The notes below the pieces were generated by a model. The model saw nothing but the letters and a program-made list of their open reading frames with translations. It had not been told where the DNA came from and did no database searches. The position numbers and the translations under genes are program-made. From the NCBI RefSeq assembly GCF_026341125.1, contig NZ_JAPEOR010000004.1, positions 170,513 to 234,512 on the forward strand: a stretch of DNA of 64,000 nucleotides, given 5' to 3'. The stretch comes from Streptomyces sp. NBC_01142 (GTDB lineage: Bacteria; Actinomycetota; Actinomycetes; Streptomycetales; Streptomycetaceae). Shown here piece by piece: positions 1 to 64,000 of this stretch (the first letter of the stretch is position 1; the number at the start of each line of letters is the position of its first letter).

Positions 1-1
1 C

Positions 2-85
2 GCCGCCGATAGACTCACAGTGACCTTTGCCGTCTATGTGACGGCGGCCAGCTACTTCAACCGGGGCGCCCTCGACGGCCCTTAG
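2..85 (+). CDS. 3' end of a gene entering from the left edge (partial)
   Basis: One frame stays open from the window edge to a TAG at 83-85. It encodes about 27 residues ending FNRGALDGP, and the next gene starts 12 bp later. Codon use is only moderately typical of the neighbours (AGA and ACA occur). I cannot recognise the protein. It could be the tail of a gene in the same operon as the HisH-like gene, or chance. Confidence 0.35.
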   Translation, partial: AADRLTVTFAVYVTAASYFNRGALDGP

Positions 86-97
86 ATTGAGGCGTTC

Positions 98-742
98 ATG
101 CAGGACGACCGACCCGTGGTCGGCGTGATCGACTACCGCACCGGAAACAGCCAGAGCGTGGTCCACGCGCTGAACTTCCTCGGTGTGCCGAACCGTCTGC
201 TCACCTCGCCATCGGAACTGGACGGCATCGACCGGATCATCCTTCCTGGTGTCGGATCAGCCGGGACCACGATGACCTACCTGTCCGAAGCCGGATGGCC
301 CGAGGCACTTCACGCCCGGGTTATCGAAGGCCGCACCCCGTTCCTGGGCATCTGCGTGGGCCTACAGGTCCTCTTCGAGACCAGCGAGGAACAGGACGCG
401 ACATGCCTGGGCTGGCTGCCCGGGACCGTACGGGCCTTTGACGGCGCCGACGTGCGAGTGCCGCAGATGGGGTGGAACCAGGTGCACCGCACCTCGGCCC
501 ATCCCTTCCTGGCCGGTCTGCCGGAAGCGGGCCACTTCTACTTCGTGAACAGCTACTACGCTGACCCCGCGGACGCCGGGGACATCGCGGCGACCACGGA
601 GTACGGTCTGCCGTTCACCTCTGCCGTCGCGCGCGGCAACATCATGGCCACGCAGTTCCACACCGAGAAGTCCGGCCCGCTGGGGCTGGACCTCCTCGAG
701 CGGTTCGCCAAGACCCCGCAGGAGGAACTGTGCCCGGCCTGA
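98..742 (+). CDS. hisH-like: HisH-like glutamine amidotransferase subunit
   Basis: This 214-residue class I glutamine amidotransferase is the size of the HisH subunit of imidazole glycerol phosphate synthase. It should hydrolyse glutamine and pass ammonia to a HisF-type partner. The nucleophile elbow GICVGLQVLF (about residue 87) carries the catalytic Cys, and ATQFHTEKSG near residue 185 carries the His and Glu of the triad. The ATG is preceded by GAGG at good spacing. It overlaps the HisF-like gene by 13 bp, so the two are probably co-translated and form a complex. No other canonical histidine gene is present, so I infer a paralogue recruited for specialised metabolism, for example imidazole or amidine formation, rather than housekeeping histidine synthesis. 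Confidence 0.85.
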   Translation: MQDDRPVVGVIDYRTGNSQSVVHALNFLGVPNRLLTSPSELDGIDRIILPGVGSAGTTMTYLSEAGWPEALHARVIEGRTPFLGICVGLQVLFETSEEQDATCLGWLPGTVRAFDGADVRVPQMGWNQVHRTSAHPFLAGLPEAGHFYFVNSYYADPADAGDIAATTEYGLPFTSAVARGNIMATQFHTEKSGPLGLDLLERFAKTPQEELCPA

Positions 743-1545
743 CCATCACGACGGGGCTGACCACCCGGCTGATCGCCTGCTTCGACATCATCGACGGCAG
801 GGTCACCAAGGCCCGCCGATTCGAGGACAACATCGACGTAGGCGACGCCGCCGAGGTCGCCGCGTCGGTGTACGCGGACGGCATCGACGAGATCATCTTC
901 TACGACATCCTCGCCAGCGCTCAGCGCCGCCAGGCGGACCTCGCCACGATCCGCAAGGTCGCCGAGACCGTGTTCGTGCCGCTGACGGTGGGTGGCGGGA
1001 TCCGGTCGCTGGAGGACATGCACGCCGTGCTGGCCGCCGGCGCGGAGAAGATCAGTCTGGACTCGATGGCGGTGCGCAATCCCTCGATCATCACCGAGGG
1101 GTCGGCCGAGTTCGGCCGCCAGTGCATCGTGCAGTCCATGCAGGTCAAGCGCGTCCCGGTCACGGCCGAGATTCCCAGCGGGTACGAGGTGTTCATCGAC
1201 GGTGCCCGGCAGGCCACCGGCATGGACGCCATCGTGTGGGCGCGCCGGGGCGAGGAGCTGGGCGCGGGGGAGATCTGCGTCAACTCCATCGACCAGGACG
1301 GCACGCACGAGGGCTACGACCTGGAGATCACCCGCAGGATCGCCGAGGCGGTCAACCTGCCGGTGATCGCCTCCGGCGGCGCCGGTTCAGCCGAGCACGC
1401 GGCGGCGGCGTTCACCGAAGCGGGCGCGTCGGCGGCGATCGTCAGCTCGCTGCTGTACTCGCCGCGTATGGAGCGCACCGTCCCGGTCGGGGAGATCAAG
1501 GCCGAGCTCGCCAAGCGGTACGGGCTCCCGGTCCGCCTGACCTGA
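730..1545 (+). CDS. hisF-like: HisF-like cyclase subunit
   Basis: A 271-residue TIM barrel of the HisF family. HisF normally uses channelled ammonia to turn PRFAR into imidazole glycerol phosphate and AICAR. The first strand reads RLIACFDIIDGRVTK, with the Asp of the HisF 'CLDVxxGxVVKG' motif. TVGGGIRS and ASGGAGSAEH are the phosphate-binding loops, and INSIDQDGT matches the conserved second catalytic Asp region. The GTG start lies inside the HisH-like gene. The sequence is clearly divergent (FEDNIDVGD in place of the usual FxxLRDAGD), as in HisF paralogues of surface-sugar pathways that build acetamidino groups. True substrate unknown; I infer an ammonia-dependent step in this cluster. Confidence 0.85.
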   Translation: MPGLTITTGLTTRLIACFDIIDGRVTKARRFEDNIDVGDAAEVAASVYADGIDEIIFYDILASAQRRQADLATIRKVAETVFVPLTVGGGIRSLEDMHAVLAAGAEKISLDSMAVRNPSIITEGSAEFGRQCIVQSMQVKRVPVTAEIPSGYEVFIDGARQATGMDAIVWARRGEELGAGEICVNSIDQDGTHEGYDLEITRRIAEAVNLPVIASGGAGSAEHAAAAFTEAGASAAIVSSLLYSPRMERTVPVGEIKAELAKRYGLPVRLT

Positions 1546-1557
1546 CCACGCTCCCTC

Positions 1558-1613
1558 CCGGAAACGAAGCCGGGCCCGGTCGCACAATGCGGCCGGGCCC
1601 AGCTTCGTTTCCG
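1558..1613. terminator. Long hairpin between convergent genes
   Basis: Arms CCGGAAACGAAGC and GCTTCGTTTCCGG pair perfectly, and the inner GGGCCCGG/CCGGGCCC extends the stem, leaving a small loop around CGCACAATG. It sits 13 bp after the HisF-like stop and 33 bp before the stop of the opposing methyltransferase gene, as expected for a bidirectional Rho-independent terminator. There is no U-tract, which is common in Streptomyces. Confidence 0.8.
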
Positions 1614-1645
1614 GCGCCGCACGGCCGTCCCGGGCGTGCGGCGGG

Positions 1646-2419
1646 TCAGGGGCGGTGCGCGGTGACGAGGTGGCGGCTGCTGTCGGCGGTGAGGGGGCGG
1701 GCGTCGTAGCCGCCGAACTGCTCGTCGACGACGAAGCCGGCCGCGTGCAGCAGGTCGGTCAGCTCGGCGGGGGTGTAGAGGCGGACCGAGCTGTGGCTGG
1801 TGTCGGTGGTGCCGTCGTCGTAGGCGGTGGTGGTGTGCCGGTTCAGCCTGCGCGTGACCGGGCCCCAAGTGACCTGCTGGGTGGTTTCGGCGTGGTCGCC
1901 GCGGACGGTGCGGGCGCCCATGCCGGTGGTGTCGGGGTGCGGGGTGAAGTGGTCCATGACCATGCGGCCGCCGGGGCGCAGGACGCGGAACGCTTCGCGG
2001 AGGACGCCGAGGTCCTCGTCGGTGGTGTCGAGGAAGCCGAAGGAGTTGAACAGGAGCAGGACGGCGTCGGCGCAGCCGTCGTCCAGGGGAAGGTCGCGGA
2101 CGTCGGCGTGCAGCAGGTTGATCCGCTCGCCGTCCGCCGCGGCGGTGGCGGCGGCGTGGTCGAGGAGGTCCTGGGACAGGTCGACGCCGGTGGTGTGGGT
2201 GTAGCCGCGGCGGGTCAGCTCGGCCGTGTGCCGGGCGAAGGCGCAGCACAGGTCGAGGATCGTGTGATCGGTCTGCAGGGCGAGGCGGGCGGTGAGGAAG
2301 TCGATGTCGCGTCGGGTGGTGGCACCGTCGTGGCTTCCGTAGCGCTCCAGGTAGCCGGTGCCGCGGTAGTTGCTGATCCACCACGGGTCACGGTCGGGCG
2401 TGGGGGCGGGCTGGGTCAT
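1646..2419 (-). CDS. Class I SAM-dependent methyltransferase
   Basis: A 257-residue Rossmann methyltransferase. Motif I reads ILDLCCAFARHTAEL (the usual GxGxG is replaced by CCAFAR, seen in some small-molecule methyltransferases). The acidic residue of motif II is in TGVDLSQ, followed by ADVRDLPL and LRPGGRMVMDHF. It is the last gene of the minus-strand operon. Its ATG overlaps the stop of the HisA-like gene (ATGA), which fixes the start. The acceptor is unknown; context suggests O-, N- or C-methylation of an intermediate from the PRPP-type pathway. Confidence 0.8.
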   Translation of the reverse strand: MTQPAPTPDRDPWWISNYRGTGYLERYGSHDGATTRRDIDFLTARLALQTDHTILDLCCAFARHTAELTRRGYTHTTGVDLSQDLLDHAAATAAADGERINLLHADVRDLPLDDGCADAVLLLFNSFGFLDTTDEDLGVLREAFRVLRPGGRMVMDHFTPHPDTTGMGARTVRGDHAETTQQVTWGPVTRRLNRHTTTAYDDGTTDTSHSSVRLYTPAELTDLLHAAGFVVDEQFGGYDARPLTADSSRHLVTAHRP

Positions 2420-3204
2420 GTCGGGTTCTCCGTGGGCGGGGTGCGGTGGAGGCGGCCTTCGGCGTCGGGCAGGCCGCGGGGGGCGGTGAGGTAGGCGCGG
2501 CCGACGACGGCGCCCCAGCCGGCGTGCCACAGGCGCGTCAGGTCGGCCCATCCGGCCAGGCCGCCGGCGTACCACAGGTGGGAGCGCGGGCGGCGGTCCG
2601 CGATGCGGTCGAGGATGTGCCAGGGGGGCGGGGTGCGGTGGGTGGCCGCGCGGGCGTCGGTGATCAGGATGGGCTGGGTGCTGCCGGTGGCGTCGAGGAG
2701 GGCGTCCAGGGCGTCGGTCAGCGGCACGCTGGTGGTTCGGGTGAAGCCGTCGGTGACGATCCGTCCGTCCACGGCGTCGAGGGAGAGCATCAGTTGTCCG
2801 GCGTCGGCGAGGGTGGTGAAGTCCGGCCAGGCGTGCGGGTCGAGGCGGCCGTCGGGGACCAGTCCGGTGGAGCCGAGCAGGACACCGGCGGCGCCGGCGT
2901 CCAGGAGGCGGCGGACGGCCGGGTCGCGCGGGGCCAGGCGGCCGCCGGCCCACAGCCGGCCGGGGTGGTGGCGCACGGCCGTCTCCAGCAGCGCAGTGCT
3001 GGTGCCGGTGGAGCGGTCGAGGTCGATGACGGCGGTGGGCACGTTGTCGTCGAGGAGGTCGGCGAGCAGCCGTCCCGGCGGCAGGCCGGGGAGGGAGGTG
3101 ACCGTGCCGTGGCGGACGTCGACGTTCACCCGCCACGGGCCGGTCGGCCCGGCGGGATCGGCCATGGGGGCCGTGGCGGTCGCCGGGGTGGGGGTGGTGG
3201 GCAT
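2416..3204 (-). CDS. hisA-like: HisA/HisF-family TIM barrel (phosphoribosyl isomerase-like)
   Basis: 262 residues. The order of strands and loops matches HisA: AVIDLDRSTGTS (HisA-type 'DLD.a.G'), WAGGRLAPRD (GG-gri loop), LLDAGAAGVLLGST (phosphate loop), ILITDA, then YAGGLAGWADL and GAVVGRAYL. HisA isomerises ProFAR to PRFAR, the substrate of HisF. ATG with GGAGG 7 bp upstream. It lies between a phosphoribosyltransferase-like gene and a methyltransferase, and opposite the HisH/HisF-like pair, so the three paralogues may act in sequence. Identity to true HisA is weak (no clear pair of catalytic Asp residues at the usual spacing), so the function is inferred. Confidence 0.7.
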   Translation of the reverse strand: MPTTPTPATATAPMADPAGPTGPWRVNVDVRHGTVTSLPGLPPGRLLADLLDDNVPTAVIDLDRSTGTSTALLETAVRHHPGRLWAGGRLAPRDPAVRRLLDAGAAGVLLGSTGLVPDGRLDPHAWPDFTTLADAGQLMLSLDAVDGRIVTDGFTRTTSVPLTDALDALLDATGSTQPILITDARAATHRTPPPWHILDRIADRRPRSHLWYAGGLAGWADLTRLWHAGWGAVVGRAYLTAPRGLPDAEGRLHRTPPTENPT

Positions 3205-3220
3205 GCGGGCGCCTCCGGGT

Positions 3221-4555
3221 TCAGGCGGCGGCGAGCGCGGCCGGGCGGGGGACGGGCGGTTCGTTCCAGGAGGCGGCGTGGGCGAGTTCGGCCCGCATGG
3301 CGGCCAGTTGGGCGGTGGTCCAGGTGCCGGTGCTCACCGCGAGGTCGAAGCTGGCGGCCATCTGCCGGTGCAGCGTGCCCGCCGCACGGTGGGCTCCGTC
3401 GCTCAGGTAGGCATCGGTGTCGCCGCGCAGCAGGTGTCCGGTCAGGCGCTTCTGGATGCTGTGGTGCAGGTTGGGGCGCAGGCTCGGCAGGTCGGCGGCG
3501 TCGGCGATGTCGTGCCGGCCGGAGCGGTGGTACAGGGTCCAGGCGGATTCGACGCTGCGGGTGACGGCCCGTCCGCCGAGTTGTTCGACCAGGGTGCGCG
3601 CGGCGCGCAGCGTGCTGCCGTAGCCGACGTTGTCGTCGATGACCAGCACGGTCGTGTCGCGGGCTGCGGCGGTCAGGCGGTCGCGGTAGGCGCGGGGCGC
3701 GGTGGCACGGTGGCGGACGGTGCCGCCGGCGCCGAGGTACGCGACGTTCCCCTGGTCGTGGAACCCGAGGCGGATCAGGTGCACGTCGATCGGCCGGCCG
3801 AGCAGGGCGGGAAGGACGGTCCGGGCGGTCAGCGCGAGGGACAGCGACCCGTACAGCGGGGCGAGGACCGTGGTGATGTCGGGCCGGGGTACCAGTACGT
3901 GCTCGGCGAGGAAGCGCAGCTCGTTGCCGATCTTGACCGTGTTGTCGAGCTCCCGGAAGGTCCGCCAGCCTGCCTCGTGGGCCTGCAGCAGCGCGAGGTC
4001 GCCGGGGTGCGGGGCGAACGGGCCGGTGGCGGGGTGGCCGTGCAGCGCGGCGGCGGTGGAGGTGGCGGTTTCCAGCAGGCGTTCCAGCGCGGCCGGGCGC
4101 GGATCGTCGGTGAGGCTGGGGCGGTCGGTGAGGCTGTGCCAGAGGGTGTAGGCGCCGGCGGCGGCGAGGTTGTGAAGGTTGTCGAGCAGCGCGTGCCGCA
4201 GTGCCGGGGCCTGCCCCGGCGCCTGGCGGTCCAGGCGGCCGAGGGTTTCGCCCAGCGTCGCCCAGGACGGCAGCGCCGTACGGGGCTGGTAGTAGACCGG
4301 GCCCCGGCCGAGCCGGATGTGCCGCGCGCCCGCCGCGGGCCGGGATCCGCTGGCGGCCGGGAGGAAGGTGTCCAGCAGGGCGGGGTCCAGGCCGGCGCGG
4401 GACGCGAGGTGCAGCTCGGTGGCGGGGATGCGCACCAGGCCCAGCAGATCGCAGGCGACAGCGCTCCCGGTGCGGGGATCTGGCGGGGTGGGGCCGGCGG
4501 GGTGGGCCGTGTTCGCCCGGGGTGGGGGCGGGAGGATGGTAGCCGTGGTGGTCAC
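3221..4555 (-). CDS. Phosphoribosyltransferase-like protein (two-part, 444 aa)
   Basis: The C-terminal half carries a type I PRTase fold. TVLVIDDNVGYGSTLRAA is the PRPP-binding loop (hydrophobic strand, two acidic residues, then G-x-GST), and LAPLYGSLSLAL resembles the upstream substrate loop. The roughly 190-residue N-terminal part is helical and not recognised. GTG start overlapping the HAD gene stop by 4 bp. It is one of three PRTase-like proteins in this operon. Base and product are unknown; I infer transfer between PRPP and a small nitrogenous compound, or the reverse. Confidence 0.7.
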   Translation of the reverse strand: MTTTATILPPPPRANTAHPAGPTPPDPRTGSAVACDLLGLVRIPATELHLASRAGLDPALLDTFLPAASGSRPAAGARHIRLGRGPVYYQPRTALPSWATLGETLGRLDRQAPGQAPALRHALLDNLHNLAAAGAYTLWHSLTDRPSLTDDPRPAALERLLETATSTAAALHGHPATGPFAPHPGDLALLQAHEAGWRTFRELDNTVKIGNELRFLAEHVLVPRPDITTVLAPLYGSLSLALTARTVLPALLGRPIDVHLIRLGFHDQGNVAYLGAGGTVRHRATAPRAYRDRLTAAARDTTVLVIDDNVGYGSTLRAARTLVEQLGGRAVTRSVESAWTLYHRSGRHDIADAADLPSLRPNLHHSIQKRLTGHLLRGDTDAYLSDGAHRAAGTLHRQMAASFDLAVSTGTWTTAQLAAMRAELAHAASWNEPPVPRPAALAAA

Positions 4556-5340
4556 GTGGGCTCCGTTTCGCGGATCGGCCGGCGCGCGGCGTGGTCGCAC
4601 AGCGCTCTCAGGCAGGAGGCGAGGCTGGTGAAGCGGGTGATCGGCGCCGACCCGGGCGGGGGCTGCCCGGTGGGGGTGATCCAGACCGGGTGGAGTCCGG
4701 CGGCGCGGGCGCCGACGACGTCGGCGGTCCACTCGTCGCCGACGTACAGGCACTGCTCGGGTCGGACGGCCAGGTCCTCGCAGGCCTGGTGGAACGGCGC
4801 GGGGTGCGGCTTGCGGTGGCCGTTGCCCAGCGCGCACACCACGGTCTCGAAGTACGGGTCGAGGCCGGCCTGTTCGAGCTTGGCGTGCTGCTGGTCGGCG
4901 TCGCCGTTTGTGACGATGCCGAGCTGGTAGACCTCCGCGAGGCGCCGGAAGGCGTCGACGGTGGCGGGGACGGGGCGGATCGCGCGCATCTGCCGGTGGG
5001 CGAAGTCGTCGACGTGGGCGTCCAGTTGCCGCTCGCTCAGTTCGATCCCGGCTTCGCGCAGGGCGGCCTCCCAGACGTGGCGGCGGGCGGCAGTGTGCGA
5101 GCCGAGCGGGGCCAGGACGCGGTCATAGTCGCCCCACAGCCGGTCGGAGGTGTTCACGTAGGTGGAGGTGATGACGGCCGCGCTCACGCCGGGGTGAGCG
5201 CCGGCGAGGCGGGCGGCGACGGCGTCCAGGGCGCTCTGCCAGATCGCGCGGGTGGGGATCAGCGTGTTGTCGATGTCGAACAGGACGGTGGTGACCGCGG
5301 GCATCGGCGGCGCTAGCGGCTGGTGGGGGGTGGGGTTCAC
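4552..5340 (-). CDS. HAD-superfamily phosphatase
   Basis: 262 residues with the four HAD motifs: FDIDNTLI (nucleophile Asp and acid/base Asp), GIVTNGDADQQ (Thr), GHRKPHPAPF (Lys) and LYVGDEWTADV (Asp pair). The spacing gives the C1-cap subfamily IA of small-metabolite phosphatases. The GTG start overlaps the upstream stop (GTGA); a downstream ATG at 5304 is an alternative. It is probably a sugar- or nucleoside-phosphate phosphatase next to the PRTase-like genes. Confidence 0.85.
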   Translation of the reverse strand: MNPTPHQPLAPPMPAVTTVLFDIDNTLIPTRAIWQSALDAVAARLAGAHPGVSAAVITSTYVNTSDRLWGDYDRVLAPLGSHTAARRHVWEAALREAGIELSERQLDAHVDDFAHRQMRAIRPVPATVDAFRRLAEVYQLGIVTNGDADQQHAKLEQAGLDPYFETVVCALGNGHRKPHPAPFHQACEDLAVRPEQCLYVGDEWTADVVGARAAGLHPVWITPTGQPPPGSAPITRFTSLASCLRALCDHAARRPIRETEPT

Positions 5341-8300
5341 TGGGCTGCTCCGTGGCCAGTCATCCGAGCGGCCAGGGCGAGGGCGGCCAGGCCCTCGGCG
5401 GCGGCGGGGGTGTTCTCGTCGCGGGTGAGGCGGAAGTACAAGTCCGGCATGAGCAGGCCGAGGATCCGGGCCCGGTCCAGGGGCAGGCCGTCGAACCGGT
5501 CCAGCAGCCAGGTCGTGCCGAGGAGCTGTCCGCCCAACGGATCGGCCAGCGGGCAGGTGACCTCCAGGACGCCGCGGTGTTCGCGGACCGCGGCGTCGGC
5601 GAGCAGTCCGGTGTGCTTCAGGCAGGAGCCGGCCAGCTTGGCCAGCGTCTGGTCGAGGTCGTGCAGGCCGGCGAACTCGGCGTCGATCACCCACCAGCGC
5701 GGCTCGGTCGGGTGGACGAGGACGTTGCCCAGGTGGAGGTCGCCGGTGGCGTGGACCAGCCAGCCGCCCAGGGCGGTCGGGGTGAGGGAGCGGCGCGCGA
5801 GGTGGATGAGTGAGCGGCAACTGAGCTGGGCCGGTGCGCCGTTGAAGTGCAGGGTGTGGTCGGCCCAGGGCCGCAGCCGGCGGGCGAGGTCCTCCACCCA
5901 GCCGGACAGCACCGCGGGCGTCTGGAGCGAGTGGTCGACGTCGTCCTCCCGGCGGGGGGTCAGCGTCGCGGTGGCGCCGTGAACCAGCCGGGCGGCCACC
6001 TCGCCCAGGACCGACAGGAACCGCCCCGGGTCGGTGGCGGCCAGGTCGCGCAGGGGGACGCCGTCCACGGCCTGGGAGACCAGCGTCGCGTCCTCGCCGC
6101 GGTAGTGCAGCGCGGTGGCGGGCACGGGCAGATGCCGGGCGAGGGCCTGCAGACCGGTGTGCTCCCGTTCGGCGAAGGCCCGGCCGCGACCGGGCTTGAT
6201 GATGACCGCACCCGCCGCGGTGCGGGCGGCGAACACCGGCGTGCTGCTCGGCCGCAGCTGGGCGAGCGCCCCGTCGGGGGAGGCGTAGGCGGGCGCGGGG
6301 GCGTGGCAGTCCTCCGGGCTCTCCCAGTACGGGGCGGGAACCTCGTCGCGGACGCGGTCGACGGCCACGGCGATCTCGTCGGTCAGCGGCAGCGGAGCGG
6401 GGCGCTCGGCCAGCAGCGCGGCGTCCAGCAGCCCGGCGTCCAGCACCGTCCAGCGCGCCTGCTCGTCCTCGCCCGCGTACAGCAGCCGGATCCGGCCGCC
6501 GCCCTCGGGCAGCAGCGCGGGGTAGAAGGCGTAGCGGGAGTCCGGGCTGCCGCGGCCGCCGCGGTGCAGGACGATGCCCAGCGGTCGCCAGGTCAGGCCG
6601 TCGCGGGAGTGCTCGGCGGCCAACGAGCGGGAGGTGCCGGCGCCGTAGACCATCAGCAGGCCCCCGTCGGACGTCGCGGCGACGGCGGGGCAGTCGGCGG
6701 CGTACGCGTCCGGGGCGCCGGCCGGGCCGGTGGTGACGACGACGCCGTGGCGCTGCCAGGTGAGGCCGTCGGTGGAGGTGGCCAGGTGGATGCGCCGGTG
6801 GTGGCCGTCGCGTCCGGCGTACCACATCCACCAGGCGCCGCCGCGGTGAAGCACGGCCGGCAGCAGCACGTGCTCGCCGTCGGTCGCCCCGTCCTCGGCG
6901 GCGGGGGCGAGGGTGAGGTGGGGGCAGGCCCAGGTGGTTCCGCCGTCGTGGCTGACGGTGCGGTAGATCGCCCAGGCCCCGCCGTCGGGCCGGGCGCTGA
7001 AGTAGGCGTGCAGCGCGTCCTGGTGGACGACCAGGCTCACGCCGGTGACGTCGCCGCAGCCGTCCGGGACCGGCAGCGGCCGGGCACCGTCCAGGGACAC
7101 CGGCCCGCCCCCGGGCTCGGGCACGGCGGTGAGGACGATGCGGTTGCGGCCGCCGGTGTACCAGGGCTCGGGGGCGCGGCCGGGCAGCTGCCGGGGGATG
7201 TAGGTCCGGGCGTCGGCCGGGCCGGTGGTCACGGCCAGCAGGCGGCGGCCGCGGTGGCGGATGAGGGCCGGGGCGAAGGTGATGAGGCCGTCGGCGCCGG
7301 CCAGCACGCCGCGGTGGCGCCCCACGACGTCCGCCCGTCCCGCCGCCGGGCGGGGCCGGGTGCGCGGGCGCGGCAGTCCGGCCGGTGTGGCGGACAGCAG
7401 GAAGTGATCGCCCGCTTCGAGGAGTTCACTCACCTGGGTGGTCTCCCGCACCGCGCGGCTCAGCACGGTGAACGCCGCCTGGTCGGCGGCGGACTGGTCG
7501 ACGTACGGGCGCATCCACGCCGCGACGCCCTCCAGCGAGTATCGGTCGGTGACCTCCAGTCCGGCCGCGGCCAGCAGGTCCTCGGCCTCGGTGAGGCGGT
7601 GGGTGCGGGTGGGCGGCATGTAGTCGTCGGCCGCCAACGTCGACAGCGGCTCGTAGCGGCCGTGGTCCAGGTATCCGCCGCCGGTCAGCGCGGTCATCTC
7701 CGCGAACCGGCCGCGCTTGAGCAGGTCCCGCAGCACCGAGGTGCGGGTCAGGAAAATCGCGTGGAGCCGGCCGCCCGGCGCCAGCGCGGTCGCGGCGCGG
7801 CGCACCGCCTCGACGGCGTCCGCGTCGTCGAGCAGGTGGTAGAGCGGGCCGAACATCAGCACCGCGTCGAACTGGCCCGGCAGCGGCGTCAGGTGCTGCG
7901 CCGGGCCGTGTTGCGTGCCCAGCAGGTGCCCTTCCAGACCGGCCTCGCGGAAGCGGGCGCGGGCGCTGTCCAGGCTGTTCGCGGACAGGTCGGACAGGGC
8001 GACCATGTGCCCGCGGCGGGCCAGTTCCAGGGCGTGGACGCCGGGGCCCGAGCCGATGTCGAGGATGCGGCTTCCCGGGCGCAGCCCGGCCAGGACCTGC
8101 TGGTGGATGACCTCCGTCTCCAGCCGGTGGTAGGGGCCGGACCGGGTGCGCTGCCACTCCCGCTCGGGGTCCGCGTCGTAGAACGCGGCCACCCGCTCGA
8201 TGCCGCTGACGGTCGCGGGATCAGCCGCCGTCCGGCCCGCCGGGAAGGAGCCAGAGGTCCCCGTCGCGGTGGAGCCGGTCGCGGGCGGCGAGATGGTCGA

Positions 8301-8345
8301 GGTGGAACTCAAGGAGGACGGGGTCGATGTCATGGCCGAGGTCAC
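5337..8345 (-). CDS. Methyltransferase - five-bladed beta-propeller - APH kinase fusion
   Basis: About 1000 residues in three parts. Residues 50-320 are a class I SAM methyltransferase (ILDIGSGPGVHALEL, LSDLSANSL). Residues 330-690 are a GH43/GH32-like five-bladed propeller with repeated blade signatures (ISHDGGTTW-type, STDGLTWQRHG, SRDGLTWRPLG, FYPALLPEGGG). From about 700 to the end is an aminoglycoside-phosphotransferase/kinase fold with catalytic GDLHLGNVL (about 868) and VIDAEFAG. The likely job is methylation and phosphorylation of a sugar-containing intermediate that the propeller binds or trims. The start is uncertain: the GTG at 8345 has GAGAGG upstream but lies 125 bp inside the preceding gene and adds a Ser/Thr-rich leader, while the GTG at 8192 would start just before VAAFYDAD, where this family usually begins. 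Confidence 0.8.
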   Translation of the reverse strand: MTSAMTSTPSSLSSTSTISPPATGSTATGTSGSFPAGRTAADPATVSGIERVAAFYDADPEREWQRTRSGPYHRLETEVIHQQVLAGLRPGSRILDIGSGPGVHALELARRGHMVALSDLSANSLDSARARFREAGLEGHLLGTQHGPAQHLTPLPGQFDAVLMFGPLYHLLDDADAVEAVRRAATALAPGGRLHAIFLTRTSVLRDLLKRGRFAEMTALTGGGYLDHGRYEPLSTLAADDYMPPTRTHRLTEAEDLLAAAGLEVTDRYSLEGVAAWMRPYVDQSAADQAAFTVLSRAVRETTQVSELLEAGDHFLLSATPAGLPRPRTRPRPAAGRADVVGRHRGVLAGADGLITFAPALIRHRGRRLLAVTTGPADARTYIPRQLPGRAPEPWYTGGRNRIVLTAVPEPGGGPVSLDGARPLPVPDGCGDVTGVSLVVHQDALHAYFSARPDGGAWAIYRTVSHDGGTTWACPHLTLAPAAEDGATDGEHVLLPAVLHRGGAWWMWYAGRDGHHRRIHLATSTDGLTWQRHGVVVTTGPAGAPDAYAADCPAVAATSDGGLLMVYGAGTSRSLAAEHSRDGLTWRPLGIVLHRGGRGSPDSRYAFYPALLPEGGGRIRLLYAGEDEQARWTVLDAGLLDAALLAERPAPLPLTDEIAVAVDRVRDEVPAPYWESPEDCHAPAPAYASPDGALAQLRPSSTPVFAARTAAGAVIIKPGRGRAFAEREHTGLQALARHLPVPATALHYRGEDATLVSQAVDGVPLRDLAATDPGRFLSVLGEVAARLVHGATATLTPRREDDVDHSLQTPAVLSGWVEDLARRLRPWADHTLHFNGAPAQLSCRSLIHLARRSLTPTALGGWLVHATGDLHLGNVLVHPTEPRWWVIDAEFAGLHDLDQTLAKLAGSCLKHTGLLADAAVREHRGVLEVTCPLADPLGGQLLGTTWLLDRFDGLPLDRARILGLLMPDLYFRLTRDENTPAAAEGLAALALAARMTGHGAAQ

Positions 8346-8949
8346 GCAGCCTCTCGTCGAGCTGGGCGGTGGTCAGGGGGCCGGCGGCCAGCAGGCACGC
8401 CGCGGTCTGGTCGGCGTCGCGCAGGACCCGCCAGGGCAAGACCAGCGCGGGCAGGTCGGACATGGACCAGGCAGTGAAGTGCGGCGCCGGGTCCGCGGTG
8501 TCCGAGGCCGCCAGGCACGCCAACTGCGGTTCGTACAGGGCGAGGTGGCCGAGGAAGAAACGGGCGGTGCGGCCGGAGTCGACGACCTCGTCCACCACGA
8601 TCAGCGGCTGCCCCTGCGGCAGCGTCCCGGGGGCAAGAAGCCCGTCGGCCGCGGCGAGCAGCTCCAGACCGTCGGTACGCTCGCCGCGGCGGCGGGCGGC
8701 GGCGGCCAGCACCGTCGAGGCGGGCAGGAGATCGGCCAGGGACTGAGCGGTGATCCACCCGCCCTGCAAGATCCCCACCAGCGTCACCGCACCGGGGTGG
8801 GCGCGGCGGATCTGCCCGGCCACGTCGGCGGCCATCTGCTGGTAGGCCAGCCAGGACACCATGCGGGACCGGCGGCCGGCCGCCGCGGTGAACACCAGGT
8901 CGGACGCCGGCACCTCGGCCGACGGTCGCGGGCTCGGGCGGTCAGGCAT
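8221..8949 (-). CDS. Phosphoribosyltransferase with C-terminal winged-helix-like tail
   Basis: 242 residues. The PRPP loop LIVVDEVVDSGRTARF near residue 115 is a textbook type I PRTase motif of the hypoxanthine/xanthine type, and TLVGILQGGWITAQSLA is the first substrate loop. The last 50 residues (LTTAQLDERLRDLG onward) look like a small helical or winged-helix appendage. ATG start; 8-bp overlap with the upstream gene. Likely reaction: base plus PRPP to nucleotide, or cleavage of the reverse type. Which base is unknown. Confidence 0.8.
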   Translation of the reverse strand: MPDRPSPRPSAEVPASDLVFTAAAGRRSRMVSWLAYQQMAADVAGQIRRAHPGAVTLVGILQGGWITAQSLADLLPASTVLAAAARRRGERTDGLELLAAADGLLAPGTLPQGQPLIVVDEVVDSGRTARFFLGHLALYEPQLACLAASDTADPAPHFTAWSMSDLPALVLPWRVLRDADQTAACLLAAGPLTTAQLDERLRDLGHDIDPVLLEFHLDHLAARDRLHRDGDLWLLPGGPDGG

Positions 8950-10387
8950 CGCGGACCTCCAGGGCGTAGCGGTCCCACAGCAGCGCCAGCAGCCGGTCCG
9001 AGCCGCCCGCCACCCGCGCGAACGCCTCCTCCCACGGTTGCGCCGGACCACCGCCGGCACCGAGGGGCGGAGCCGGAGCCTTGCGGCGCGCCCACAGGCT
9101 CGGCGCGGGCGGCAGCACCCCGCCCACGGCGCGCACGGCGGTTTCCAGGAAGGCCAGGTGCTCGCCGACCCCGCGGCCGAGCGCGGTGATCTCCTCCGGG
9201 TGGTTGAAGGGCGTGCCCACGTCCAGCGTCAGCGGCACCAGGTACACCGCGGCCGAGACGCCGGTCAGGGCCCGGCGCAGTCCGGCGTGGGTGCGGCCGG
9301 TGAACACGCTGTCGTCCAGGTGCACCACCACCTGCCCGTCCGCCTCCAGACGCCCGGTGCGCCACGCGGTGCCCGAGACCCGGGCCATCTCCTCCTCGTG
9401 GACGGAACCCCGGGCGAGCGCCAGCCGGACCCGGCCGCGCTGACCGGCCGGCAGCATCCCGGCGAGCACCGGACCTACGGCCATCGCGCCGAACGCCTCG
9501 CTGACCAGCAGCACCGGCGAGCCCGGATGCGCTGCGGCCAGCGCCGGCCAGCGGGTCTGGGCGACCGCGGCGATCTGCCACAGCACGTCGCCCTCGCGCA
9601 CGGCGCGCACCGCGTCCGCCGCTACCTCCGGCCCCTCCAGCGCCCGCGCCAGCTCGCGCAGGACCTCCGGGATCCGGGCATCGGAGCTCAACGCGCCGGC
9701 CCGCTCCGCCCAGGTGGCCGGATCGCACGGACCGGCCGGACGGCCGTCCGGCTGCCACCGGTTCCAGGCCGCCTCGGCTAGCAGCGCGCAGAGCCCCTCC
9801 AGGACCTCGTCCAGCACCCCGGCCGCCCCGCCGTGGCCAAGGACCGCGGCGCTCCACCGCGCGGTGCACACGTCCTGCACCGCCGATTCCAGGAACGCCA
9901 GCCAGGCCAACCACGCGTACCACCCGGCCGGTTCCCGCGCTGCGGGCTCCGCCAGCGGGCGGGCGGACTCCGCGTACCGGGGCCACCGCCGCTGGATGGC
10001 GGCGAACCGTCGGCCGGGCGCGGGAGCGCGGCCGGGTAGGTACATCTGCGCGTCGGCTGCGTAGTAGCCGAAGCCCCGCAGATACACCCAGCCCTCGCGC
10101 ACCACCCGGTCGTCGAAGAACGCCCGCGCCGCCGATGGGAGTTCGTCCTCCAGCGCGGCCGGAACACGGAACCCGCCGCCGTCCGCCAGATGCTGCGCCG
10201 CCCCGGCACCCGGCGGCGGGCTGATCGCGCCGCCGGCCTGGAGCGCCGCCGTCCAGCCGCGCTCCAACTCCCGGCGCTGCGCGGCCATCTCCCGCGACCA
10301 GCCGAACAGCCGGCGCCGCGCCAGCAGCGCGAGGTCCGCCGGGTCGGGCTCGGCGGGTGCGGTGCGGACGGCTGCCCGGGCGGTCAT
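8942..10387 (-). CDS. Large phosphoribosyltransferase-like protein
   Basis: 481 residues. The central region holds VVVHLDDSVFTGRTHAGLRRA, which has the shape of a PRPP-binding loop (strand, DD, then GRTH in place of G(S/T)T). VLLVSEAFGAMAVGPVLAG may be the matching upstream loop. The N-terminal 200 residues are rich in Trp/Ala helices and not recognised. ATG start, 4-bp overlap with the aminotransferase stop. It differs from both other PRTase-like proteins of the operon, so it is not a recent duplicate. Function unknown; a nucleotide-forming or nucleotide-binding role is inferred. Confidence 0.6.
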   Translation of the reverse strand: MTARAAVRTAPAEPDPADLALLARRRLFGWSREMAAQRRELERGWTAALQAGGAISPPPGAGAAQHLADGGGFRVPAALEDELPSAARAFFDDRVVREGWVYLRGFGYYAADAQMYLPGRAPAPGRRFAAIQRRWPRYAESARPLAEPAAREPAGWYAWLAWLAFLESAVQDVCTARWSAAVLGHGGAAGVLDEVLEGLCALLAEAAWNRWQPDGRPAGPCDPATWAERAGALSSDARIPEVLRELARALEGPEVAADAVRAVREGDVLWQIAAVAQTRWPALAAAHPGSPVLLVSEAFGAMAVGPVLAGMLPAGQRGRVRLALARGSVHEEEMARVSGTAWRTGRLEADGQVVVHLDDSVFTGRTHAGLRRALTGVSAAVYLVPLTLDVGTPFNHPEEITALGRGVGEHLAFLETAVRAVGGVLPPAPSLWARRKAPAPPLGAGGGPAQPWEEAFARVAGGSDRLLALLWDRYALEVRDA

Positions 10388-11592
10388 GCCGCCACCGGCC
10401 GGGCCAGGGCCTGCGACGCCTCGGCGAAGGCGGCGGCGTAGGCGTCGATCGTCTCCTCGGTGTCCTCGCCGGTGACGCTCACGCTGATCCGGCCCGCGTT
10501 GTAGGCGCTCTCGCCGTGGAAGGGCCCGCACCGCCGCGGCCGCCAGGTGCCGGCCGCCGCGTGCAGCGGGACCGGACGTGTGAACAGTGGCATGCCGGCC
10601 AGCGAGCCGACCGACGGGTAGTGCGCCGGAACCCCGGCGTCCTGCAGCCGCCGCAGGTAGGCGTCGACGTCCGCCCCCGGCTTCAGCTCGCCGGGCTGGA
10701 TCTGCGGCCGGTAGGAGAACCAGCCGCCCATGCCGACGCCAGGCCGCACCACCGGCGGCCGCACCCCCGCCAGGCCCTCCAAGCCCCGGCTCAGCCGCTC
10801 CAGCAGCGCGCGGCGGGCCGCCAGGCGTTCCACCAGGTCCTCGGCGTTGGCCAGGCCCACCACCGCGGCCAGCGGGTGCATCCGCATCTTCAGCCCCAGC
10901 CCGGTCTCCCCGAACGCCGCCAGCTCCAGGTCCTTCAGCAGCAGGGCGCGGCCGCGGTAGTGGCCGGCCAGCAGCGCCCGCTCGCGCCACTGCGGGCGCG
11001 CGGCGCTAAACAGGCCGCCCTCCCCGGCGGGCCAGGACTTCCTGTCCTGCATGCTGCCGACGCAGATGTCGCCGAACGTCCCCACCCGCTGCCCGTGCAG
11101 CGTCGACAGGTAGGAGTGGCTGATGTCCTCGACCAGGTGCAGGTCCCGTTCGCGGCAGATCCTGGTGATCTCCTCCATCGCGGCGGGATGCCCCAGGTAG
11201 TGCGTCACCGTCACGCACCGGGTCAGCGGGGTGATCGCCGCCTCCAACGCCGCCGGACACAGGTTCCCGGTGGCCGCCTCGACGTCGACCAGCACCGCGG
11301 TGAGACCGGCGTGCAGCGCCGGGCTCAACGAGGCGTGGAACGTGGTGACCGGCCCGATCACCTCCGAGCCGGGCGGCATGTCCAGCGCGAGATAGGCCGC
11401 GTGCAGCCCGGCGGTGCCCGAGGAGAACGACAGCGGATCCGGCAGGCCCAGGACCTTCTCGATCCGCTGCTCCAGCTCCCCGATCACGCCGGAGCCGTCC
11501 GCCACCGACAGCGGCCCTCCCGCGCGAACGTAATCCGCGAGCGCCGCCGCGATCCGCTCGCGCTGCGGACCCGGCTCGAAACGGTGCGGCAT
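10384..11592 (-). CDS. DegT/DnrJ/EryC1-type PLP aminotransferase
   Basis: 402 residues. PLP-dependent sugar-aminotransferase fold: SFSSGTAGLHAAYLAL (phosphate loop), LHLVEDISHSYL (Asp that contacts the PLP ring nitrogen), and SMQDRKSWPAGEGGLF, in which the Lys in the place of the Schiff-base lysine is followed by the family GEGG. The ATG at 11592 is chosen over an upstream TTG because GGAGG lies 5 bp before it. It is the first gene of the eight-gene operon, with a 249-bp divergent regulatory region upstream. Probable role: amination of a keto-sugar or keto-cyclitol intermediate. Confidence 0.85.
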   Translation of the reverse strand: MPHRFEPGPQRERIAAALADYVRAGGPLSVADGSGVIGELEQRIEKVLGLPDPLSFSSGTAGLHAAYLALDMPPGSEVIGPVTTFHASLSPALHAGLTAVLVDVEAATGNLCPAALEAAITPLTRCVTVTHYLGHPAAMEEITRICRERDLHLVEDISHSYLSTLHGQRVGTFGDICVGSMQDRKSWPAGEGGLFSAARPQWRERALLAGHYRGRALLLKDLELAAFGETGLGLKMRMHPLAAVVGLANAEDLVERLAARRALLERLSRGLEGLAGVRPPVVRPGVGMGGWFSYRPQIQPGELKPGADVDAYLRRLQDAGVPAHYPSVGSLAGMPLFTRPVPLHAAAGTWRPRRCGPFHGESAYNAGRISVSVTGEDTEETIDAYAAAFAEASQALARPVAA

Positions 11593-11767
11593 GGCGTCCT
11601 CCAACTCCCGCGCACCGGCCGCCGGTAGGCGGCCGTACGCGTCGTGACAGGTGGCGGCGACGGCCCAGATGGTGGCCGGCCAAGCCGTCGGCGCGGTCGG
11701 CCGGCGGCGGGCTCACCAGCACACAGCGCCCGAAGAGGCCGCGGCAGAGAAGACCGGAGAGAACGTT

Positions 11768-11809
11768 GAGAATTTCGCGGCGAGAGCGAGAAAAGCCGAG
11801 AATTCGCGC
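11768..11809. promoter_or_regulatory. Paired GAGAATT(T)CGCG repeats in divergent promoter region
   Basis: The sequence GAGAATTTCGCGG starts at 11769 and a near copy, GAGAATTCGCGC, starts at 11798, about 30 bp (three helical turns) apart, in the AT-richest part of the 249-bp gap between the divergent aminotransferase operon and the TPR regulator gene. This is a good candidate for a dimeric operator recognised by the adjacent regulator. No clear -10/-35 pair could be fixed by eye. Confidence 0.5.
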
Positions 11810-11841
11810 CCCACACAGGAGATCTGACGTAGCGTCCGGGC

Positions 11842-13284
11842 GTGATGACCCTCCGCGACGCGACGTCGGCGGACGCCGGGTCGGCGTCCGCGCCCCCCTC
11901 GAACCAGGCCCTGGCCGCCGCCCTCCGGGCAGCCCGGTGGACACCCCGTGATCTCGTCCGGGCACTCAACCCGCGCCTGGAAGCCGTCGGCCAGCCCACC
12001 TTGCACCTGACCGCCGGCCGGGCCTGGCTCAACGGCACCAGGCCCCGCTCCGCGACCGTGCGCCGGCTCGCGGCCACGGTCCTCACCGAGGCCACCGGCG
12101 ACCCCTTCAACGCGGCGGGCCTCTGGGGAGAGCCCGCTGTGGGCGGCGCGACGGCCGAGAAGACTGCCACCGACGACCTCGTCGGCCGCCGCTCGGTCGC
12201 CGATGTCCTGGCCACCGCCACCGCGTGGACCGCCACCGACCCGCGAGAGCAGGCCATCCTCCACCCGGCAGGCGACAGCCAACTCCTGAGCGCCGTCTGG
12301 GACGCCACCCGGCAAAGCCCGCTGCGCACCGCCGCACCGGGCACCCAGGAGCAGGTCCTGCCCGCGTTCGTCGACGTCCTCGAAGGCCACCTAGGCCGCC
12401 TGCGGCGGCTGGACGACACCGCCGGAGGCGGAGCCCTGTCCCAGCGGTACGTGCGCATCGAACTCGCCGGCGTCCTCGACCTGGTCCGCAGCAGCAGCTA
12501 CACCACCGACGTCGGCACCCGCCTCCTCGCCACCGCCAGCGGCATGGCCCAGCTCAGCGGGTGGATGGCCTTCGACGCCGACCTCAACGCGGCCGCCCAG
12601 CGCTACCAGCTCCTCGCGATCCGCCTCGCCCGAGCCGCCGGCGACACCACCACGGTCGCCAACGTCTTAGGCATGCTGGCCTACCAGCACGCCGCGACCG
12701 GCAAGCCCCCCGCCGCCCTGCGCTACGCCGAAGCCGCCGTCGACCACACCGCCCGCAGCAGCCCCATCGTCCGCGCCCGCGCCTGGGGCCGCATGGCCAC
12801 CGCCCACGCCGCGGCCGGCGACATCAGCGCCTTCCGGGACGCCACCGACCGCTGCCGGACCCTCCTGGAACACCGCCGCGACGACGACCCTCCCTCCCTG
12901 TACTACTTCACCCCCGAACAGGTCTCCGCCGAGGCCGGCCACGCCCTCGTCGAACTCGCCGCCACCAACCCCGCCCACACCAGGCGCCTGCTCGCCGAGG
13001 CGACCACGCTCCTCTCCCCCCTCACCGACCACGGCCCCACCAGCGGATTCCCCCGCTCCGCCCTCCTGCACGGCATCCACCTCGCGCACGCCCACCTCCT
13101 CGCCCGCGACCCCGAAGCCACCGCAGCCACCCTCCTGCAACTCGCCGACCGGGTACCCGACGTGCAGTCCATCCGCTGCCGCAACCTCCTGCGCCGGATC
13201 CGCCGTTCAGCCGGCGTCCGCATGCGCGCACCGGACGGCGCCCGTGCGCTCACCGCCGTCGACAGGGCACTATCGGCTTCATGA
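11842..13284 (+). CDS. TPR-containing transcriptional regulator (XRE-like N-terminus)
   Basis: 480 residues. Residues 20-80 (ALAAALRAARWTPRDLVRAL onward) look like a cryptic helix-turn-helix of the actinomycete XRE/TPR type; residues 150-460 are helical TPR-like repeats (for example MLAYQHAATGKPPAALRYAE). Such proteins control specialised-metabolite clusters. GTG at 11842 or ATG at 11845; no good ribosome binding site is seen, so a short leader or leaderless message is possible. It is divergent from the aminotransferase operon and ends in an ATGA overlap with a GNAT gene. Confidence 0.75.
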   Translation: MMTLRDATSADAGSASAPPSNQALAAALRAARWTPRDLVRALNPRLEAVGQPTLHLTAGRAWLNGTRPRSATVRRLAATVLTEATGDPFNAAGLWGEPAVGGATAEKTATDDLVGRRSVADVLATATAWTATDPREQAILHPAGDSQLLSAVWDATRQSPLRTAAPGTQEQVLPAFVDVLEGHLGRLRRLDDTAGGGALSQRYVRIELAGVLDLVRSSSYTTDVGTRLLATASGMAQLSGWMAFDADLNAAAQRYQLLAIRLARAAGDTTTVANVLGMLAYQHAATGKPPAALRYAEAAVDHTARSSPIVRARAWGRMATAHAAAGDISAFRDATDRCRTLLEHRRDDDPPSLYYFTPEQVSAEAGHALVELAATNPAHTRRLLAEATTLLSPLTDHGPTSGFPRSALLHGIHLAHAHLLARDPEATAATLLQLADRVPDVQSIRCRNLLRRIRRSAGVRMRAPDGARALTAVDRALSAS

Positions 13285-13799
13285 CCTCCGTGCCCACCGC
13301 CCCCGACGCCCCGGCCGCGATACGCCCGACGCCCTCCGTGACCGCCGCGCCCTACGACCACCCGGACGCCCGCCGCCTGACCCAGGCCCTGCGCGCCGAA
13401 CAGCTCGGCCTGTACGGCTTCGCCGACGACCCGGACACCACCCCCGAGGTGGACTTCGACCCGCCCCACGGCCTGTTCCTCATCGCCCACCTCGGCGAAG
13501 AGGCGGTCGGGTGCGGAGGCGTACGCCTCCTCGACGAGCACACCGCAGAGATCAAACGGATGTACGTCTCCGGTGACGCCCGCGGCCACGGAATCGGCCG
13601 GTACCTCCTCGAACACCTCGAACGGCACGCCGTCAGCCGCGGGGCAACGCGGATCATGCTGGAGACCGGACGGCGCAACACCGCCGCCCTGGCCCTCTAC
13701 CACCGCACCGGTTACCTGCCCTGCCCCTCCTACGTCGCCGGACGCGACCACCAAGTCAACCGGGCCATGACCAAGCCCCTCGGCAGCAGCTCACCGTGA
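13281..13799 (+). CDS. GNAT-family N-acetyltransferase
   Basis: 172 residues. GNAT motifs: FLIAHLGEEAVGCGGVRLL (strands 2-4), then EIKRMYVSGDARGHGIGRYLL, the acetyl-CoA pyrophosphate loop of the R/Q-x-x-G-x-G/A type, and LETGRRNTAALALYHRTGY. The ATG overlaps the regulator stop by 4 bp. The 3' end overlaps the convergent PIG-L gene by 9 bp. The substrate is unknown; a self-protection acetyltransferase or a modifying enzyme are both possible. Confidence 0.85.
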   Translation: MTSVPTAPDAPAAIRPTPSVTAAPYDHPDARRLTQALRAEQLGLYGFADDPDTTPEVDFDPPHGLFLIAHLGEEAVGCGGVRLLDEHTAEIKRMYVSGDARGHGIGRYLLEHLERHAVSRGATRIMLETGRRNTAALALYHRTGYLPCPSYVAGRDHQVNRAMTKPLGSSSP

Positions 13800-14576
13800 C
13801 TGCTGGAGGACCGCCCCGCCCGGCGCCGGCCTCCCGCCAAGGAAGGTGAAGTACTCCGTCGCGATGATCGACTCCCGCTCCGCTGCGCGAAGCCGGGAAA
13901 GGATCCCGGGAAGGGGCCGCTCCCGCGCTGCTTCGCTGCGGTGCGCCAAGATCGCGGCCCACTTCCGATCCAGGCAGTCGCTCACGTCGACCGTCGCGGT
14001 GACGTGCCCGTCCGGCACGCTGAGCACCTTCTTGCCAACCCGCGTCAACAGCACACCCAGTTCGCCCACCCCCGAATCCGGATGCGTCGCGGCGTACAAC
14101 GCATCGGGCTGCCACGGAACGCCGGCCTGCGGGTAGAGGTGCTCCAGGCCCGCGGCGTGGAACGCCAGCAGGGCCGCCTGGTGGGTGCGGAGGTGATCCG
14201 GGTGGCCGGTCAGCTGGCCGTAGGCGTCGTGGGTGACGACGATCTGCGGCCGTACGGCGCGGATGTGTTCGACGATCAGCCCCGCCACCTCCTCCAACGG
14301 AGCGTCGCAGAGCCGGGGCCGGCCGGGCGCGGAGTCAGGGATGCGGGCATCGGCGAATCCCAGCATCCGCGGCCTGCCCGCCCCCAGGATGTCCAAAGCG
14401 TCGGCGAGTTCACCGGCCCGGTGGCTTTCGGGCGCCCAGGCGGCGGTGACCACGGCGGTCGCGGCGCCCGCGGCGGCGTGCTGCGCGAGGACGCCGCCGG
14501 CCAGGAGGGACTCGTCGTCCGGATGGCCGAAGACGCCCAGCAGGGACGGGCGGGACGCAGAAGAGGACGGAGGCAC
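13791..14576 (-). CDS. PIG-L family zinc deacetylase
   Basis: 261 residues. LGVFGHPDDESLLAGG carries the His-Pro-Asp-Asp zinc motif, and TGHPDHLRTHQA the second His pair of the LmbE/MshB family. These enzymes remove N-acetyl groups from GlcNAc-type glycosides and similar compounds. GTG start at 14576 with AGAAGG about 9 bp upstream. Tail-to-tail with the GNAT gene. It is likely a tailoring deacetylase, or resets an acetylated compound made by the GNAT. Confidence 0.85.
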   Translation of the reverse strand: MPPSSSASRPSLLGVFGHPDDESLLAGGVLAQHAAAGAATAVVTAAWAPESHRAGELADALDILGAGRPRMLGFADARIPDSAPGRPRLCDAPLEEVAGLIVEHIRAVRPQIVVTHDAYGQLTGHPDHLRTHQAALLAFHAAGLEHLYPQAGVPWQPDALYAATHPDSGVGELGVLLTRVGKKVLSVPDGHVTATVDVSDCLDRKWAAILAHRSEAARERPLPGILSRLRAAERESIIATEYFTFLGGRPAPGGAVLQQSR

Positions 14577-14626
14577 GGGTAAGACCCTTCTGTCGAACGC
14601 GGTAGCGGAAGGTGGTCGGTGCCGGG

Positions 14627-15217
14627 CTACCGACCGGGGGAGGCGTACGGCTGGAAGTGGGCGGGCGGGTGATCGAGCGGGAGGCCGGGGTTCCAGGCAG
14701 TCAGGCACTGGGCGCTGGGCACGAACAGCGGCTGGGGCAACGCGTCGAGGCGCCAGAACCGCCAGGATCCAATGGCCTCCTCTCGTTGCCGGGGAATGCC
14801 GGACCAGCGGGTGATCAGGACGGGAACCGTCAGCCGTACGACGTCGCCCACCCGGTCCAGGAGCGTGCCAAGCACCTTCACGTCGTCGGACGCGGCCACG
14901 AGGCCGGCCTCCTCCCGGAGCTCGCGGACGGCGGCCTCGGCGAAGGTCTCGCCCGGCTCGACGGTCCCGCCGGCGAGCTCCCAGGTACGGCGCCGGTGTC
15001 GGCCGAGCAGGACTCCGTCCGGGCCGTGCACGATCACACCGACTCCGAGGGCGGTGTTCGGCGGAGGAGGTGCGTTGGTGCGGGGGCGGCTCGGCACGCG
15101 TTCCGGACGGCGGGCCGTGTACAGCCGGTAGGAGACCGCGTTGTCCGGCGTCGGGGAGTCGATCGCCGTGACCGATTCCAGGGTGAGGCCGTGCTGGACC
15201 AGGAGGTCCTCCCACAA
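14627..15217 (-). CDS. NUDIX hydrolase
   Basis: 196 residues. The NUDIX box is complete: [20 protein letters not shown] followed by EAGL (G-x5-E-x7-REUxEExGU). The first 55 residues are an extra N-terminal segment. Start taken as the TTG at 15217; no ideal ribosome binding site is seen, so the true start could be a little downstream. It cleaves a nucleoside diphosphate linked to some group; the substrate cannot be told. Confidence 0.8.
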
Positions 15218-15294
15218 CTGCGGCGTGAGGACCTTCTCTGAACTAAGCCGAGCCGGACGACGCGCGTGTGCGGCGGATGCGGCATCATGGGGTC

Positions 15295-15507
15295 ATGTAC
15301 TCATCCTCGAAGGCCGAACACCCCAGGGCCCGTGCCCTGTTGAGGTGGCCCGAGGGTCTGATCTTGAAGCTGGCAATCGCGCTGGTCACGGCGGTCGGCG
15401 CCCTGGTCACGGCGATCAGCGGTGCGCTGTTCGATGCGCGACCGCCGGGTCGGGGAGGTCGTGTTCGACGACCTGTTCCCCGTCCAAGTTTCGCTTCTCG
15501 CAGTTGA
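15295..15507 (+). CDS. Possible small one-pass membrane protein
   Basis: 70 residues. ATG at 15295. A strongly hydrophobic stretch (LKLAIALVTAVGALVTAISG) around residues 24-43 could span the membrane, preceded by a short positively charged N-terminus and followed by an Arg-rich tail. The ribosome binding site is weak and codon use is not distinctive. It may be real or a chance ORF in the 400-bp gap. Confidence 0.3.
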   Translation: MYSSSKAEHPRARALLRWPEGLILKLAIALVTAVGALVTAISGALFDARPPGRGGRVRRPVPRPSFASRS

Positions 15508-15619
15508 GATCTGCTTCCCGCGCGTCCATGGGTGCGGGGAGGAATCACGCGTGCCCTCCGCTGGAAGGGCTTTCGGCGCCTCTCTCGTTCCCCTCGACTC
15601 GGTTTTCGAGGGAAGACAG

Positions 15620-15841
15620 ATGTCCCTGCTCGACAAGATCAAGACCCTGTTCCGCCGCCGTCCTGCGCAGACGCCGGACCCCGAGAGCGGCAACGCGACC
15701 GCCGGCAACGACCAGGCAGCGGCTCCCAGTGGAACCGGGCAGCCCGCCAGCAGCCTGGAGAACAGCATTGCCCGGGGAGCCGCTGAGGGAACCGCGCGGG
15801 AGGTGGTGCGGAAGTTCCTCGAGGAGCTCTTCATCGACTAG
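15620..15841 (+). CDS. Small acidic hypothetical protein
   Basis: 73 residues: a basic amphipathic N-terminus (MSLLDKIKTLFRRRP), a disordered Gly/Ala/Ser/Asn-rich middle, and a helical C-terminus (AREVVRKFLEELFID). GAGGGAAG lies at good spacing before the ATG, and a strong hairpin follows 11 bp after the stop, so I believe it is expressed. No family is recognised. Confidence 0.5.
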   Translation: MSLLDKIKTLFRRRPAQTPDPESGNATAGNDQAAAPSGTGQPASSLENSIARGAAEGTAREVVRKFLEELFID

Positions 15842-15852
15842 ACGTCCACGGT

Positions 15853-15884
15853 CTGGGCGGGCCGCGTCGCTGCGGCCCGCCCAG
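15853..15884. terminator. Perfect 13-bp hairpin terminator
   Basis: CTGGGCGGGCCGC and GCGGCCCGCCCAG pair without mismatch around a GTCGCT loop. It lies between the stop of the small plus-strand ORF and the stop of the minus-strand recombinase gene, fitting a bidirectional terminator. Confidence 0.85.
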
Positions 15885-15889
15885 GCGGA

Positions 15890-17197
15890 TCACGTGGAGT
15901 CTGCGGCGACCTTCCTCAAAGCGGTCCGGGTCGCTTCGGGTGGCAGGTGCTGGGGGGCCGGGGCACTTGTGCGGGCAGTGATTTGATTAAGCGAAGGAAT
16001 GCCCAGGAATACGGCGGACTCGCGTCGTTGCCGTCTCGAGTCGAGTGTCGCAATCTTTACTTCAGCTGCGGAGAGACTGGCTGATAGACCCTCGACTTCA
16101 CCAAACCATCCTTCCCTTTCGGCTTCAGCAATTCTGTCGCGAAGGTTGTCGCGGATCTCTTCAAGTCGCGGCCTCTCGGTTGGGCCAACGATGAGAACGG
16201 GACAGCGGACGCATGCATGCTCATGCGCGCAGTCTGTTCCGTAAGCGCGTCCGCATTCCCCGAGAGCGAGCTTCCTTCGCTCCCAGTGCCCTAGGAACTC
16301 ATCCCATTCTTCAGTGGAGATCGCCCGGTATTCCTCGGTGGGTCGCATTTGACGGCGCCGCGCGATGAAGGCGCGGTGGGCTTCGATGACATCCGATGGG
16401 TAGATGGCGGCATATCCCATGGTGGTGCTGATGCTGTCGTGGCCTGCGATGACCTGGGCGATGTGGGGTGGCAGGCCGTTGAGGATGGCATCTGTGATGA
16501 AGATTCTTCGGAAGTCGTGCGGCTGGAAGTGCAACGGTTTCCCGTTGTTGTCGGTAAGCCCGGATGCCTCAAGGGTGTCGATAAGTGCTGCTCGGATGAA
16601 ACCCAGGGAGATGGGACGCTGTTCGCTGCTAACTTCCCACTGATAGAGGACTGGCATGGGGGAATTCCAGGTCTTCTCATGCATGTCGTAGGAGGGGATG
16701 GATTTGATCCTCCCGTCACCCTGCCTCACGCGCGCGACGAGTGCGCTCAGGACGTCCGCAAGCTCGGGGTTGATGAGAAGAAGGCGTTCCTTCTCGGTCT
16801 TTGAGGGGGCGATCTGTAGTAGCGGGACGATTTCTTCCGTGTTGGGGAGTCGATAGCGGATGATGCTGTGGTGGCTGAGTTCTAGAAGCTCCTCGACCCT
16901 GATCCCCGTGTGGCGGAGGATCTCGATCGTCGTCCAGGCGAAGAATGCTCGCTTTTCCTCTGCTTGAGGGTTTCTGCGGTTGCCGTGCTCATCCCAGACT
17001 CGCCCGGGCCTTCCGTCGGCACGTTTCGAAGTCTGCGGGAGGGTGAAGGTCTCGCCGAGGACCGTGACCGTGCTGCCGAGCGGGGCCGCATCGATGGCGG
17101 CGAGGCGAATCTTGGCTTCCTTGAGACGGCGGTCAGCAGCTTGGACGAGCAGAGGCAGGACCGGCGGGATCTCGCCGCCCGCACGTCGGCCAGTCAC
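15890..17197 (-). CDS. Tyrosine-type site-specific recombinase, N-terminally short
   Basis: 435 residues with the catalytic domain intact: ILRHTGIRVEELLELS (Arg I), a Lys-rich beta-hairpin region, QPHDFRRIFITDAI (His-x-x-Arg) and GHDSISTTMGYAAIY (His plus Tyr nucleophile). A C-terminal extension holds CGRAYGTDCAHEHACVRCP, a Cys/His-rich zinc-ribbon-like segment. Related large actinobacterial integrases as I remember them are over 600 residues with a core-binding domain before the catalytic part; here only about 90 residues precede Arg I. The GTG overlaps the HAD gene stop (GTGA). I infer a 5' truncation that left the gene riding on the upstream operon; it may be inactive. Confidence 0.75.
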   Translation of the reverse strand: MTGRRAGGEIPPVLPLLVQAADRRLKEAKIRLAAIDAAPLGSTVTVLGETFTLPQTSKRADGRPGRVWDEHGNRRNPQAEEKRAFFAWTTIEILRHTGIRVEELLELSHHSIIRYRLPNTEEIVPLLQIAPSKTEKERLLLINPELADVLSALVARVRQGDGRIKSIPSYDMHEKTWNSPMPVLYQWEVSSEQRPISLGFIRAALIDTLEASGLTDNNGKPLHFQPHDFRRIFITDAILNGLPPHIAQVIAGHDSISTTMGYAAIYPSDVIEAHRAFIARRRQMRPTEEYRAISTEEWDEFLGHWERRKLALGECGRAYGTDCAHEHACVRCPVLIVGPTERPRLEEIRDNLRDRIAEAEREGWFGEVEGLSASLSAAEVKIATLDSRRQRRESAVFLGIPSLNQITARTSAPAPQHLPPEATRTALRKVAADST

Positions 17198-17838
17198 CTG
17201 GTCTCTTGTGTGCTGTGCGAGTCCGTCAGAGAGAGGCCCAGAAGACCGCGAAGCTGCTGCACCGTGCGCGTTGGGTCCGTAGCGTGGATCGTCGTGATCC
17301 CGAGAGCCTGCGCGGGCGGCAGGTTCGTGGCGATGTCGTCGACGAAGATGCAGTCCGGTCCCTGCAGCCCGAGCCCTTCCAGGGCGAGCTGGTAGATGCG
17401 CGGGTCCGGCTTCCGCAGCCGGACCTGTTCCGACAGCACGACCATGTCATGGTTGGCCGTCAGCTCCCACGGTTCGTAGGGGTTGAACGGACTCGTGCCC
17501 ATGCTGTTGGACAGCACCGCGGTCTTCAGGCCTGCACGGCGAATGGCTCGGACGGCTTCCACGAGGAGCGGTTCGGGCCGCAGCGTGGAGAGGGCGCGGC
17601 GCATCAGGTCGGTGCCGTCGATCCCGATCAACTCGGCGATGCCTGCGTTCCAGGTGTCTTGGTTGATGTTGCCCAACTCGAGTTCCGCGTACAGGCGGCG
17701 GCCTTCGGGGTGGACGGTGACCGCGTGGAGGTAGGCGTCGTCGGGGAGCCCGCATTCCTGGGCGAAGGCGCGGGCGCTGTTGTCGAGGTTGGTGGTGAGG
17801 ACTCCGCCGAAGTCGAATATGACGGCGCCGTAGGACAT
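17194..17838 (-). CDS. HAD-superfamily sugar-phosphate phosphatase
   Basis: 214 residues. Motifs: AVIFDFGGVLTT (nucleophile Asp; the second position is Gly, as in the FDxGG subgroup), TAVLSNSMG (Ser), RLRKPDPRIY (Lys) and CIFVDDIATNL (Asp pair). It follows an oxidoreductase and an aminotransferase. This trio is the same set as in kanosamine pathways (for example RifL/RifK/RifM), where the HAD enzyme removes the 6-phosphate. ATG at 17838; the downstream recombinase starts on its stop codon. Confidence 0.85.
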   Translation of the reverse strand: MSYGAVIFDFGGVLTTNLDNSARAFAQECGLPDDAYLHAVTVHPEGRRLYAELELGNINQDTWNAGIAELIGIDGTDLMRRALSTLRPEPLLVEAVRAIRRAGLKTAVLSNSMGTSPFNPYEPWELTANHDMVVLSEQVRLRKPDPRIYQLALEGLGLQGPDCIFVDDIATNLPPAQALGITTIHATDPTRTVQQLRGLLGLSLTDSHSTQETR

Positions 17839-17854
17839 GAGTGTGGCTCCTCGG

Positions 17855-18931
17855 TCAGTGGCTGGTGGTTGGTGCGGTGTCCTGCCTAGGCGGCTGGGCC
17901 GGGAGGGACGGTGAGGCCGCATGCAGGATCGCGTGCGTGAGATGGACGGTGCGGGCCGCGCGTTCGGCGGTGCACAGCGGAGCCCGCTCCTCGCGCAGTG
18001 CCTCGGCGAGGTCCAGCACGCCCGCGCCGCGGCTGCTGGGCAAGCCGATGACGGTCTGCGGAAGGGCGCTGGCCTCGCGGGAGCCGTAGGGACGGTGGAG
18101 TATCTCGCCGTCGTGGAAGTTCGGGTCGGGGAGGACGAGGGTTCCCTTGGTCCCGTGGATCTCCAGGTGGGGTGTGTGGGTGGCGGCGGCGTCGAAGCTG
18201 GCGGTGAGAGTGACGGGGACGGAGTCGCCGGTCTCCAGGAGCGCGGCGACGTAGGTGGGAGCGTCGGCGCTGAAGGCTTGTCCCGCGTGGGGGCCGGAGC
18301 GGATACGTCGCTCGGCACGTCTGCGGGCGGTGGCGGCGGACACCTGCAGGGGCCCGAGGAGAAAGTCGAGGGCGGAGAGGTAGTAGGGGCCCATGTCGCC
18401 CAGTGGGCCCGCGTGTTGGGCGTAGAACACGGCAGGGGAGGGGTGCCAGCGTTCCGGTCCCGTGCTGAGCAGGGTGGCTGCGGCGGAGCGCACGTCGCCG
18501 ATGAGTCCGTCGCGCAGTGCTGCTGCGGCCGTCTCGAGTGCGGGGCCGAGCAGGGTGTCCGGCGCGACACCCAGCAGCGTCCCCGCCTTCGCGGCCTGGG
18601 CGATCAGTGCGGTCGCCGCGCGCGGGTCGGTGGTGACGGGCTTCTCGACCCACACCGCCGGGATGCGGGCGGTGATGGCCTGCTCGGCCAGTTCGGCGTG
18701 GGTGCGCGGCGGTGTGAGGATCACGAGCAGGTCGACGCTCTGCGGGTTGAGGAGGGTGTCCACGGGCAGGGCGGCGCAGTCGTGCCGGGCGGCGAACGCC
18801 AGTGCCTGCTCGTGGTTCAGGTCGGCGCAGGCAGTGAGGTGGACGCTGGCGTTGGTGTTCAGGGTGGTGGCGTACTCGTCGGCGACCATGCCGCATCCGA
18901 GGATTCCGGCACGGACGGGGCGGGCGGTCAC
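17855..18931 (-). CDS. Gfo/Idh/MocA-type oxidoreductase
   Basis: 358 residues. N-terminal NAD(P)-binding fold GILGCGMVADEYATTL, then VWVEKPVTTDP, the family EKP motif, and the C-terminal alpha/beta domain with MGPYYLSALDFLLG. Related enzymes oxidise a sugar C3 hydroxyl to give a 3-keto sugar for transamination. GTG start with a 4-bp GTGA overlap to the aminotransferase stop. With the neighbouring PLP enzyme and HAD phosphatase I infer a 3-amino-3-deoxy-hexose route. Confidence 0.85.
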   Translation of the reverse strand: MTARPVRAGILGCGMVADEYATTLNTNASVHLTACADLNHEQALAFAARHDCAALPVDTLLNPQSVDLLVILTPPRTHAELAEQAITARIPAVWVEKPVTTDPRAATALIAQAAKAGTLLGVAPDTLLGPALETAAAALRDGLIGDVRSAAATLLSTGPERWHPSPAVFYAQHAGPLGDMGPYYLSALDFLLGPLQVSAATARRRAERRIRSGPHAGQAFSADAPTYVAALLETGDSVPVTLTASFDAAATHTPHLEIHGTKGTLVLPDPNFHDGEILHRPYGSREASALPQTVIGLPSSRGAGVLDLAEALREERAPLCTAERAARTVHLTHAILHAASPSLPAQPPRQDTAPTTSH

Positions 18932-20046
18932 CGGATGTCCGCGAGGGTCGTCTCGATGTGGCGGGCCAGGTCCGCTGCCCAGGAGGCCCGGTTGGCCGGT
19001 GGCAGCCAGGGGATCTGCACGTCGAGGTAGCGGCGGGCGTCGGTCAGGCTGCGGTCGGGCTGGACCGGCCAGGCTGCGGCTGTGTGCAGGTCGCCGGGGC
19101 CTGGCCACCAGCTGCGGTAACCCTCGTGGAAGAGGCTGCCCGCCAGGCGCTCGGCCGCCGTGGGGTCGGACAGGCGAAGGCCGACGAGGGAACCGTTACC
19201 GACGGGGTCGGCGCCCTCGGGGACGAGGGTGACACCGGGCAGGCCGTGCAGGGCTTCCAGCACGGGCTGTTGCAGCGCGCGCAGGTCGGCCACGAGGGTC
19301 GCCAGGTGGCCGAGCTGGGGAAGGGCGAGTGCGCCGGCCAGTTCGGTCATCCGGGCCTTGGACCGCCAGACGGCGTGCGGGGTGGGCTGTCGGGTGTCGC
19401 CTCCTATGGCTCGCATCAGGGCCATGGTGTCGAGGTCGTCTCCGACGATGAGGCCGCCCTCGCCGGTGGCGATGAGCTTGAAGATGTGGGTGGAGAAGGT
19501 GGCCAGGGTTCCCCAGCCGCCGGCCGGGCGTCCTTCGACGTCCACGCCCCAGGCCTGGGCGCAGTCCTCGATGAGGGCGATGCCGCGCTCGCGCAGGCGC
19601 GCGGCGATCTCGGCGGTGCCGGGTGCGGGGCGGCCGCGCAGGTGGACCAGGACCACGGCCCGCGTCGCGGCGGTGAGCAGCGGCTGGATCTGTTCCCAGG
19701 TCGGAGTGAGGGAGTCGGTGGCGGGGGCCACGCGGACGGTGGCCCCGAGCATGTCAGCCGCGGCGCCGATGGAAACCCACCCGAGCTCCGGGATGATCAC
19801 TTCGTGGCCGGGGCCGACGCCCAGGCCGCGCATGGCCAGGCGCAGCGCGGAGGATCCCGAGTCGACGGCCAGCGCCTGCGCGCGGCCGGTGAGTTCGGCG
19901 ACGCGGTGTTCGAGGGCGGGCAGGTGCTTGCCGTCGAACGTGGCGATCTCGCCGGACAGTATCCCGCCGCCCACGATCACGTTCTGTTGATCTGCGGTGA
20001 GCTGACTGTACTGGTAGAGGGGTGTGGTCAGGGTCGAAATGGGCAT
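18928..20046 (-). CDS. DegT/DnrJ-type aminotransferase (AHBA synthase/kanosamine-like)
   Basis: 372 residues. AVDSGSSALRLAMRGL (phosphate loop), IALIEDCAQAWG (Asp to the PLP ring), TFSTHIFKLIATGEGG (Schiff-base Lys) and a C-terminal domain ending in WLPPANRASW. ATG at 20046 with AAGGG upstream. It sits between a PIG-L deacetylase and the oxidoreductase. By context it would aminate the 3-keto sugar from that oxidoreductase. A second, different DegT enzyme occurs at 10384-11592, so the two serve separate substrates. Confidence 0.85.
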   Translation of the reverse strand: MPISTLTTPLYQYSQLTADQQNVIVGGGILSGEIATFDGKHLPALEHRVAELTGRAQALAVDSGSSALRLAMRGLGVGPGHEVIIPELGWVSIGAAADMLGATVRVAPATDSLTPTWEQIQPLLTAATRAVVLVHLRGRPAPGTAEIAARLRERGIALIEDCAQAWGVDVEGRPAGGWGTLATFSTHIFKLIATGEGGLIVGDDLDTMALMRAIGGDTRQPTPHAVWRSKARMTELAGALALPQLGHLATLVADLRALQQPVLEALHGLPGVTLVPEGADPVGNGSLVGLRLSDPTAAERLAGSLFHEGYRSWWPGPGDLHTAAAWPVQPDRSLTDARRYLDVQIPWLPPANRASWAADLARHIETTLADIR

Positions 20047-20087
20047 GGTGCATCCCTTCGCGTCAGGAGGGTGCGGGGAGAGGAAGG

Positions 20088-20699
20088 TCAGAGCTGGGTG
20101 GCGCCGGGCAGGCGCCCCAGGATGGGGAGGGGCGTGAACGCTTCGGCGTGAGCGGTGCCGATCCGGGCACCCCACAGCCGCGCGAGGTTGTGAGCCATCG
20201 GCCCGAAGTGATCTTCAATGGGCTGTGACTGGTGTGCCGCCAGGGCGCGTATCTTCTGCTCGAACGTCGCCGTGATATCGATGATCACCGGGGCGTTGAC
20301 CGGCCCGTTCAGGGTCAGCGAGTTGTAGCTGTCGCAGGTGTAGAGCCTGCGAGGACTGCCGGTGTGGATGTGAGCCTCGGGCAGGCCCTCCAGGACCGCA
20401 GCGGCGACCGCCCGGTGGTCGGGGTGGACGTCGTCCATCGGGTGCGTGATCAGGACGTCGGGCCGGTGCCGGCGTATCAGCCCGTCGATCACGGCGGCGT
20501 CCAAGGTCTCGTGGAGTTCGAGGCCGATGCCGAGGACCTTGGCGCTCGCGGCGGCCTCGGCATCGCGTACCGGGTCGTGCGCCCGGACAGCGCCGGTCAC
20601 CGGGGCGTGCCGGGCATGCAGGGCGAGGGTGCCGCCGGCCCACAGTTCGAGGTCGTCGGGGTGGGCCATGACGGCTAAGACGGATCCGGGCACACTCAT
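20088..20699 (-). CDS. PIG-L family deacetylase
   Basis: 203 residues. VMAHPDDLELWAGG and THPMDDVHPDHRAVA give the zinc ligands of the LmbE/MshB/BtrD family. It is shorter than the copy at 13791-14576 and of another subgroup. The ATG overlaps the nuclease gene stop by one base (TGATG). In aminoglycoside and mycothiol pathways such an enzyme deacetylates a GlcNAc moiety just added by a glycosyltransferase; a glycosyltransferase gene does lie upstream here but is truncated. Confidence 0.85.
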   Translation of the reverse strand: MSVPGSVLAVMAHPDDLELWAGGTLALHARHAPVTGAVRAHDPVRDAEAAASAKVLGIGLELHETLDAAVIDGLIRRHRPDVLITHPMDDVHPDHRAVAAAVLEGLPEAHIHTGSPRRLYTCDSYNSLTLNGPVNAPVIIDITATFEQKIRALAAHQSQPIEDHFGPMAHNLARLWGARIGTAHAEAFTPLPILGRLPGATQL

Positions 20700-21577
20700 C
20701 ACCACATTCCGAGATTCTCGATGACCTCCGCCGGGCGGGGCAGGGTGGGGCTGGGCTGCCCGGTGGACTGCCAACGGACGGGGACGTCACGCCGCATCTG
20801 GCTCAGGTCCCGCCAGCGCAGGACGTCGTCCCACGCCTGAGTGATCGCGACCCCCTTGGTCCCGACGAGCCGCCCCGAGTCGGGCAGCTCGTCCAGGGAC
20901 AGGCCGCCGGTGAGGAGCTCCGCGGCGGTCTTCGCGCCGATGCCCTTGACGCCCGGCAGGTTGTCCGACTTGTCACCGGTCAGGGCGCGGTAGTCGGGCC
21001 ATTGCGCAGGGGTGACCCCGTAGCGTTCGAGGACCTCGACGGCGGTGACGATCCGCTTGGAAGCCTTGCGGGAGCGGTTGATGATGCGGACCCGGTCGCC
21101 GTCCAGGAGCTGGTAGTAGTCCTGGTCAGCACTCATGATCCGGATCGTGCGGTCCGGGTGGCGGTGGACGAGGGTGGCGACGACGTCGTCGGCCTCGGCG
21201 TCGTCGATCTCGACCCAGGCGATGCCGTAGGCGTCGAGCGCTTCCTTCATCGGGGTGAGGAATTGCAGCGGGGCCAGCGCCTCCGGTGTGGACTCGCGGT
21301 TGGCCTTGTAGCCGGCGTCGGCGTCCTTACGGTCGGCGCTTCCATGCTCACCGTCCAGGACGACGCACACCTCGGCCGCATCCGTGTCGAGATCGTCCCG
21401 GAGGGTCACCCGCAGCAGTGCAAAGAACGCGAACAGGCCCGTGAGGTTGCGCTGCTTGTCGCGAGAGAAGATCGGGGCCGGGAACCCGAAATGCCCGCGC
21501 CACAGGACGTTGAACCCGTCGACGAGGAACAGCGGGGCAACTGAGGAGCGAGACGGGGTGGCTACAGCACCCATCAC
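20699..21577 (-). CDS. FEN-like 5'-3' exonuclease
   Basis: 292 residues. This is the 5' nuclease domain of DNA polymerase I standing alone: FLVDGFNVLWRGHF, VVLDGEHGSADRK, DDAEADDVVATL (acidic metal cluster), IMSADQDYYQLL, and the helix-three-turn region YRALTGDKSDNLPGVKGIGAKTA. The start is the GTG at 21577 or the ATG at 21574, touching the stop of the glycosyltransferase remnant. Such genes occur in all Streptomyces, but here one is embedded in a sugar-biosynthesis operon. The role there is unclear. Confidence 0.85.
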   Translation of the reverse strand: MMGAVATPSRSSVAPLFLVDGFNVLWRGHFGFPAPIFSRDKQRNLTGLFAFFALLRVTLRDDLDTDAAEVCVVLDGEHGSADRKDADAGYKANRESTPEALAPLQFLTPMKEALDAYGIAWVEIDDAEADDVVATLVHRHPDRTIRIMSADQDYYQLLDGDRVRIINRSRKASKRIVTAVEVLERYGVTPAQWPDYRALTGDKSDNLPGVKGIGAKTAAELLTGGLSLDELPDSGRLVGTKGVAITQAWDDVLRWRDLSQMRRDVPVRWQSTGQPSPTLPRPAEVIENLGMW

Positions 21578-22071
21578 GACACCGCCTTAAGAAATTGCAG
21601 GGCGATTCGGTCGGGCCTGTAGTCCTGAGACAGGTGGTACATGGCCTTTGAAGTTCGCCCGTAGGCTACCGGATCGGCGAGGAGCGCATCGGCAACCGCG
21701 AGGAGTGTGTTGGCCCCGGAGCGGGCGTGGGGCGTCAACTGGTCAGCTACGTGCGGGTGTTCCATCAGGGCGGGCAGGTTGCCGACCGGGTGGGCGATCA
21801 CCGGGACGCCGACGCTCATCGCCTCCAGGGCGACCAGGCCGAACGTCTCGCGCAGGGACGGGACGATCACGGCGGACGCTCCGGCCAGCCACGCGGGCAC
21901 CTCCCGCCAGGGCAGCCCCGATTCTGTCAGCGTGATGCGCGCTCCGGCGTCCGCGAGGGCGCGGCACCTGCCCAGGAGCCGGGCCTGCGAACCGGTGGCC
22001 GACTCGAAGCCCGCGGCCGCGACCCTGACCTCCAGCGGGCGGTCCCAGTCGGCTGCGGCTCGCAGCAGCGC
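21574..22071 (-). pseudogene. 5'-truncated GT4 glycosyltransferase
   Basis: The frame is open for 166 codons directly after the TAA of the preceding gene. It shows the C-terminal nucleotide-sugar half of a GT-B enzyme: GFESATGSQARLLGR, ITLTESGLPWREVPAWLAGA, then PSLRETFGLVALEAMSVGVP with the EX7E signature. The N-terminal acceptor half (about 200 residues) is missing, and there is no natural start before the GTG at 21900. It may have been the GlcNAc-type transferase that fed the PIG-L enzyme downstream. Confidence 0.75.
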
Positions 22072-22380
22072 TTACTGCGCCACGAAGTGCGAGTGCGGGG
22101 CGTAGATGTAGAGGCCGAAGTCGGTGGTCGCCCCGGCCTCCTCCGGGGACGAGGGCAGCGAGCGCAGCAGGACGTCGACCGCCTCAAGACCGTCGAACGG
22201 GAGGTAGGTACTGAGCCCTTGGCTGGTGCGGGAGATCCTCGACTTCAGCGCGAGCCGCGCAAGATCGCCGATAACGTCGCGAGCGAACTTCTCGGCGTCG
22301 AAGTCCGGGCAGGCCGAGTGCACCTCCTTACCGATCCGGCGGACGCGGTTCTCGCTGAGAGCGTGCTCCTTCTCGGCCAT
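22072..22380 (-). pseudogene. 3'-truncated gene, possibly a HEAT-type DNA alkylation repair protein
   Basis: 102 residues starting at an ATG and stopping at a TAA exactly where the glycosyltransferase remnant begins in the same frame. The N-terminus (MAEKEHALSENRVRRIGKEV) and LPFDGLEAVDVLLRSLPSSP resemble, from memory, an actinobacterial AlkC/AlkD-like protein usually over 200 residues. Its end, APHSHFVAQ, falls where that family continues. I take it as one side of a deletion junction. Confidence 0.5.
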
Positions 22381-22486
22381 GCGGGAATTCTACTCAGGGT
22401 AATCTAAGGGCTGCTGAGGGTTAGATGTAGTCCGTGAGCGCTCCACCGTGCGCTGCAGGCAGCGCCCCAGAGGGTGAGGCGGGTCG

Positions 22487-23827
22487 CTATCGGGTCATCT
22501 CCAGGAACTCCCTGATCACAGGCACCCGCCCGTGCTCCCGAAACTTTGCCCGCAGGTCGGCGAGCGTGTTGTTGCCGCGTGCAGAGCTCACACCGCCCAT
22601 GTGATCGATTGCCTGGCGCGCTGTGAGGACCGCCTCGTCGAGGTCATTCAGTGCCAGGTATGCCTCAGCGGCACGTGCCTCGTAGATTGCCGCGCCGCGT
22701 GGGAACGAGTCTCCGTCGTAGGTCTCGCTCCGACTGGACACCGCTGCTTGTTCGAAGTGGTGCAGGGCCAGTGCGGGTCGGCCAAGGTTCAATGCTGAAC
22801 TCCCCAGCAGCTGGTGGATTTCTCCCTGGTTGACCCAGTACAGCGAGGACAGATCTTCGTGGAGAGGCACTGCCCTTTCGTAGGCACTCAGTGCGGCATT
22901 GGCCGCGCGGTCGGAGGCGCGGGGGTCGGCGGCGCGGGCGTAGGCGCGACAGGCGCGGGCGTGCAGCATGGCGGTCATCCGCGCTGATCCTGTGGCGTAC
23001 CCATAGGCGTGGGCGGTCTCCACCAGGGACGCCGCGGCTCCTGGCTCGTTGGTCGAGTAGCACTTGATCGCCCAGAAGGCGCACGTGTTTGCCATGACCT
23101 CGGGGTCACCCGATTTGAGGGCCAGTTCAGCGGCGGTGGCGAAGTGCTCCTCTGCTGTATCCGGGTCACCGCTGTCGTAGGCGGTCCACCCTGCGGCGCG
23201 CTGCGCGTCGGCGGCAACGGCGACAAGCCGGTGCTCGACGGACTCGGTGTAGGACGCCGAGCGCAGGGTGTCGCTGATCATGTTGTACTCGCCGACGGCT
23301 CCGGAGTAGACGTGGCCGGAGCCGATGCGGTCGTCGAGGTGGCGCAGTGCGTCGAGGCGCTGTTCATGCAGCGAAGCGAGGCTCGCTCCTACACGTCGGC
23401 CAGTCGCGGCGCTCTCCGCTTCTGCGGGCGTGGGCATCTTGAGGGCGGCAGAGACGCCGCTGGCTGCGGACAGGATGAGGAAGCGCCGTCGTTGCACAGG
23501 GTCACCGGCCCTTTCTGGGGCGTCGTGCAGGGATGTCGTTGCGTGATGTGCGGACAGGAGCACGTCGGGGACCGCACGTTCGAGCCAGAGAGGCCACCCG
23601 AGCCTGATGACATCGTTCGCGGACACGTTGAGGAGGTCGGCGAGAGCCAGTTGCGTGTGTCGGTCTGGCTCCGTGCCCTTCTTCCACCGGTCCAGCTTCT
23701 GCCGGTGGGAACCCAGTCCTCCGTAGCCAAGGTTCTTGTGCCGCTCGGCAATGCGCCGCAGGAACGACGCAGCGGTACCTCCGTGGTGCTGAACCAGGTA
23801 ATCGAGCAGGACCGCAATGTCTCTCAA
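22487..23827 (-). CDS. Regulator with N-terminal HTH and TPR repeats
   Basis: 446 residues. Residues 1-75 contain an XRE-like region (HRQKLDRWKKGTEPDRHTQL, ALADLLNVSANDVIRLG). A Ser/Ala-rich linker (RRRFLILSAASGVSAALK) follows, then TPR-like helical repeats to the end. It resembles BldD-unrelated actinomycete regulators of the same broad type as the one at 11842-13284 but is not a close copy. Divergent from the NRPS operon across 277 bp, so it is the prime candidate regulator of that operon. Confidence 0.75.
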   Translation of the reverse strand: MRDIAVLLDYLVQHHGGTAASFLRRIAERHKNLGYGGLGSHRQKLDRWKKGTEPDRHTQLALADLLNVSANDVIRLGWPLWLERAVPDVLLSAHHATTSLHDAPERAGDPVQRRRFLILSAASGVSAALKMPTPAEAESAATGRRVGASLASLHEQRLDALRHLDDRIGSGHVYSGAVGEYNMISDTLRSASYTESVEHRLVAVAADAQRAAGWTAYDSGDPDTAEEHFATAAELALKSGDPEVMANTCAFWAIKCYSTNEPGAAASLVETAHAYGYATGSARMTAMLHARACRAYARAADPRASDRAANAALSAYERAVPLHEDLSSLYWVNQGEIHQLLGSSALNLGRPALALHHFEQAAVSSRSETYDGDSFPRGAAIYEARAAEAYLALNDLDEAVLTARQAIDHMGGVSSARGNNTLADLRAKFREHGRVPVIREFLEMTR

Positions 23828-24021
23828 CGCTCGCCTCCGCAGCCGGGCTTGCCGTGCTCACCAGTGTCGCCGGAGGTACGGCCGCACGGGAGAGGGTCGC
23901 TGCGCTGGATGACACCGGGATGACAGGAAGGCCACCGGAGATGACGCCTGCGCCCTTCCTGCACGGAGCGGCGGGGGCTTTCCTATGGGGAGGTCAAGCC
24001 CGTTGCCTGACTGCACAGTTG

Positions 24022-24039
24022 CTCAACGCACTCAACGCA
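24022..24039. promoter_or_regulatory. Tandem CTCAACGCA repeat in NRPS promoter region
   Basis: Two perfect adjacent copies of the 9-mer CTCAACGCA lie about 70 bp before the NRPS GTG start. Nothing else repeats nearby. It could be part of an operator or activator site for the divergent TPR regulator. The remaining gap (23828-24104) shows no other structure that I can support. Confidence 0.35.
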
Positions 24040-24104
24040 GGTCCACCACCACTTCGTTCGCAAGTGCGCTGCCTCACCACGATGGTCTGGCCATAGGGGG
24101 AACA

Positions 24105-27100
24105 GTGCCCACGCCACCGCTCGACCCTGCACAGCGCCGTACGCCAGGATCGACAGGCCCGCTAGTGCCGGACTCCGCGCCGAGCCACGAGGCCGCCTAC
24201 GTCACGGCCCGGAGGGTCGTGTGCGCCCGGTCGTCCTGGTCCGCGGCGTTTGGAAACCGGGACGCGGAGCTGCTGCAGCGCACGGTCTACGCGTTCGTGC
24301 TCGCGCTGAACAGCGGTACGGAGACCCCCGTCGTCGCTCTGCCGGCCACGGGCCAGACGCAGCCGCTCTTGTGGTCTCTGCACATCGAACCGGCGCGTGA
24401 CCTGCTGGAGCACACGCGTTTCTGGTCGATTCGGCAGCCCCAACGGCCCTCGGGGCAGCTGGGTGAACTGCGCGAGCTGATCGATGCCGGGACCTTTCCC
24501 GGATTCAGCTTCGGCGACGGCAGGGGCCCGCAAGGACGCCAGCTGCCGGAAGACCTGCCCTTGCGCTGTGCGGCGGCCATGACGGACGAGGGCGTGGAGT
24601 GGGCCCTGTCCGCCCCTCGCGAGCACTCGGACGAAGCCCGGTTGGAGGCGCTCCTTCAGCAGGCGACGACGGTCCTGACCGCCGTCTGTCATGACCCCGC
24701 ACTGTCTCTGACGGATCTCGCCAGTGCAGTCAGGGCCGCCAGCTTCGACATCAGGGTGATCACTTCTACGAGCATTGCTGACCTCGCCGCCTCGCTGAGC
24801 GCGTGGGGCACGACGATCGGCCTGCCGTTGAGGGCGCGCCGCATCGAACCTGAAGAAGCGCACGTCGCCGAGCCTTCGCCGGGCATCCTGGAACCCCAGC
24901 GTTGGGGCGCGAATGTGGCCGTGATCGCCCCCGGCCTGGATCTGCCCGCCGGGCCGGAGACCCGGCTGGCCGGGATCAGCAGCGTCGAACTGGCAGGCCG
25001 GCTCCCGGACGGGACACCGATCGCAGAGCTCAACGCGAACGAGACGCGCGAGCTGATCGACGAGATCATCGTCCGGGCTCAGTACCTGCGCGCCGGCATC
25101 CAGATCCACGACAGCGACGTGATCCTCGACGTCGGCGCGAACATCGGCATCTTCACGCTGTTTGCCGCCTCCCAGGCATCCCAGCTCCAGATCCACGCCT
25201 TCGAGCCCGTCCCTGCCGTGGCCGACGTCCTCGAGACGAACATCCGTGCCCACGGGCTGACCGCGCGCGTGGAGCGAGCGGCGCTCGGACGCCACAGCGG
25301 CCAGGCGGACTTCACGTACTACCCCCAGTCCTCCCTCCAATCCGGGTTGTACGCCGACCCCGCAGCCGACGAGGAGGTCGTACGCGTCTACGCCCGTCAG
25401 CAGACCGACGGGCGCACGGCGATCGCCGCCGCACTGAAGGACCAGGTCGCCGAGGCCCTCGCCCCAGCGATCCACCAGCGCACCGCACAGCCGCAGACGC
25501 TGACCGTCCCGGTACGGCGCCTGTCCGAGTGGGTCCGGGAACAGGACATCGACCGGATCAACCTGCTGAAGGTGGACGTCGAGCGCGCCGAGGAGGACGT
25601 GCTGCTCGGCATCGACCCGGAACACTGGCCGCTCATCGACCAGGTCGTCGTCGAGGTACACGACATCGCCAGCCGACTGGAACGCATGGTCGCGCTGCTG
25701 CGCGCGAACGGATTCCACACCACCGTGGAGCAGGACGCCCTGTTCGCCGGATCCGAGATCCGCATGCTCTACGCCCGGCGCCCCAACCAATCCCGGACAG
25801 CAAAGCCATGGGTCACACGGCAGATCGCGACCGCCGCCCACTGGGCCGCATCCTCCACCCTCCCCGTCGTGGTCACCGCTGTGCCCGGCACCGCCGACGG
25901 CGACATGGCACAAGCCCGCGCCGAAGCAGCCGCACACGGCCTGGCGTGGGTCGATCCCCCCGCTGACGGTGTACCTCTGGCCTGGGCAGAGACCTTGCTG
26001 CGCCGCATAACGGCACCAGACCGGCCGGTGACCAAAGCGCTGGTCGTAGACGCGGACAACACACTGTGGGGCGGGGTCTGCGGCGAGGTTGGCCCCGAAC
26101 ACGTCGACACCAGCGGCCCCTACCGCGAGGTGCAGGAGTTCTTACGCCAGCAGCACCGAGCCGGCCGCGCCCTCGCCTTGTGCTCACGCAACAACCTCGA
26201 CGACCTGCACGCGGTATTCGCCGCACACCCCGACATGCCGCTGCGCCTGGACGACTTCGTGGCCGTTCAAGCCACCTGGGGCCGCAAATCGGAGGCGGTG
26301 ACCGTGATCGCCGAGGACCTGGGCTTCGCCACCGAGAGCCTGGTGTTCATCGACGACAGCCCCGCAGAGCGGACCGAGGTCGCCCTGCAGCATCCGGCGA
26401 TGACCGTCGTAGACATCCCGGCGGATCCCACCGCCATCCCGAAAGCTCTGCGCGCCACCTGGCAGCTGGCCCTCGACGGCACCACCACCGAAGAGGACCG
26501 CGCCCGTGCCCGGCTGATCACCCAGGAAGCCGCGCGCCGCGCCGCCGCCGACCGGACTCCCGATCTCGCCGCCTACCTGCGGGAGCTGGACCTGACGGTG
26601 GAGATCGCACCAGCGGCCACAGCCGACGTCGACCGGATCTCCCAACTGGCCGCGCGTACCACTCAGTTCAATCTCCTCCTGCGCCGCCACACCCCGGCCA
26701 CGGTGCGCCAGCTCCTCACTGGGCCGGGCACCGCCCTCACCGTCCGGGTACACGACCGGTTCGGTGACTACGGGCTGGTCGGGTTCGCCTTCGCCGATGC
26801 CGATGCCGATGCCGGGATCCTGCGCGTCCGCGACTTCTTCCTCAGCTGCCGGGCCTTGGGCCGCAACGTGGAGTGGCGACTGCTCCAGGTCCTGGGGGAG
26901 CAGGCGGCCACCACGGGACTGAGCGCGGTCGAGTTGCGCGCCGCGTCGGGCCCCCGCAACCAGCCGGCCCACGCCTTCGTCCGCACCGCACACACGTACT
27001 TCGCCGCGACATCACCTCCTATCGGAGCCCTACTCGACCGGGCGCGTTTGGTGCGCGCGGACTGGCGGGAGATCGAGGCCCCGCGACCGCACCCGCCCCG

Positions 27101-28853
27101 CCTCCAATCGAGCCGTGCTCACGCTACTGACCGCGGGCACGTTCGCTGGCCCGTGTCCCTCGACGTCGCGCACCGCGCTGCCGCCGTCACCCAGCCAGGA
27201 GAACAGGACGCACTCTCGACCGTGTTCGTCGCTCCAGAGACCGCCACCGAGCGCCAGATCACCGTCGTGTGGGAGGAGACCCTCGGTGTCCAGCCCATCG
27301 GTGCCTTGGACGACCTGTTTGCCCTGGGCTGCGACTCACTCACCGCGGCGGTGATCTGCGTCCGACTGCACGGGGCCGGCGTACACCTCGCCATCGGGGA
27401 CCTGCTGCATCAGCCCACCGTTCGGGGCTGCGCCCGCCTGTCGCGCCCCATTGAGCCGGCCCCCGCGGCCCCCGCTGACGTGGGTGAGCAGGCGGTCCCG
27501 TCCCTGGGACAGGCGCGGATCTGGGCCGCCGAGCACATCCAGGTGCACGGCAACAGCCAGATCATCCCCACTGCCCACCACATCACCGGGCCCCTAGACA
27601 CCGGCCGTCTTCGCCATGCGTTTCAGACCGTCGTGGCACGGCATCCGGCGCTGCGCACCGCGCTAGACGGCAGCGACGGACGCCTCCGCTGCCACCTGAT
27701 GCCGCCCAGCACTTTCAACCTCGAGTTCGGGGACCTCACGGCCCACTCGGCAGCCGGGTGCGACGCGGCGGCCGAGAAGGCCGCGCGCGCATTCTTCGCG
27801 GCGCGGTTCGACCTCCAGGCGGGGCCGATGCTGCGGGCTGCCGTGCTCCGCCTGGCGCCCGATGACCACCTCCTCCTGATGGCAGCGCATCACAGCGCCT
27901 GCGACGGCTGGTCCATGGACGTTCTGCACCGGGACCTCAGTGCCACCTACGCCGCCCCCGACGCACTGGAGACCGCGACGCCGGCACCGTTCGCGGATTA
28001 CCAAAGGTCCCTGGCCGACCGCATCGATCGGGGCGACTTCCGCGCGGCCGTCGAGAAGATCCACCACACCCTCGGACCGCTCCCAACCACGCCGGTGGGA
28101 CCAGTACTCGCGCTCCCGCACGAGACGGTCCCGGCGCCGCATCATGTGCGGTTCGCCCTGGACCTGCCGCTGACCCAACGCGTACGCGCCGCCGCCCAAA
28201 GCCGTGCGACCACGCCGTTCCATCTCTACCTGGCCGCCTACCAGCTACTCCTGGCTGCGGCGAGTGACGCCACGACGCTGATCAGCGGCAGCCCCGTGGC
28301 CAACCGGCAGGACCCGGCCTACACGGGCACGGTCGGCTTCTTCACGAACCTGGTGCCCATCCGCACCGGCATCGACTGGTCCTCCCACCTCGGCGCCCAC
28401 CTCACGGCGGCGATCGGCGCCAGCACGCGCGCACTGCGCCATTCCGAGGTGCCGTACGGGCTGCTCACCCAAGCCCACCCGGCCTCGGGCGGCCTGTTCG
28501 ACAACCTCTTCACGCTGCAGCCGCCTCCGTCCCACCCCCTCACCCTGCATAACTGCCGGGTCACCCCCGTCGAACCCGCACAGTGGCCGCAGCCCTACCC
28601 GCTGATGCTCGACCTCCAAGAGCACCCCGAGGGTGCGAGTGCCCTTCTGCGCATCGACGCCCAGACTCACGGGCCCGACCGTGCCGACTGGTTCACCGAG
28701 GCCTACCCGCTCGTCCTTCACGCCGTCAGTTCCCGGCCTGGCCTGCCCCTGGACCACCTGCGCGCCGCCCTGCGTCCGCCTCACCCCGCTCCGCCTCAGC
28801 TGGCCCGGCGTCTGCCCGACCTGAACGGACAGGAGACCACCCGAGATGTCTGA
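24105..28853 (+). CDS. NRPS-type protein 1: FkbM methyltransferase - FkbH - PCP - C
   Basis: 1582 residues. After an unusual 300-residue N-terminus comes an FkbM-type SAM methyltransferase (VILDVGANIGIFTLFAA at about 340, HAFEPVPAVAD). Then an FkbH module: HAD-like ALVVDADNTLWGGVCG (about 645), FIDDSPAERTEV and a GNAT-like half (TRTTQFNLLLRRH). Then a PCP (DDLFALGCDSLTAA, Ser at about 1077) and a condensation domain with HHSACDGWS (about 1260). FkbH domains make glyceryl thioesters from 1,3-bisphosphoglycerate and load a carrier, so this may be a glyceryl-type starter, possibly methylated. The GTG at 24105 is chosen for the GGGGGAA just upstream; an ATG at 23985 is possible. Its stop overlaps protein 2. 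Confidence 0.85.
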   Translation: MPTPPLDPAQRRTPGSTGPLVPDSAPSHEAAYVTARRVVCARSSWSAAFGNRDAELLQRTVYAFVLALNSGTETPVVALPATGQTQPLLWSLHIEPARDLLEHTRFWSIRQPQRPSGQLGELRELIDAGTFPGFSFGDGRGPQGRQLPEDLPLRCAAAMTDEGVEWALSAPREHSDEARLEALLQQATTVLTAVCHDPALSLTDLASAVRAASFDIRVITSTSIADLAASLSAWGTTIGLPLRARRIEPEEAHVAEPSPGILEPQRWGANVAVIAPGLDLPAGPETRLAGISSVELAGRLPDGTPIAELNANETRELIDEIIVRAQYLRAGIQIHDSDVILDVGANIGIFTLFAASQASQLQIHAFEPVPAVADVLETNIRAHGLTARVERAALGRHSGQADFTYYPQSSLQSGLYADPAADEEVVRVYARQQTDGRTAIAAALKDQVAEALAPAIHQRTAQPQTLTVPVRRLSEWVREQDIDRINLLKVDVERAEEDVLLGIDPEHWPLIDQVVVEVHDIASRLERMVALLRANGFHTTVEQDALFAGSEIRMLYARRPNQSRTAKPWVTRQIATAAHWAASSTLPVVVTAVPGTADGDMAQARAEAAAHGLAWVDPPADGVPLAWAETLLRRITAPDRPVTKALVVDADNTLWGGVCGEVGPEHVDTSGPYREVQEFLRQQHRAGRALALCSRNNLDDLHAVFAAHPDMPLRLDDFVAVQATWGRKSEAVTVIAEDLGFATESLVFIDDSPAERTEVALQHPAMTVVDIPADPTAIPKALRATWQLALDGTTTEEDRARARLITQEAARRAAADRTPDLAAYLRELDLTVEIAPAATADVDRISQLAARTTQFNLLLRRHTPATVRQLLTGPGTALTVRVHDRFGDYGLVGFAFADADADAGILRVRDFFLSCRALGRNVEWRLLQVLGEQAATTGLSAVELRAASGPRNQPAHAFVRTAHTYFAATSPPIGALLDRARLVRADWREIEAPRPHPPRLQSSRAHATDRGHVRWPVSLDVAHRAAAVTQPGEQDALSTVFVAPETATERQITVVWEETLGVQPIGALDDLFALGCDSLTAAVICVRLHGAGVHLAIGDLLHQPTVRGCARLSRPIEPAPAAPADVGEQAVPSLGQARIWAAEHIQVHGNSQIIPTAHHITGPLDTGRLRHAFQTVVARHPALRTALDGSDGRLRCHLMPPSTFNLEFGDLTAHSAAGCDAAAEKAARAFFAARFDLQAGPMLRAAVLRLAPDDHLLLMAAHHSACDGWSMDVLHRDLSATYAAPDALETATPAPFADYQRSLADRIDRGDFRAAVEKIHHTLGPLPTTPVGPVLALPHETVPAPHHVRFALDLPLTQRVRAAAQSRATTPFHLYLAAYQLLLAAASDATTLISGSPVANRQDPAYTGTVGFFTNLVPIRTGIDWSSHLGAHLTAAIGASTRALRHSEVPYGLLTQAHPASGGLFDNLFTLQPPPSHPLTLHNCRVTPVEPAQWPQPYPLMLDLQEHPEGASALLRIDAQTHGPDRADWFTEAYPLVLHAVSSRPGLPLDHLRAALRPPHPAPPQLARRLPDLNGQETTRDV

Positions 28854-31800
28854 CCTCCACGCCCCCGGGACACTCCCGAGCCGCATGTCCGGGGCCACTC
28901 GCCCCGCGCCCGTCCGCACGATCCTGGAGGCCTTCGACGCCCAGGCCGACCGCACCCCGACCGCCCCGGCGGCCGCGGATGACCGCACCCAGGTCAGCTA
29001 CCGGAATCTTCAGGACACCAGCGCCGCACTGTCCGAGGTCCTGCACGAACGGGGTGTCGCGCCAGGCGACCGAATCGCCGTGTGCACGAGCCGCCGCATC
29101 CCGATGCTGACCGCGCTGCTGGCCGCATGGCGCTGCGGCGCCCACTACGTACCTCTCGATCCCACCTGGCCGCCCGCCCGCATCGACGACCTCCTCGCCG
29201 ATGCCGCACCCCGGCTGCTGATCACCGACGCGGACACCACCGGTCTGCCGACCCCGGCCGGGCTGGCCGAGCTCCGCGCCGACGAGCCGCCCACGGTGAC
29301 CACTTCAACGGCGGGGCTCTCGTCGCGCACCCGGCTCTCCGGCACTGCCTACCTCATCTACACCTCCGGAACGACCGGCCGGCCCAAGGGCGTTCCGATC
29401 ACCCACGGCGCGCTGATGCAGTACTTGACCTGGGCCTCCCACCACTACGACACCGCGGGCGGCACCGGGACCCTGGTCCACTCCTCGATCGGCGCCGACC
29501 TGACCGTCACCGGCCTGCTGCTGCCGCTCATGACCGGGCAGCGCGTCCATCTCGTGCCGTCCGACGACCCGGTAGACGTGGCCCGGACGCTCAGCGAAGC
29601 GCGGGACCTGAGTCCGCTGAAGGTGACCCCCGGCGGACTGAAGCTGCTGACCAAGCTCCTCACCGGCGAGCAACTGGGCCGAGCAGTGCGGCACCTGGTG
29701 GTCGGCGGCGAGCAGCTGACCAGCCATGCCCTGTCGGGGTTGGACGTGCCCGGCCTCACGGTGACCAACGAGTACGGGCCGACCGAGGCCACCGTCGGCT
29801 GCACCGCCTACACCTTCCGCTGCGGCACACCCGTTCCGGACCCGGTGCCCATCGGTCGGCCGGTGTGGAACACCACCGTGGAACTGCGCACCCCGGACAC
29901 CAACGAACCCATCCCGCCCGGCGGTACGGGGGAACTCGTCGTGAACGGGCCCCAAGTGGCCGCCGGATACCAGGACCGGCCCCAGGAGACCGCCGCCCGC
30001 TTCTCCACCGACACGCGGGGTGAGCACGCCTACCGCACCGGTGACCTCGCCCGGATCCGGCCCGACGGCCACCTGGAGGTGCTCGGCCGGATCGACGACC
30101 AGCTGAAGATCCACGGCTACCGCGTGGAACCTGCCGAGATCGAAGCCGTCCTGACCGGTGCCCCGTCCATCGCCGACGCCGCCGTCGTTGCCACCCGCAC
30201 CAACGCGACCGGGACCCCGGTCCTGAGCGCCTTCCTCGTCCCCGCGACCACGGCACAGAAGGACAGCGTCATCGAGGTGGCCCGGACCCTGTGCGAACGG
30301 CAACTGCCCTTCTACGCCCGCCCCGACCACCTGCACGTTCTGGACGCCCTGCCCCTGCAGCCGAGCGGCAAGGTCGACCGCCGCACCCTGGCCCAACCCC
30401 CCAATCCGGACCCAGCCCCCGCCGACCGCGGAGGCCTGCCAGACCACGACGATCCGGTCCTGGGCACCCTCGCCCGGCTGTGGACCGACGTCCTGGGCGA
30501 GCCGCCGCACAGCAAGGAAGCCAACTTCTTCTCCAGCGGTGGCGACTCCCTCAAAGCCGTCCTCTACGCCAGCGCCGTACAGCGGGCCGGCCTGCGCCTG
30601 ACCGTTCACGACGTACTGCACCACCGCACCCTCGGCCGGATTGCGGAGGTTCTCACCACCGCCCAGGCCGTCGACGAGGCCCCGGTTGCCGACGGGCCCG
30701 TTCCGCTCAGTGCCCTGCAGACCGCCGTCCTCACCAGCCGGCCGGTACCCGGGACCTGGACCCTGCGGTACTTGGCCGCGGCGCCGCACCAGAACGTCGA
30801 TCCGATCCGGCTGCAGCAGGCGTACGAAACGGTCGTGCGCCGGCATCCGGCGCTGCGCTCCACCTTCTCCTTCGCGGACAGCGGAGGCTGGTCGGCCCGG
30901 CTCGCCCCGTTCACCGCGCGCGGCATCCACCTCCTGGACCTGAGTGGGCATCAGGCCGGGGACCACGACAAGGTCGTGGACCGCGGCCTGGCCGAGCGCG
31001 AGGGGCACCTCGGCCTGACGAGTCCGCTCGTCGACCTCGTCTTGATCGGCGGTGGGGGCGCGCCCCGGATCGCCTGGATCGTCCACCACCTGGTCGCCGA
31101 CCTCGTCTCTCTGCAGATCCTCACCCACGATCTGTGGCACGCCTACGACCACCCCGCCTCGCACCCGGCGGCGAGCGACGACGGATACGTCCACTGGCTG
31201 AAGTCGGCCCAGCACGTGCCCGAGCTGCCCACCGGGCCGTGGCTCACCGACAGCCCGCGCACCACGGCCTCCCGCCTGGGCCCGGACGTCCGCGACACGC
31301 TGATCACGGCACGGAAAGAGTCCTCACGCCGACCGCTCGCGCTCCTGGCCAGTGCGCTGCTCGCCGCCGTCGCCGAGGTCCGGCCGGACCTGCCCGCCGC
31401 ACTGTGCGTGGAGCTCCACGGGCGTGACCGCGCCGGGCACGACCTCGCCGCCACGGTCGGCTGGCTCACCTCCCTGCACCCCGTGCACGCCGCACGTGCC
31501 TTGCTGGCCGACCCGGCCGCCCTAGTCGGCGCGGTGCACACCCAGCTCGAGAACACCTCCCCGACCTCCCCGGCACCGCATGGGGCGTTGGCACCCCTCG
31601 CCCTGAACTACCTCGGTGAACTTCCGGAAGGGGCGCTGGAGCTGCCGCCCATCGGAGCGGCTGGGCCGCTCTTCGGGCTGGAAGTCGTCTGCTTTACCCA
31701 GCCCGGCGCGCTCCAGATCCGCTGGCGGGCCTGCCCGAGCTGGATGCCCGACGCCACCGTGACCCGCCTTGTCGCGGCCTTCGCCCGCCACGCCGCAGCG

Positions 31801-31881
31801 CTCCCGTCACCGGGCGCCGGCATTGCCACCGCCCACGAACTGGCCGAGATCACCGCTGCCTTCGGAATCGAGGGACCATGA
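28846..31881 (+). CDS. NRPS protein 2: A(Asn) - PCP - epimerisation-type domain
   Basis: 1011 residues. Adenylation cores: YLIYTSGTTGRPKG (about 168), NEYGPTEATVG, YRTGDLARI, GRIDDQLKIHGYR, LQPSGKVDR. Reading the specificity positions gives D-L-T-K-V-G-E-V-G-K, which I know as an Asn-type code. The PCP has FFSSGGDSLKA (about 565). The last 350 residues match an epimerisation domain (TVGWLTSLHPV, ALNYLGEL), but its second-His motif reads HHLVADLVSLQIL where the family has HHLVVDGVSWRIL, so activity is not certain. Likely output: D-Asn (or L-Asn if inactive) on the carrier, joined by the C domain of protein 1. Confidence 0.85.
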   Translation: MSDLHAPGTLPSRMSGATRPAPVRTILEAFDAQADRTPTAPAAADDRTQVSYRNLQDTSAALSEVLHERGVAPGDRIAVCTSRRIPMLTALLAAWRCGAHYVPLDPTWPPARIDDLLADAAPRLLITDADTTGLPTPAGLAELRADEPPTVTTSTAGLSSRTRLSGTAYLIYTSGTTGRPKGVPITHGALMQYLTWASHHYDTAGGTGTLVHSSIGADLTVTGLLLPLMTGQRVHLVPSDDPVDVARTLSEARDLSPLKVTPGGLKLLTKLLTGEQLGRAVRHLVVGGEQLTSHALSGLDVPGLTVTNEYGPTEATVGCTAYTFRCGTPVPDPVPIGRPVWNTTVELRTPDTNEPIPPGGTGELVVNGPQVAAGYQDRPQETAARFSTDTRGEHAYRTGDLARIRPDGHLEVLGRIDDQLKIHGYRVEPAEIEAVLTGAPSIADAAVVATRTNATGTPVLSAFLVPATTAQKDSVIEVARTLCERQLPFYARPDHLHVLDALPLQPSGKVDRRTLAQPPNPDPAPADRGGLPDHDDPVLGTLARLWTDVLGEPPHSKEANFFSSGGDSLKAVLYASAVQRAGLRLTVHDVLHHRTLGRIAEVLTTAQAVDEAPVADGPVPLSALQTAVLTSRPVPGTWTLRYLAAAPHQNVDPIRLQQAYETVVRRHPALRSTFSFADSGGWSARLAPFTARGIHLLDLSGHQAGDHDKVVDRGLAEREGHLGLTSPLVDLVLIGGGGAPRIAWIVHHLVADLVSLQILTHDLWHAYDHPASHPAASDDGYVHWLKSAQHVPELPTGPWLTDSPRTTASRLGPDVRDTLITARKESSRRPLALLASALLAAVAEVRPDLPAALCVELHGRDRAGHDLAATVGWLTSLHPVHAARALLADPAALVGAVHTQLENTSPTSPAPHGALAPLALNYLGELPEGALELPPIGAAGPLFGLEVVCFTQPGALQIRWRACPSWMPDATVTRLVAAFARHAAALPSPGAGIATAHELAEITAAFGIEGP

Positions 31882-34800
31882 GTAACACCGCCTTCAGCGC
31901 GCTCTACCCCACGACGCCCGCGCAACAGGGCTTCCTGCTGGGTACCCTCACCAGCCCCGACACCGCCGTATTCGTCGAGCAGACCGTCTTCCCGCTGACC
32001 GGCCCGCTCGACCTCGCCCGACTGCAGGCCGTGGCCACACAGATGGTCACGGACCACGAGATCCTGCGCACCGCCCTGCTCTGGGACCTCTCTAGTGAGC
32101 CGCGGCAAGTCGTCTGCGCCAGCGCCGAGTTACCCATCGAGCAGTGCGACAGCAGCGGCAAGACCGACACCGAGCAGCGCGCTGACCTCGACTTGCTCCT
32201 CCACCGCCAGCGGTACACCCCCTTCGAACTGCACCGCCCACCGCTGCTGCGCCTGGCCGTCCAACACCTCGACGCCCGACGCCACCAGCTCGTGTGGAGC
32301 CACCACCACGCGATCCTCGACGGCCGCGCCCACCTGCTTCTCGCCACCGAACTCCTGCACCGCTACAACACCCGCTCCTGCCCAGCCCCGCAGCCGCCGT
32401 TCGGCCCGTACGCCGACTGGTTGGCCGGACAGCCCCGCGAGCAGCAACAGGCCCACTGGACCAAGCACCTCGACGGATACCCGGGCTGCGCCCCGCTGCC
32501 GCGCACACCCCCAGCCCAGAGCGCCGACAGGTTCGCCTCGCACACCCGTGACCTGCCCGACACGCTGGTCGCGGACCTCACCGCCTTCACTCAGGTACAC
32601 GGCACCACCGCCTCCGCGGCTCTGGTGGCCTGCTGGAGCCTGATCGCCGCCCGCCAGCGCGACCGGGCGGACACAGCGCTCGGCGTCACCGTCTCCGGGC
32701 GATCCCGCCCCTACCCGGACGCCGCGACCCTCGCGGGCCCGCTGGCCTCGACCGTGCCCCTACGCTGCCCGCCCGACCCGCACGAGAACGTCGGCGCGTG
32801 GATCAGCCGCGTCCACGACGAACTGACCCGCGCCGACCAGCACAGCGGCTGCTCCTCCGCCGACCTGCACACCTGGGGCGGAATTCCCGAAGGACAGAGC
32901 CTGTACGACAACGTCATCGCCATCGCCAACTACCCTCACACGCCCGCACACCCGGCCGACGCGGAGGAGGACGGCGGGCTCCTCGTTCTGGATGCTGCGG
33001 GAATCCAGGCGTACGGCGGCCGCACCCGCCACGCCCTGACCCTGGTCGTGGAGATGACGACCGGACTGCGACTGCGCCTGGTCAACGACCGCTCCCAGAT
33101 CAGCGACGAGCAGGCGGGCGCGGCCCTGGACGTGATGTGCGCCCTGCTCGCCCGGCTGAAGCCCAGCACCCAGGACGAGGTCGGCGACCTCGCCACGTAC
33201 ACCGCGGCCCTCGCGCCGTTCCCCGACGCCCCGCCGCAGCCGACGAGCTCCGGCAGTGCGGCGGAGTACGGCCAGGATCCGGCCCTCACCGTCGTCGTCG
33301 CCCACTTCACCGCACTGCTGGGCCACCCCGCGGAACCCGACACCGACTTCCTCGCCGCCGGCGGGCACTCCCTGCTGGCGCTGCGCCTGGTCACCCGGCT
33401 GCGGACCGCGTTTGCCGTCGACCTCCCCCTCGGCGCCGTCCTCCAGGCGCCCACCCCGCGGGCCCTGGCCCAGCTTCTGCGCAAGCTCGTCCTGGGCGCC
33501 ACCGGCGCCGAGCCTCCCGGCGCGCTGCCCCCGCTGCCCGCGAGCATGGGCGAGAGCAACGAGCCCTTCGCGCTGACCGGCATCCAGCAGGCCTACTGGG
33601 CTGGCCGCCGCGACGACTTCGACCTCGGCGGCGTCGATTCCCACCTGTACGCCGAGGTGGAGATGCCTCACCTCAATGTCGACCGGCTCGCCCGCGTGTG
33701 GCGCACCCTGATCGACCGGCATCCCATGCTTCGCGCCGTGATCACGAAGGACGGGCGGCAGCAGATCCTGCCCACCGTGGCTCCGTACGAGATCCGCACC
33801 CTGGATCTGCGGCAGAGCGCCGACTGCGGGAATCACCTCGAAGCCGCCCGCACCCGGCTGTCCCACCCGCGCCGCGACACCGCCGCCTGGCCGCTCTTCA
33901 CGATCGAAGCCGCCCTCCTGCCCGACGGCGTGACCCGGCTGTTCCTGTCCTTCGACCTCCTCATCGGCGACGCCCTGAGCTGGCAGATCCTCTACCGCGA
34001 AGCCACCGCCCTCTACCGGGACCCGGACACCGAACTGTCGCCGCTCACCATGACGTTCGCGGACTACGTCGCCCACCAGCACACCGTGACGTCCAGCGAC
34101 CGCTACGGCCGCGACCGCGCCCACTGGCGCGCCCGCCTGCCCGAGCTGCCCGCACCGGCACCGCTGCCGGTCCTTCCGACCCACCGCGGCGACGACCATC
34201 CCCGCTTCCACCGCCTGCAGTCCCTGTGGGCGCCCGAGGAGCTCAGGGCACTGCGGGCCGTGGCCGCCGCCCACGGGACAACGCTGTCCGCGCTCCTGCT
34301 TGCCGCATTCAGCGACAGCCTCGGCCGCTTCACCAACACCCGCTCCTTCCTGATCAACGTCACCGTCTACAACCGGCCGCCGATCCACCCGCAGATCAAC
34401 CAGGTCGTCGGCGACTTCACCTCCACCGTTCTGACGAGCGTGGACCTGTCGGGGGCGACGTTCGCCGAGCGGCTGCGCACGCTGCAGCACCAGCTGTGGG
34501 CGGACTTGGACCACAGCACCTACAGCGGCGTCGACGTGCTGCGCGACCTTCGCGGCACCCCCCAGGGGATAGCCGGTGCGCCCGTAGTGTTCACCAGCAC
34601 CCTCGACATGGAGGTGCCCGGGGAGGACCCTGGCCCGTTCCCCGGCCGGATCGTCCACGGCATCGGACAGACCCCGCAGGTCCTGCTCGACTACCAGACC
34701 TACGAGGCCGCCGGCCAGTTGGTGATCAACCTCGACACCCTCGCCCGAGCACTGCCCGAGGGCTTCGTCCAGGCCCTGATGGACGAACACACCGCCGTGC

Positions 34801-37382
34801 TGCGCACCCTGATCGAGGACCCGGCGGCTTGTGAGCGTCCGCACCTCGTCCTGCCGGCCGCCCCCGTGGAGCTCCCCGGGCCGCTCGGCGGCGGGCAGCT
34901 TCTGCACCAGCCCTTCCTGGACCGCGTCCGAGACCACCCCGAACGGGTCGCGCTGCGGTGCGGCGGCCGGACGCTGACCTACGGCGACGTCCACGACCGC
35001 GCCCGCGAGGTGGCCGCCCTGATCAGCGCCGCGCCGCCCGACGGTGACTTGATCGCCCTGGCCTGCGACCCCGGGGCGGAACAGGCCATCGCGGCCCTCG
35101 GCGTGCTGCTCGCGGGGTACGCCTACGTCCCCATGGACGCCTCCTGGCCCGCCCAGCGCATCGACGACCTTCTGACCCACACCGGCGCACAGCTGGTGCT
35201 GACGCACCGCACGGCGGCCGACCGACTCGCCCCGCTGCCCACGCGGGTCATCGTCATCGACGACGGCCACCCGGCTCCGTCCGGGGAGCAGCCCGGCCCG
35301 CGGCCCCGTAAGGACACCGACCTCGCGTACGTCATCTTCACGTCCGGTTCGACGGGCCGGCCCAAGGGCGTGATGATCTCCCACCTCGGAGCCCTGAACA
35401 CCGTGCTCGACATCAGCCGCCGCTACGACGTCGGCGCCTGCGACGTGCTGCTCGGGGCGAGTCCGTTCACATTCGACCTGGCCGTGTACGACCTGTTCGG
35501 TGCACTCGCCGCCGGAGCCACCCTCGTATTGCCCAACCGAGAGGAGCGCACCGATCCGGCCGCCTGGGTCCGGCTGATCCGCACCTGCGGCGTCACCGTG
35601 TGGAACTCGGTGCCCACCCTGGCGGGGCTGCTGCTCGAGGCCCTGCCCGCCACCCCCGAAGACAGCCTGAAATCAGTTCGGTTGTGGCTGCTCAGCGGCG
35701 ACTGGATCCCGCTTGCGCTCCCCGGCCAGCTGCGGGACCGCTCGGGGGAGTGCCAGATCATCTCCCTGGGCGGAGCCACGGAGGGCTCCATCTGGTCGAT
35801 CCTCCACGAGATCGGAGACATCGAGGACGGATGGGCCAGCATCCCCTACGGCGCCTCCATGACCGGCCAGCGCGTCCAGGTCCTCGACGAGAATCTGCTG
35901 CCCTGCCCGGTCTGGGCCCCCGGTCAGATCCACATCACCGGCCACGGCACCGCCCTCGGCTACTGGGGCGAACCCGAGCTGACCGAGACCGCGTTCGTCT
36001 TCGACGGCCGCACCGGTCAGACCTGGTATCGCACAGGGGACTGGGGACGCCTCCTGCCAGGCGGCACGATCGAGTTCCTCGGCCGCCGCGACGACCAGGT
36101 CAAAATCCGCGGCTACCGCGTCGAACTCCGCGAAGTCGAGACCGCCCTGGGAGCTCTGGACGGCGTCGAACAGGCCGCCGTGATCGTCACCGGCGAGCGG
36201 ACCGACCGGCGCCTGCACTCCGTCGTCGTCTCTACACGCCTGCTGCCCGACCTGCGTGCCGAGCTCGCCCAGCGCCTGCCCGCCCACATGCTCCCGGCCA
36301 CCCTCACCCAGCGGACGGACCTGCCGCGCACCGCGACCGGCAAGATCGACCGCGCGGAACTCGCGCGCGCCGTCCCCCAGCCCGACCCGACCGCGCCCGC
36401 CCCGGAACGCGGGGGAGCGGAGCACACCGGGCCCCTGCAGGACGCGTTGTGCGCGCTGTTGCCCGCCCCCGCAGGCATCGACGACGACCTCCTGGATGCC
36501 GGACTGACCAGCATCGACGTCATCCGCATGGCCAACCTCGTCGAGCAGCACACCGGTCTGCGACCGAACCTCACCGAGTTCTACCAGGCCCCCACCCTGC
36601 GCACCCTGCTCCAGCACACCGACGGCGACCGCACGGACCATCTCCCCACGGCAGTGACGGACACCTCGCCGTGGACGGCCCTCCCGACGCTCACCGACCC
36701 CGAAGAACGGGAGACCTTCCGCTCCGCCCGGCCCGCCTACCCGCCCGCTCCAGCCCACCGGATATTGCCCGCCGCGCCGCCCAGCGCGACATCCCCCCGT
36801 GCCCGGCGCTTCACCCCGCGTCGCTTCAGCGACCAGCCCGTGACGGCCGACGCACTGGGACACCTGCTGGAGAGCCTGCGCCGCGACCCGGCCCCCGGGC
36901 GCAGCGGCTTCCTGTACCCCTCGGCCGGCGGGCTCTACAGCGTCCAACTCCACCTCTACGCGAACCCCGGACGTGTGGCCGGTCTGGACGGCGGCGTCTA
37001 CCGCTACCACCCCGACGCTCATGACCTCATCGCACAGGCCACCGGCATCGACCTCGATCCGGCGGCCGTGCACCTGGGCCCGGTCAACCGGCCTGCGGCC
37101 ATGAGCGCCGCCTTCGCCCTGTTCCTCGTCACCGACCCCACCGACTCCGCGCCCTTGTACGGGCCGGACGCCGAGCCGCTCGCCCTCCTGAACGCCGGAT
37201 ACATGGGGCAGCTGCTGTGCCAGCGGGCCGCCGAGGCCGATCTCGGGCTGTGCCCGGTGCACGGCGTCGACTTCGACCCGGTGCGCTGGCTGCTGCCCGA
37301 GGGCGAGCGCCTCGTCCTGCTGCACACCCTGCTCGGCGGCATCCCCGCCGACGGGACCAACGGGACGGAGGAAAGCGCATGA
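31878..37382 (+). CDS. NRPS protein 3: C - PCP - Cy - A(Cys) - PCP - SagB-type oxidase
   Basis: 1834 residues. C domain with HHHAILDG (about 141). PCP with LAAGGHSLLALRLV (about 494) but no adenylation domain before it. Heterocyclisation domain with the DxxxxD form FDLLIGDALSWQIL (about 692) in place of HHxxxDG. A domain (YVIFTSGSTGRPKG, about 1151; RGYRVELREVE) whose code I read as D-L-Y-N-L-S-L-I-W-K, the Cys code. PCP (LDAGLTSIDVIRM). Then a nitroreductase/SagB-like FMN oxidase from about 1640 (FLYPSAGGLYSVQLHLYANP). Together these give Cys cyclised to thiazoline and oxidised to thiazole. ATGA overlaps at both ends. Confidence 0.9.
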   Translation: MSNTAFSALYPTTPAQQGFLLGTLTSPDTAVFVEQTVFPLTGPLDLARLQAVATQMVTDHEILRTALLWDLSSEPRQVVCASAELPIEQCDSSGKTDTEQRADLDLLLHRQRYTPFELHRPPLLRLAVQHLDARRHQLVWSHHHAILDGRAHLLLATELLHRYNTRSCPAPQPPFGPYADWLAGQPREQQQAHWTKHLDGYPGCAPLPRTPPAQSADRFASHTRDLPDTLVADLTAFTQVHGTTASAALVACWSLIAARQRDRADTALGVTVSGRSRPYPDAATLAGPLASTVPLRCPPDPHENVGAWISRVHDELTRADQHSGCSSADLHTWGGIPEGQSLYDNVIAIANYPHTPAHPADAEEDGGLLVLDAAGIQAYGGRTRHALTLVVEMTTGLRLRLVNDRSQISDEQAGAALDVMCALLARLKPSTQDEVGDLATYTAALAPFPDAPPQPTSSGSAAEYGQDPALTVVVAHFTALLGHPAEPDTDFLAAGGHSLLALRLVTRLRTAFAVDLPLGAVLQAPTPRALAQLLRKLVLGATGAEPPGALPPLPASMGESNEPFALTGIQQAYWAGRRDDFDLGGVDSHLYAEVEMPHLNVDRLARVWRTLIDRHPMLRAVITKDGRQQILPTVAPYEIRTLDLRQSADCGNHLEAARTRLSHPRRDTAAWPLFTIEAALLPDGVTRLFLSFDLLIGDALSWQILYREATALYRDPDTELSPLTMTFADYVAHQHTVTSSDRYGRDRAHWRARLPELPAPAPLPVLPTHRGDDHPRFHRLQSLWAPEELRALRAVAAAHGTTLSALLLAAFSDSLGRFTNTRSFLINVTVYNRPPIHPQINQVVGDFTSTVLTSVDLSGATFAERLRTLQHQLWADLDHSTYSGVDVLRDLRGTPQGIAGAPVVFTSTLDMEVPGEDPGPFPGRIVHGIGQTPQVLLDYQTYEAAGQLVINLDTLARALPEGFVQALMDEHTAVLRTLIEDPAACERPHLVLPAAPVELPGPLGGGQLLHQPFLDRVRDHPERVALRCGGRTLTYGDVHDRAREVAALISAAPPDGDLIALACDPGAEQAIAALGVLLAGYAYVPMDASWPAQRIDDLLTHTGAQLVLTHRTAADRLAPLPTRVIVIDDGHPAPSGEQPGPRPRKDTDLAYVIFTSGSTGRPKGVMISHLGALNTVLDISRRYDVGACDVLLGASPFTFDLAVYDLFGALAAGATLVLPNREERTDPAAWVRLIRTCGVTVWNSVPTLAGLLLEALPATPEDSLKSVRLWLLSGDWIPLALPGQLRDRSGECQIISLGGATEGSIWSILHEIGDIEDGWASIPYGASMTGQRVQVLDENLLPCPVWAPGQIHITGHGTALGYWGEPELTETAFVFDGRTGQTWYRTGDWGRLLPGGTIEFLGRRDDQVKIRGYRVELREVETALGALDGVEQAAVIVTGERTDRRLHSVVVSTRLLPDLRAELAQRLPAHMLPATLTQRTDLPRTATGKIDRAELARAVPQPDPTAPAPERGGAEHTGPLQDALCALLPAPAGIDDDLLDAGLTSIDVIRMANLVEQHTGLRPNLTEFYQAPTLRTLLQHTDGDRTDHLPTAVTDTSPWTALPTLTDPEERETFRSARPAYPPAPAHRILPAAPPSATSPRARRFTPRRFSDQPVTADALGHLLESLRRDPAPGRSGFLYPSAGGLYSVQLHLYANPGRVAGLDGGVYRYHPDAHDLIAQATGIDLDPAAVHLGPVNRPAAMSAAFALFLVTDPTDSAPLYGPDAEPLALLNAGYMGQLLCQRAAEADLGLCPVHGVDFDPVRWLLPEGERLVLLHTLLGGIPADGTNGTEESA

Positions 37383-38767
37383 CGGCCCGGTCGGTGATCG
37401 TGGAGACGGCGCCGCTCTCCCCGGGGCAAGAGCGGCTGATCGCCGATGAGTTCGCGCGCCCCGGCGGGGTCTGGCCCGAGCTCGGTGAGCCGACCCGGTT
37501 GCGGCCGATCGACACTGGCGCCGTCCTCATCGACGGCCCGCTGGACACCCGAGCCCTGCAGCGAGCCGTATCCGCGCTGATCATCCGGCAACCCGCCCTG
37601 TGTACCCGCCTGCACCGCCTGGCCGACACAACCCCGATCCAGCTCGTCGCCGGCTCCCTGCCCGACCAGGTGCACCACAGCCTCCTGTCCCACGGCACCC
37701 ATCCGAGCCGGGAGACGCTGCTCGCCCAGAGCCAGCCGCTCCACGTCGACCCGCGCATCGATCCTCTCTTCCGCACCCACCTGATCCGCCTCGGCGAGCA
37801 CCGGCACGTCCTGCTCCTGCAGATCCACCACTTCGTCAGCGACGGATGGTCGATCGGCATCCTCTACCGCGACCTCGCCGAGCTCTACAACGCCGCCCGC
37901 ACCGGCCGCCCCGCCGACCTGCCGCCACTGCCGCGCACCTTCGCCGCCGTGAGCCGCGACATGCGCACCGAACGCCGCAGCCCGCAGCTGGGCCGCCAAC
38001 TCACCTTCTGGCGAGAGCGCCTCCAACATCTTGGCCCGGCCATGGCCTTCACCCGCGAGCCGGTCGAGCAGGACACCGGGCGGCGCCCGGTCAACGTCCA
38101 GCGCGTCCACATTCCCGCCCCTGCTGTCCGTGGTCTTCGCGCCAGCGCACGTGGCGGCGCACGCGGCCCGCTCGCCGGCCCGTTCCTCGCCGCGCTCGCC
38201 CTGCTCCTTCACCACCAGAGCGCGGCCACCGACATCCGCATCGGAATGATGATCTCCAACCGGGCCCGGCCGGACACCGAGCACCTGATCGGCTACTTCG
38301 TCAACACCGCGGTGATCCGGCTCCGACTCCACCCCGAGCTGACCGCCGCCGGGCTGACCGAGGCCGCGAACGAGGCCGTACGCCAGGCTCTTGAGCACCA
38401 GGCCCTGCCCATCCAGGACCTCAAGCGGGACCTGCACCAGGGCGCGGCCCCGCTGTATCAGGTCACCCTCGCCCTCAACACCATGCGCACCCACACGCTG
38501 ACCCTGGACGGAGCGGACTGCCAGGACATCGACATGGAGGAGACCGGCCCGCGGACGGCGCCCACCACCATCGAACAGCGCTGGGTCATCGAGGAGCGGG
38601 CCGGGGCCCTGAGCGGCACGCTCACCTACCAGGCCGGCACGTTCACGCCGCCGCAGATCCGCATGGCGCTGGGCCACCTCGACCAGGCCATCGCCGCCGT
38701 CACCGCCGGGCACCCCACCGTCGCCGCCATCACCAGCGCCTTCCGTCACCCAGGGGTGAGGACATGA
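37379..38767 (+). CDS. Stand-alone condensation domain
   Basis: 462 residues, one C domain with intact IHHFVSDGWSIGIL (HHxxxDGWS) and GMMISNRARPDTEHLIGYF. No carrier or thioesterase follows. Free C domains often release chains by amide or ester formation with a soluble nucleophile. As no thioesterase exists in the operon, I infer that this enzyme couples the thiazole-bearing chain to a free amine or alcohol, perhaps the amino-sugar or nucleoside made by the neighbouring operons. The ATG overlaps protein 3 by 4 bp. Confidence 0.85.
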   Translation: MTARSVIVETAPLSPGQERLIADEFARPGGVWPELGEPTRLRPIDTGAVLIDGPLDTRALQRAVSALIIRQPALCTRLHRLADTTPIQLVAGSLPDQVHHSLLSHGTHPSRETLLAQSQPLHVDPRIDPLFRTHLIRLGEHRHVLLLQIHHFVSDGWSIGILYRDLAELYNAARTGRPADLPPLPRTFAAVSRDMRTERRSPQLGRQLTFWRERLQHLGPAMAFTREPVEQDTGRRPVNVQRVHIPAPAVRGLRASARGGARGPLAGPFLAALALLLHHQSAATDIRIGMMISNRARPDTEHLIGYFVNTAVIRLRLHPELTAAGLTEAANEAVRQALEHQALPIQDLKRDLHQGAAPLYQVTLALNTMRTHTLTLDGADCQDIDMEETGPRTAPTTIEQRWVIEERAGALSGTLTYQAGTFTPPQIRMALGHLDQAIAAVTAGHPTVAAITSAFRHPGVRT

Positions 38768-39702
38768 CCCCGGGCCACCGCGCACAGACCACGGACCCCG
38801 GCCTCACCGCGGTCCTCGACGCGTACGGGCTGACTCCGTCGGGGTTGCGACCGCTACTCGGCGGCATGGAGAACACCCACGCGCTCGCCGAGACCCCTCA
38901 CGGCCTGGTCGTGATCACCCAGCTCCGCAAGAAGGCCCCGGAGGCCGCCGAGGAGTACGCCCGCTTCCTGCACCGGCTGGAGCAGGCCGACATCCCGGCC
39001 CCACGCCTGCGCCGGCACCGTGACGGCGGCTGGGTCACCAGCCATACCGGGCACCCCGTGATCGTGTGCGGCTACATCCCCGGCCGCCACCACGCGGTGC
39101 TCCCGCCGCATCTCGTCGAGGACGTCGGCACCGTCCTGGGCCGCACCCACCGCACCGTACCGGCGCCGGACGCGACGCTGACGCCCCACCTTCGGCTGAC
39201 CAGCTCCGAGGCGGCGCTCCTCGCCAACCTGCCCGACACCCCCTTCGCCCGGTGGGCCCGCGCCACCCACCGAGCCGTCGCCCACGTGACCGCGCAGAGC
39301 GAGAGCGAGTCGCTCGTGGCGGTGCACGCCGATGTGTTCCCGGACAACGTCATCGTCACGGGCAGCGGTGGAGTCGTCCTCATCGACTGGGAGGACTGCT
39401 CCGCGGACCTTCCGGTCGTCGATGTCGGCATGGCGCTGATCGGCCTGTGCTGCTCCTCCACCGGGTTCTCGGTACGGCGTGCACGCCGCCTGATGCGCGG
39501 CTACCGCACCGGAAGCGGCATCGTCCTCGACTCTGCTCTGGTCCGGGACGCCGCGCTGCACGCGGCCGTCCTCGTCGCCCTGCGCCGCTACCAGTGGCGC
39601 CAGGAAGGTCATCTGCCCGCCAACTCCTCCCGTTCGCACGCCGTCCTCGCCCGCAGCGCGCGGGACCTGGAGCAGCGCTGGCCGGAGGTCGCCGGGCGTT
39701 GA
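38764..39702 (+). CDS. APH/homoserine-kinase-fold phosphotransferase
   Basis: 312 residues. Kinase fold: GMENTHALAETPHG (nucleotide loop side), VVITQLRKKAPE (Lys), VAVHADVFPDNVIV (catalytic His-x-Asp and Asn) and VLIDWEDCSADLP (metal Asp). It overlaps the free C domain by 4 bp and so is part of the NRPS operon. It may phosphorylate the product for self-protection or an intermediate for a later elimination. Substrate unknown. Confidence 0.85.
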   Translation: MTPGHRAQTTDPGLTAVLDAYGLTPSGLRPLLGGMENTHALAETPHGLVVITQLRKKAPEAAEEYARFLHRLEQADIPAPRLRRHRDGGWVTSHTGHPVIVCGYIPGRHHAVLPPHLVEDVGTVLGRTHRTVPAPDATLTPHLRLTSSEAALLANLPDTPFARWARATHRAVAHVTAQSESESLVAVHADVFPDNVIVTGSGGVVLIDWEDCSADLPVVDVGMALIGLCCSSTGFSVRRARRLMRGYRTGSGIVLDSALVRDAALHAAVLVALRRYQWRQEGHLPANSSRSHAVLARSARDLEQRWPEVAGR

Positions 39703-39756
39703 GCCGCCGAATGCGCCGCACCGCAGTCCTCGCCCCGAGCAGAAAGGTGACCCGCC

Positions 39757-41343
39757 ATGCCCCGCGATCAGGTCCTCGTCATCGTCCCGCCCAACTCCAA
39801 CACCGTCATCGACGGACATCTGCTGACCGTGACCCGGCCCGAGGAGCACAGTGACTGGTCGGACTTCCTGTGCCTGGGCGCCCTGTCCCTCGCCTCCGCC
39901 CTGGAGAAGAACCCTCAGCTCACCCCGCTCTACATCGACGGCACGGTCATCGACCTCGGGGACGTCCTGACCTACATCACCGAACACGCCGATCGCATCC
40001 TGGCGGTCTGCCTGGGCATGCTCACCGCGAACTTCGAGGCCGGCGTACTCATCGCCCGCCACACCAAGGACACCGACCCGCACATCACCACCGTCGCGGG
40101 CAACGACCACTTCTCCTCCCTGTGGCGCGAGTGCATGGCCGCCGCGCCCTGCCTGGACTACGGGTTCGTCGGCAACGAGATCATCGGCCCCTTCACCCGC
40201 CTGATCGCCGCCCTGCGCACCGGCGCGGACATCGACCCCGGCGCCTTCCCCGGCCTCGTCCACCGCACCGGCGGCGGCGCGCACCTCACCCCGCCCGGCG
40301 CCGAGCCCGTGTTCACGGGATTCGACTACTCCCTCGTGGACCGAGCCTTCCATCAGACCCCCCTCTACACCGGGCACTTCCAGCAGCGCATCGCGCCGCG
40401 CCTGCACGAGCTGCTGGGCCGCAAGGTGAGCGCCGGCGTCCCCGTCGAGATCGGCCGCGGCTGCGTCAAATTCGCGGGCGACGACGCCTGCAGCTTCTGC
40501 TCCATCCACCCCGGGATGCTGTGGCGCAACCAACTGACCGCCGCCCAGGCCTGGGACGTCGTGGAAGCCGCCGTCACGGCCGACTACGACTACCTCTACC
40601 TGACCGCCGACGAACTGCCCCTCACGTTCGCCAAGCTCCTCACCGCCATGAACGCCACCCAGCCCGCCTGGTGGAAGGCACTCCCGAACACTGACCGGCC
40701 CGTGCTGGTCGGCTACGGGCGCGCCGACGGCATCGCCGACCCGCGGCGCACCGCACTGCTCACCGGCCTCGGCGTACGCCAGATCATGATCGGGATGGAC
40801 GCCGGGGCGCCCCTGTCGCTGGCGGCGATGAACAAGCCTGTCGGCGGCCGCCGCCGCGACGTCCTGGTCGAGGCCGAGCGGCTGTACGAAAAGAACTCGA
40901 CGGCCATCACCGTCGCCCGCGACCACGGCCTGCTCATCCGGGCCGGCTTCGTCGTCGGCCATATCGGCATGACCCGGGCCCTGTTGGAGGAGAACCTGCA
41001 GCGGATCCTCGCGCTGATCTCCGAGGGCGGCACCCGCGGCGTCTTCTCCGCGGTCGACGTCGAGGTGCTCTCCCCGCAGCCCGGCGCCCGCGACTACACC
41101 TACCTGACCGACCCGGCCGCCGCGCAGGCCGCCGCATCCCGGCTGGGCCTGAGCATCGCCTGCGAGCCGGTCCTCACCAAGATCGCCCAGCGCTGGAGCG
41201 GGCAGGCCGTCATCCCCCCGGAGGACGCTATGCGTGACTACGCCGCCGCGCTGATGCCCGAGGTGTCCTTCGAGGAACTCGCCGAAGCCCGCGTGACGAT
41301 CCGCGCCCACGCCAAGGCCTGCGGCGTCGTCATCGGCGAATAG
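39757..41343 (+). CDS. Radical SAM enzyme with cobalamin-type N-terminal domain
   Basis: 528 residues. Residues 1-150 resemble a B12-binding Rossmann domain (VLVIVPPNSNTVID, ILAVCLGMLTANFEAG) without an obvious DxHxxG. From about 215 is a radical SAM barrel in which the [4Fe-4S] site reads RGCVKFAGDDACSFCSIHP, that is C-x8-C-x2-C rather than C-x3-C-x2-C. IMIGMDAGAPLSLAAMNKP and GFVVGHIGMT match later strands. It could perform methylation or a C-C rearrangement on the peptide. AAGGTGA precedes the ATG; 54 bp follow the kinase gene. Confidence 0.8.
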   Translation: MPRDQVLVIVPPNSNTVIDGHLLTVTRPEEHSDWSDFLCLGALSLASALEKNPQLTPLYIDGTVIDLGDVLTYITEHADRILAVCLGMLTANFEAGVLIARHTKDTDPHITTVAGNDHFSSLWRECMAAAPCLDYGFVGNEIIGPFTRLIAALRTGADIDPGAFPGLVHRTGGGAHLTPPGAEPVFTGFDYSLVDRAFHQTPLYTGHFQQRIAPRLHELLGRKVSAGVPVEIGRGCVKFAGDDACSFCSIHPGMLWRNQLTAAQAWDVVEAAVTADYDYLYLTADELPLTFAKLLTAMNATQPAWWKALPNTDRPVLVGYGRADGIADPRRTALLTGLGVRQIMIGMDAGAPLSLAAMNKPVGGRRRDVLVEAERLYEKNSTAITVARDHGLLIRAGFVVGHIGMTRALLEENLQRILALISEGGTRGVFSAVDVEVLSPQPGARDYTYLTDPAAAQAAASRLGLSIACEPVLTKIAQRWSGQAVIPPEDAMRDYAAALMPEVSFEELAEARVTIRAHAKACGVVIGE

Positions 41344-41383
41344 CCACCCCGCCAGCCCACCGTGCCGCACCGAGGAGGACCGC

Positions 41384-42097
41384 ATGCGCCTGACCCCCGC
41401 CGAGAGCGACCGGCTCCAGCTGTACCTGGCCACCCTGCTCGCCCGGGAACGCCGCGGCCGTGGTCTGCGGCTCAACGTGCCCGAGGCGACCGCGCTCATC
41501 GCCCACGCCGCCTGCGAGGCCGCCCGGGACGGAGCCCGCGTGGACGAAGCGGCAACCGAGGCCCGCCAGGTCCTCACCGCCGCCGACGTCCTGCCCGGCG
41601 TGCCGCACCTGCTCACCGAGATCCAGGTCGAGGCCGTCTTCGACGACGGCACCAAGCTCATCGTCATCACCGACCCCATCCCGGCAGCCGACGACCCGCA
41701 GACCGCGCCCGGCGCCGTCCTTGCCGCCCCCGCCCTTGCCCCCGACTACGCCGCCCCGGTCACGATCACGGTCACCAACACCGGCGACGTGCCCGTCAGC
41801 GTCAGCAGCCACTACCACTTCTTCGAAGCGAACCGGGTTCTCGCCTTCGACCGCGCCGCCGCCTACGGCACCCGCCTGGCCCTCCCGGTCGGCTCGGTCA
41901 CCGTCTTCGACCCCGGCACACCCCGGACCGTGACCCTCACCCCGCTGGGCGGCGACCGCATCGTCATCGGCTTCGCCGGACTCGTCGACGGCCCCCTGGA
42001 CGCGCCCGGCGCACACGAGAGGAGCCTGCACCGCGCCCACACCGACGGCTACCTCGACACCGGCTCCGCCACCGCCCAGGAAGGCCACCCCGTATGA
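41384..42097 (+). CDS. ureAB-like: Fused urease gamma-beta subunit (UreAB type)
   Basis: 237 residues. Residues 1-100 are urease gamma-like (MRLTPAESDRLQLYLATLLA, LTEIQVEAVFDDGTKLIVI); residues 120-230 are urease beta-like (SVSSHYHFFEANRVLAFDR, YGTRLALPVGSVTVFDPG). GAGGAGG lies before the ATG. Coupled to the alpha subunit by an ATGA overlap. Structural partner of the next gene; no catalytic residues of its own. Confidence 0.9.
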   Translation: MRLTPAESDRLQLYLATLLARERRGRGLRLNVPEATALIAHAACEAARDGARVDEAATEARQVLTAADVLPGVPHLLTEIQVEAVFDDGTKLIVITDPIPAADDPQTAPGAVLAAPALAPDYAAPVTITVTNTGDVPVSVSSHYHFFEANRVLAFDRAAAYGTRLALPVGSVTVFDPGTPRTVTLTPLGGDRIVIGFAGLVDGPLDAPGAHERSLHRAHTDGYLDTGSATAQEGHPV

Positions 42098-43764
42098 GCA
42101 GCCTGCGTTACACCGAGCTCCACGGCCCCACCATCGGCGACCGGATCCGCCTCGCCGACACCGGCCTGATCCTACGCGTGGAGGACGACGCGCAGCTGCG
42201 CGGTGAGGAGTTCGTGACCGGCTACGCCAAGACGGCCCGCGACGGCATGCACATGAAGGCCGAACTCGCCCCCGATACCTGCGAGCTCGTCGTCTCCAAC
42301 GTGGTCCTGGTCGACCCGGTCGCCGGCATCCGCAAGGTATCCCTCGGCATCAAGGACGGCCGCATCCACTCGATCGGCCGGGCTGGAAACCCGGACACCC
42401 TCGACGCGGTCGACGTCGTCGTGGGCACCGGCACCACCGTCATCGCCGGGGAAGGCCTCATCGCCACCCCCGGCATCGTCGACACCCACGTCCACCTCGT
42501 CTCCCCGCGCATCCTGGACGCCGCCCTCGCCGCCGGCGTCACCACCGTCGTGAGCCAGAACTTCGGCCCGACCTGGGGCTGCGGCGTGACCGCCCCCACC
42601 GAACTGCACCACGCCCTGCGCGCCTTCGACGCCTGGCCCGTGAACATCGCCCTGCTGGCCCGAGGCTCAAGCTCCCACCCCGCCGGACTCGTCCGGGCCC
42701 TGGCCGAAGGCGGCGCGTCCGGCTTCAAGGTCCACGAGGACATGGGCGCCCACGCCCGCGCCCTCGACACCGCACTGACCGTCGCCGACGAACACGACGT
42801 CCAAGTCGCCCTGCACAGCGACACCCTCAACGAGGCCCTCTACGTCAACGACACCCTCGCCGTCATCGCCGGCCGCACCCTGCACGCCTTCCACGTCGAA
42901 GGCTGCGGCGGCGGACACGCCCCCAACGTGCTGCAGATGGCCGGCGTCCCCAACATCATCGGCTCATCCACCAACCCCGGCCTGCCCTTCACCCGCGACA
43001 CCGCCGCCGAACACCTCCACATGATCGCCACCGTCCACCGGCTCGACCCCGGCAGCCCCGACGCCCTGCGCCTGGCTGCCGACCGGATCCGCACCGGCAC
43101 CCTCGGCGCCGAAGACGTCCTCCACGACCTCGGCGTCATCCCCATCACGTCCTCGGACTCTCAGGCCATGGGCCGCATCGGCGAGACCGTGCGCCGCACG
43201 TTCGCCGTCGCCGCCAAGATGAAGACCCTCGATCCCGAGCCGACCACCGACGACAACGAGCGCATCCTGCGCTACGTCGCCAAGCTCACCATCAATCCCG
43301 CCCTCGCCCACGGCATGGCCCACGAGATCGGCGCCCTCACCCCCGGGCGCCTTGCCGACATCGTGCTGTGGGACCCCCGCTACTTCGGCGCCAAGCCCCA
43401 CCTCGTCCTCAAGGCTGGGTACCCCGCCTACGGGGTCACGGGAGACCCCAACGCCTCCACCGAGACCTGCCAACCCCTCGTGCTGGGGCCGCAGTTCGGC
43501 GCGTTCGGGGAGACCGCGGCCGACCTGTCCGTCGCCTTCGTTAGCCAGGCCGCCCACGCCAGCGGTGCCGACCAGCTGCCCACCCGCCGCCGCCGCGTCC
43601 CCGTCCGCGACACCCGCAGCATCGGGCTGGCCACCATGCGCCTCAACGACCGCACCGGCCACGTCCGGGTCGACCCCGGCGACGGCCGCGTCACCCTCGA
43701 CGACACCCCCATCAGCTCGCCGCCCGCCGAGCACACCGCTCTCAGCCGTCTCTACTTCCTGTGA
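42094..43764 (+). CDS. ureC-like: Urease alpha-subunit-like amidohydrolase
   Basis: 556 residues, full length for urease alpha. Metal ligands are kept: DTHVHLVSP, GFKVHEDMG (carbamylated Lys), ALHSDTLNE, FHVEGCGGGHAPN and SSDSQAMGR. The mobile flap differs: the usual MVCHHLD reads ATVHRLD, so the flap Cys is Val and the second His is Arg, while the catalytic first His remains. No UreD, E, F or G gene lies in the window. Fused UreAB/UreC pairs without accessory genes do occur elsewhere in Streptomyces as far as I recall. It may hydrolyse urea or a substituted urea, guanidine or amide made in this pathway. Confidence 0.85.
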   Translation: MSSLRYTELHGPTIGDRIRLADTGLILRVEDDAQLRGEEFVTGYAKTARDGMHMKAELAPDTCELVVSNVVLVDPVAGIRKVSLGIKDGRIHSIGRAGNPDTLDAVDVVVGTGTTVIAGEGLIATPGIVDTHVHLVSPRILDAALAAGVTTVVSQNFGPTWGCGVTAPTELHHALRAFDAWPVNIALLARGSSSHPAGLVRALAEGGASGFKVHEDMGAHARALDTALTVADEHDVQVALHSDTLNEALYVNDTLAVIAGRTLHAFHVEGCGGGHAPNVLQMAGVPNIIGSSTNPGLPFTRDTAAEHLHMIATVHRLDPGSPDALRLAADRIRTGTLGAEDVLHDLGVIPITSSDSQAMGRIGETVRRTFAVAAKMKTLDPEPTTDDNERILRYVAKLTINPALAHGMAHEIGALTPGRLADIVLWDPRYFGAKPHLVLKAGYPAYGVTGDPNASTETCQPLVLGPQFGAFGETAADLSVAFVSQAAHASGADQLPTRRRRVPVRDTRSIGLATMRLNDRTGHVRVDPGDGRVTLDDTPISSPPAEHTALSRLYFL

Positions 43765-43805
43765 CCGGCCGCCCCACCGAACGCGCCCGCCCGAAGGAGT
43801 CCGCC

Positions 43806-44639
43806 ATGACCCCGAGCGCCATCACCGCCGAGCTTCTCGCACACGCCCGCGCCACTATCGACCTGCCCGCGGACGCCGCCAAGGCCCTGACCGCGCTGCA
43901 CACGGCGGCCACCGACTTCTTCATCCAGGACGAGGCCGTCAAGCGCAACCACGGCAGCGCCGACTTCACCTACGGCTTCCGCCCGTACGGGCGTCAGTAC
44001 TCCATCAGCCCTGACCGGCCCGACATGAACGAGAGCTTCACCTACTGGGCGGACAACCCCGCCACAGTCCCGCACCACGACGCGCCCACCGTCACGCCGT
44101 TTCTCCAGGCGCTCCGCGACTACTGGGCCGTGGCCGCCGCCATCACCGAGAACGTGCTCGCCGAGCTGGCGGCCCACTACGGGCAACAGCGGGAAGAGGC
44201 CCTGCCGTTCCGCGACTACTCCTACCTCGAGATCAACTGGTACCACCCCAGCGACCGCGACCTGCTGCAGGACCGGCACGAGGACGGTCACCTGCTCACG
44301 CTGGCCGTCGCCGACGGCCCGGGACTGGAGATCGAAACCGACGGGCGGATGAGCTCCGTCCCGGTCCACGACAGCCAGCTCCTGGCGATGCCCGGCAGCC
44401 TCCTCACCACGATGACCGGTGACGATATCCCCCCGCTCTACCACCAGGTCCGCAACCACCGGCTCCCGCGACGCCTGACCGTGCTCTTCCTGGCCAACCC
44501 GCCCCTCGACCATCCCGTACCACCGTTCGTGAGCCGTGACGGACGGACCGTCGACATCGCTCAGCTCGCCCGCACCAGCGGGGCCATGTTCGGGCTCCCC
44601 CCGGCGCCGAGCCACCCCGCCCCGCAGGCCGGCGGCTGA
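43806..44639 (+). CDS. 2-oxoglutarate/Fe(II)-type oxygenase (isopenicillin N synthase fold)
   Basis: 277 residues. The iron facial triad is in RHEDGHLLTLAV (His-x-Asp) and LYHQVRNHRLPRRLTVLF (distal His region, then an Arg that could bind the co-substrate carboxylate). The N-terminus FIQDEAVKRNHGSADFTYGF resembles plant-type/IPNS-type dioxygenases. The start is the ATG at 43806 because GAAGGAG lies 7 bp before it; an upstream GTG at 43761 overlaps the urease stop but lacks a site. Last gene of the NRPS operon; probably hydroxylates or desaturates a residue such as Asn. Confidence 0.8.
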   Translation: MTPSAITAELLAHARATIDLPADAAKALTALHTAATDFFIQDEAVKRNHGSADFTYGFRPYGRQYSISPDRPDMNESFTYWADNPATVPHHDAPTVTPFLQALRDYWAVAAAITENVLAELAAHYGQQREEALPFRDYSYLEINWYHPSDRDLLQDRHEDGHLLTLAVADGPGLEIETDGRMSSVPVHDSQLLAMPGSLLTTMTGDDIPPLYHQVRNHRLPRRLTVLFLANPPLDHPVPPFVSRDGRTVDIAQLARTSGAMFGLPPAPSHPAPQAGG

Positions 44640-44648
44640 GCCCGAACG

Positions 44649-45386
44649 TCAGGCCAGCGCCCGGTCGAAGACCTCACGGTGCGCGTAGACGAAGTGATGC
44701 TCCCGCTTGCTCCAGGCGATCCGATCGGCCAGGACGTCCGGAGCAGCAGGGGCAGTCTCCGGGTGTGCCAAGAACTCCGCCCAGAAGCGGACGTTGCGCG
44801 ACTGGCGCTCGAGGATGCAGTCGACCAGGGCGCGGCGCTCGGCGTCCTCCAGCCCGTACACGTCGGCGATGAGCCGTACCTGTGCCGCCTGGTCCTCCAG
44901 GGGCATGACCTGCTTGGACGAGATCGACCACGTCCAGGCCATGTACGCGACGTCCTCCAACCGACCTCCTGGAGCAGCCTGCTCGAAGTCGATGAGCGCG
45001 ACCGGAACACCGTCCTGGAAGACGTAGTTGTTCGGCCCCGGGTCGTGGTGGCACACCACGTCGAACCGGCCGGCCAGATCACTTCCCCGCGTGGCGTCGT
45101 GCATCTCACGCAGAAGACGGGCCGCTGCCCTCACCTGGTCGTTGGACCAGGGCTGGAATTTCGCCGGAACGTCGCCCTCGATATAGGAGAGGATGTCTTT
45201 GCCGTCCACCTGACCCAGGTATTTCGGAGCCCCAAGGAAATTCTGCTGCTCGAAGATTTTCAGAAGGGAAGCCATGAATTCCGAGGAATCCGACGCGGGC
45301 CTAAGTACCGTGTCGTCCCTTCGGAGGACTTCCGACGCCATGCGACCCCCTGTCAGTGCGACAGCACCACCTGACGCATCAGTCAT
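44649..45386 (-). CDS. APH-fold phosphotransferase
   Basis: 245 residues. Catalytic loop VVCHHDPGPNNYVF (His-His-Asp and Asn) and ALIDFEQAAPGG (metal Asp). ATG at 45386 with GGAG 8 bp upstream; an earlier GTG at 45440 lacks a site. Convergent with the NRPS operon (9-bp gap). It is the third kinase-fold protein of the window. Possibly a resistance kinase for the product. Confidence 0.8.
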   Translation of the reverse strand: MTDASGGAVALTGGRMASEVLRRDDTVLRPASDSSEFMASLLKIFEQQNFLGAPKYLGQVDGKDILSYIEGDVPAKFQPWSNDQVRAAARLLREMHDATRGSDLAGRFDVVCHHDPGPNNYVFQDGVPVALIDFEQAAPGGRLEDVAYMAWTWSISSKQVMPLEDQAAQVRLIADVYGLEDAERRALVDCILERQSRNVRFWAEFLAHPETAPAAPDVLADRIAWSKREHHFVYAHREVFDRALA

Positions 45387-45765
45387 TGCCGTCGCTCCCA
45401 CACCTTGATCGCCATTTGGCTCGCGCGCACCGCGCAGCACTCATTTATGCCAGGACATCCAGAGTCCGTCCTGCAACCCGAGCGAGCCTAGCGGAGCCGG
45501 GAGCTGCGGCGGCCCAAGGTCGCTGAAGTCGACACCATGGTGTGGAAAGCGCGCCGTTTTCAAGATCGGTAATTTCGGGACGTGCCCGGGAGACGACCTC
45601 TTTTGACTGGGGCCGATCAGCGAGCACGAGTTCCACGCGTCTCTTGCGCGGCCTGTGGGTGACCTTCTCGGCACGGAGCGTCACCCGCAAGATGGCGCAG
45701 AGTCGCCAGTTGCTTTGCGGCCCGCCGCTCTTGTGGGCGGTGGGCCGCAGACGGTCGGCACTCTG
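45387..45765. other. Gene-free stretch between a kinase and a phosphatase gene
   Basis: No frame here has both a start with a ribosome binding site and plausible codon use. It holds the terminator of the phosphatase gene (45716-45749) and must hold the promoter of the kinase gene; a TTGCAG at about 45473 on the minus strand and TAAATG closer to the gene are too widely spaced to call. Confidence 0.5.
45716..45749 (-). terminator. Hairpin after the phosphatase gene
   Basis: TGCGGCCCGCCGC and GGCGGTGGGCCGCA pair with a single mismatch and one unpaired end base around a short TCTTGTG loop, 16 bp after the stop of the phosphatase gene. Confidence 0.65.
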
Positions 45766-46539
45766 TCAGGGCAGGAGCAGTGACCGCAGCGCGGTGAGGT
45801 CTTGCGGTGTCGCCCCGTGCGCCTGGAGGTAGGCGGCGAGGTCGTCGTGGTCAGCGGTGATGATCTCCATGGCGGACCGGAGAAGTTCTTCGGACACGGG
45901 GTGCGAGTACCGCGTCACTCCCGCCTCGTCGACGAAGGAGGTAGGGCCGGCTGCGAGGGCGAGCTCGATGTTGGACTGGACGAAGTCCGCGACGATGTCC
46001 TGCCAGGCCACGCCGAGCAGTGACTGGATCACGGCCATGGCCAGACCCGTCCGGTCCTTGCCGACGGCGCACTGGACGACCGCCGGCGCGACGTCTGGAC
46101 GGCTGAGCTCTTTGACCAGCCGCGCGATGGCGGGCCCGGCGTAGACCGCCATGAACGGGTAGAGCCTCCCGGGATCCACCGGCCAGTCCTTCCCGTCGAA
46201 CCCCGAGAAGTCGCTCAGCCCCATCCGCTTGAGCCCGGCCCGGTCCGGCAGAGCGGGTAGCGCGATCCACGTGACCTCCAGACCTTGCTTCTGGCCAGGC
46301 CAGACGTTGTTCTCGGCACCGCTGCGCAGGTCGATCACGGTGCGGATGCCGAGTTCGCGGATGCGTTCCACCCCAGCGTCGGTGAGGCGGTTGAGTGACC
46401 CTGACCTGAAGAGCAGGCCGGTCTTCAGTGAGGAGATTCCGGCATCGCGGAAGTTACGCACGTTCGGTACGTCCAGCGCATGACTCTGCGCGGGAATGAG
46501 GTGACTTGCCGACTGTTCCGCTATGTCTGGGCGCGTCAT
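45766..46539 (-). CDS. Tyrosine/serine-type protein phosphatase (PTP fold)
   Basis: 257 residues. The PTP signature C-x5-R is in VVQCAVGKDRTGLAMAV; NVRNFRDAG and LLFRSGSLNRLTDAGV are the conserved N-terminal blocks of the bacterial family that acts on phosphotyrosine, phosphoinositide or small phosphates. ATG at 46539; no ribosome binding site is visible upstream. Lying beside several small-molecule kinases, it could remove a protecting phosphate, or be an ordinary signalling phosphatase. Confidence 0.8.
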   Translation of the reverse strand: MTRPDIAEQSASHLIPAQSHALDVPNVRNFRDAGISSLKTGLLFRSGSLNRLTDAGVERIRELGIRTVIDLRSGAENNVWPGQKQGLEVTWIALPALPDRAGLKRMGLSDFSGFDGKDWPVDPGRLYPFMAVYAGPAIARLVKELSRPDVAPAVVQCAVGKDRTGLAMAVIQSLLGVAWQDIVADFVQSNIELALAAGPTSFVDEAGVTRYSHPVSEELLRSAMEIITADHDDLAAYLQAHGATPQDLTALRSLLLP

Positions 46540-46857
46540 AGGAAGATGTTAATGAATTCAGAGCGGAAGGTCCCTATTGCGGTCCTCTTCTCTCTCGCGC
46601 CCTCGCAAATTTATCGGGTCTCCGTAAACCATCAGAATGCGATTCTTTGATGCACAGGGGAGCACGCAGGCGCAATGTGTGTTCACGGTGTTGCGGTCGT
46701 GCGCCTCTGGTTTCGGGATGGTCGTTGTGAGCTGCTTGGTGTGCCCGCTGGGTGGGGAGTGGGGGTCGCCACGGGTTGGAGGCCTTTCTCAGGGGCGGAG
46801 AGTGCCGGGGATCAGACGAAGGGCGGGCGGCCGTCGACGGGGATCACTCCGTCGGCG
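46540..46857. other. Gene-free stretch upstream of the phosphatase gene
   Basis: About 318 bp, with a patch of lower GC at 46540-46640 that probably carries the phosphatase promoter (TTTACG and GATAAATT on the minus strand are too close to pair as -35/-10). I see no small gene, RNA or repeat that I can support. Confidence 0.4.
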
Positions 46858-49173
46858 TCAGGCACGCTGTCCGCCTGCTGCAAGCAGGCCCTGCACTCCG
46901 TCGGAAGCGCGGTCCGGCCACTGGAAGACGAGCCGTGCGGAGGGCTTGTCGAGCACATCACCGGCTGGCAGTTGCTCGTCAGGGGTGCCAGCGGGATGGA
47001 CGGTCATCGGCGGGTAGCCGCTCTCGCGCACCTTCTGGTCCCAGGTGCGCACACAGTCAGCGAAGCGCTTCGCCAACTCGTCGGCGGCCGGGCCGTACGC
47101 GTGGATGAAGAACTCGGTGAGGCGGTCGGCCGGATCTGGGGCGCCCTTGACCACGCGATAGGTCAGATAGGCGAGGGAGTCGTCCGCCAGCATCGCGGCC
47201 GCGTCCCGCTGCGTGACCAGCGTGGATCCTTCCGGGGCGGCCAGGCGGCAGAACCCGGGCAGCGTGGTCGCGGCGTAGACCTGCAAAGTCTCGAAGTTGA
47301 AGGTCCCCCGCACCACGAGACCGGTGGTGAGCTCGTGCCGGCGCCCGCGCAGCGCCTCCTCCAGCCCGGCGGCGTTGCCAGGACCACCGTCTTCCCACCG
47401 CACAGTGACCTCGGCGTCGGCAAGACGGACGGCGGGGGCCGTGCGGGCGGCGGCGCCGCGGTCCCGCACGAACCCGCAGTACGTCCAGTGCTCGCAGTGC
47501 AGCACGTCGCCGCGCCGCACCAGGGTGAGCGAGCGGGTGTAGCCGCCCATTTCCAGCGGCACCACCAACCGCGCCCCCTCGGCGAGTTGCTCCCGCCAGG
47601 CCGGGGCGATGTCAGCCGCGTTGTGTGTGATCATCACCCCGTCGAACCCCTGGGCGGGGACGTGTCCGGGCGCGCCGAGACCGCCGTCGCCGAGGACGGC
47701 GGTGACTCGGCCGCTGCCGGCTTCCGCGCACAGCCGCCTGGTGCGGTGCACCACGTACGGGTCGACGTCCACGGTCACCACGCGCCCGCGGGGTCCGAGG
47801 ACGTGCGCCAGGAGCTCTGCGTTGTAGCCGCCCGATCCGGCTTCCAGCACGGTCATCCCCGGCTCCAGCCGGAGTTGCTCGATCATGTCGGCCTGCAGCC
47901 AGGCCGCGGAGACGGAGCTGAGCGCGGTCTGGGGCGACTCCCGGACCGTCACCACGGCGAGGTCGTCGTGGTAGGCCGTCTCCAGCGGAGCCTCGGGGAC
48001 GAACCGGTGCCGGGGGACCTCGCGTAGCGCCGCCTGGACCTGCGGCGAGGGCGCCCAGCCTTTGCCGATCACGGTGTCCGCCATCCGCTCGCGCAGCCGG
48101 CCGGCCTCGGCTGGCTCTCCGGGCAGCGGCGGGACGGCGGTGATGCACGCGTAGGAGTGGACGGGCGGCAGCCCCGGCAGCACTCCGGGCCACACTGCGG
48201 TGAGGGCCTGGGCGCTGGGCGCGAAGATCTTCCCGAGGGTGTCCAGGGTGTTCAGGTCGTGCCACTCCCAGCGCACGAAGCGGTGCGGCTCGGGCAGGCC
48301 GAGGTCACCGTCCCAGTTGGTGACGCGGACCACGGCGGTGATGCGGCGCACGTCCAGCCGGTCGTCGTGGAGCACGGTGATGACGTGAGCGTCCTCCACG
48401 CGCGTGGTCAGCCCGGTCTCCTCCGCCAACTCCCGTACAGCGGCAGCCGGTGCGGCTTCGCCTGTCTCGACGCGGCCCGCGGGCAGCTCCCACATGCCCC
48501 GGGTCGAGCGGCCCAGCAGGACCCTGCCGAATGCGTCGGTGACCACCATCGCAGCACCGAAAACGGCCTGCGGCTCGGGCCGCAGTTTCTCCTCCGCGCT
48601 GAACGACCCGGCCGGCCCGCGCAAGGCCAGCACCGCCAGGCCCTCCGCGTCGAACCGCTCGACGTGCTCGAACCCGTCGGTGAGCGCGTCGAGCTCCTTC
48701 TCGTCCAGCGCGATGTGGCGCCGCTCTTCCGCCGTGTTCTCCACGACCGGAGTGATGATGACCAGCACCGCACCCTCGCGCAGCCGCGCGGCCAGACGGC
48801 GCAGGACACGAGCACGATCGCGGATAAAGACGATGCACAGCCGCACGACGATCAGGTCGTAGCCGGCCTCGGCGAGGTCGGCCAGGTCGTCGTACTCCAC
48901 GTCCAGGCACAGCCAGCGCACCCCCTCCACGCCGGCGTGCTCCGCGCGGGCCCGCGCGAGAGCGCCCTCGGCGAAGTCCACGCCGTCGACGGTGTAACCG
49001 AGCGAGGCGAGGTATGCGGCCATCTCGCCGGTTCCGCAGCCGACGTCGAGCGCGCAGCCGCCCTCGGGCGCCGGCGCGTGCTCAACGAGCAGCGCCTTCT
49101 CCTCGTCCCCGAGCCGTCGGAAGCCTCGCCCTTCGGTGTAGTGCTCCGACCAGTCAGTCCGGGTGTATCCCAC
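46858..49173 (-). CDS. Methyltransferase - NUDIX - PCMT-like methyltransferase fusion
   Basis: 771 residues in three parts. Residues 1-175: class I methyltransferase (ALDVGCGTGEMAAYL, DGVDFAEGAL). Residues 190-350: NUDIX domain (LPAGRVETGEAAPAAAVREL, EETGL). Residues 370-740: protein-isoaspartate-methyltransferase-like domain of the actinobacterial 'FxLD system' type (VLEAGSGGYNAELLAHVLG, VTVDVDPYVV). GTG at 49173 with GAGGAG 7 bp upstream. PCMT-like enzymes of this type act on ribosomal peptides; no FxLD-type precursor was found. Possibly part of the transport/resistance operon upstream. Confidence 0.8.
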   Translation of the reverse strand: MGYTRTDWSEHYTEGRGFRRLGDEEKALLVEHAPAPEGGCALDVGCGTGEMAAYLASLGYTVDGVDFAEGALARARAEHAGVEGVRWLCLDVEYDDLADLAEAGYDLIVVRLCIVFIRDRARVLRRLAARLREGAVLVIITPVVENTAEERRHIALDEKELDALTDGFEHVERFDAEGLAVLALRGPAGSFSAEEKLRPEPQAVFGAAMVVTDAFGRVLLGRSTRGMWELPAGRVETGEAAPAAAVRELAEETGLTTRVEDAHVITVLHDDRLDVRRITAVVRVTNWDGDLGLPEPHRFVRWEWHDLNTLDTLGKIFAPSAQALTAVWPGVLPGLPPVHSYACITAVPPLPGEPAEAGRLRERMADTVIGKGWAPSPQVQAALREVPRHRFVPEAPLETAYHDDLAVVTVRESPQTALSSVSAAWLQADMIEQLRLEPGMTVLEAGSGGYNAELLAHVLGPRGRVVTVDVDPYVVHRTRRLCAEAGSGRVTAVLGDGGLGAPGHVPAQGFDGVMITHNAADIAPAWREQLAEGARLVVPLEMGGYTRSLTLVRRGDVLHCEHWTYCGFVRDRGAAARTAPAVRLADAEVTVRWEDGGPGNAAGLEEALRGRRHELTTGLVVRGTFNFETLQVYAATTLPGFCRLAAPEGSTLVTQRDAAAMLADDSLAYLTYRVVKGAPDPADRLTEFFIHAYGPAADELAKRFADCVRTWDQKVRESGYPPMTVHPAGTPDEQLPAGDVLDKPSARLVFQWPDRASDGVQGLLAAGGQRA

Positions 49174-49211
49174 AGATCGCTCCTCATTGGTGGAAGGCGG
49201 GGTGGTCGGTG

Positions 49212-49751
49212 TCAGGACAGTTCGACGGGGCCGTAGAGGGCAACCAGCTGCTGGGTCTGCAGCGCCCAGTACCGGTCGCCGTACGACCAGTGCCATTCGG
49301 TCCCGTAGTTGATCAAGCCTGCGGTGGACAGTGCGCGGCCCAAGGCGGCCCGGTTCGTGCGGGCCCGGTCGCTCAGGTTGGGGGCGTCGGTGTAGCAGGC
49401 GCCGTTGGACTCCTCCGGGGAGGCGTTGACGCTCGTGCCCATGTCCAGCTCGCGGCCTTGGTGGTGGATCAGCGTCACGTCGACGGCCGCGCCGGCGGAG
49501 TGCGGAGCGATCTCCGGAGGCGAAACGAATCGGCTGGCGGCCTCGCGAAGCGTGGCGGCCGGCCAGTCCGGATGGGCGTGGGCGAGGTCATCGCTGTACT
49601 CCTCAAAATACCGGCGCTGCAGGTACGGGGGCCGGTAGCCCTCGATGAACAGCAACTGCACGCCGCCGGGGAGCAGCGCCTGCGCCTGCTGGAGCCGCGT
49701 GAGCACGCCCTGGCGCACGTGGGCCCAGGCGCCCGCCGCGTGTCCTGTTTG
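49212..49751 (-). pseudogene. 5'-truncated VanX-like D-Ala-D-Ala dipeptidase
   Basis: From about AGAWAHVRQGVLTRLQQ the frame encodes a M15 dipeptidase: LLFIEGYRPPYLQRRYF, APHSAGAAVDVTLI (SxHxxGxAxD zinc motif) and GTEWHWSYGDRYW (ExxH). All zinc ligands remain, but the N-terminal 40 or so residues seen in intact members are lost, and the sequence runs out of frame into the NUDIX gene upstream. There is no convincing own start. Confidence 0.65.
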
Positions 49752-50590
49752 ACGCTGATGGGCACCGCCAGGCCGTCGACGCTCGTCGCCTCCTGGACGG
49801 CGAACGGCATCAGGCCCGTGGGTTCCAGGCCCGGCGTCTCCTCGGCGAGCTCGCGCCGCAGTGTCGCCTCGAGGCTGGCATCGTCCCGCGACCGTTTGCC
49901 TCCCACGAGGGCCAGGACCCAGGGCTCCCACATGCCTTCGCGGTCATCTCGTAGATGAAGGAGGTACCGGCCAGCTCCGTTGTGGATAAGGGCGTTGGCG
50001 CTGACGGGCTCCGGGCGCCCATCCAGGCCGTGCGGCTCGGCAGCGAGGAGCTTGGCCCGCAGTGTGGGCGAGCGCACGTCGGCGTACGGGAGCCACTGGG
50101 CCCCGGCGACTTCCTCGTCCTGCAGAGCGAGCGCGGGCGGTTGCTCGGCGGTGAGGTAGAAGGCGAAACGGACATCGAAGTGCTGGTGAGCGGCCTCGCC
50201 CTTGGCCGCATTGGCGTCGATGTCATGGACGTCCACGTCGATCGGCTCGTCGAGGAACTGCGGGGTCAGGCACAGGTCGCCGGGACGCAGCCCGGCCTCT
50301 TCGCACACCTCCCGCACGGCCGCGGCCAGGAGCGTACGGTCACCCGCCTCAACGTGGCCGCCTGGGCAAAGGGTCAGCCCTGTCACCCGATGGCCGATGT
50401 GGAGCACCCGCCGGTCGCGGTCGATGACCACCGCGCTGCAGGTGACGTGACCGGGCAGCGTGGCCCGGCTCGACGGCTCCCCGGTGCCGTCCAGGACAGC
50501 CAGCAACCCCTCCAGAGCGTCCCGTTCCTCGGCATGCCGGCTGAGATAGGCCTCGACGGTCGCGCGGATATGAGAGCGGGAGGGCGGCAC
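49475..50590 (-). CDS. Double NUDIX hydrolase with frameshifted or replaced C-terminus
   Basis: 371 residues. First NUDIX box CPGGHVEAGDRTLLAAAVRE, then VCEEAGL; second box ALVGGKRSRDDASLEATLRR, then ELAEETPGL. GTG at 50590 with GAGGTG 7 bp upstream. Normal sequence ends near VPISVKQDT; the rest, rich in Arg/Ser/Pro, reads the VanX-like gene in the wrong frame. So either the C-terminus was replaced by a deletion or the gene is frameshifted. The NUDIX catalytic parts look intact. Confidence 0.65.
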   Translation of the reverse strand: MPPSRSHIRATVEAYLSRHAEERDALEGLLAVLDGTGEPSSRATLPGHVTCSAVVIDRDRRVLHIGHRVTGLTLCPGGHVEAGDRTLLAAAVREVCEEAGLRPGDLCLTPQFLDEPIDVDVHDIDANAAKGEAAHQHFDVRFAFYLTAEQPPALALQDEEVAGAQWLPYADVRSPTLRAKLLAAEPHGLDGRPEPVSANALIHNGAGRYLLHLRDDREGMWEPWVLALVGGKRSRDDASLEATLRRELAEETPGLEPTGLMPFAVQEATSVDGLAVPISVKQDTRRAPGPTCARACSRGSSRRRRCSPAACSCCSSRATGPRTCSAGILRSTAMTSPTPIRTGRPPRFARPPADSFRLRRSLRTPPARPST

Positions 50591-50705
50591 GTGATCACCT
50601 CGGACGTTGAAGGGCAGGGAGTAGGTGCTGAGCAGGAGGGGCGCGCCCGACGGCGGGGCCGCCGATGACGGCTCCGGGCCATGGGCGCCGTGTCCGGGTT
50701 CGTGC

Positions 50706-52091
50706 TCACGGGCCACCTTCCGAAGAGCGGTCGTGCCGCACATCCACGGCGACTGCGGGATTCGGGACGATCGGCCCCGACGGCGTCGGAGGTGTGACGG
50801 CCTCGGCTGAAGGAGCAGCCACGGCGGGTGAGCCGGGCATGTCCTTCAGACTGCGCAGCGGGGAGCGGTAGAGAACCACCAGGGGGACGACGAGGAGGCA
50901 GGTACCGGCAACCAGGGTGGGGCGCACGCCGATCCAGGTGCCGAGTCCGCCGGCGAGGAGCGCGGCCACCGGCCGTGCACCGGAGGTGAGCCAGGTACTC
51001 ACGGCCTGCATGCGGGCCTGCATGCCGTCGGCGGTGATGACCTGGCGAATGGTGCGCTGGGTCGTCCCCGCCGCCCCGGCGCAAGCCAGCTGAAGGAAAA
51101 GGGCGGCACCGATGGCGAACTGCCAGACCAGGCCCGAGGAGGCGAGGAGCAGAGGGACCTGGGTGAGCGGAGTGATCGCGAGCGCGGCGAGCATCATCGG
51201 CCCGGGCCCGTACCGCGCCGCGAGCGACGGGGCGGCCAGAGCACCCGCCGCCGCGCCCAGGGCTCCGATACCCAGGACCACGCCGAACGCGGTCGGGCCC
51301 AGGGCGAGGGACCGGAGCAAGTACAGCGCCCACAAGGTATTGAGGAGCGCCAGGGCGAACGAGGTCGTGGCGTTGACGAGGGTCAGGGTGCGCAGCCGGT
51401 GGTCGCCGTTCACGTAGCGCAGGCCCTCACCGATCTCGGTGTGCAGCCGGCGCTCTTCCGCTGCCGGCCGGGGGCTTTCGAGGGCCTGGATGCGGGCGGT
51501 GCACCAGGCGCTGACGAGGTAGGACAGGACGTCCCCGAGAAGCGCCCGGGCCGGGCCGAGGAGCGCGGTCAGGGCGGCGCCGAGGTTGCTGCCCGCGGTG
51601 GCGGCGACGGCGAAAAGCCCGCCGATGCGGCTGTTGCTCCGCTGGAGCAGGGACCGGTCGACCAGGCCGGGCAGAAGACTGATCGCGGCGGCATCGTGCA
51701 GCACCCCCGCCGCGCCCTGCACGGCCGCGACCACCATCAGCTGGGTCAGGGACAGCCGGTCCAGCGCGGCCGCCACCGGCACACTGGCCAGCGCGACAGC
51801 GCTGACCAGGTCGCCGGTGATCATCTGCTTCCGCTTGGAATGGCGGTCGGCGAGGGCCCCGGCGTGCAACGCCAGCAGTGCGGGCGGCAGTTGGCCCAGG
51901 AACGTCAACCAGGCGACCTCGGCGGTGGTCGCGTCCAGTTCGAGCACCGCCAGCACGGGGATCACCATGCTGCTGATCGAGCTGCCGGTCACGCTGGCTG
52001 CCTGCCCGGTCAGGTAGCGCCGGAAGTCGCGGTGTCGCCACAGCGACAGCCGGGCGCCGGGGGAGGAGGAGGGGTCAGTGGAGGAGGTCAT
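50706..52091 (-). CDS. MFS exporter
   Basis: 461 residues, about 10-12 hydrophobic segments. Typical features: FRRYLTGQAASVTGSSISSM (TM1), GALADRHSKRKQMITGDLV (cytoplasmic loop 2-3 motif A), LARYGPGPMMLAAL, and a long Pro-rich hydrophilic tail. GAGGAGG precedes the ATG; it overlaps the kinase gene by 17 bp. Likely exports a product of this region or gives self-resistance. Confidence 0.85.
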   Translation of the reverse strand: MTSSTDPSSSPGARLSLWRHRDFRRYLTGQAASVTGSSISSMVIPVLAVLELDATTAEVAWLTFLGQLPPALLALHAGALADRHSKRKQMITGDLVSAVALASVPVAAALDRLSLTQLMVVAAVQGAAGVLHDAAAISLLPGLVDRSLLQRSNSRIGGLFAVAATAGSNLGAALTALLGPARALLGDVLSYLVSAWCTARIQALESPRPAAEERRLHTEIGEGLRYVNGDHRLRTLTLVNATTSFALALLNTLWALYLLRSLALGPTAFGVVLGIGALGAAAGALAAPSLAARYGPGPMMLAALAITPLTQVPLLLASSGLVWQFAIGAALFLQLACAGAAGTTQRTIRQVITADGMQARMQAVSTWLTSGARPVAALLAGGLGTWIGVRPTLVAGTCLLVVPLVVLYRSPLRSLKDMPGSPAVAAPSAEAVTPPTPSGPIVPNPAVAVDVRHDRSSEGGP

Positions 52092-53109
52092 GGAGCACCT
52101 CCTCGGCTTCCGTCAGGCGCTCCCACAGCACACGCTGCGCCTGATGCCGGTCCCGCCCGTACGCCTCCAGCTGAGAGGTGACCGCGGACGGGTCGTCGAG
52201 CGGCTCGGAGAGGGGGTATGCGGAGCAGGCCAGATAGCCGGCCGCTACCCGTGGCACCGTCAGCAGGTCTTCCGTCGACATGGCCGGGTTGGCCTCCCGG
52301 TAGGCAGCGACGGCTGCGGCCAGACCCGCGGGCCAGTTGGGGGCGGCGAGAACCGTGCGCGGGTCGAGGACGATGCGGCCCAGCTCCCACATCGGGCTGC
52401 GGTGCGACGGCGGCCGGAAGTCGATCACTGCGGCGACCTTCTCGCCTTTCAGCATCAAGTTCAGGGAGGAAAGGTCGCCGTGAACGATCTGCACGGCGAG
52501 GGTCGGCGGGAGTGCTTTGAGCATGGAAGCCGTGGCGGCGAGTCCCTCCAGCCGCTCCCGAGCGGCTTCCCTCGCCCATACCTCGAAGGGGCAGCTCGGG
52601 GGCTGCTTCGCATAGCGGGCGAGCAGTCGCTCCAAGCGCTGTCGGCCTCGCTTGACGTCGCAGACCTCGCGGGCGGGGGCGCGGCGCGGCGGCCCGTCCG
52701 GATGGCGGGCGAGGGTGCGGTGCAGCTGGCCCACGGTCTCGCCGACGGCGGCCCACCGTTTGCCGGACAGACCGTCTTCCGCTGTCTCGGCACCTTCAAC
52801 GAACGCGGCGACGGACACCGACAACCCGCCGCCCGCCGCGATGAGATCACCGTCGAGGGTGCGGCGCATCACCGGTGCCGGGACCCCGCCGCGCGCGGCG
52901 AACTCGGCCAGCTCGAGGGCGCGCCGCTCGGCCACCAGATCAGCGCTCGCCGGATAGGCCTTCACGAACCATCGCCGGCCCTCGGCATCCCGGGCCACGT
53001 AGTTGCAGGTGGCGGTCCCTGACGGCCCCTCGGAGACCTCGGTCGGGATGATGCGGTAGTACAGCGCCAGGACTCCCGCCACCACCATCACGGCGGACTC
53101 CGCGCTCAC
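52075..53109 (-). CDS. APH-fold phosphotransferase
   Basis: 344 residues. Kinase motifs: RRWFVKAYPASADLV (Lys), VQIVHGDLSSLNLML (catalytic HGD and Asn) and AAVIDFRPPSH (metal Asp). GTG at 53109, which overlaps the HIT gene stop by 4 bp. It probably phosphorylates a small molecule; with the exporters on either side a resistance role is plausible. Confidence 0.85.
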   Translation of the reverse strand: MSAESAVMVVAGVLALYYRIIPTEVSEGPSGTATCNYVARDAEGRRWFVKAYPASADLVAERRALELAEFAARGGVPAPVMRRTLDGDLIAAGGGLSVSVAAFVEGAETAEDGLSGKRWAAVGETVGQLHRTLARHPDGPPRRAPAREVCDVKRGRQRLERLLARYAKQPPSCPFEVWAREAARERLEGLAATASMLKALPPTLAVQIVHGDLSSLNLMLKGEKVAAVIDFRPPSHRSPMWELGRIVLDPRTVLAAPNWPAGLAAAVAAYREANPAMSTEDLLTVPRVAAGYLACSAYPLSEPLDDPSAVTSQLEAYGRDRHQAQRVLWERLTEAEEVLHDLLH

Positions 53110-53640
53110 CGTGACACCACCGAGGACCCGGTCCAGCCCAGCAGCTCGCGCAGGCCCCGGGCGTCGGACTGCAACTGCTCCTCGTCCTGACGGCCGTGAT
53201 CGAGGACGTCGAAAGGGAGCGGCCCGCCGGGCGCTGGATCCTGGGCGGCAGAGCGCCGGGGAGTGATGTGGTAATGCCGTTGGCACGGCATTACCGAGGA
53301 GCTGGTAGTTGAGCTTCAGCGGGCGGTAGTACTGCTCCACCGCGCGACCGGCGGCCAGCGCCTCGTTCCAGAAACCCGCGGCTTCAGCGGAGGTCATCGC
53401 GGTCGGCTCGGCGACGTGCCGCGCGGTGAAAATCACCACCACATAGCCGCGGACCTGACCGCTGCGCCACAGATAGGCGTTGGCGAACGGGCCCTTGTTG
53501 ATCAGCAGGCCCCACGTGATGTCCTCGGCGGTGAAGTCGTTGGTGCAGATCGGGCAGTCGATCCCGGCCAGGTGGTCCTCGAAGTGCTCCGGCCACTCAG
53601 TGCGTGGGGCGGGCGCGATCCGCCTGTCGGCGGCGCTCAT
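53106..53640 (-). pseudogene. HIT-family protein, frameshifted in the catalytic motif
   Basis: The first frame gives a HIT fold (CPICTNDFTAEDITWG, LINKGPFANAYLW, VVVIFTARHVAEP, LNYQLLGNAVP). After NAVP the reading must change frame to give HYHITPRRS and the family C-terminus ending in a normal stop at 53106. Compared with the H-x-H-x-H triad, two bases appear to be missing and the first His is lost. The site lies in a perfect hairpin (53270-53295). Probably inactive unless the sequence is wrong or the ribosome shifts. The ATG overlaps the ABC gene stop. Confidence 0.7.
53270..53295. repeat. Perfect 11-bp inverted repeat at the HIT frameshift
   Basis: GGTAATGCCGT and ACGGCATTACC are perfect reverse complements around a TGGC loop, inside coding sequence and exactly at the point where the HIT reading frame breaks. 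Confidence 0.9.
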
Positions 53641-55646
53641 CCGCTGTCCCCGTTCCTGCTCGGAGCCTCGGCCTGGTAGGCGGCGGCTTGGAGGGTGAAC
53701 ATCTGGTGGTACTCGCCGTGTTGAGCCATCAGCGAAGTGTGATCACCGCTTTCGATGATCTGGCCGTCCTGGAACACGAAGATCCGATCGCACTCGATCA
53801 CGCTGGCCAGCCGATGGGAGATCAGGATCGTGATGCGGTCCGCGCGACGGCGGCCGCGCAGCACAGCGGTGTAGGCGGCGTGCTCGGCACGCGGGTCCAT
53901 GCTGGCGGTCGGCTCGTCGAGCAGGAGGACCGCGGCGTCCTTGTAGAGACCGCGGGCCACGGCGAACTTCGCCCAGTTCCCGCCGGAGAGTTCTTCGCCG
54001 TCCTTGAACCGCTTCGAGAGCGGGGTCGTCCACTGCTGGCGCAGCCCGGCAATGACCCTGTCAGCGCCGGACGCCGTCGCGGCCTCGTGTGCCCGCTCCG
54101 GATCGGCCTGCGTGATCGTCCCGGTGGAGATGGTGATGTTCGCGAGGGCCGAGAGCGGCCACTCCACTGGGTCCTGGAGGACCATGGCTACCTGGGCCTG
54201 CACGCTTTCGGCGTCCATCGTCAGCACGTCGGTGCCGTCCCAGGTGATGCTGCCGGCCGTCGGCTCGTACAACCCGGCGATCAGCTTGGACATCGTGGAC
54301 TTGCCCGAGCCGTTCGCCCCCACGAACGCGACGGTGGAGCCTGCGGCCAGTTCCAGGGACACGCCGTTGAGCGCGGGCTTCTTCCCGTCGGGGTAGGTGT
54401 AGGCGACGTTCTCGATGCTGATCGTCTTGACCTGGCCGGGTGCGGCGATCCCGGTGCGGCGTGGGAGCAACGTGCGGCACTTCTCCAGGAAGGTGTACAG
54501 GTCCGACACCCACAGGGCGTGCTCGTACACGTAGTGGGTCGCGAGGACGATCCGGGTCAGGGTGCCCTGGCTGGCCCGGATTGCCAGAACGGCGCCGCCG
54601 CCGGAGGCCAGCGGCAGCCAGCCCACGATCGTCATCCAGGCGAGCGCGGCGTAGGTCAGGCCGGTGGCCACACCGCCGACTGCTCGGCCGAACAGTGCCG
54701 TGCGGGCCTCGGCCCGCCCCAGCCGGGTGTCCTCCTCCTCGATCCGCCGGGCGATGCGCTCGTGCTCGCCCAGCAATGCCGGCTGCGCGGTCGAGGAGCG
54801 CAGCTCCGCGGCAGCGTCCCGGTCCAGCAGCAGCCAGGTGAACAGCCGCACGCGCCGCTGGAGGGTGCTGTAGCGGACCTGGCTGAGGAACCGCATGCGT
54901 GCGGAGCGCACCGAGGCGAGCCCCTGCGGAATCACCGAGGCGAGAAGCAGCGGCAGAAGAACCGGGTGGAGCAGGGTCAGAACAGAGGCGGCACCGATGA
55001 GTCCGAGGAGCGCGGACGCGAGTTCCATGATCTGGGTGATGGACTGGCGCGCGTAGTAGAGCCCCCGGTCGTTGGCGCGGTTGGAGTCATCCGCCCAGTT
55101 CGCGTCGTCGACGGCCTCAAGCCGCACGTGGGCCGCCAGGCGAAGGAAATCCATCTCGACAATGCGGCGGATCTTCGGTGTCAGCCGGGCCTGATACAAG
55201 GCGACCCCGGCATCGAGCACGGCACGGAACATCAGCAGCCCAGCCACCAGAGCCAGGGACGGGAACGCGGCGCGGATCCGGTCTGGGGTGGCGCCCTGGG
55301 CGAAGAGGGCTTGCAGGACGCCGATCGAGGCCAGGAGCCCGAACGCCGCCATCGCCGCCGAACCCAGCTGCAGGACGATCACGGCCGAGGTGGCCCGTGC
55401 GTCGGCGCGCCACGCCATCCCCAATACGCGGCGGATGATCGCGGGGAGCTTGGCGAAGATCTTCCACATGCTGGTGCGGGAGGCCTCACCATCCCAGGTC
55501 GACCAGTAGGCATCCTTGAGTTCGTCGCCGAGCTCCGCGCCTTCGGGCGAAGGCGGGGCAGACGCCGGAGGGAGCGGCACGGGCTCGGTACGTGCGTGCG
55601 GCACGGATCGGGCGCTCGGTGCGGCCGGGCGCAACGGATCGGTCAT
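53637..55646 (-). CDS. ABC transporter, fused permease and ATPase
   Basis: 669 residues. A 90-residue hydrophilic N-terminus, then a six-segment exporter domain (AMAAFGLLASIGVLQALFAQ onward), then the ATPase: Walker A VGANGSGKSTMSK, signature GEELSGGNWAK (one residue off LSGGQ), Walker B AVLLLDEPTASMD and the His switch ILISHRL. ATG at 55646 with GGGAG upstream, overlapping the stop of a tiny ORF. Likely exports a peptide or specialised metabolite. Confidence 0.9.
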   Translation of the reverse strand: MTDPLRPAAPSARSVPHARTEPVPLPPASAPPSPEGAELGDELKDAYWSTWDGEASRTSMWKIFAKLPAIIRRVLGMAWRADARATSAVIVLQLGSAAMAAFGLLASIGVLQALFAQGATPDRIRAAFPSLALVAGLLMFRAVLDAGVALYQARLTPKIRRIVEMDFLRLAAHVRLEAVDDANWADDSNRANDRGLYYARQSITQIMELASALLGLIGAASVLTLLHPVLLPLLLASVIPQGLASVRSARMRFLSQVRYSTLQRRVRLFTWLLLDRDAAAELRSSTAQPALLGEHERIARRIEEEDTRLGRAEARTALFGRAVGGVATGLTYAALAWMTIVGWLPLASGGGAVLAIRASQGTLTRIVLATHYVYEHALWVSDLYTFLEKCRTLLPRRTGIAAPGQVKTISIENVAYTYPDGKKPALNGVSLELAAGSTVAFVGANGSGKSTMSKLIAGLYEPTAGSITWDGTDVLTMDAESVQAQVAMVLQDPVEWPLSALANITISTGTITQADPERAHEAATASGADRVIAGLRQQWTTPLSKRFKDGEELSGGNWAKFAVARGLYKDAAVLLLDEPTASMDPRAEHAAYTAVLRGRRRADRITILISHRLASVIECDRIFVFQDGQIIESGDHTSLMAQHGEYHQMFTLQAAAYQAEAPSRNGDSG

Positions 55647-55825
55647 GATCGGCTCCCGCTGACCGCGTGCCGCGTTGCCAGGACAGGCTGGCTGATGGGC
55701 AGAACCCTGGAAGATGCCGCCCGGCAGCCACCGTCGTGGGTGGCGGGCGACATCGACGAAGGGGCGTGCCGGCGCGCCTGCGTCCTGCCGCGGTGGCTGG
55801 TCGCTGCATGGGTGGGCTCGCTCAT
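55643..55825 (-). CDS. Small basic ORF coupled to the ABC gene
   Basis: 60 residues (MSEPTHAATSHRGRTQARRH and on, with one Cys in THDGGCRAAS). Its ATG overlaps the stop of the ORF upstream and its stop overlaps the ABC start, both as ATGA. Such a chain suggests translation even if the peptide itself is not conserved. No family recognised. It could be a precursor peptide, a leader for coupling, or a remnant. Confidence 0.4.
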   Translation of the reverse strand: MSEPTHAATSHRGRTQARRHAPSSMSPATHDGGCRAASSRVLPISQPVLATRHAVSGSRS

Positions 55826-55965
55826 GCGGTCCACCTCGTATCCGGTCGTGCTGAGCGGGGGGCGACGGCGTCAACCCGCTGTGCGTGGCGGGCGAGAGGA
55901 GTAGTCGAGGGCCGCCGCTGTTCGAATCCGAGAGGCTGATGTGCAAGGGCGAGTACGGGATTCAT
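55822..55965 (-). CDS. Small ORF with strong ribosome binding site
   Basis: 47 residues, start MNPVLALAHQPLGFEQRRPS, end RPDTRWTA. GGAGG lies 5 bp before the ATG, the best site in this stretch, and no other gene is close enough to use it. First in the coupled chain of small ORF, small ORF, ABC transporter. No family recognised; a candidate peptide precursor or leader peptide. The rest of the gap to 56226 shows only a CCCCC-CA-GGGGG-type short hairpin near 56015. Confidence 0.4.
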   Translation of the reverse strand: MNPVLALAHQPLGFEQRRPSTTPLARHAQRVDAVAPRSARPDTRWTA

Positions 55966-56226
55966 GGCGTCCTCCGTCTGGGCGCGTGAGGGGTACTGGT
56001 GCTCTAAGAACGCCCCCGTGGGGGGTCCGTAACGGCTTGGTCGGGGGCAGATATTGGACGAATGTTCTATTGATGGGTAGTGGGCGCCGGGGCCGCGCCC
56101 GGGGTCGGCGGAGATGAACTCGAACGCGGCGTGTCACCCGTTCGTGGACTTGTCCTCGCGGCCGTGGACGCATGCCTGTGACGGCAGCGTCGGCCGGGCC
56201 GCTGCCGGGTGGGTGGTGGGGTCAGG

Positions 56227-57207
56227 TCAGGGGGCGGGGTGTTCCAGGGCCTCGTTCCAGGCGTCGATGCCGTCCGGGTCGAGGAGTGGCGCTACTGGGG
56301 TGTTGAGGTACTCGTGCTCGACGAAGTACAGGCCGGCGGTTCCGGCGTGGCCGGGGAAGAGTTCGTTCAGGCGGCGGGTGACGGCTTCCGGCACGGCGTC
56401 TTCGGCGTCGAGGAGCCGACGGGCGAGGATCTTGCGGTTCCACACGTCCAGGCCGAAGGAGTCGCTGTTCCGGGACGCGTGGGAGGCCATGATCGCGGCG
56501 GTGTAGGGGCCGACGCCCTTGATCTGCTGGAAGGTCTGCACGAGGTCGCCGGCGCTCTGGAGTTCCTCGGTGGTGTGATCACGGAAGAAGGCGGCGAAGT
56601 GGGGCAGGGTCTTGGCGCGGTATCCGAGGCGGTCCTGTTCCTTGAAGGTCTCGGCGGAGACGTGCGCCAGTTCCTCGGGCGTGAACCAGGCCCGGAGCGT
56701 GATGCCGTCGAAGTGGACGAGCTGGCCGTGGTGGGTGAGGAGGTTGCGGGTCATCTGGGTGGTGCGGGCGATGGTGACGTTCTGCAGGAGCAGGGCGACC
56801 ACCGCGATCTCGAAGTGGTCTTCGGGGCAGCTCTGCCGCATGCCGGACAGCGCTTGGAGCGGCTCGCTCATCTGCGGTACGGCGGCGGCGAGTTCGGTGA
56901 ACTGGCTGAGGTCTTCGTCCAGTCCGTAGGAAGTGGTCAGTCGGCGTACCAGGTGCTCGCCGTGGCTGGGCTTGTAGTCGCCGTCGGTGTAGATGTCGGC
57001 GATGACGAGCTGGTCTTCGGCGTGCAGGCGTACGCCGGTGACGAGGTCGCCGGCCCGGAAGGTGCGCCAGGAGCGGGTGGCGGTGTGTGCCTCGAGCCCG
57101 GTGGCGTAGTGGGACGGCTTCCAGAGGGTGTGGAGGAAGTCGAAGGGCCCGTCTCCGGTGACGGGCAGTTCGATGGTGTCGGCGTGTTCGAGGTGGCGGG
57201 GGGTCAC
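56227..57207 (-). CDS. HhH-GPD family DNA glycosylase
   Basis: 326 residues. Residues 230-260 hold the helix-hairpin-helix (QQIKGVGPYTAAIMAS), and DSFGLDVWNRKILARRLL carries the conserved Asp of the GPD loop. The N-terminal half is OGG1/AlkA-like. GTG at 57207, one base after the WYL gene stop. It lacks a clear iron-sulphur tail. Either base-excision repair or, in this company, a repurposed enzyme that cleaves or binds a modified nucleoside. Confidence 0.75.
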   Translation of the reverse strand: MTPRHLEHADTIELPVTGDGPFDFLHTLWKPSHYATGLEAHTATRSWRTFRAGDLVTGVRLHAEDQLVIADIYTDGDYKPSHGEHLVRRLTTSYGLDEDLSQFTELAAAVPQMSEPLQALSGMRQSCPEDHFEIAVVALLLQNVTIARTTQMTRNLLTHHGQLVHFDGITLRAWFTPEELAHVSAETFKEQDRLGYRAKTLPHFAAFFRDHTTEELQSAGDLVQTFQQIKGVGPYTAAIMASHASRNSDSFGLDVWNRKILARRLLDAEDAVPEAVTRRLNELFPGHAGTAGLYFVEHEYLNTPVAPLLDPDGIDAWNEALEHPAP

Positions 57208-57208
57208 G

Positions 57209-58234
57209 TCATGCTCCTGGGTGGCGGCCGTGGGTGGATCTCAGGCGGGAGTCGTCGTCGGGGAGTCCGTCCGGCGGCGCTGGGCCCGGGGGCGCGGCGG
57301 TGTCGTAGACGGCCAGGGTGCGGCGCAGCTGGCCGGCTATCGCCGCGCGCAGCGCTTCCGGTTCGGTGACGACGACGTCCGGGCCGTAGCTGCTGACCAG
57401 CGGGATCAACCACTCCCACCGGTCGACGAACAGCACGATCGTCAGGGACCCGTCGTCGTGTTCATGGACCTGGGACGTGGACTTCAGGCTGAGGCGCAGC
57501 ATCTCGTCGCGTGCCGCAGCCGTGACGTTCAGGGCGACGCGTACCTCGCCCTTGCCGTAGTCCTCCATGGTCTGCGTCCACCAGTCGCGGACGGAGAAGG
57601 ACTCGGGGTAGGCGAAGGTCAGGTCGGTGGGCACCAGCCGGTCGACCAGGTTGAGTCGGAACCGGGAGGGGCCGCCGGTGGCGCGGGCGGCGACCATGTG
57701 CCACTCGCCTGCCTTCCACACCACGCCGTAGGGCTTGAGGAGGGCGGTCTCCTGGCTCCCGGTCTTGGAGCGCCAGGTGGCTTCGACGGCGGTCGCGGCG
57801 AGCATGGCGGTGCGCAGGATCGGAAGGTGCCCGGAGCCTTCGTCGCGCCAGTACCAGTCGGCGGTGTCGAAGTGGATGCGCCGGGCCAGGCGCCGGATGA
57901 CCTCTTGGACGGTGTCGCTGATGCCGACCGCGCGGGCGCGGTCTTCGGTGGCGGCGGCGTCGGGGTCGAGGAATCCCAGGACGTACAGCCGCAGGGCGTG
58001 GTCGGAGTCGATGGTGAGCGGGTCGAGGGCGGTATCGGGGGAGAGCCGGTATCCGCCGACCTTGCCGGGCTGGGCCTGGATGGGGATGCCGTGAGCGGTG
58101 AGGGTGGTGATGTCGCGGTAGATGGTGCGTTCGGTGACGCCGAAGCGGTCGGCCAGCTCGCTGGCGGGCACGTTGGTGCGGCTGCGGAGCATGTGCACGA
58201 TGCCCAGCTGCCGGGCGCGGACGGCGTCGACCAT
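57209..58234 (-). CDS. WYL-domain transcriptional regulator (DeoR-like HTH)
   Basis: 341 residues. N-terminal winged helix: LADRFGVTERTIYRDITTL (recognition helix). The WYL region covers about 120-300 (PYGVVWKAGEWHMVAARA; FRLNLVDRLVPTD), followed by a C-terminal extension. ATG at 58234, touching the SDR stop (TGATG). As part of the operon it may act as its own ligand-sensing regulator. Confidence 0.85.
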   Translation of the reverse strand: MVDAVRARQLGIVHMLRSRTNVPASELADRFGVTERTIYRDITTLTAHGIPIQAQPGKVGGYRLSPDTALDPLTIDSDHALRLYVLGFLDPDAAATEDRARAVGISDTVQEVIRRLARRIHFDTADWYWRDEGSGHLPILRTAMLAATAVEATWRSKTGSQETALLKPYGVVWKAGEWHMVAARATGGPSRFRLNLVDRLVPTDLTFAYPESFSVRDWWTQTMEDYGKGEVRVALNVTAAARDEMLRLSLKSTSQVHEHDDGSLTIVLFVDRWEWLIPLVSSYGPDVVVTEPEALRAAIAGQLRRTLAVYDTAAPPGPAPPDGLPDDDSRLRSTHGRHPGA

Positions 58235-58965
58235 CAGAGTGCCGCCCCCAGGGGATAGATCTGGCCGGTGGCGTACGACCACTGCTCAGCGGTAGCGAGG
58301 TCGATGCAGGTGGCGGCGACCTCGTCCAGGGACAGGGGGCGTCCCCACGGCAGTTGCTCGTAGTAGGCGTCGGGGTCGGTGACGCCTTTGAGGGACATGA
58401 TCTGCCGGGCGAGGGGCGAGTCGATGAGCGACGGTGCGAGGAGATTGACCCGGACGCCGTGGTGCAGCTCCTCCTTGGCCAGGGTGGTGACGAGGGAGGC
58501 GAGGGCGGCCTTCGCCGCGGTGTACGGGCCGTTGCCGGGACGGGCCGCCTGTCCTGCGTCGGAGCCGACCGCCAGAACGCGGGCGCCGTCGTGCCGGGCC
58601 CGGTCGGCGAGGGCGTGCCAGGTGCGGACGAAGCTGACGACGTTGGCCTGGTGGACCGCCTCGTACTCGCTGACGTCGGTGTCCGCGACGGTCTGCTTGG
58701 TCGAGGGGGCCCCGATGCAGGCGAACACCGCGCGCAGCGGGCCCGCGCAGGAGTCGACAGCATGCCGTAAGGCGGCGGTCGCGGCGTCGTCGGAGGCGTC
58801 GAACCGTACCCAGGAGGAGTCCTCGTCCTGGGGCGGGCGGGTGCGGTAGGTGGCCACGACCTGCCAGCCCTCTTTGACCAGGCGGGTGCGGATCGCTGCG
58901 CCGAGGGCCCCGCTGGCGCCGGTCACGACGGCCAGCGGGGCGACAGCGGACGGGGGAGCGGTCAC
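58234..58965 (-). CDS. Short-chain dehydrogenase/reductase
   Basis: 243 residues. VVTGASGALGAAIRTRL (TGxxxGxG), NVVSFVRTWH, VLAVGSDAG (Ser), GPYTAAKAALASLVTTL (Tyr-x3-Lys) and the C-terminal substrate loop. GTG start with GTGA overlap to the upstream gene. Likely oxidises or reduces a hydroxyl or keto group of the product of this operon. Confidence 0.85.
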   Translation of the reverse strand: MTAPPSAVAPLAVVTGASGALGAAIRTRLVKEGWQVVATYRTRPPQDEDSSWVRFDASDDAATAALRHAVDSCAGPLRAVFACIGAPSTKQTVADTDVSEYEAVHQANVVSFVRTWHALADRARHDGARVLAVGSDAGQAARPGNGPYTAAKAALASLVTTLAKEELHHGVRVNLLAPSLIDSPLARQIMSLKGVTDPDAYYEQLPWGRPLSLDEVAATCIDLATAEQWSYATGQIYPLGAAL

Positions 58966-59381
58966 CGGGCGTCGGCCTCCGGCTGGGCGGGGGCGTCGGG
59001 GTGGTCGGTGTCCCACATCTCGGCGAAGCGCATCTGGTCGTCGGGGATGTCGAACAGGGCGCCGACGGCCCGGGCGTGGGCGATGGCGTCCTCGTCGCCG
59101 CGGGGGATGTCGACGACGGTGCGCGGGAAGACCACGAGCATCCGCGTCTCGTCGATGAGGTGGGCGTAGTACAGCCGGGACTTCAGCGCGGCGGACAGAG
59201 CCAGCGCCAGGCCCGGCGCCTGGTCGGCCGGCACGGTCAGCTCGATGATCTCGATGGGGGTGCGCTCGTCGAGCAGATGCGGGTAGCGGCGGTCCTCCAT
59301 GCCGGCGAAGACGGCCGGGAGTTCACCGTCGGTGAGGCTTTCCGTGATGACGACGGCGCGCATGCTGGTCACGCGGAACAC
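58962..59381 (-). CDS. Hypothetical protein (139 aa)
   Basis: Alpha/beta pattern with strands MRAVVITESL, IEIIELTVP and RMLVVFPRTVVDIPRGDED. No family recognised. GTG at 59381 with GAGAGG upstream; an in-frame ATG at 59363 is an alternative. It lies between an aaRS-like ligase and an SDR, with a 10-bp gap and a 4-bp overlap, so it belongs to the same pathway. Confidence 0.7.
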   Translation of the reverse strand: MFRVTSMRAVVITESLTDGELPAVFAGMEDRRYPHLLDERTPIEIIELTVPADQAPGLALALSAALKSRLYYAHLIDETRMLVVFPRTVVDIPRGDEDAIAHARAVGALFDIPDDQMRFAEMWDTDHPDAPAQPEADAR

Positions 59382-59391
59382 GTCCTCTCAC

Positions 59392-60396
59392 TCAGTGGTA
59401 GGGGAAGGTCAGGGCTTCGAACACGGTCCGGCCGGTGCACAGCGCCAGCAGCCGTTCGACGCCCAGGCCGAACGTGAACACGTCGGCGGGGTCGCAGTCG
59501 ATGTCGGTGAAGAAGTCGACCGGCCCGCGGTCCGCCGGGATGCCGTGCAGCTGCGTGCGCAGGGCGATGTTCGCCTCGACCATCGGCCGGTAGTCGTCGG
59601 CAGTACGCAGCTTGACCCCGCCGTCGCAGATCTCGGTGCCGGCCGCTATCAGGGAGAACCGCTCCGCGCGGCCACTCGCCTCGTTGATGCGGGAGTTGTG
59701 CCGCAGCTCCCAGGGGAATCCGTACAGCACGGTGGGCTTGGTGACGGGCTTCTCCACGGCGTGCTTGACGAAGTCCTCCATCACCGCCCAGTCGGTGCCG
59801 TCCGCCTCCAGGCCGCGGTCCTTGAGCCAGCCTCGGGCGGCCTCGACCAGCTCCGCACCGGTCGGGGCCTCGGTGACGCCGAGCGCCTCGGCGATCGCGT
59901 CGTCGACAGGCCGCGTCTGGATGGTGGTGAAGTCGACCGCGGGGGTGGCCAGGGTGGCAAACGTGGTCTGCACCGTGTGCTGCACCAGGCCGGTGACCAG
60001 GCTGATTCCGGTCTGGAGGTCGATGTCGCGGGCGGCGGTCTGCAGCATGGTGAACTCGATCGCGTGACTGTCGTCGGCCTGCTCGGCGCGGATCGCCTTG
60101 GACAGGTCGAAGACGCGGTCGATGCTGACGACGACGCGGCGCAGGTGTTCCTCAGCGGAGTGCCGGAGGTGGAAGGACTGCCCGGTCAGCGGGTGGAGCG
60201 TGGCGAACTGCGGGATCGGGGCGCTCTCGCGGTCCTGGCACAGCACGGGGGTGGCGACCTCCGTGTAGCCGGTCTCGTGCAGCCAGCCGCGCATGGCGCG
60301 CACCATGTCGGCCTTGGCCAGCAGCAGGGTCCGCTCGGAGGGGTGCTGCTTGAGGAGGGTGCCGTACAGGCGCCGGTCTTCCGGGGCGATGGTCAC
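59392..60396 (-). CDS. LysRS-like class II synthetase paralogue without anticodon domain
   Basis: 334 residues. Class II core: FHLRHSAEEHLRRVVVSIDR (motif 2 region of LysRS), FDLSKAIRAEQADDSH (Arg that binds the acyl-adenylate), AIEFTMLQTA and motif 3 FGLGVERLLAL. LysRS is about 500 residues with an N-terminal OB-fold; here that is missing, as in EpmA/PoxA and asparagine synthetase A. It should activate an amino acid as its adenylate and pass it to a protein, small amine or ammonia. GTG overlaps the S66 peptidase stop by 4 bp. Confidence 0.85.
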   Translation of the reverse strand: MTIAPEDRRLYGTLLKQHPSERTLLLAKADMVRAMRGWLHETGYTEVATPVLCQDRESAPIPQFATLHPLTGQSFHLRHSAEEHLRRVVVSIDRVFDLSKAIRAEQADDSHAIEFTMLQTAARDIDLQTGISLVTGLVQHTVQTTFATLATPAVDFTTIQTRPVDDAIAEALGVTEAPTGAELVEAARGWLKDRGLEADGTDWAVMEDFVKHAVEKPVTKPTVLYGFPWELRHNSRINEASGRAERFSLIAAGTEICDGGVKLRTADDYRPMVEANIALRTQLHGIPADRGPVDFFTDIDCDPADVFTFGLGVERLLALCTGRTVFEALTFPYH

Positions 60397-61349
60397 CGCT
60401 CTCCTCCTTCGGCCGGGCCGGTCCAGGGGGAGGTGATAGTGAGGGGGTGCTCAGCAGTGGAGTTGAGGAGGACCTCGGCCCCGATGGGCAGGGTGTGCTT
60501 GAGGGGGGTGTGCCCGAAGGGCAGGCCGACGGCGATGGGGAAGTCGTACTCGGCGCACAGGTCCATGACCATCTGCTGGGCGCCCGTCCCGCCGGAGGGC
60601 TCGCAGCCGAGGAGTTCACCGACGACCATGCCGGAGATCTGGTCGAGGACGCCGCAATCCCGGAAGTGGGTCAGGGTCTGGTCCAGCTGCTCGATCGGCT
60701 TGAAGGCGTCCTCCCAGGCGAGGACCGCTCCCTGCCAGTGGGGTTCCCACACGGTGCCCAGCAGGCAGCGCAGCGAGGTCAGACATCCGGCGACCAGAGG
60801 CCCCTGCGCGGATCCGGTGCGGGCCCACCCCAGCGGGGCGTTGATCCGGGCGGCGTGCGCCTCGCCGGCGAGGACGGCACAGAAGTGGTCGCCGGTGGCC
60901 GCGGGAGCGTCAGGGGAGCCGAAGTCCCACAGGACGGCGGGCCCATGGAAGGTGGGCATGCCGGTGCGGGCGGTGATCGCGTTCAGCAGCACCGTCGGGT
61001 CGCTCACCCCGACGATCGGCTTCGGGTGGGCGCCGATCAGCGTGTAGTCGAGGCCGCGCAGCAGCCGGTTGGCGTTCTTGCCGCCCCCGGCGCACACCAC
61101 GGCCGCGATGCCGGGGTCGGCGATGAAGGAGTGGAAGTCGTCCAGGAGCGCGGCCTCGCTGCCGGCCCGGTAGCCGTGGGTGTCCAGCGCGTGGGCGGCG
61201 GTGACCGGCTCGAACCCGCGGCCGCGCAGGGCGTCCAGCCCGCGCGTGAACTGGTCGGGGTTCTGAGCCGGTTCGGGCGCGGACACGGCGACGACGCCGA
61301 TGCGGTCGCCCTTGGCGAGCGGGGCGGGCAGAACACGTGCGGTACTCAA
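60393..61349 (-). CDS. S66-family LD-carboxypeptidase (MccF-like)
   Basis: 318 residues. IAAVVCAGGGKNANRLLRGL and PIVGVSDPTVLLNAI (Ser nucleophile) are the S66 blocks; MVVGELLG and GLPFGHTPLKHTLPIG carry the Glu and His regions. MccF cleaves and so detoxifies aminoacyl-nucleotide antibiotics of the microcin C type. TTG at 61349 with GAGGAGA 7 bp upstream. Next to an aminoacyl-adenylate-forming enzyme this gives a tidy immunity hypothesis; a cell-wall recycling role is the alternative. Confidence 0.85.
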   Translation of the reverse strand: MSTARVLPAPLAKGDRIGVVAVSAPEPAQNPDQFTRGLDALRGRGFEPVTAAHALDTHGYRAGSEAALLDDFHSFIADPGIAAVVCAGGGKNANRLLRGLDYTLIGAHPKPIVGVSDPTVLLNAITARTGMPTFHGPAVLWDFGSPDAPAATGDHFCAVLAGEAHAARINAPLGWARTGSAQGPLVAGCLTSLRCLLGTVWEPHWQGAVLAWEDAFKPIEQLDQTLTHFRDCGVLDQISGMVVGELLGCEPSGGTGAQQMVMDLCAEYDFPIAVGLPFGHTPLKHTLPIGAEVLLNSTAEHPLTITSPWTGPAEGGER

Positions 61350-61438
61350 GCGAGGTCTCCTCTTGGCTGGGGCCGTCCGCCATGCACCGGTCTCCCGAGG
61401 GGTGATGATTCCGGTGCACAGCGTGACGGTAAGGGGTG

Positions 61439-62845
61439 TCAGCGGGCGGGGGCCAGCCGCATCTGGGTCGCCTCCCGGGCCCGGGCCGCGGTGGCGTCGG
61501 TCGTCCAGGGGGTCAGGGAGGTGTAGTAGTCGAAGCTCGACCACTCCTCCAGCGAGGCGGGCGGAGTGAATCCGGCTTCCAGGGCTTGTTCCCACAGCGG
61601 GGTGCCCGGGTACGGGGCGAACAGGTGCACCCGCGTCTCGGGCTGCGGGTCGAGCTGCCGCAGCTCCTCGATCAGCGAGTAGGTGTCCTCCATCTCCGCG
61701 TCGCTCTCGCCGGGGAACCCGACGATGAACGTGTAGGAGCCGAGAATGCCGTGAGCGGCGATGTCAGCCGCGACATCGAGAATGCTCGCGCGGGTGATCT
61801 CCTTGCGGACCACGTCGGCCAGCACGCGGTCGTTGCCCGACTCCACGCCCATCAGCAGCCGCGAGCAGCCGCTCTCCGCGATCCGCTCCAGCAACGGGAG
61901 CTTGGCGCGGCGGGCCTTGAGGATGTCGTTGGGGTTGATGCTGGCCGCCCACCGGATGTCCACGCCGCGGTCGAGCAGCCCGTCGCAGAAGCCGATGGAC
62001 CGGCGCAGGTTCACGAACCAGTCCGCGTCGTAGAACTTCACCCCGTTGATGCCGTACGCGGCCTTGAGCGCGACCACGTCGTCCAGGAGGTCCTGGGCGG
62101 CCATCGCCGAGTACTTGCGCTGGTAGGTGAGTTCGAAGCAGAACTGGCACTTGTAGACGCAGCCCTGGCTGGAGACGTAGTTCAGCGTGCGGGTGGCCAC
62201 CGTGGGGTCATCACGGATGTACTTCGCGACGTCCAGCAGTGCCCAGGGGTAGGCGCCCAGGTTCCCGGTCCGCGGCGGGTTCACCCGTCCGCACATCACG
62301 CACTCGCCGTTGTCGATCCGCAGGCCGGGGACCAGCCGGCGCGGCACGCGGCCGAGGAGCGACTTCACGTACTCGAGCATCGAGTTCTGCCCGGGGCCCT
62401 GCAGGACGGCGTCGACGAGCGGGTGCGCGGCGGTCTGCTCGGGCTGCACGTTGACGTGCGGCCCGCCGAAGACGACCGGCGGACAGAAGCGGCGCTTCTT
62501 CGCGGCCCGCACCATCTCCAGGGCGTGCCCGATCTGCCCCCCGCCGGTCATGATGCTGACCCCGATGCACGCCGTCCGCCCGAGGTGCTCGTCCAGCAGC
62601 CGCTCCCACGCCGCGGCGTCCCTCTGATTGCCGTCGAACAGGACCACGTTCACCAGGCCGCTCTCCATGAGCGGCTTGGCGATGGTCAGCAGCGAGAACG
62701 GCATCCAGAAGTAGACGTAGTCCTTCTCGTGGTCGATCTTCGGATAGACCAGGATGACCGTCGGCAGACCCTCCCGCGCTTCGGAGGCCGGGGGCGACGG
62801 GACGGTCGTCAGCCCGGAGGGAAGCCCCATGAACACGCCGCTCAC
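61439..62845 (-). CDS. B12-binding radical SAM enzyme
   Basis: 468 residues. N-terminal cobalamin-binding fold (VILVYPKIDHEKDYVYFW; CIGVSIMTGGGQIGHAL; VVFGGPHVNVQPEQ). The radical SAM site SQGCVYKCQFCFEL is C-x3-C-x2-C, followed by VKFYDADWFVN, LLMGVESGNDRVLADV and IVGFPGESDAEMEDT. GTG at 62845 overlaps the upstream gene stop. Probable methylation or rearrangement of an unactivated carbon. Confidence 0.9.
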   Translation of the reverse strand: MSGVFMGLPSGLTTVPSPPASEAREGLPTVILVYPKIDHEKDYVYFWMPFSLLTIAKPLMESGLVNVVLFDGNQRDAAAWERLLDEHLGRTACIGVSIMTGGGQIGHALEMVRAAKKRRFCPPVVFGGPHVNVQPEQTAAHPLVDAVLQGPGQNSMLEYVKSLLGRVPRRLVPGLRIDNGECVMCGRVNPPRTGNLGAYPWALLDVAKYIRDDPTVATRTLNYVSSQGCVYKCQFCFELTYQRKYSAMAAQDLLDDVVALKAAYGINGVKFYDADWFVNLRRSIGFCDGLLDRGVDIRWAASINPNDILKARRAKLPLLERIAESGCSRLLMGVESGNDRVLADVVRKEITRASILDVAADIAAHGILGSYTFIVGFPGESDAEMEDTYSLIEELRQLDPQPETRVHLFAPYPGTPLWEQALEAGFTPPASLEEWSSFDYYTSLTPWTTDATAARAREATQMRLAPAR

Positions 62846-63873
62846 CGGTGCGCCTCCAGCAGTTCCTGCGGAGTGGCGTCGCCGGGCCGGAAGTAGGCGT
62901 CGGCGTACATCTCGAACGCGGCTTCCACCTGGGCGGCCAGCGTCTCCTGGTCGTCCGTCTCCAGCAGCGGGGCGAGGTCGACGGTGACGTCCTCGCGCAG
63001 GAGGCAGAACTGCAGCCGGGCGTCGGCGGTCAGGCGCAGTGCCATCAGCGCGTCGTGGCACGGGAAGAGCGGGCAGCCGCGGCACACCGAGCCGTACCAG
63101 GCGCCGGCGGTGGAGTCCTTGAGGACCACCTTGGTGCCCGAGGGCATGGTGAACACCGTCATCGGGTGGCCGAGGCCGCCCTGCTGCACCGTCTCCTCGT
63201 CGATGGCCCGCACGCGCAGGTCGCCCGCGAGCTCCTCCATGGAGACGTAGAGGTCGGGAAGGTTCCGGCTGCGCTTGATCTCCAGGCGCCGGGCGAAGCT
63301 CTCGCTGCCCTCGCCGAGGTCCTTGATGATGTCGAGGAGCTTCACACTCTCGACCCCGGCCTCCTCGCACCACGCGATCAGCGGGTCGATCTCCGAGGCG
63401 TTGATCCCGTCCATCACCACGACGTTGACCTTCACGGGGACGCCGGTGGCCACGCACGCCTCGATCGCGGCCAGCACGTCGGCGTGGTCGTTCACGCCGC
63501 AGATCTCGTGATGCAGTCCCGCGTCCAGGGTGTCCAGGGAGACGTTGAACAGGGTCACCCCGGCCTCGGCGAGCGCAGGCGCGAGCTCGCCGATCCTCGG
63601 GTGCCGCGAGATCACCTCGACCTCGCTCATGCCGGCATCCTGGCGCAGGCGGCGCACGACCTCCACGAGCGGCTCGTACAGAGCCGGGTCCCCGCCGGTC
63701 AGCTTGATGCTCTCCACACCCTGAGCCCGGACGGCCTTCGCGACGGCGATCAGCTGTTCGGGCGCCAGGTCGGTGCCGGACTCGGTGGCCACGGCCTCAC
63801 CCGACGGCCGGCAGTAGTAGCAGCTCCGCTTGCAGCGGGAGTTAACCGTTACCCGGACTTGCGGTTTCCGCAT
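62842..63873 (-). CDS. MoaA-like radical SAM enzyme
   Basis: 343 residues. N-terminal cluster SRCKRSCYYCRPSGE (C-x3-C-x2-C). C-terminal second cluster CRGCPLFPCHDALMALRL plus FCLL matches the MoaA layout (C-x2-C-x13-C-like). IKLTGGDPALY and NVSLDTLDAGLH are as in GTP 3',8-cyclase. No other molybdopterin gene is present, so this is likely a paralogue acting on a nucleotide or similar compound. ATG at 63873 with GGAGGG 5 bp upstream. First gene of the operon. Confidence 0.85.
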   Translation of the reverse strand: MRKPQVRVTVNSRCKRSCYYCRPSGEAVATESGTDLAPEQLIAVAKAVRAQGVESIKLTGGDPALYEPLVEVVRRLRQDAGMSEVEVISRHPRIGELAPALAEAGVTLFNVSLDTLDAGLHHEICGVNDHADVLAAIEACVATGVPVKVNVVVMDGINASEIDPLIAWCEEAGVESVKLLDIIKDLGEGSESFARRLEIKRSRNLPDLYVSMEELAGDLRVRAIDEETVQQGGLGHPMTVFTMPSGTKVVLKDSTAGAWYGSVCRGCPLFPCHDALMALRLTADARLQFCLLREDVTVDLAPLLETDDQETLAAQVEAAFEMYADAYFRPGDATPQELLEAHR

Positions 63874-63961
63874 GTCACCCCTCCCTCGCACATCGCTGAC
63901 ATTCACGCTCACAGCCTCGTGGTCCCTTCCCCTGGCCAGCAACAACGTTGGACAGAGTCGA

Positions 63962-64000
63962 TGTCAGGGTTTGCTGGACGCCCAACTCCGAACCCTGACA
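63962..64000. repeat. 10-bp inverted repeat upstream of the radical SAM operon
   Basis: TGTCAGGGTT and AACCCTGACA are perfect reverse complements separated by 19 bp, 89-127 bp before the MoaA-like start. Position and spacing fit an operator of a dimeric regulator (the WYL protein is a candidate) or the terminator of a gene beyond the right edge. It runs to the very edge of the window. Confidence 0.7.

Follow-up and report, generated by a model that had tools for sequence, protein, structure and literature searches.

We found that the window, a 64,000-nucleotide stretch of DNA from Streptomyces sp. NBC_01142, contains an operon of eight genes on the minus strand, from about 63906 to 56227 (Table 1). 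In order, the genes encode a MoaA-like radical SAM enzyme, a B12 radical SAM enzyme, an S66 peptidase, a ligase with the core of lysyl-tRNA synthetase (LysRS), a protein of 136 amino acids, a short-chain dehydrogenase/reductase (SDR), a WYL regulator and an HhH-GPD protein. Between adjacent genes there are either overlaps of 4 or 1 bases or gaps of 1, 19 and 89 bases. We scanned ten proteins with Pfam (window 52078-63873). tRNA and Rfam scans of the whole window gave no match, and comparison to PHROGs gave no match with a telling function. No description of this cassette was found among the open-access papers listed in our literature searches.

A preliminary description of this DNA had proposed an operon at 58234..63873 that joins a LysRS paralogue and an S66 peptidase to two radical SAM genes. 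That operon is real. All four genes are on the minus strand, they exceed the Pfam cut-offs for their superfamilies, the spacing is tight, and the gene order is kept in 11 of 17 loci. However, the genes for the 136-aa protein and the SDR lie inside this range and were missing from its title, and the operon extends beyond the range. The inventory had also overlooked the DNA-glycosylase-like gene, the WYL regulator and a candidate operator.

Table 1. Coordinates of the cassette genes, the candidate operator and the accessory genes downstream (bits are Pfam scores).
Feature	Coordinates	Strand	Remarks
Palindromic operator candidate	63962..64000		final 39 bases of both the window and contig C4
MoaA-like radical SAM enzyme, 343 aa	62842..63873	-	PF04055 94 bits
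B12-binding radical SAM enzyme, 468 aa	61439..62845	-	PF02310 43 bits, PF04055 69 bits
S66 peptidase, MccF-like, 318 aa, TTG start	60393..61349	-	PF02016 110 bits, PF17676 91 bits
LysRS-core ligase, 334 aa, without anticodon domain	59392..60396	-	PF00152 94 bits
136-aa protein	58962..59372	-	no Pfam or NCBIfam match; ferredoxin-like (PII/CutA-like) model
Short-chain dehydrogenase/reductase (SDR)	58234..58965	-	PF13561 107 bits
HTH-WYL-WCX transcriptional regulator	57209..58234	-	PF08279, PF13280, PF25583 above cut-off
HhH-GPD DNA-glycosylase-like protein, 326 aa	56227..57207	-	PF00730 22.9 bits (cut-off 26.2)
ABC exporter, downstream accessory	53637..55946	-	PF00005
APH reading frame with a putative HIT part, and putative MFS transporter, both accessory	50706..53640	-	PF01636 for 52075-53640

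The first two genes encode radical SAM enzymes. The MoaA-like gene had been described as starting at 63873. There is a radical SAM gene there, but its start is probably further upstream, at GTG 63906 or 63912; read by eye, several relatives have a similar in-frame N-terminus upstream. In a 15-row alignment, the N-terminal radical SAM cysteines Cys14/18/21 and Cys264/267/272/290 are invariant, and the latter four are predicted to be the cysteines of a C-terminal cluster. The protein fell below the cut-off of the NCBIfam equivalog for the MoaA GTP 3',8-cyclase (144.2 versus 284.05 bits). No other protein of the cassette is as well conserved as the B12 radical SAM enzyme. Its Cys229/233/236 are invariant in a 16-row alignment, and against each of the 21 listed NCBIfam families it scored under the cut-off. 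An SDR was detected by tblastn in 16 of the 17 loci, and the 17th has a divergent one that we recognized by eye. The 136-aa protein is present at all 17 loci; its model (pLDDT 89) gave only weak fold matches.

The ligase was correctly described as LysRS-like. PF00152 is the sole domain found, and there is no anticodon domain. Arg103 and Arg315 are kept in every alignment row with data. In contrast, the window ligase differs from LysRS at positions 119, 121, 258 and 262, which we take to match LysRS residues that contact the lysine side chain; Asp258 and Lys262 stand at two of them. Thus, the protein has neither the anticodon domain nor the lysine side-chain residues of a lysyl-tRNA synthetase. 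Because the contact residues are replaced, we set lysine aside as a substrate, and the substrate of the window ligase is probably something else. Lys262 is presumably at the position of an Arg in AspRS, which does no more than hint at an acidic substrate. Counting against it, position 119 varies between Gln and Glu, and position 262 is Gln in Nocardia asteroides and Asn in Calothrix.

The S66 peptidase is MccF-like, as had been proposed. Its best solved relatives are MccF proteins (E 1e-34, versus ~1e-23 for murein tetrapeptide carboxypeptidases). Both Pfam domains of the family are above cut-off, and the triad Ser116/Glu213/His280 is kept in 17 of 17 loci. The preliminary description had named two findings that would tell against its reading: an S66 enzyme of cell-wall recycling and a ligase acting on a protein lysine. 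We found neither. The peptidase scored 110.9 bits against the NCBIfam equivalog for muramoyltetrapeptide carboxypeptidase (cut-off 378), and the window ligase scored 83.4 bits against that for EpmA (cut-off 286.9), a cut-off also missed by the ligases of N. asteroides, Calothrix and the Nocardia-like genome G1353.

These scores also bear on a metabolic role for the operon, in which the ligase would modify a protein (the 136-aa protein or EF-P) or tRNA and the S66 enzyme would act on peptidoglycan. EpmA is a LysRS-core ligase that acts on EF-P, and the SDR has some similarity to the EF-P reductase YmfI (84 bits), but all three proteins are below the cut-offs of these families (238 for YmfI). 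In addition, the 136-aa protein has a C-terminal tail that is not conserved and occurs at loci where no LysRS was found, and the operon is rare (below). We consider a metabolic role very improbable.

The last two genes point toward DNA. The HhH-GPD protein matches the 3-methyladenine glycosylase 4ejy (E 3e-9), and an HhH-type motif and a catalytic-type Asp254 are present in 16 of 16 of these proteins. The window copy is below the Pfam cut-off, which counts against the interpretation that we favor; two Nocardia copies are above it (27.7 and 47.8 bits). The WYL regulator is found at 16 of the 17 loci, with HTH, WYL and WCX domains all above cut-off. Together, the glycosylase-like and WYL genes suggest that DNA is the target. 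There is published precedent for glycosylases that confer self-resistance (YtkR2, AlkZ, TxnU) and for a WYL regulator that binds both ssDNA and a palindrome.

We found a 39-bp palindrome, TGTCAGGGTT-N19-AACCCTGACA, upstream of the cassette. The pattern had one match in the window and none in 100 shuffles. It occurs once in each of two whole genomes, G000 (10.1 Mb) and G326, both times at the cassette; a control pattern had no match. Exact or near copies are present at other cassettes, and both arms are changed in S. katrae. The palindrome was not found at the Calothrix or G1353 cassettes, which is a point against our favored interpretation. The half-site TGTCRG resembles what we take to be the PafBC motif; the paper that we searched for this motif did not show its letters, and we kept the likeness out of the evidence.

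The cassette is rare and appears to be mobile. The identical eight-gene order is found in 11 of the 17 loci, a set with two loci from one genome and several from close relatives; the other six are variants or damaged. Hosts of the eight-gene order are Streptomyces, Streptacidiphilus and G1353. Copies are present on linear Streptomyces plasmids, and variants are present on Nocardia and Calothrix plasmids. The Calothrix plasmid lacks WYL and HhH but has the other six genes, and the five non-ligase proteins are 39-63% identical. A search of predicted proteins gave 328 relatives of the B12 enzyme at E <= 1e-60, whereas the ligase was found in only 2 of the 392 genomes sampled from the genus, the window's own included. 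Where organism names were given, on 22 of the 120 B12-enzyme matches listed, they ranged from Streptomyces and Nocardia through Brevundimonas and Solirubrobacteraceae. At E <= 1e-100, the B12 enzyme was found in 1 of 394 genomes of the class and 1 of 396 of the phylum, each time the window's own genome, and in 1 of 401 genomes of a second family, that one being G1353.

A patchy, partly plasmid-borne distribution would also fit a system for defense against phage. The radical SAM enzymes would make a nucleotide analogue, as prokaryotic viperins do, the glycosylase would clear it from host DNA, and the WYL protein would switch the operon on at infection. CBASS and BREX systems are reported to be controlled by WYL regulators. 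With PADLOC models, the MoaA-like protein has a weak match to pVip (37.4 bits) and the WYL protein matches a Cas-associated WYL model (115 bits). However, the MoaA-like protein is far under the NCBIfam viperin cut-off (29.6 versus 180 bits), neither ligase patterns nor the palindrome had a match in viral contigs, and no near-identical cassette DNA was found in phage records. This scheme also leaves the ligase and the S66 peptidase without a role. We think that defense is quite unlikely.

We tried the ABC, HIT, APH and MFS genes downstream as specific parts of the cassette and rejected them. Relatives of the ABC gene, with 58-63% identity, were found on 5 of 5 inspected plasmids that lack the cassette, and on one of the five they were accompanied by HIT and APH. 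Plasmids F12 and NBC_01456 have the order ABC-HIT-APH-MFS. The set also occurs on pFRL4 and pFRL5, where it comes after another aminoacyl-tRNA synthetase-like gene that is accompanied by a TauD dioxygenase and either an AlkD-like or a HEAT gene, and on pFRL3 HIT-APH-MFS is near 7-deazaguanine-type genes. The core cassette has no exporter, and the adjoining ABC gene also neighbors unrelated genes, which is a further point against the interpretation favored below.

We found that the ligase in G1353 has a different lineage of origin from the rest of its cassette, and that the same holds less decisively for the peptidase and the small (136-aa) protein. The MoaA-like and B12 enzymes of G1353 cluster with those of N. 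asteroides (100/100), with identities of 74 and 85%. In contrast, its ligase is 48% identical to that of the window and 26% to that of N. asteroides, and a clade with N. asteroides was rejected (AU p 7e-6). The S66 peptidase is 59% identical to that of the window versus 47% to that of N. asteroides, with a clade test that was borderline on its own (p 0.0501). For the small protein these values are 56% versus 50%, and the test was not significant (p 0.08). We also counted sites at which G1353 shares its state with all seven Streptomycetaceae and sites at which it shares it with N. asteroides. The ratios were 28:7 for S66, 52:4 for the ligase and 7:1 for the small protein, and 6:11 for MoaA, 6:11 for B12, 4:17 for SDR, 8:8 for WYL and 5:14 for HhH. 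The counts for MoaA, B12, WYL and HhH are each non-significant by themselves.

Other loci separate these genes. Two Nocardia plasmids have an FkbH/SUMF1-type protein in the operon (the FkbH-like part was shown for N. farcinica); S66 is present and a ligase was not found within the stretch examined. The N. asteroides and Calothrix ligases form a common clade (100/100), yet their S66 peptidases are 38% identical, and in the S66 tree the long-branch Calothrix protein joins G1353 (93/95). Judging from this pair, the peptidase has not moved with the ligase in every case. Nonetheless, in one genome, G1353, the two appear to have passed between bacteria as a unit. Because of this block switch and the ligase-free Nocardia plasmids, it seems that the acyl-attaching enzyme is exchangeable and that S66 tends to go along. 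Joint transfer would be expected if S66 removes what the ligase adds.

Joint exchange is also compatible with other roles for the peptidase. The preliminary description had proposed a Trojan-horse aminoacyl-nucleotide. In such a scheme, a mimic of an aminoacyl-adenylate would inhibit a tRNA synthetase and S66 would give immunity as MccF does. The MccF-like S66 peptidase, the LysRS-like ligase and the joint exchange in one genome agree with this proposal. Lys262 of the ligase, at the assumed AspRS Arg position, and Lys217 of S66, which aligns with a Lys of MccF, could allow both proteins to recognize an acidic acyl group like that of microcin C. However, Lys217 is replaced by Thr in N. asteroides and by Val in two Nocardia, the DNA glycosylase is left unexplained, and neither a precursor peptide nor an uptake partner was seen among the genes of the cassette. 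The ThiF-type enzyme, already noted as missing, has no counterpart among the ten proteins scanned with Pfam. We regard a Trojan horse of this kind as unlikely. In another scheme, which we consider rather unlikely, an acyl group put on by the ligase would render a genotoxic core harmless during synthesis, and S66 would remove this group, as an activating maturase rather than an immunity enzyme. The exchange in G1353 fits this equally well, and the DNA glycosylase could be a back-up against freed core. But S66 has no signal peptide that we could see by eye, release in the cytoplasm would poison the producer, and the best solved relatives of S66 are MccF immunity enzymes.

Based on these results, we favor the notion that the eight genes are a mobile cassette for biosynthesis of, and self-protection from, a small toxic molecule. 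The gene content fits such a cassette, as had been suggested, and we give this notion, with its whole mechanism, about an even chance. The MoaA-like enzyme, the B12 enzyme, the SDR and the 136-aa protein would build a core. The LysRS-like enzyme would activate an amino acid or a related acid as an adenylate and then couple it to the core through an amide or an ester; lysine is probably not the acid used. S66 would hydrolyze that bond in the producer cytoplasm, preventing build-up of the toxic acylated form. The core would harm or enter DNA, hence the glycosylase in most cassettes. The WYL regulator would read DNA damage or the product and control the operon through the palindrome. More tentatively, and with clearly less than an even chance, the cassettes may specify natural products of a new family, acyl-capped and directed at DNA, that is spread by plasmids across actinobacteria and cyanobacteria, with a single core built by radical SAM enzymes and exchangeable caps. 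Ligase and S66 would be swapped as a block, shuffling decoration and immunity at once, and the actinobacterial cassettes would have a damage-sensing WYL switch with a single operator.

If correct, this is a family of antibiotic-type pathways without a known product, with a LysRS-derived ligase that uses a substrate other than lysine. It would offer a naturally occurring test case for whether the evolution of immunity peptidases follows that of the groups they remove. The cassette would be compact enough to express whole, and the palindrome, single in both genomes scanned, is a starting point for finding what turns the cassette on.

Several known systems share parts of this arrangement. Like EpmA (PoxA/GenX), the ligase has a LysRS catalytic core without an anticodon domain; unlike EpmA, it is below the family cut-off, the lysine contacts are replaced in the window, and the cassette has no EF-P gene. 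As in microcin C clusters (MccB, MccF, MccH), there is an MccF-like S66 peptidase; MccF is reported to cleave the amide that joins the aminoacyl and nucleotide parts. Instead of the ThiF-type MccB, which has no counterpart among the ten proteins scanned, the cassette has radical SAM and DNA-repair-type genes. As in the reported genotoxin clusters with YtkR2, AlkZ and TxnU, a DNA-glycosylase-like gene lies inside a natural-product-type cluster, but its fold is HhH-GPD rather than the AlkD or AlkZ type. We rejected 4'-thiothymidine as a parallel; its cluster is a different one of three genes. AcmF (ascamycin) and SbzA (SB-203208) are reported to be aminoacyl-tRNA synthetase-like enzymes that aminoacylate toxic small molecules, and the cassette likewise has a tRNA-synthetase-like enzyme, within a Streptomyces gene cluster, that is predicted to aminoacylate a small molecule. 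AcmF reportedly derives from AlaRS and SbzA from IleRS, and both use aminoacyl-tRNA as the amino acid donor. In contrast to those pathways, the cassette combines a LysRS core with two radical SAM enzymes, an S66 peptidase and a protein like DNA glycosylases.

The operon is longer than the preliminary description proposed. A Pfam domain scan confirmed the four genes named there (MoaA-like radical SAM, B12 radical SAM, S66 and LysRS-like), but the operon holds eight genes. Neighboring genes either share 4 or 1 bases or are separated by gaps of 1, 19 and 89 bases, and the genes for S66, the LysRS-like ligase and the 136-aa small protein are adjacent to one another.

Coordinates of the operon and of related or neighboring features (positions without an L-handle are in the window; L-handles are other DNA stretches with their own coordinates)
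Feature	Coordinates	Content
Operon	Probable GTG start 63906 or 63912, end 56227, minus strand	In order: MoaA-like radical SAM, B12 radical SAM, S66 peptidase, LysRS-core ligase, 136-aa protein, SDR, WYL regulator, HhH-GPD protein
Two cassette copies at contig ends	61000-63989; L006:1-3000	Identical over ~3 kb, mostly 94-100% beyond
HIT-like stretch (by eye) and APH domain	52075-53640	Single frame; two genes (HIT, phosphotransferase) in plasmid relatives
HIT, APH, MFS, NUDIX, methyltransferase set	46858-55946; L030:19748-29885; L033:16952-28039; L039:18950-28034	ABC exporter in most of these four copies
NRPS-type genes	24165-44639	FkbM/FkbH-like regions (by eye), radical SAM gene, urease-alpha-like gene
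Query matched by Embleya plasmid	28000-52000	69% matched at 81%
Annotated dGTP triphosphohydrolase gene	L027:4236-5534; L028:18328-19686	A few genes downstream of both ligase-less Nocardia cassettes
Second plasmid family	L033:28295-37746; L043:2129-10967; L042:2331-10951	aaRS-like ligase (292 aa on pFRL4), TauD dioxygenase; AlkD-like or HEAT-repeat protein on pFRL4 and pFRL5
Other cluster adjoining NBC_00239 cassette	L021:1118-9026	Two dCTP/deoxycytidine-deaminase genes, TauD dioxygenase, PIG-L, glycosyltransferase, class II tRNA-synthetase-like protein with anticodon and editing domains

We located the cassette genes by tblastn in 17 loci. All eight were present in the same order in 11 of these: the window, a second copy on another contig (C5) of the same genome, S. 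katrae, S. coffeae, two Streptacidiphilus, the genomes G326 and G1353, and plasmids of NBC_00239, F12 and NBC_01456. These loci are not all independent: one genome contributes two of them, and the plasmids of NBC_00239 and NBC_01456 closely resemble the window. The C5 copy was 97.5% identical to the window copy over 10.5 kb of DNA; the identity of the two copies at the contig ends may come from gene conversion or from an assembly effect. N. asteroides likewise has the complete set, with ligase and peptidase swapped, and the ligase also precedes the peptidase in Calothrix, which has six genes, without WYL and HhH. N. farcinica has seven (ligase not found on the stretch examined) and N. cyriacigeorgica six (moaA and ligase not found, B12 gene partial), with a Tn3 transposase gene ~500 bases upstream of the partial B12 gene. 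On the S. olivaceoviridis stretch examined, moaA and the B12 gene were not found, the ligase is split over two frames, and a transposase-like frame lies upstream of S66. In an Acidimicrobiales MAG, the SDR is divergent, the small protein occurs twice, and an ORF resembles a PHP-type phosphoesterase (by eye).

We found that G1353, Nocardia-like as judged by its B12 enzyme, has a mixed cassette. Its identity to N. asteroides and to the window, respectively, was 74 and 59% for moaA, 85 and 72% for B12, 73 and 52% for SDR, 66 and 54% for WYL, and 72 and 51% for HhH. For S66 (47 and 59%), LysRS (26 and 48%) and the small protein (50 and 56%), the window was closer. Trees paired G1353 with N. asteroides for moaA plus B12 (support 100/100), SDR (76/81), WYL (98/99) and HhH (95/96). 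In AU tests, LysRS rejected a forced version of this clade (p 7e-6), S66 was borderline (p 0.0501) and the small protein did not reject it (p 0.08). We also counted sites at which G1353 sided with seven Streptomycetaceae versus N. asteroides. The counts leaned to Streptomycetaceae for S66 (28:7, p 5e-4) and LysRS (52:4, p 1e-11) and to N. asteroides for SDR (4:17, p 0.007); those for the small protein (7:1), moaA (6:11), B12 (6:11), WYL (8:8) and HhH (5:14) were not significant. Strict pairing of ligase and peptidase is doubtful, because the N. asteroides and Calothrix ligases form one clade (100/100), yet their S66 proteins share just 38% identity, and the Calothrix S66, on a long branch, groups with G1353 (93/95).

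The N. farcinica plasmid operon includes a 798-aa protein with a SUMF1 domain and an FkbH-like part (88 bits, under the cut-off of 147), and at the corresponding place N. cyriacigeorgica has a gene that matches it in length and is annotated alike. Based on the ligase exchange in G1353 and these FkbH/SUMF1-type proteins where the ligase was not found, we infer that the step that varies is the one that attaches the acyl group.

We read the ligase pocket from alignments to solved LysRS. Gln119, Ala121 and Lys262 of the window ligase align with Glu278, Tyr280 and Glu428 of E. coli LysU, the contacts to the lysine side chain, and Asp258 aligns with Asn424. Asp258 and Lys262 are conserved in 26 of 26 rows of the ligase alignment and in the 13 locus-alignment rows with a window-like ligase; the pair is Ser/Gln in N. 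asteroides and Asn/Asn in Calothrix. Streptacidiphilus jiangxiensis, the MAG, N. asteroides and Calothrix carry the LysRS-type Glu at position 119. Lys262 occupies the place of the AspRS Arg that contacts the side chain of aspartate, a hint that the substrate may be acidic. The class II motif residues Arg103 and Arg315 are conserved in all rows with data; adenylate formation is therefore likely, as judged from sequence.

The best solved relatives of S66 are MccF proteins (E 1e-34), followed by murein tetrapeptide carboxypeptidases (E ~1e-23). The catalytic triad is intact in 17/17 loci; the most divergent S66 is that of N. farcinica (37% vs window). Lys217 lines up with a Lys of MccF. All 13 loci whose ligase has Lys262 also have Lys217, as does Calothrix; N. 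asteroides has Thr at this position, and both ligase-less Nocardia have Val.

The HhH protein is most similar, among solved structures, to a 3-methyladenine glycosylase (E 3e-9). The HhH-type motif and catalytic-type Asp are conserved in all 16 loci having the protein. The motif region, KGVGPYTA, lacks the Lys that bifunctional glycosylases have at the corresponding place. It is possible that, as the preliminary description suggested, the operon makes a Trojan-horse aminoacyl-nucleotide antibiotic, with an amino acid attached by the ligase and cut by S66 for immunity, but this leaves the glycosylase-like gene without explanation.

The WYL regulator has HTH, WYL and WCX domains. A palindrome, TGTCAGGGTT-N19-AACCCTGACA, lies upstream of the operon at the extreme end of the window and its contig. 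It occurs once in the window's genome and once in G326, each time at the cassette; a control pattern gave 0 matches in both. It was exact in 8 of 30 locus stretches (some are overlapping stretches of the window's own genome), near-exact in S. katrae (both arms changed), NBC_00239 and N. farcinica, and only loosely matched in N. asteroides and the MAG. It was not found at the Calothrix, G1353, N. cyriacigeorgica or C5 cassettes; the C5 contig starts within it. A mycobacterial WYL activator (PMC10693628) recognizes ssDNA as well as an imperfect palindrome of 19 bp and responds to genotoxic stress.

The ligase family is narrow. A protein search with E <= 0.001 gave 32 hits, of which 29 are >30% identical; the 20 of these 29 with an organism name are all Streptomycetaceae. 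Of 392 genomes from the window's genus (Streptomyces, as judged by its relatives), 2 carry the ligase, including the window's own. The B12 enzyme has at least 328 relatives at E <= 1e-60 (best 7996 candidates scored, 120 of the 328 listed). Among 72,556 plasmid records, the ligase occurs in 4 (>60% identity) and the B12 enzyme in 9 (E <= 1e-40). The contig of the window measures 234 kb, and its region left of the cassette is similar to plasmids; we infer that this contig is a plasmid. The G326 cassette is on a 9.7-Mb contig; thus, the cassette is not always plasmid-borne.

The HIT, APH, MFS, NUDIX and methyltransferase set adjoins differing biosynthetic clusters on linear Streptomyces plasmids, with 7-deazaguanine-type genes on pFRL3. 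In the second plasmid family, the ligase side is divergent from desaturase, amidinotransferase, cupin (or hypothetical) and DUF3865 genes; as in the cassette, an aaRS-like ligase keeps company with a DNA-repair-like gene.

The best account of the gene content, to which we would give an even chance of being right, is a biosynthesis cassette in which an acyl group would be attached by an exchangeable step, a matched hydrolase would act on it, and a DNA-repair-type protein would protect the maker. Each part has a precedent: AcmF and SbzA, which resemble tRNA synthetases and aminoacylate toxic small molecules, for the ligase; the immunity enzymes MccF and MccH for S66; and DNA glycosylases in self-resistance for the HhH protein.
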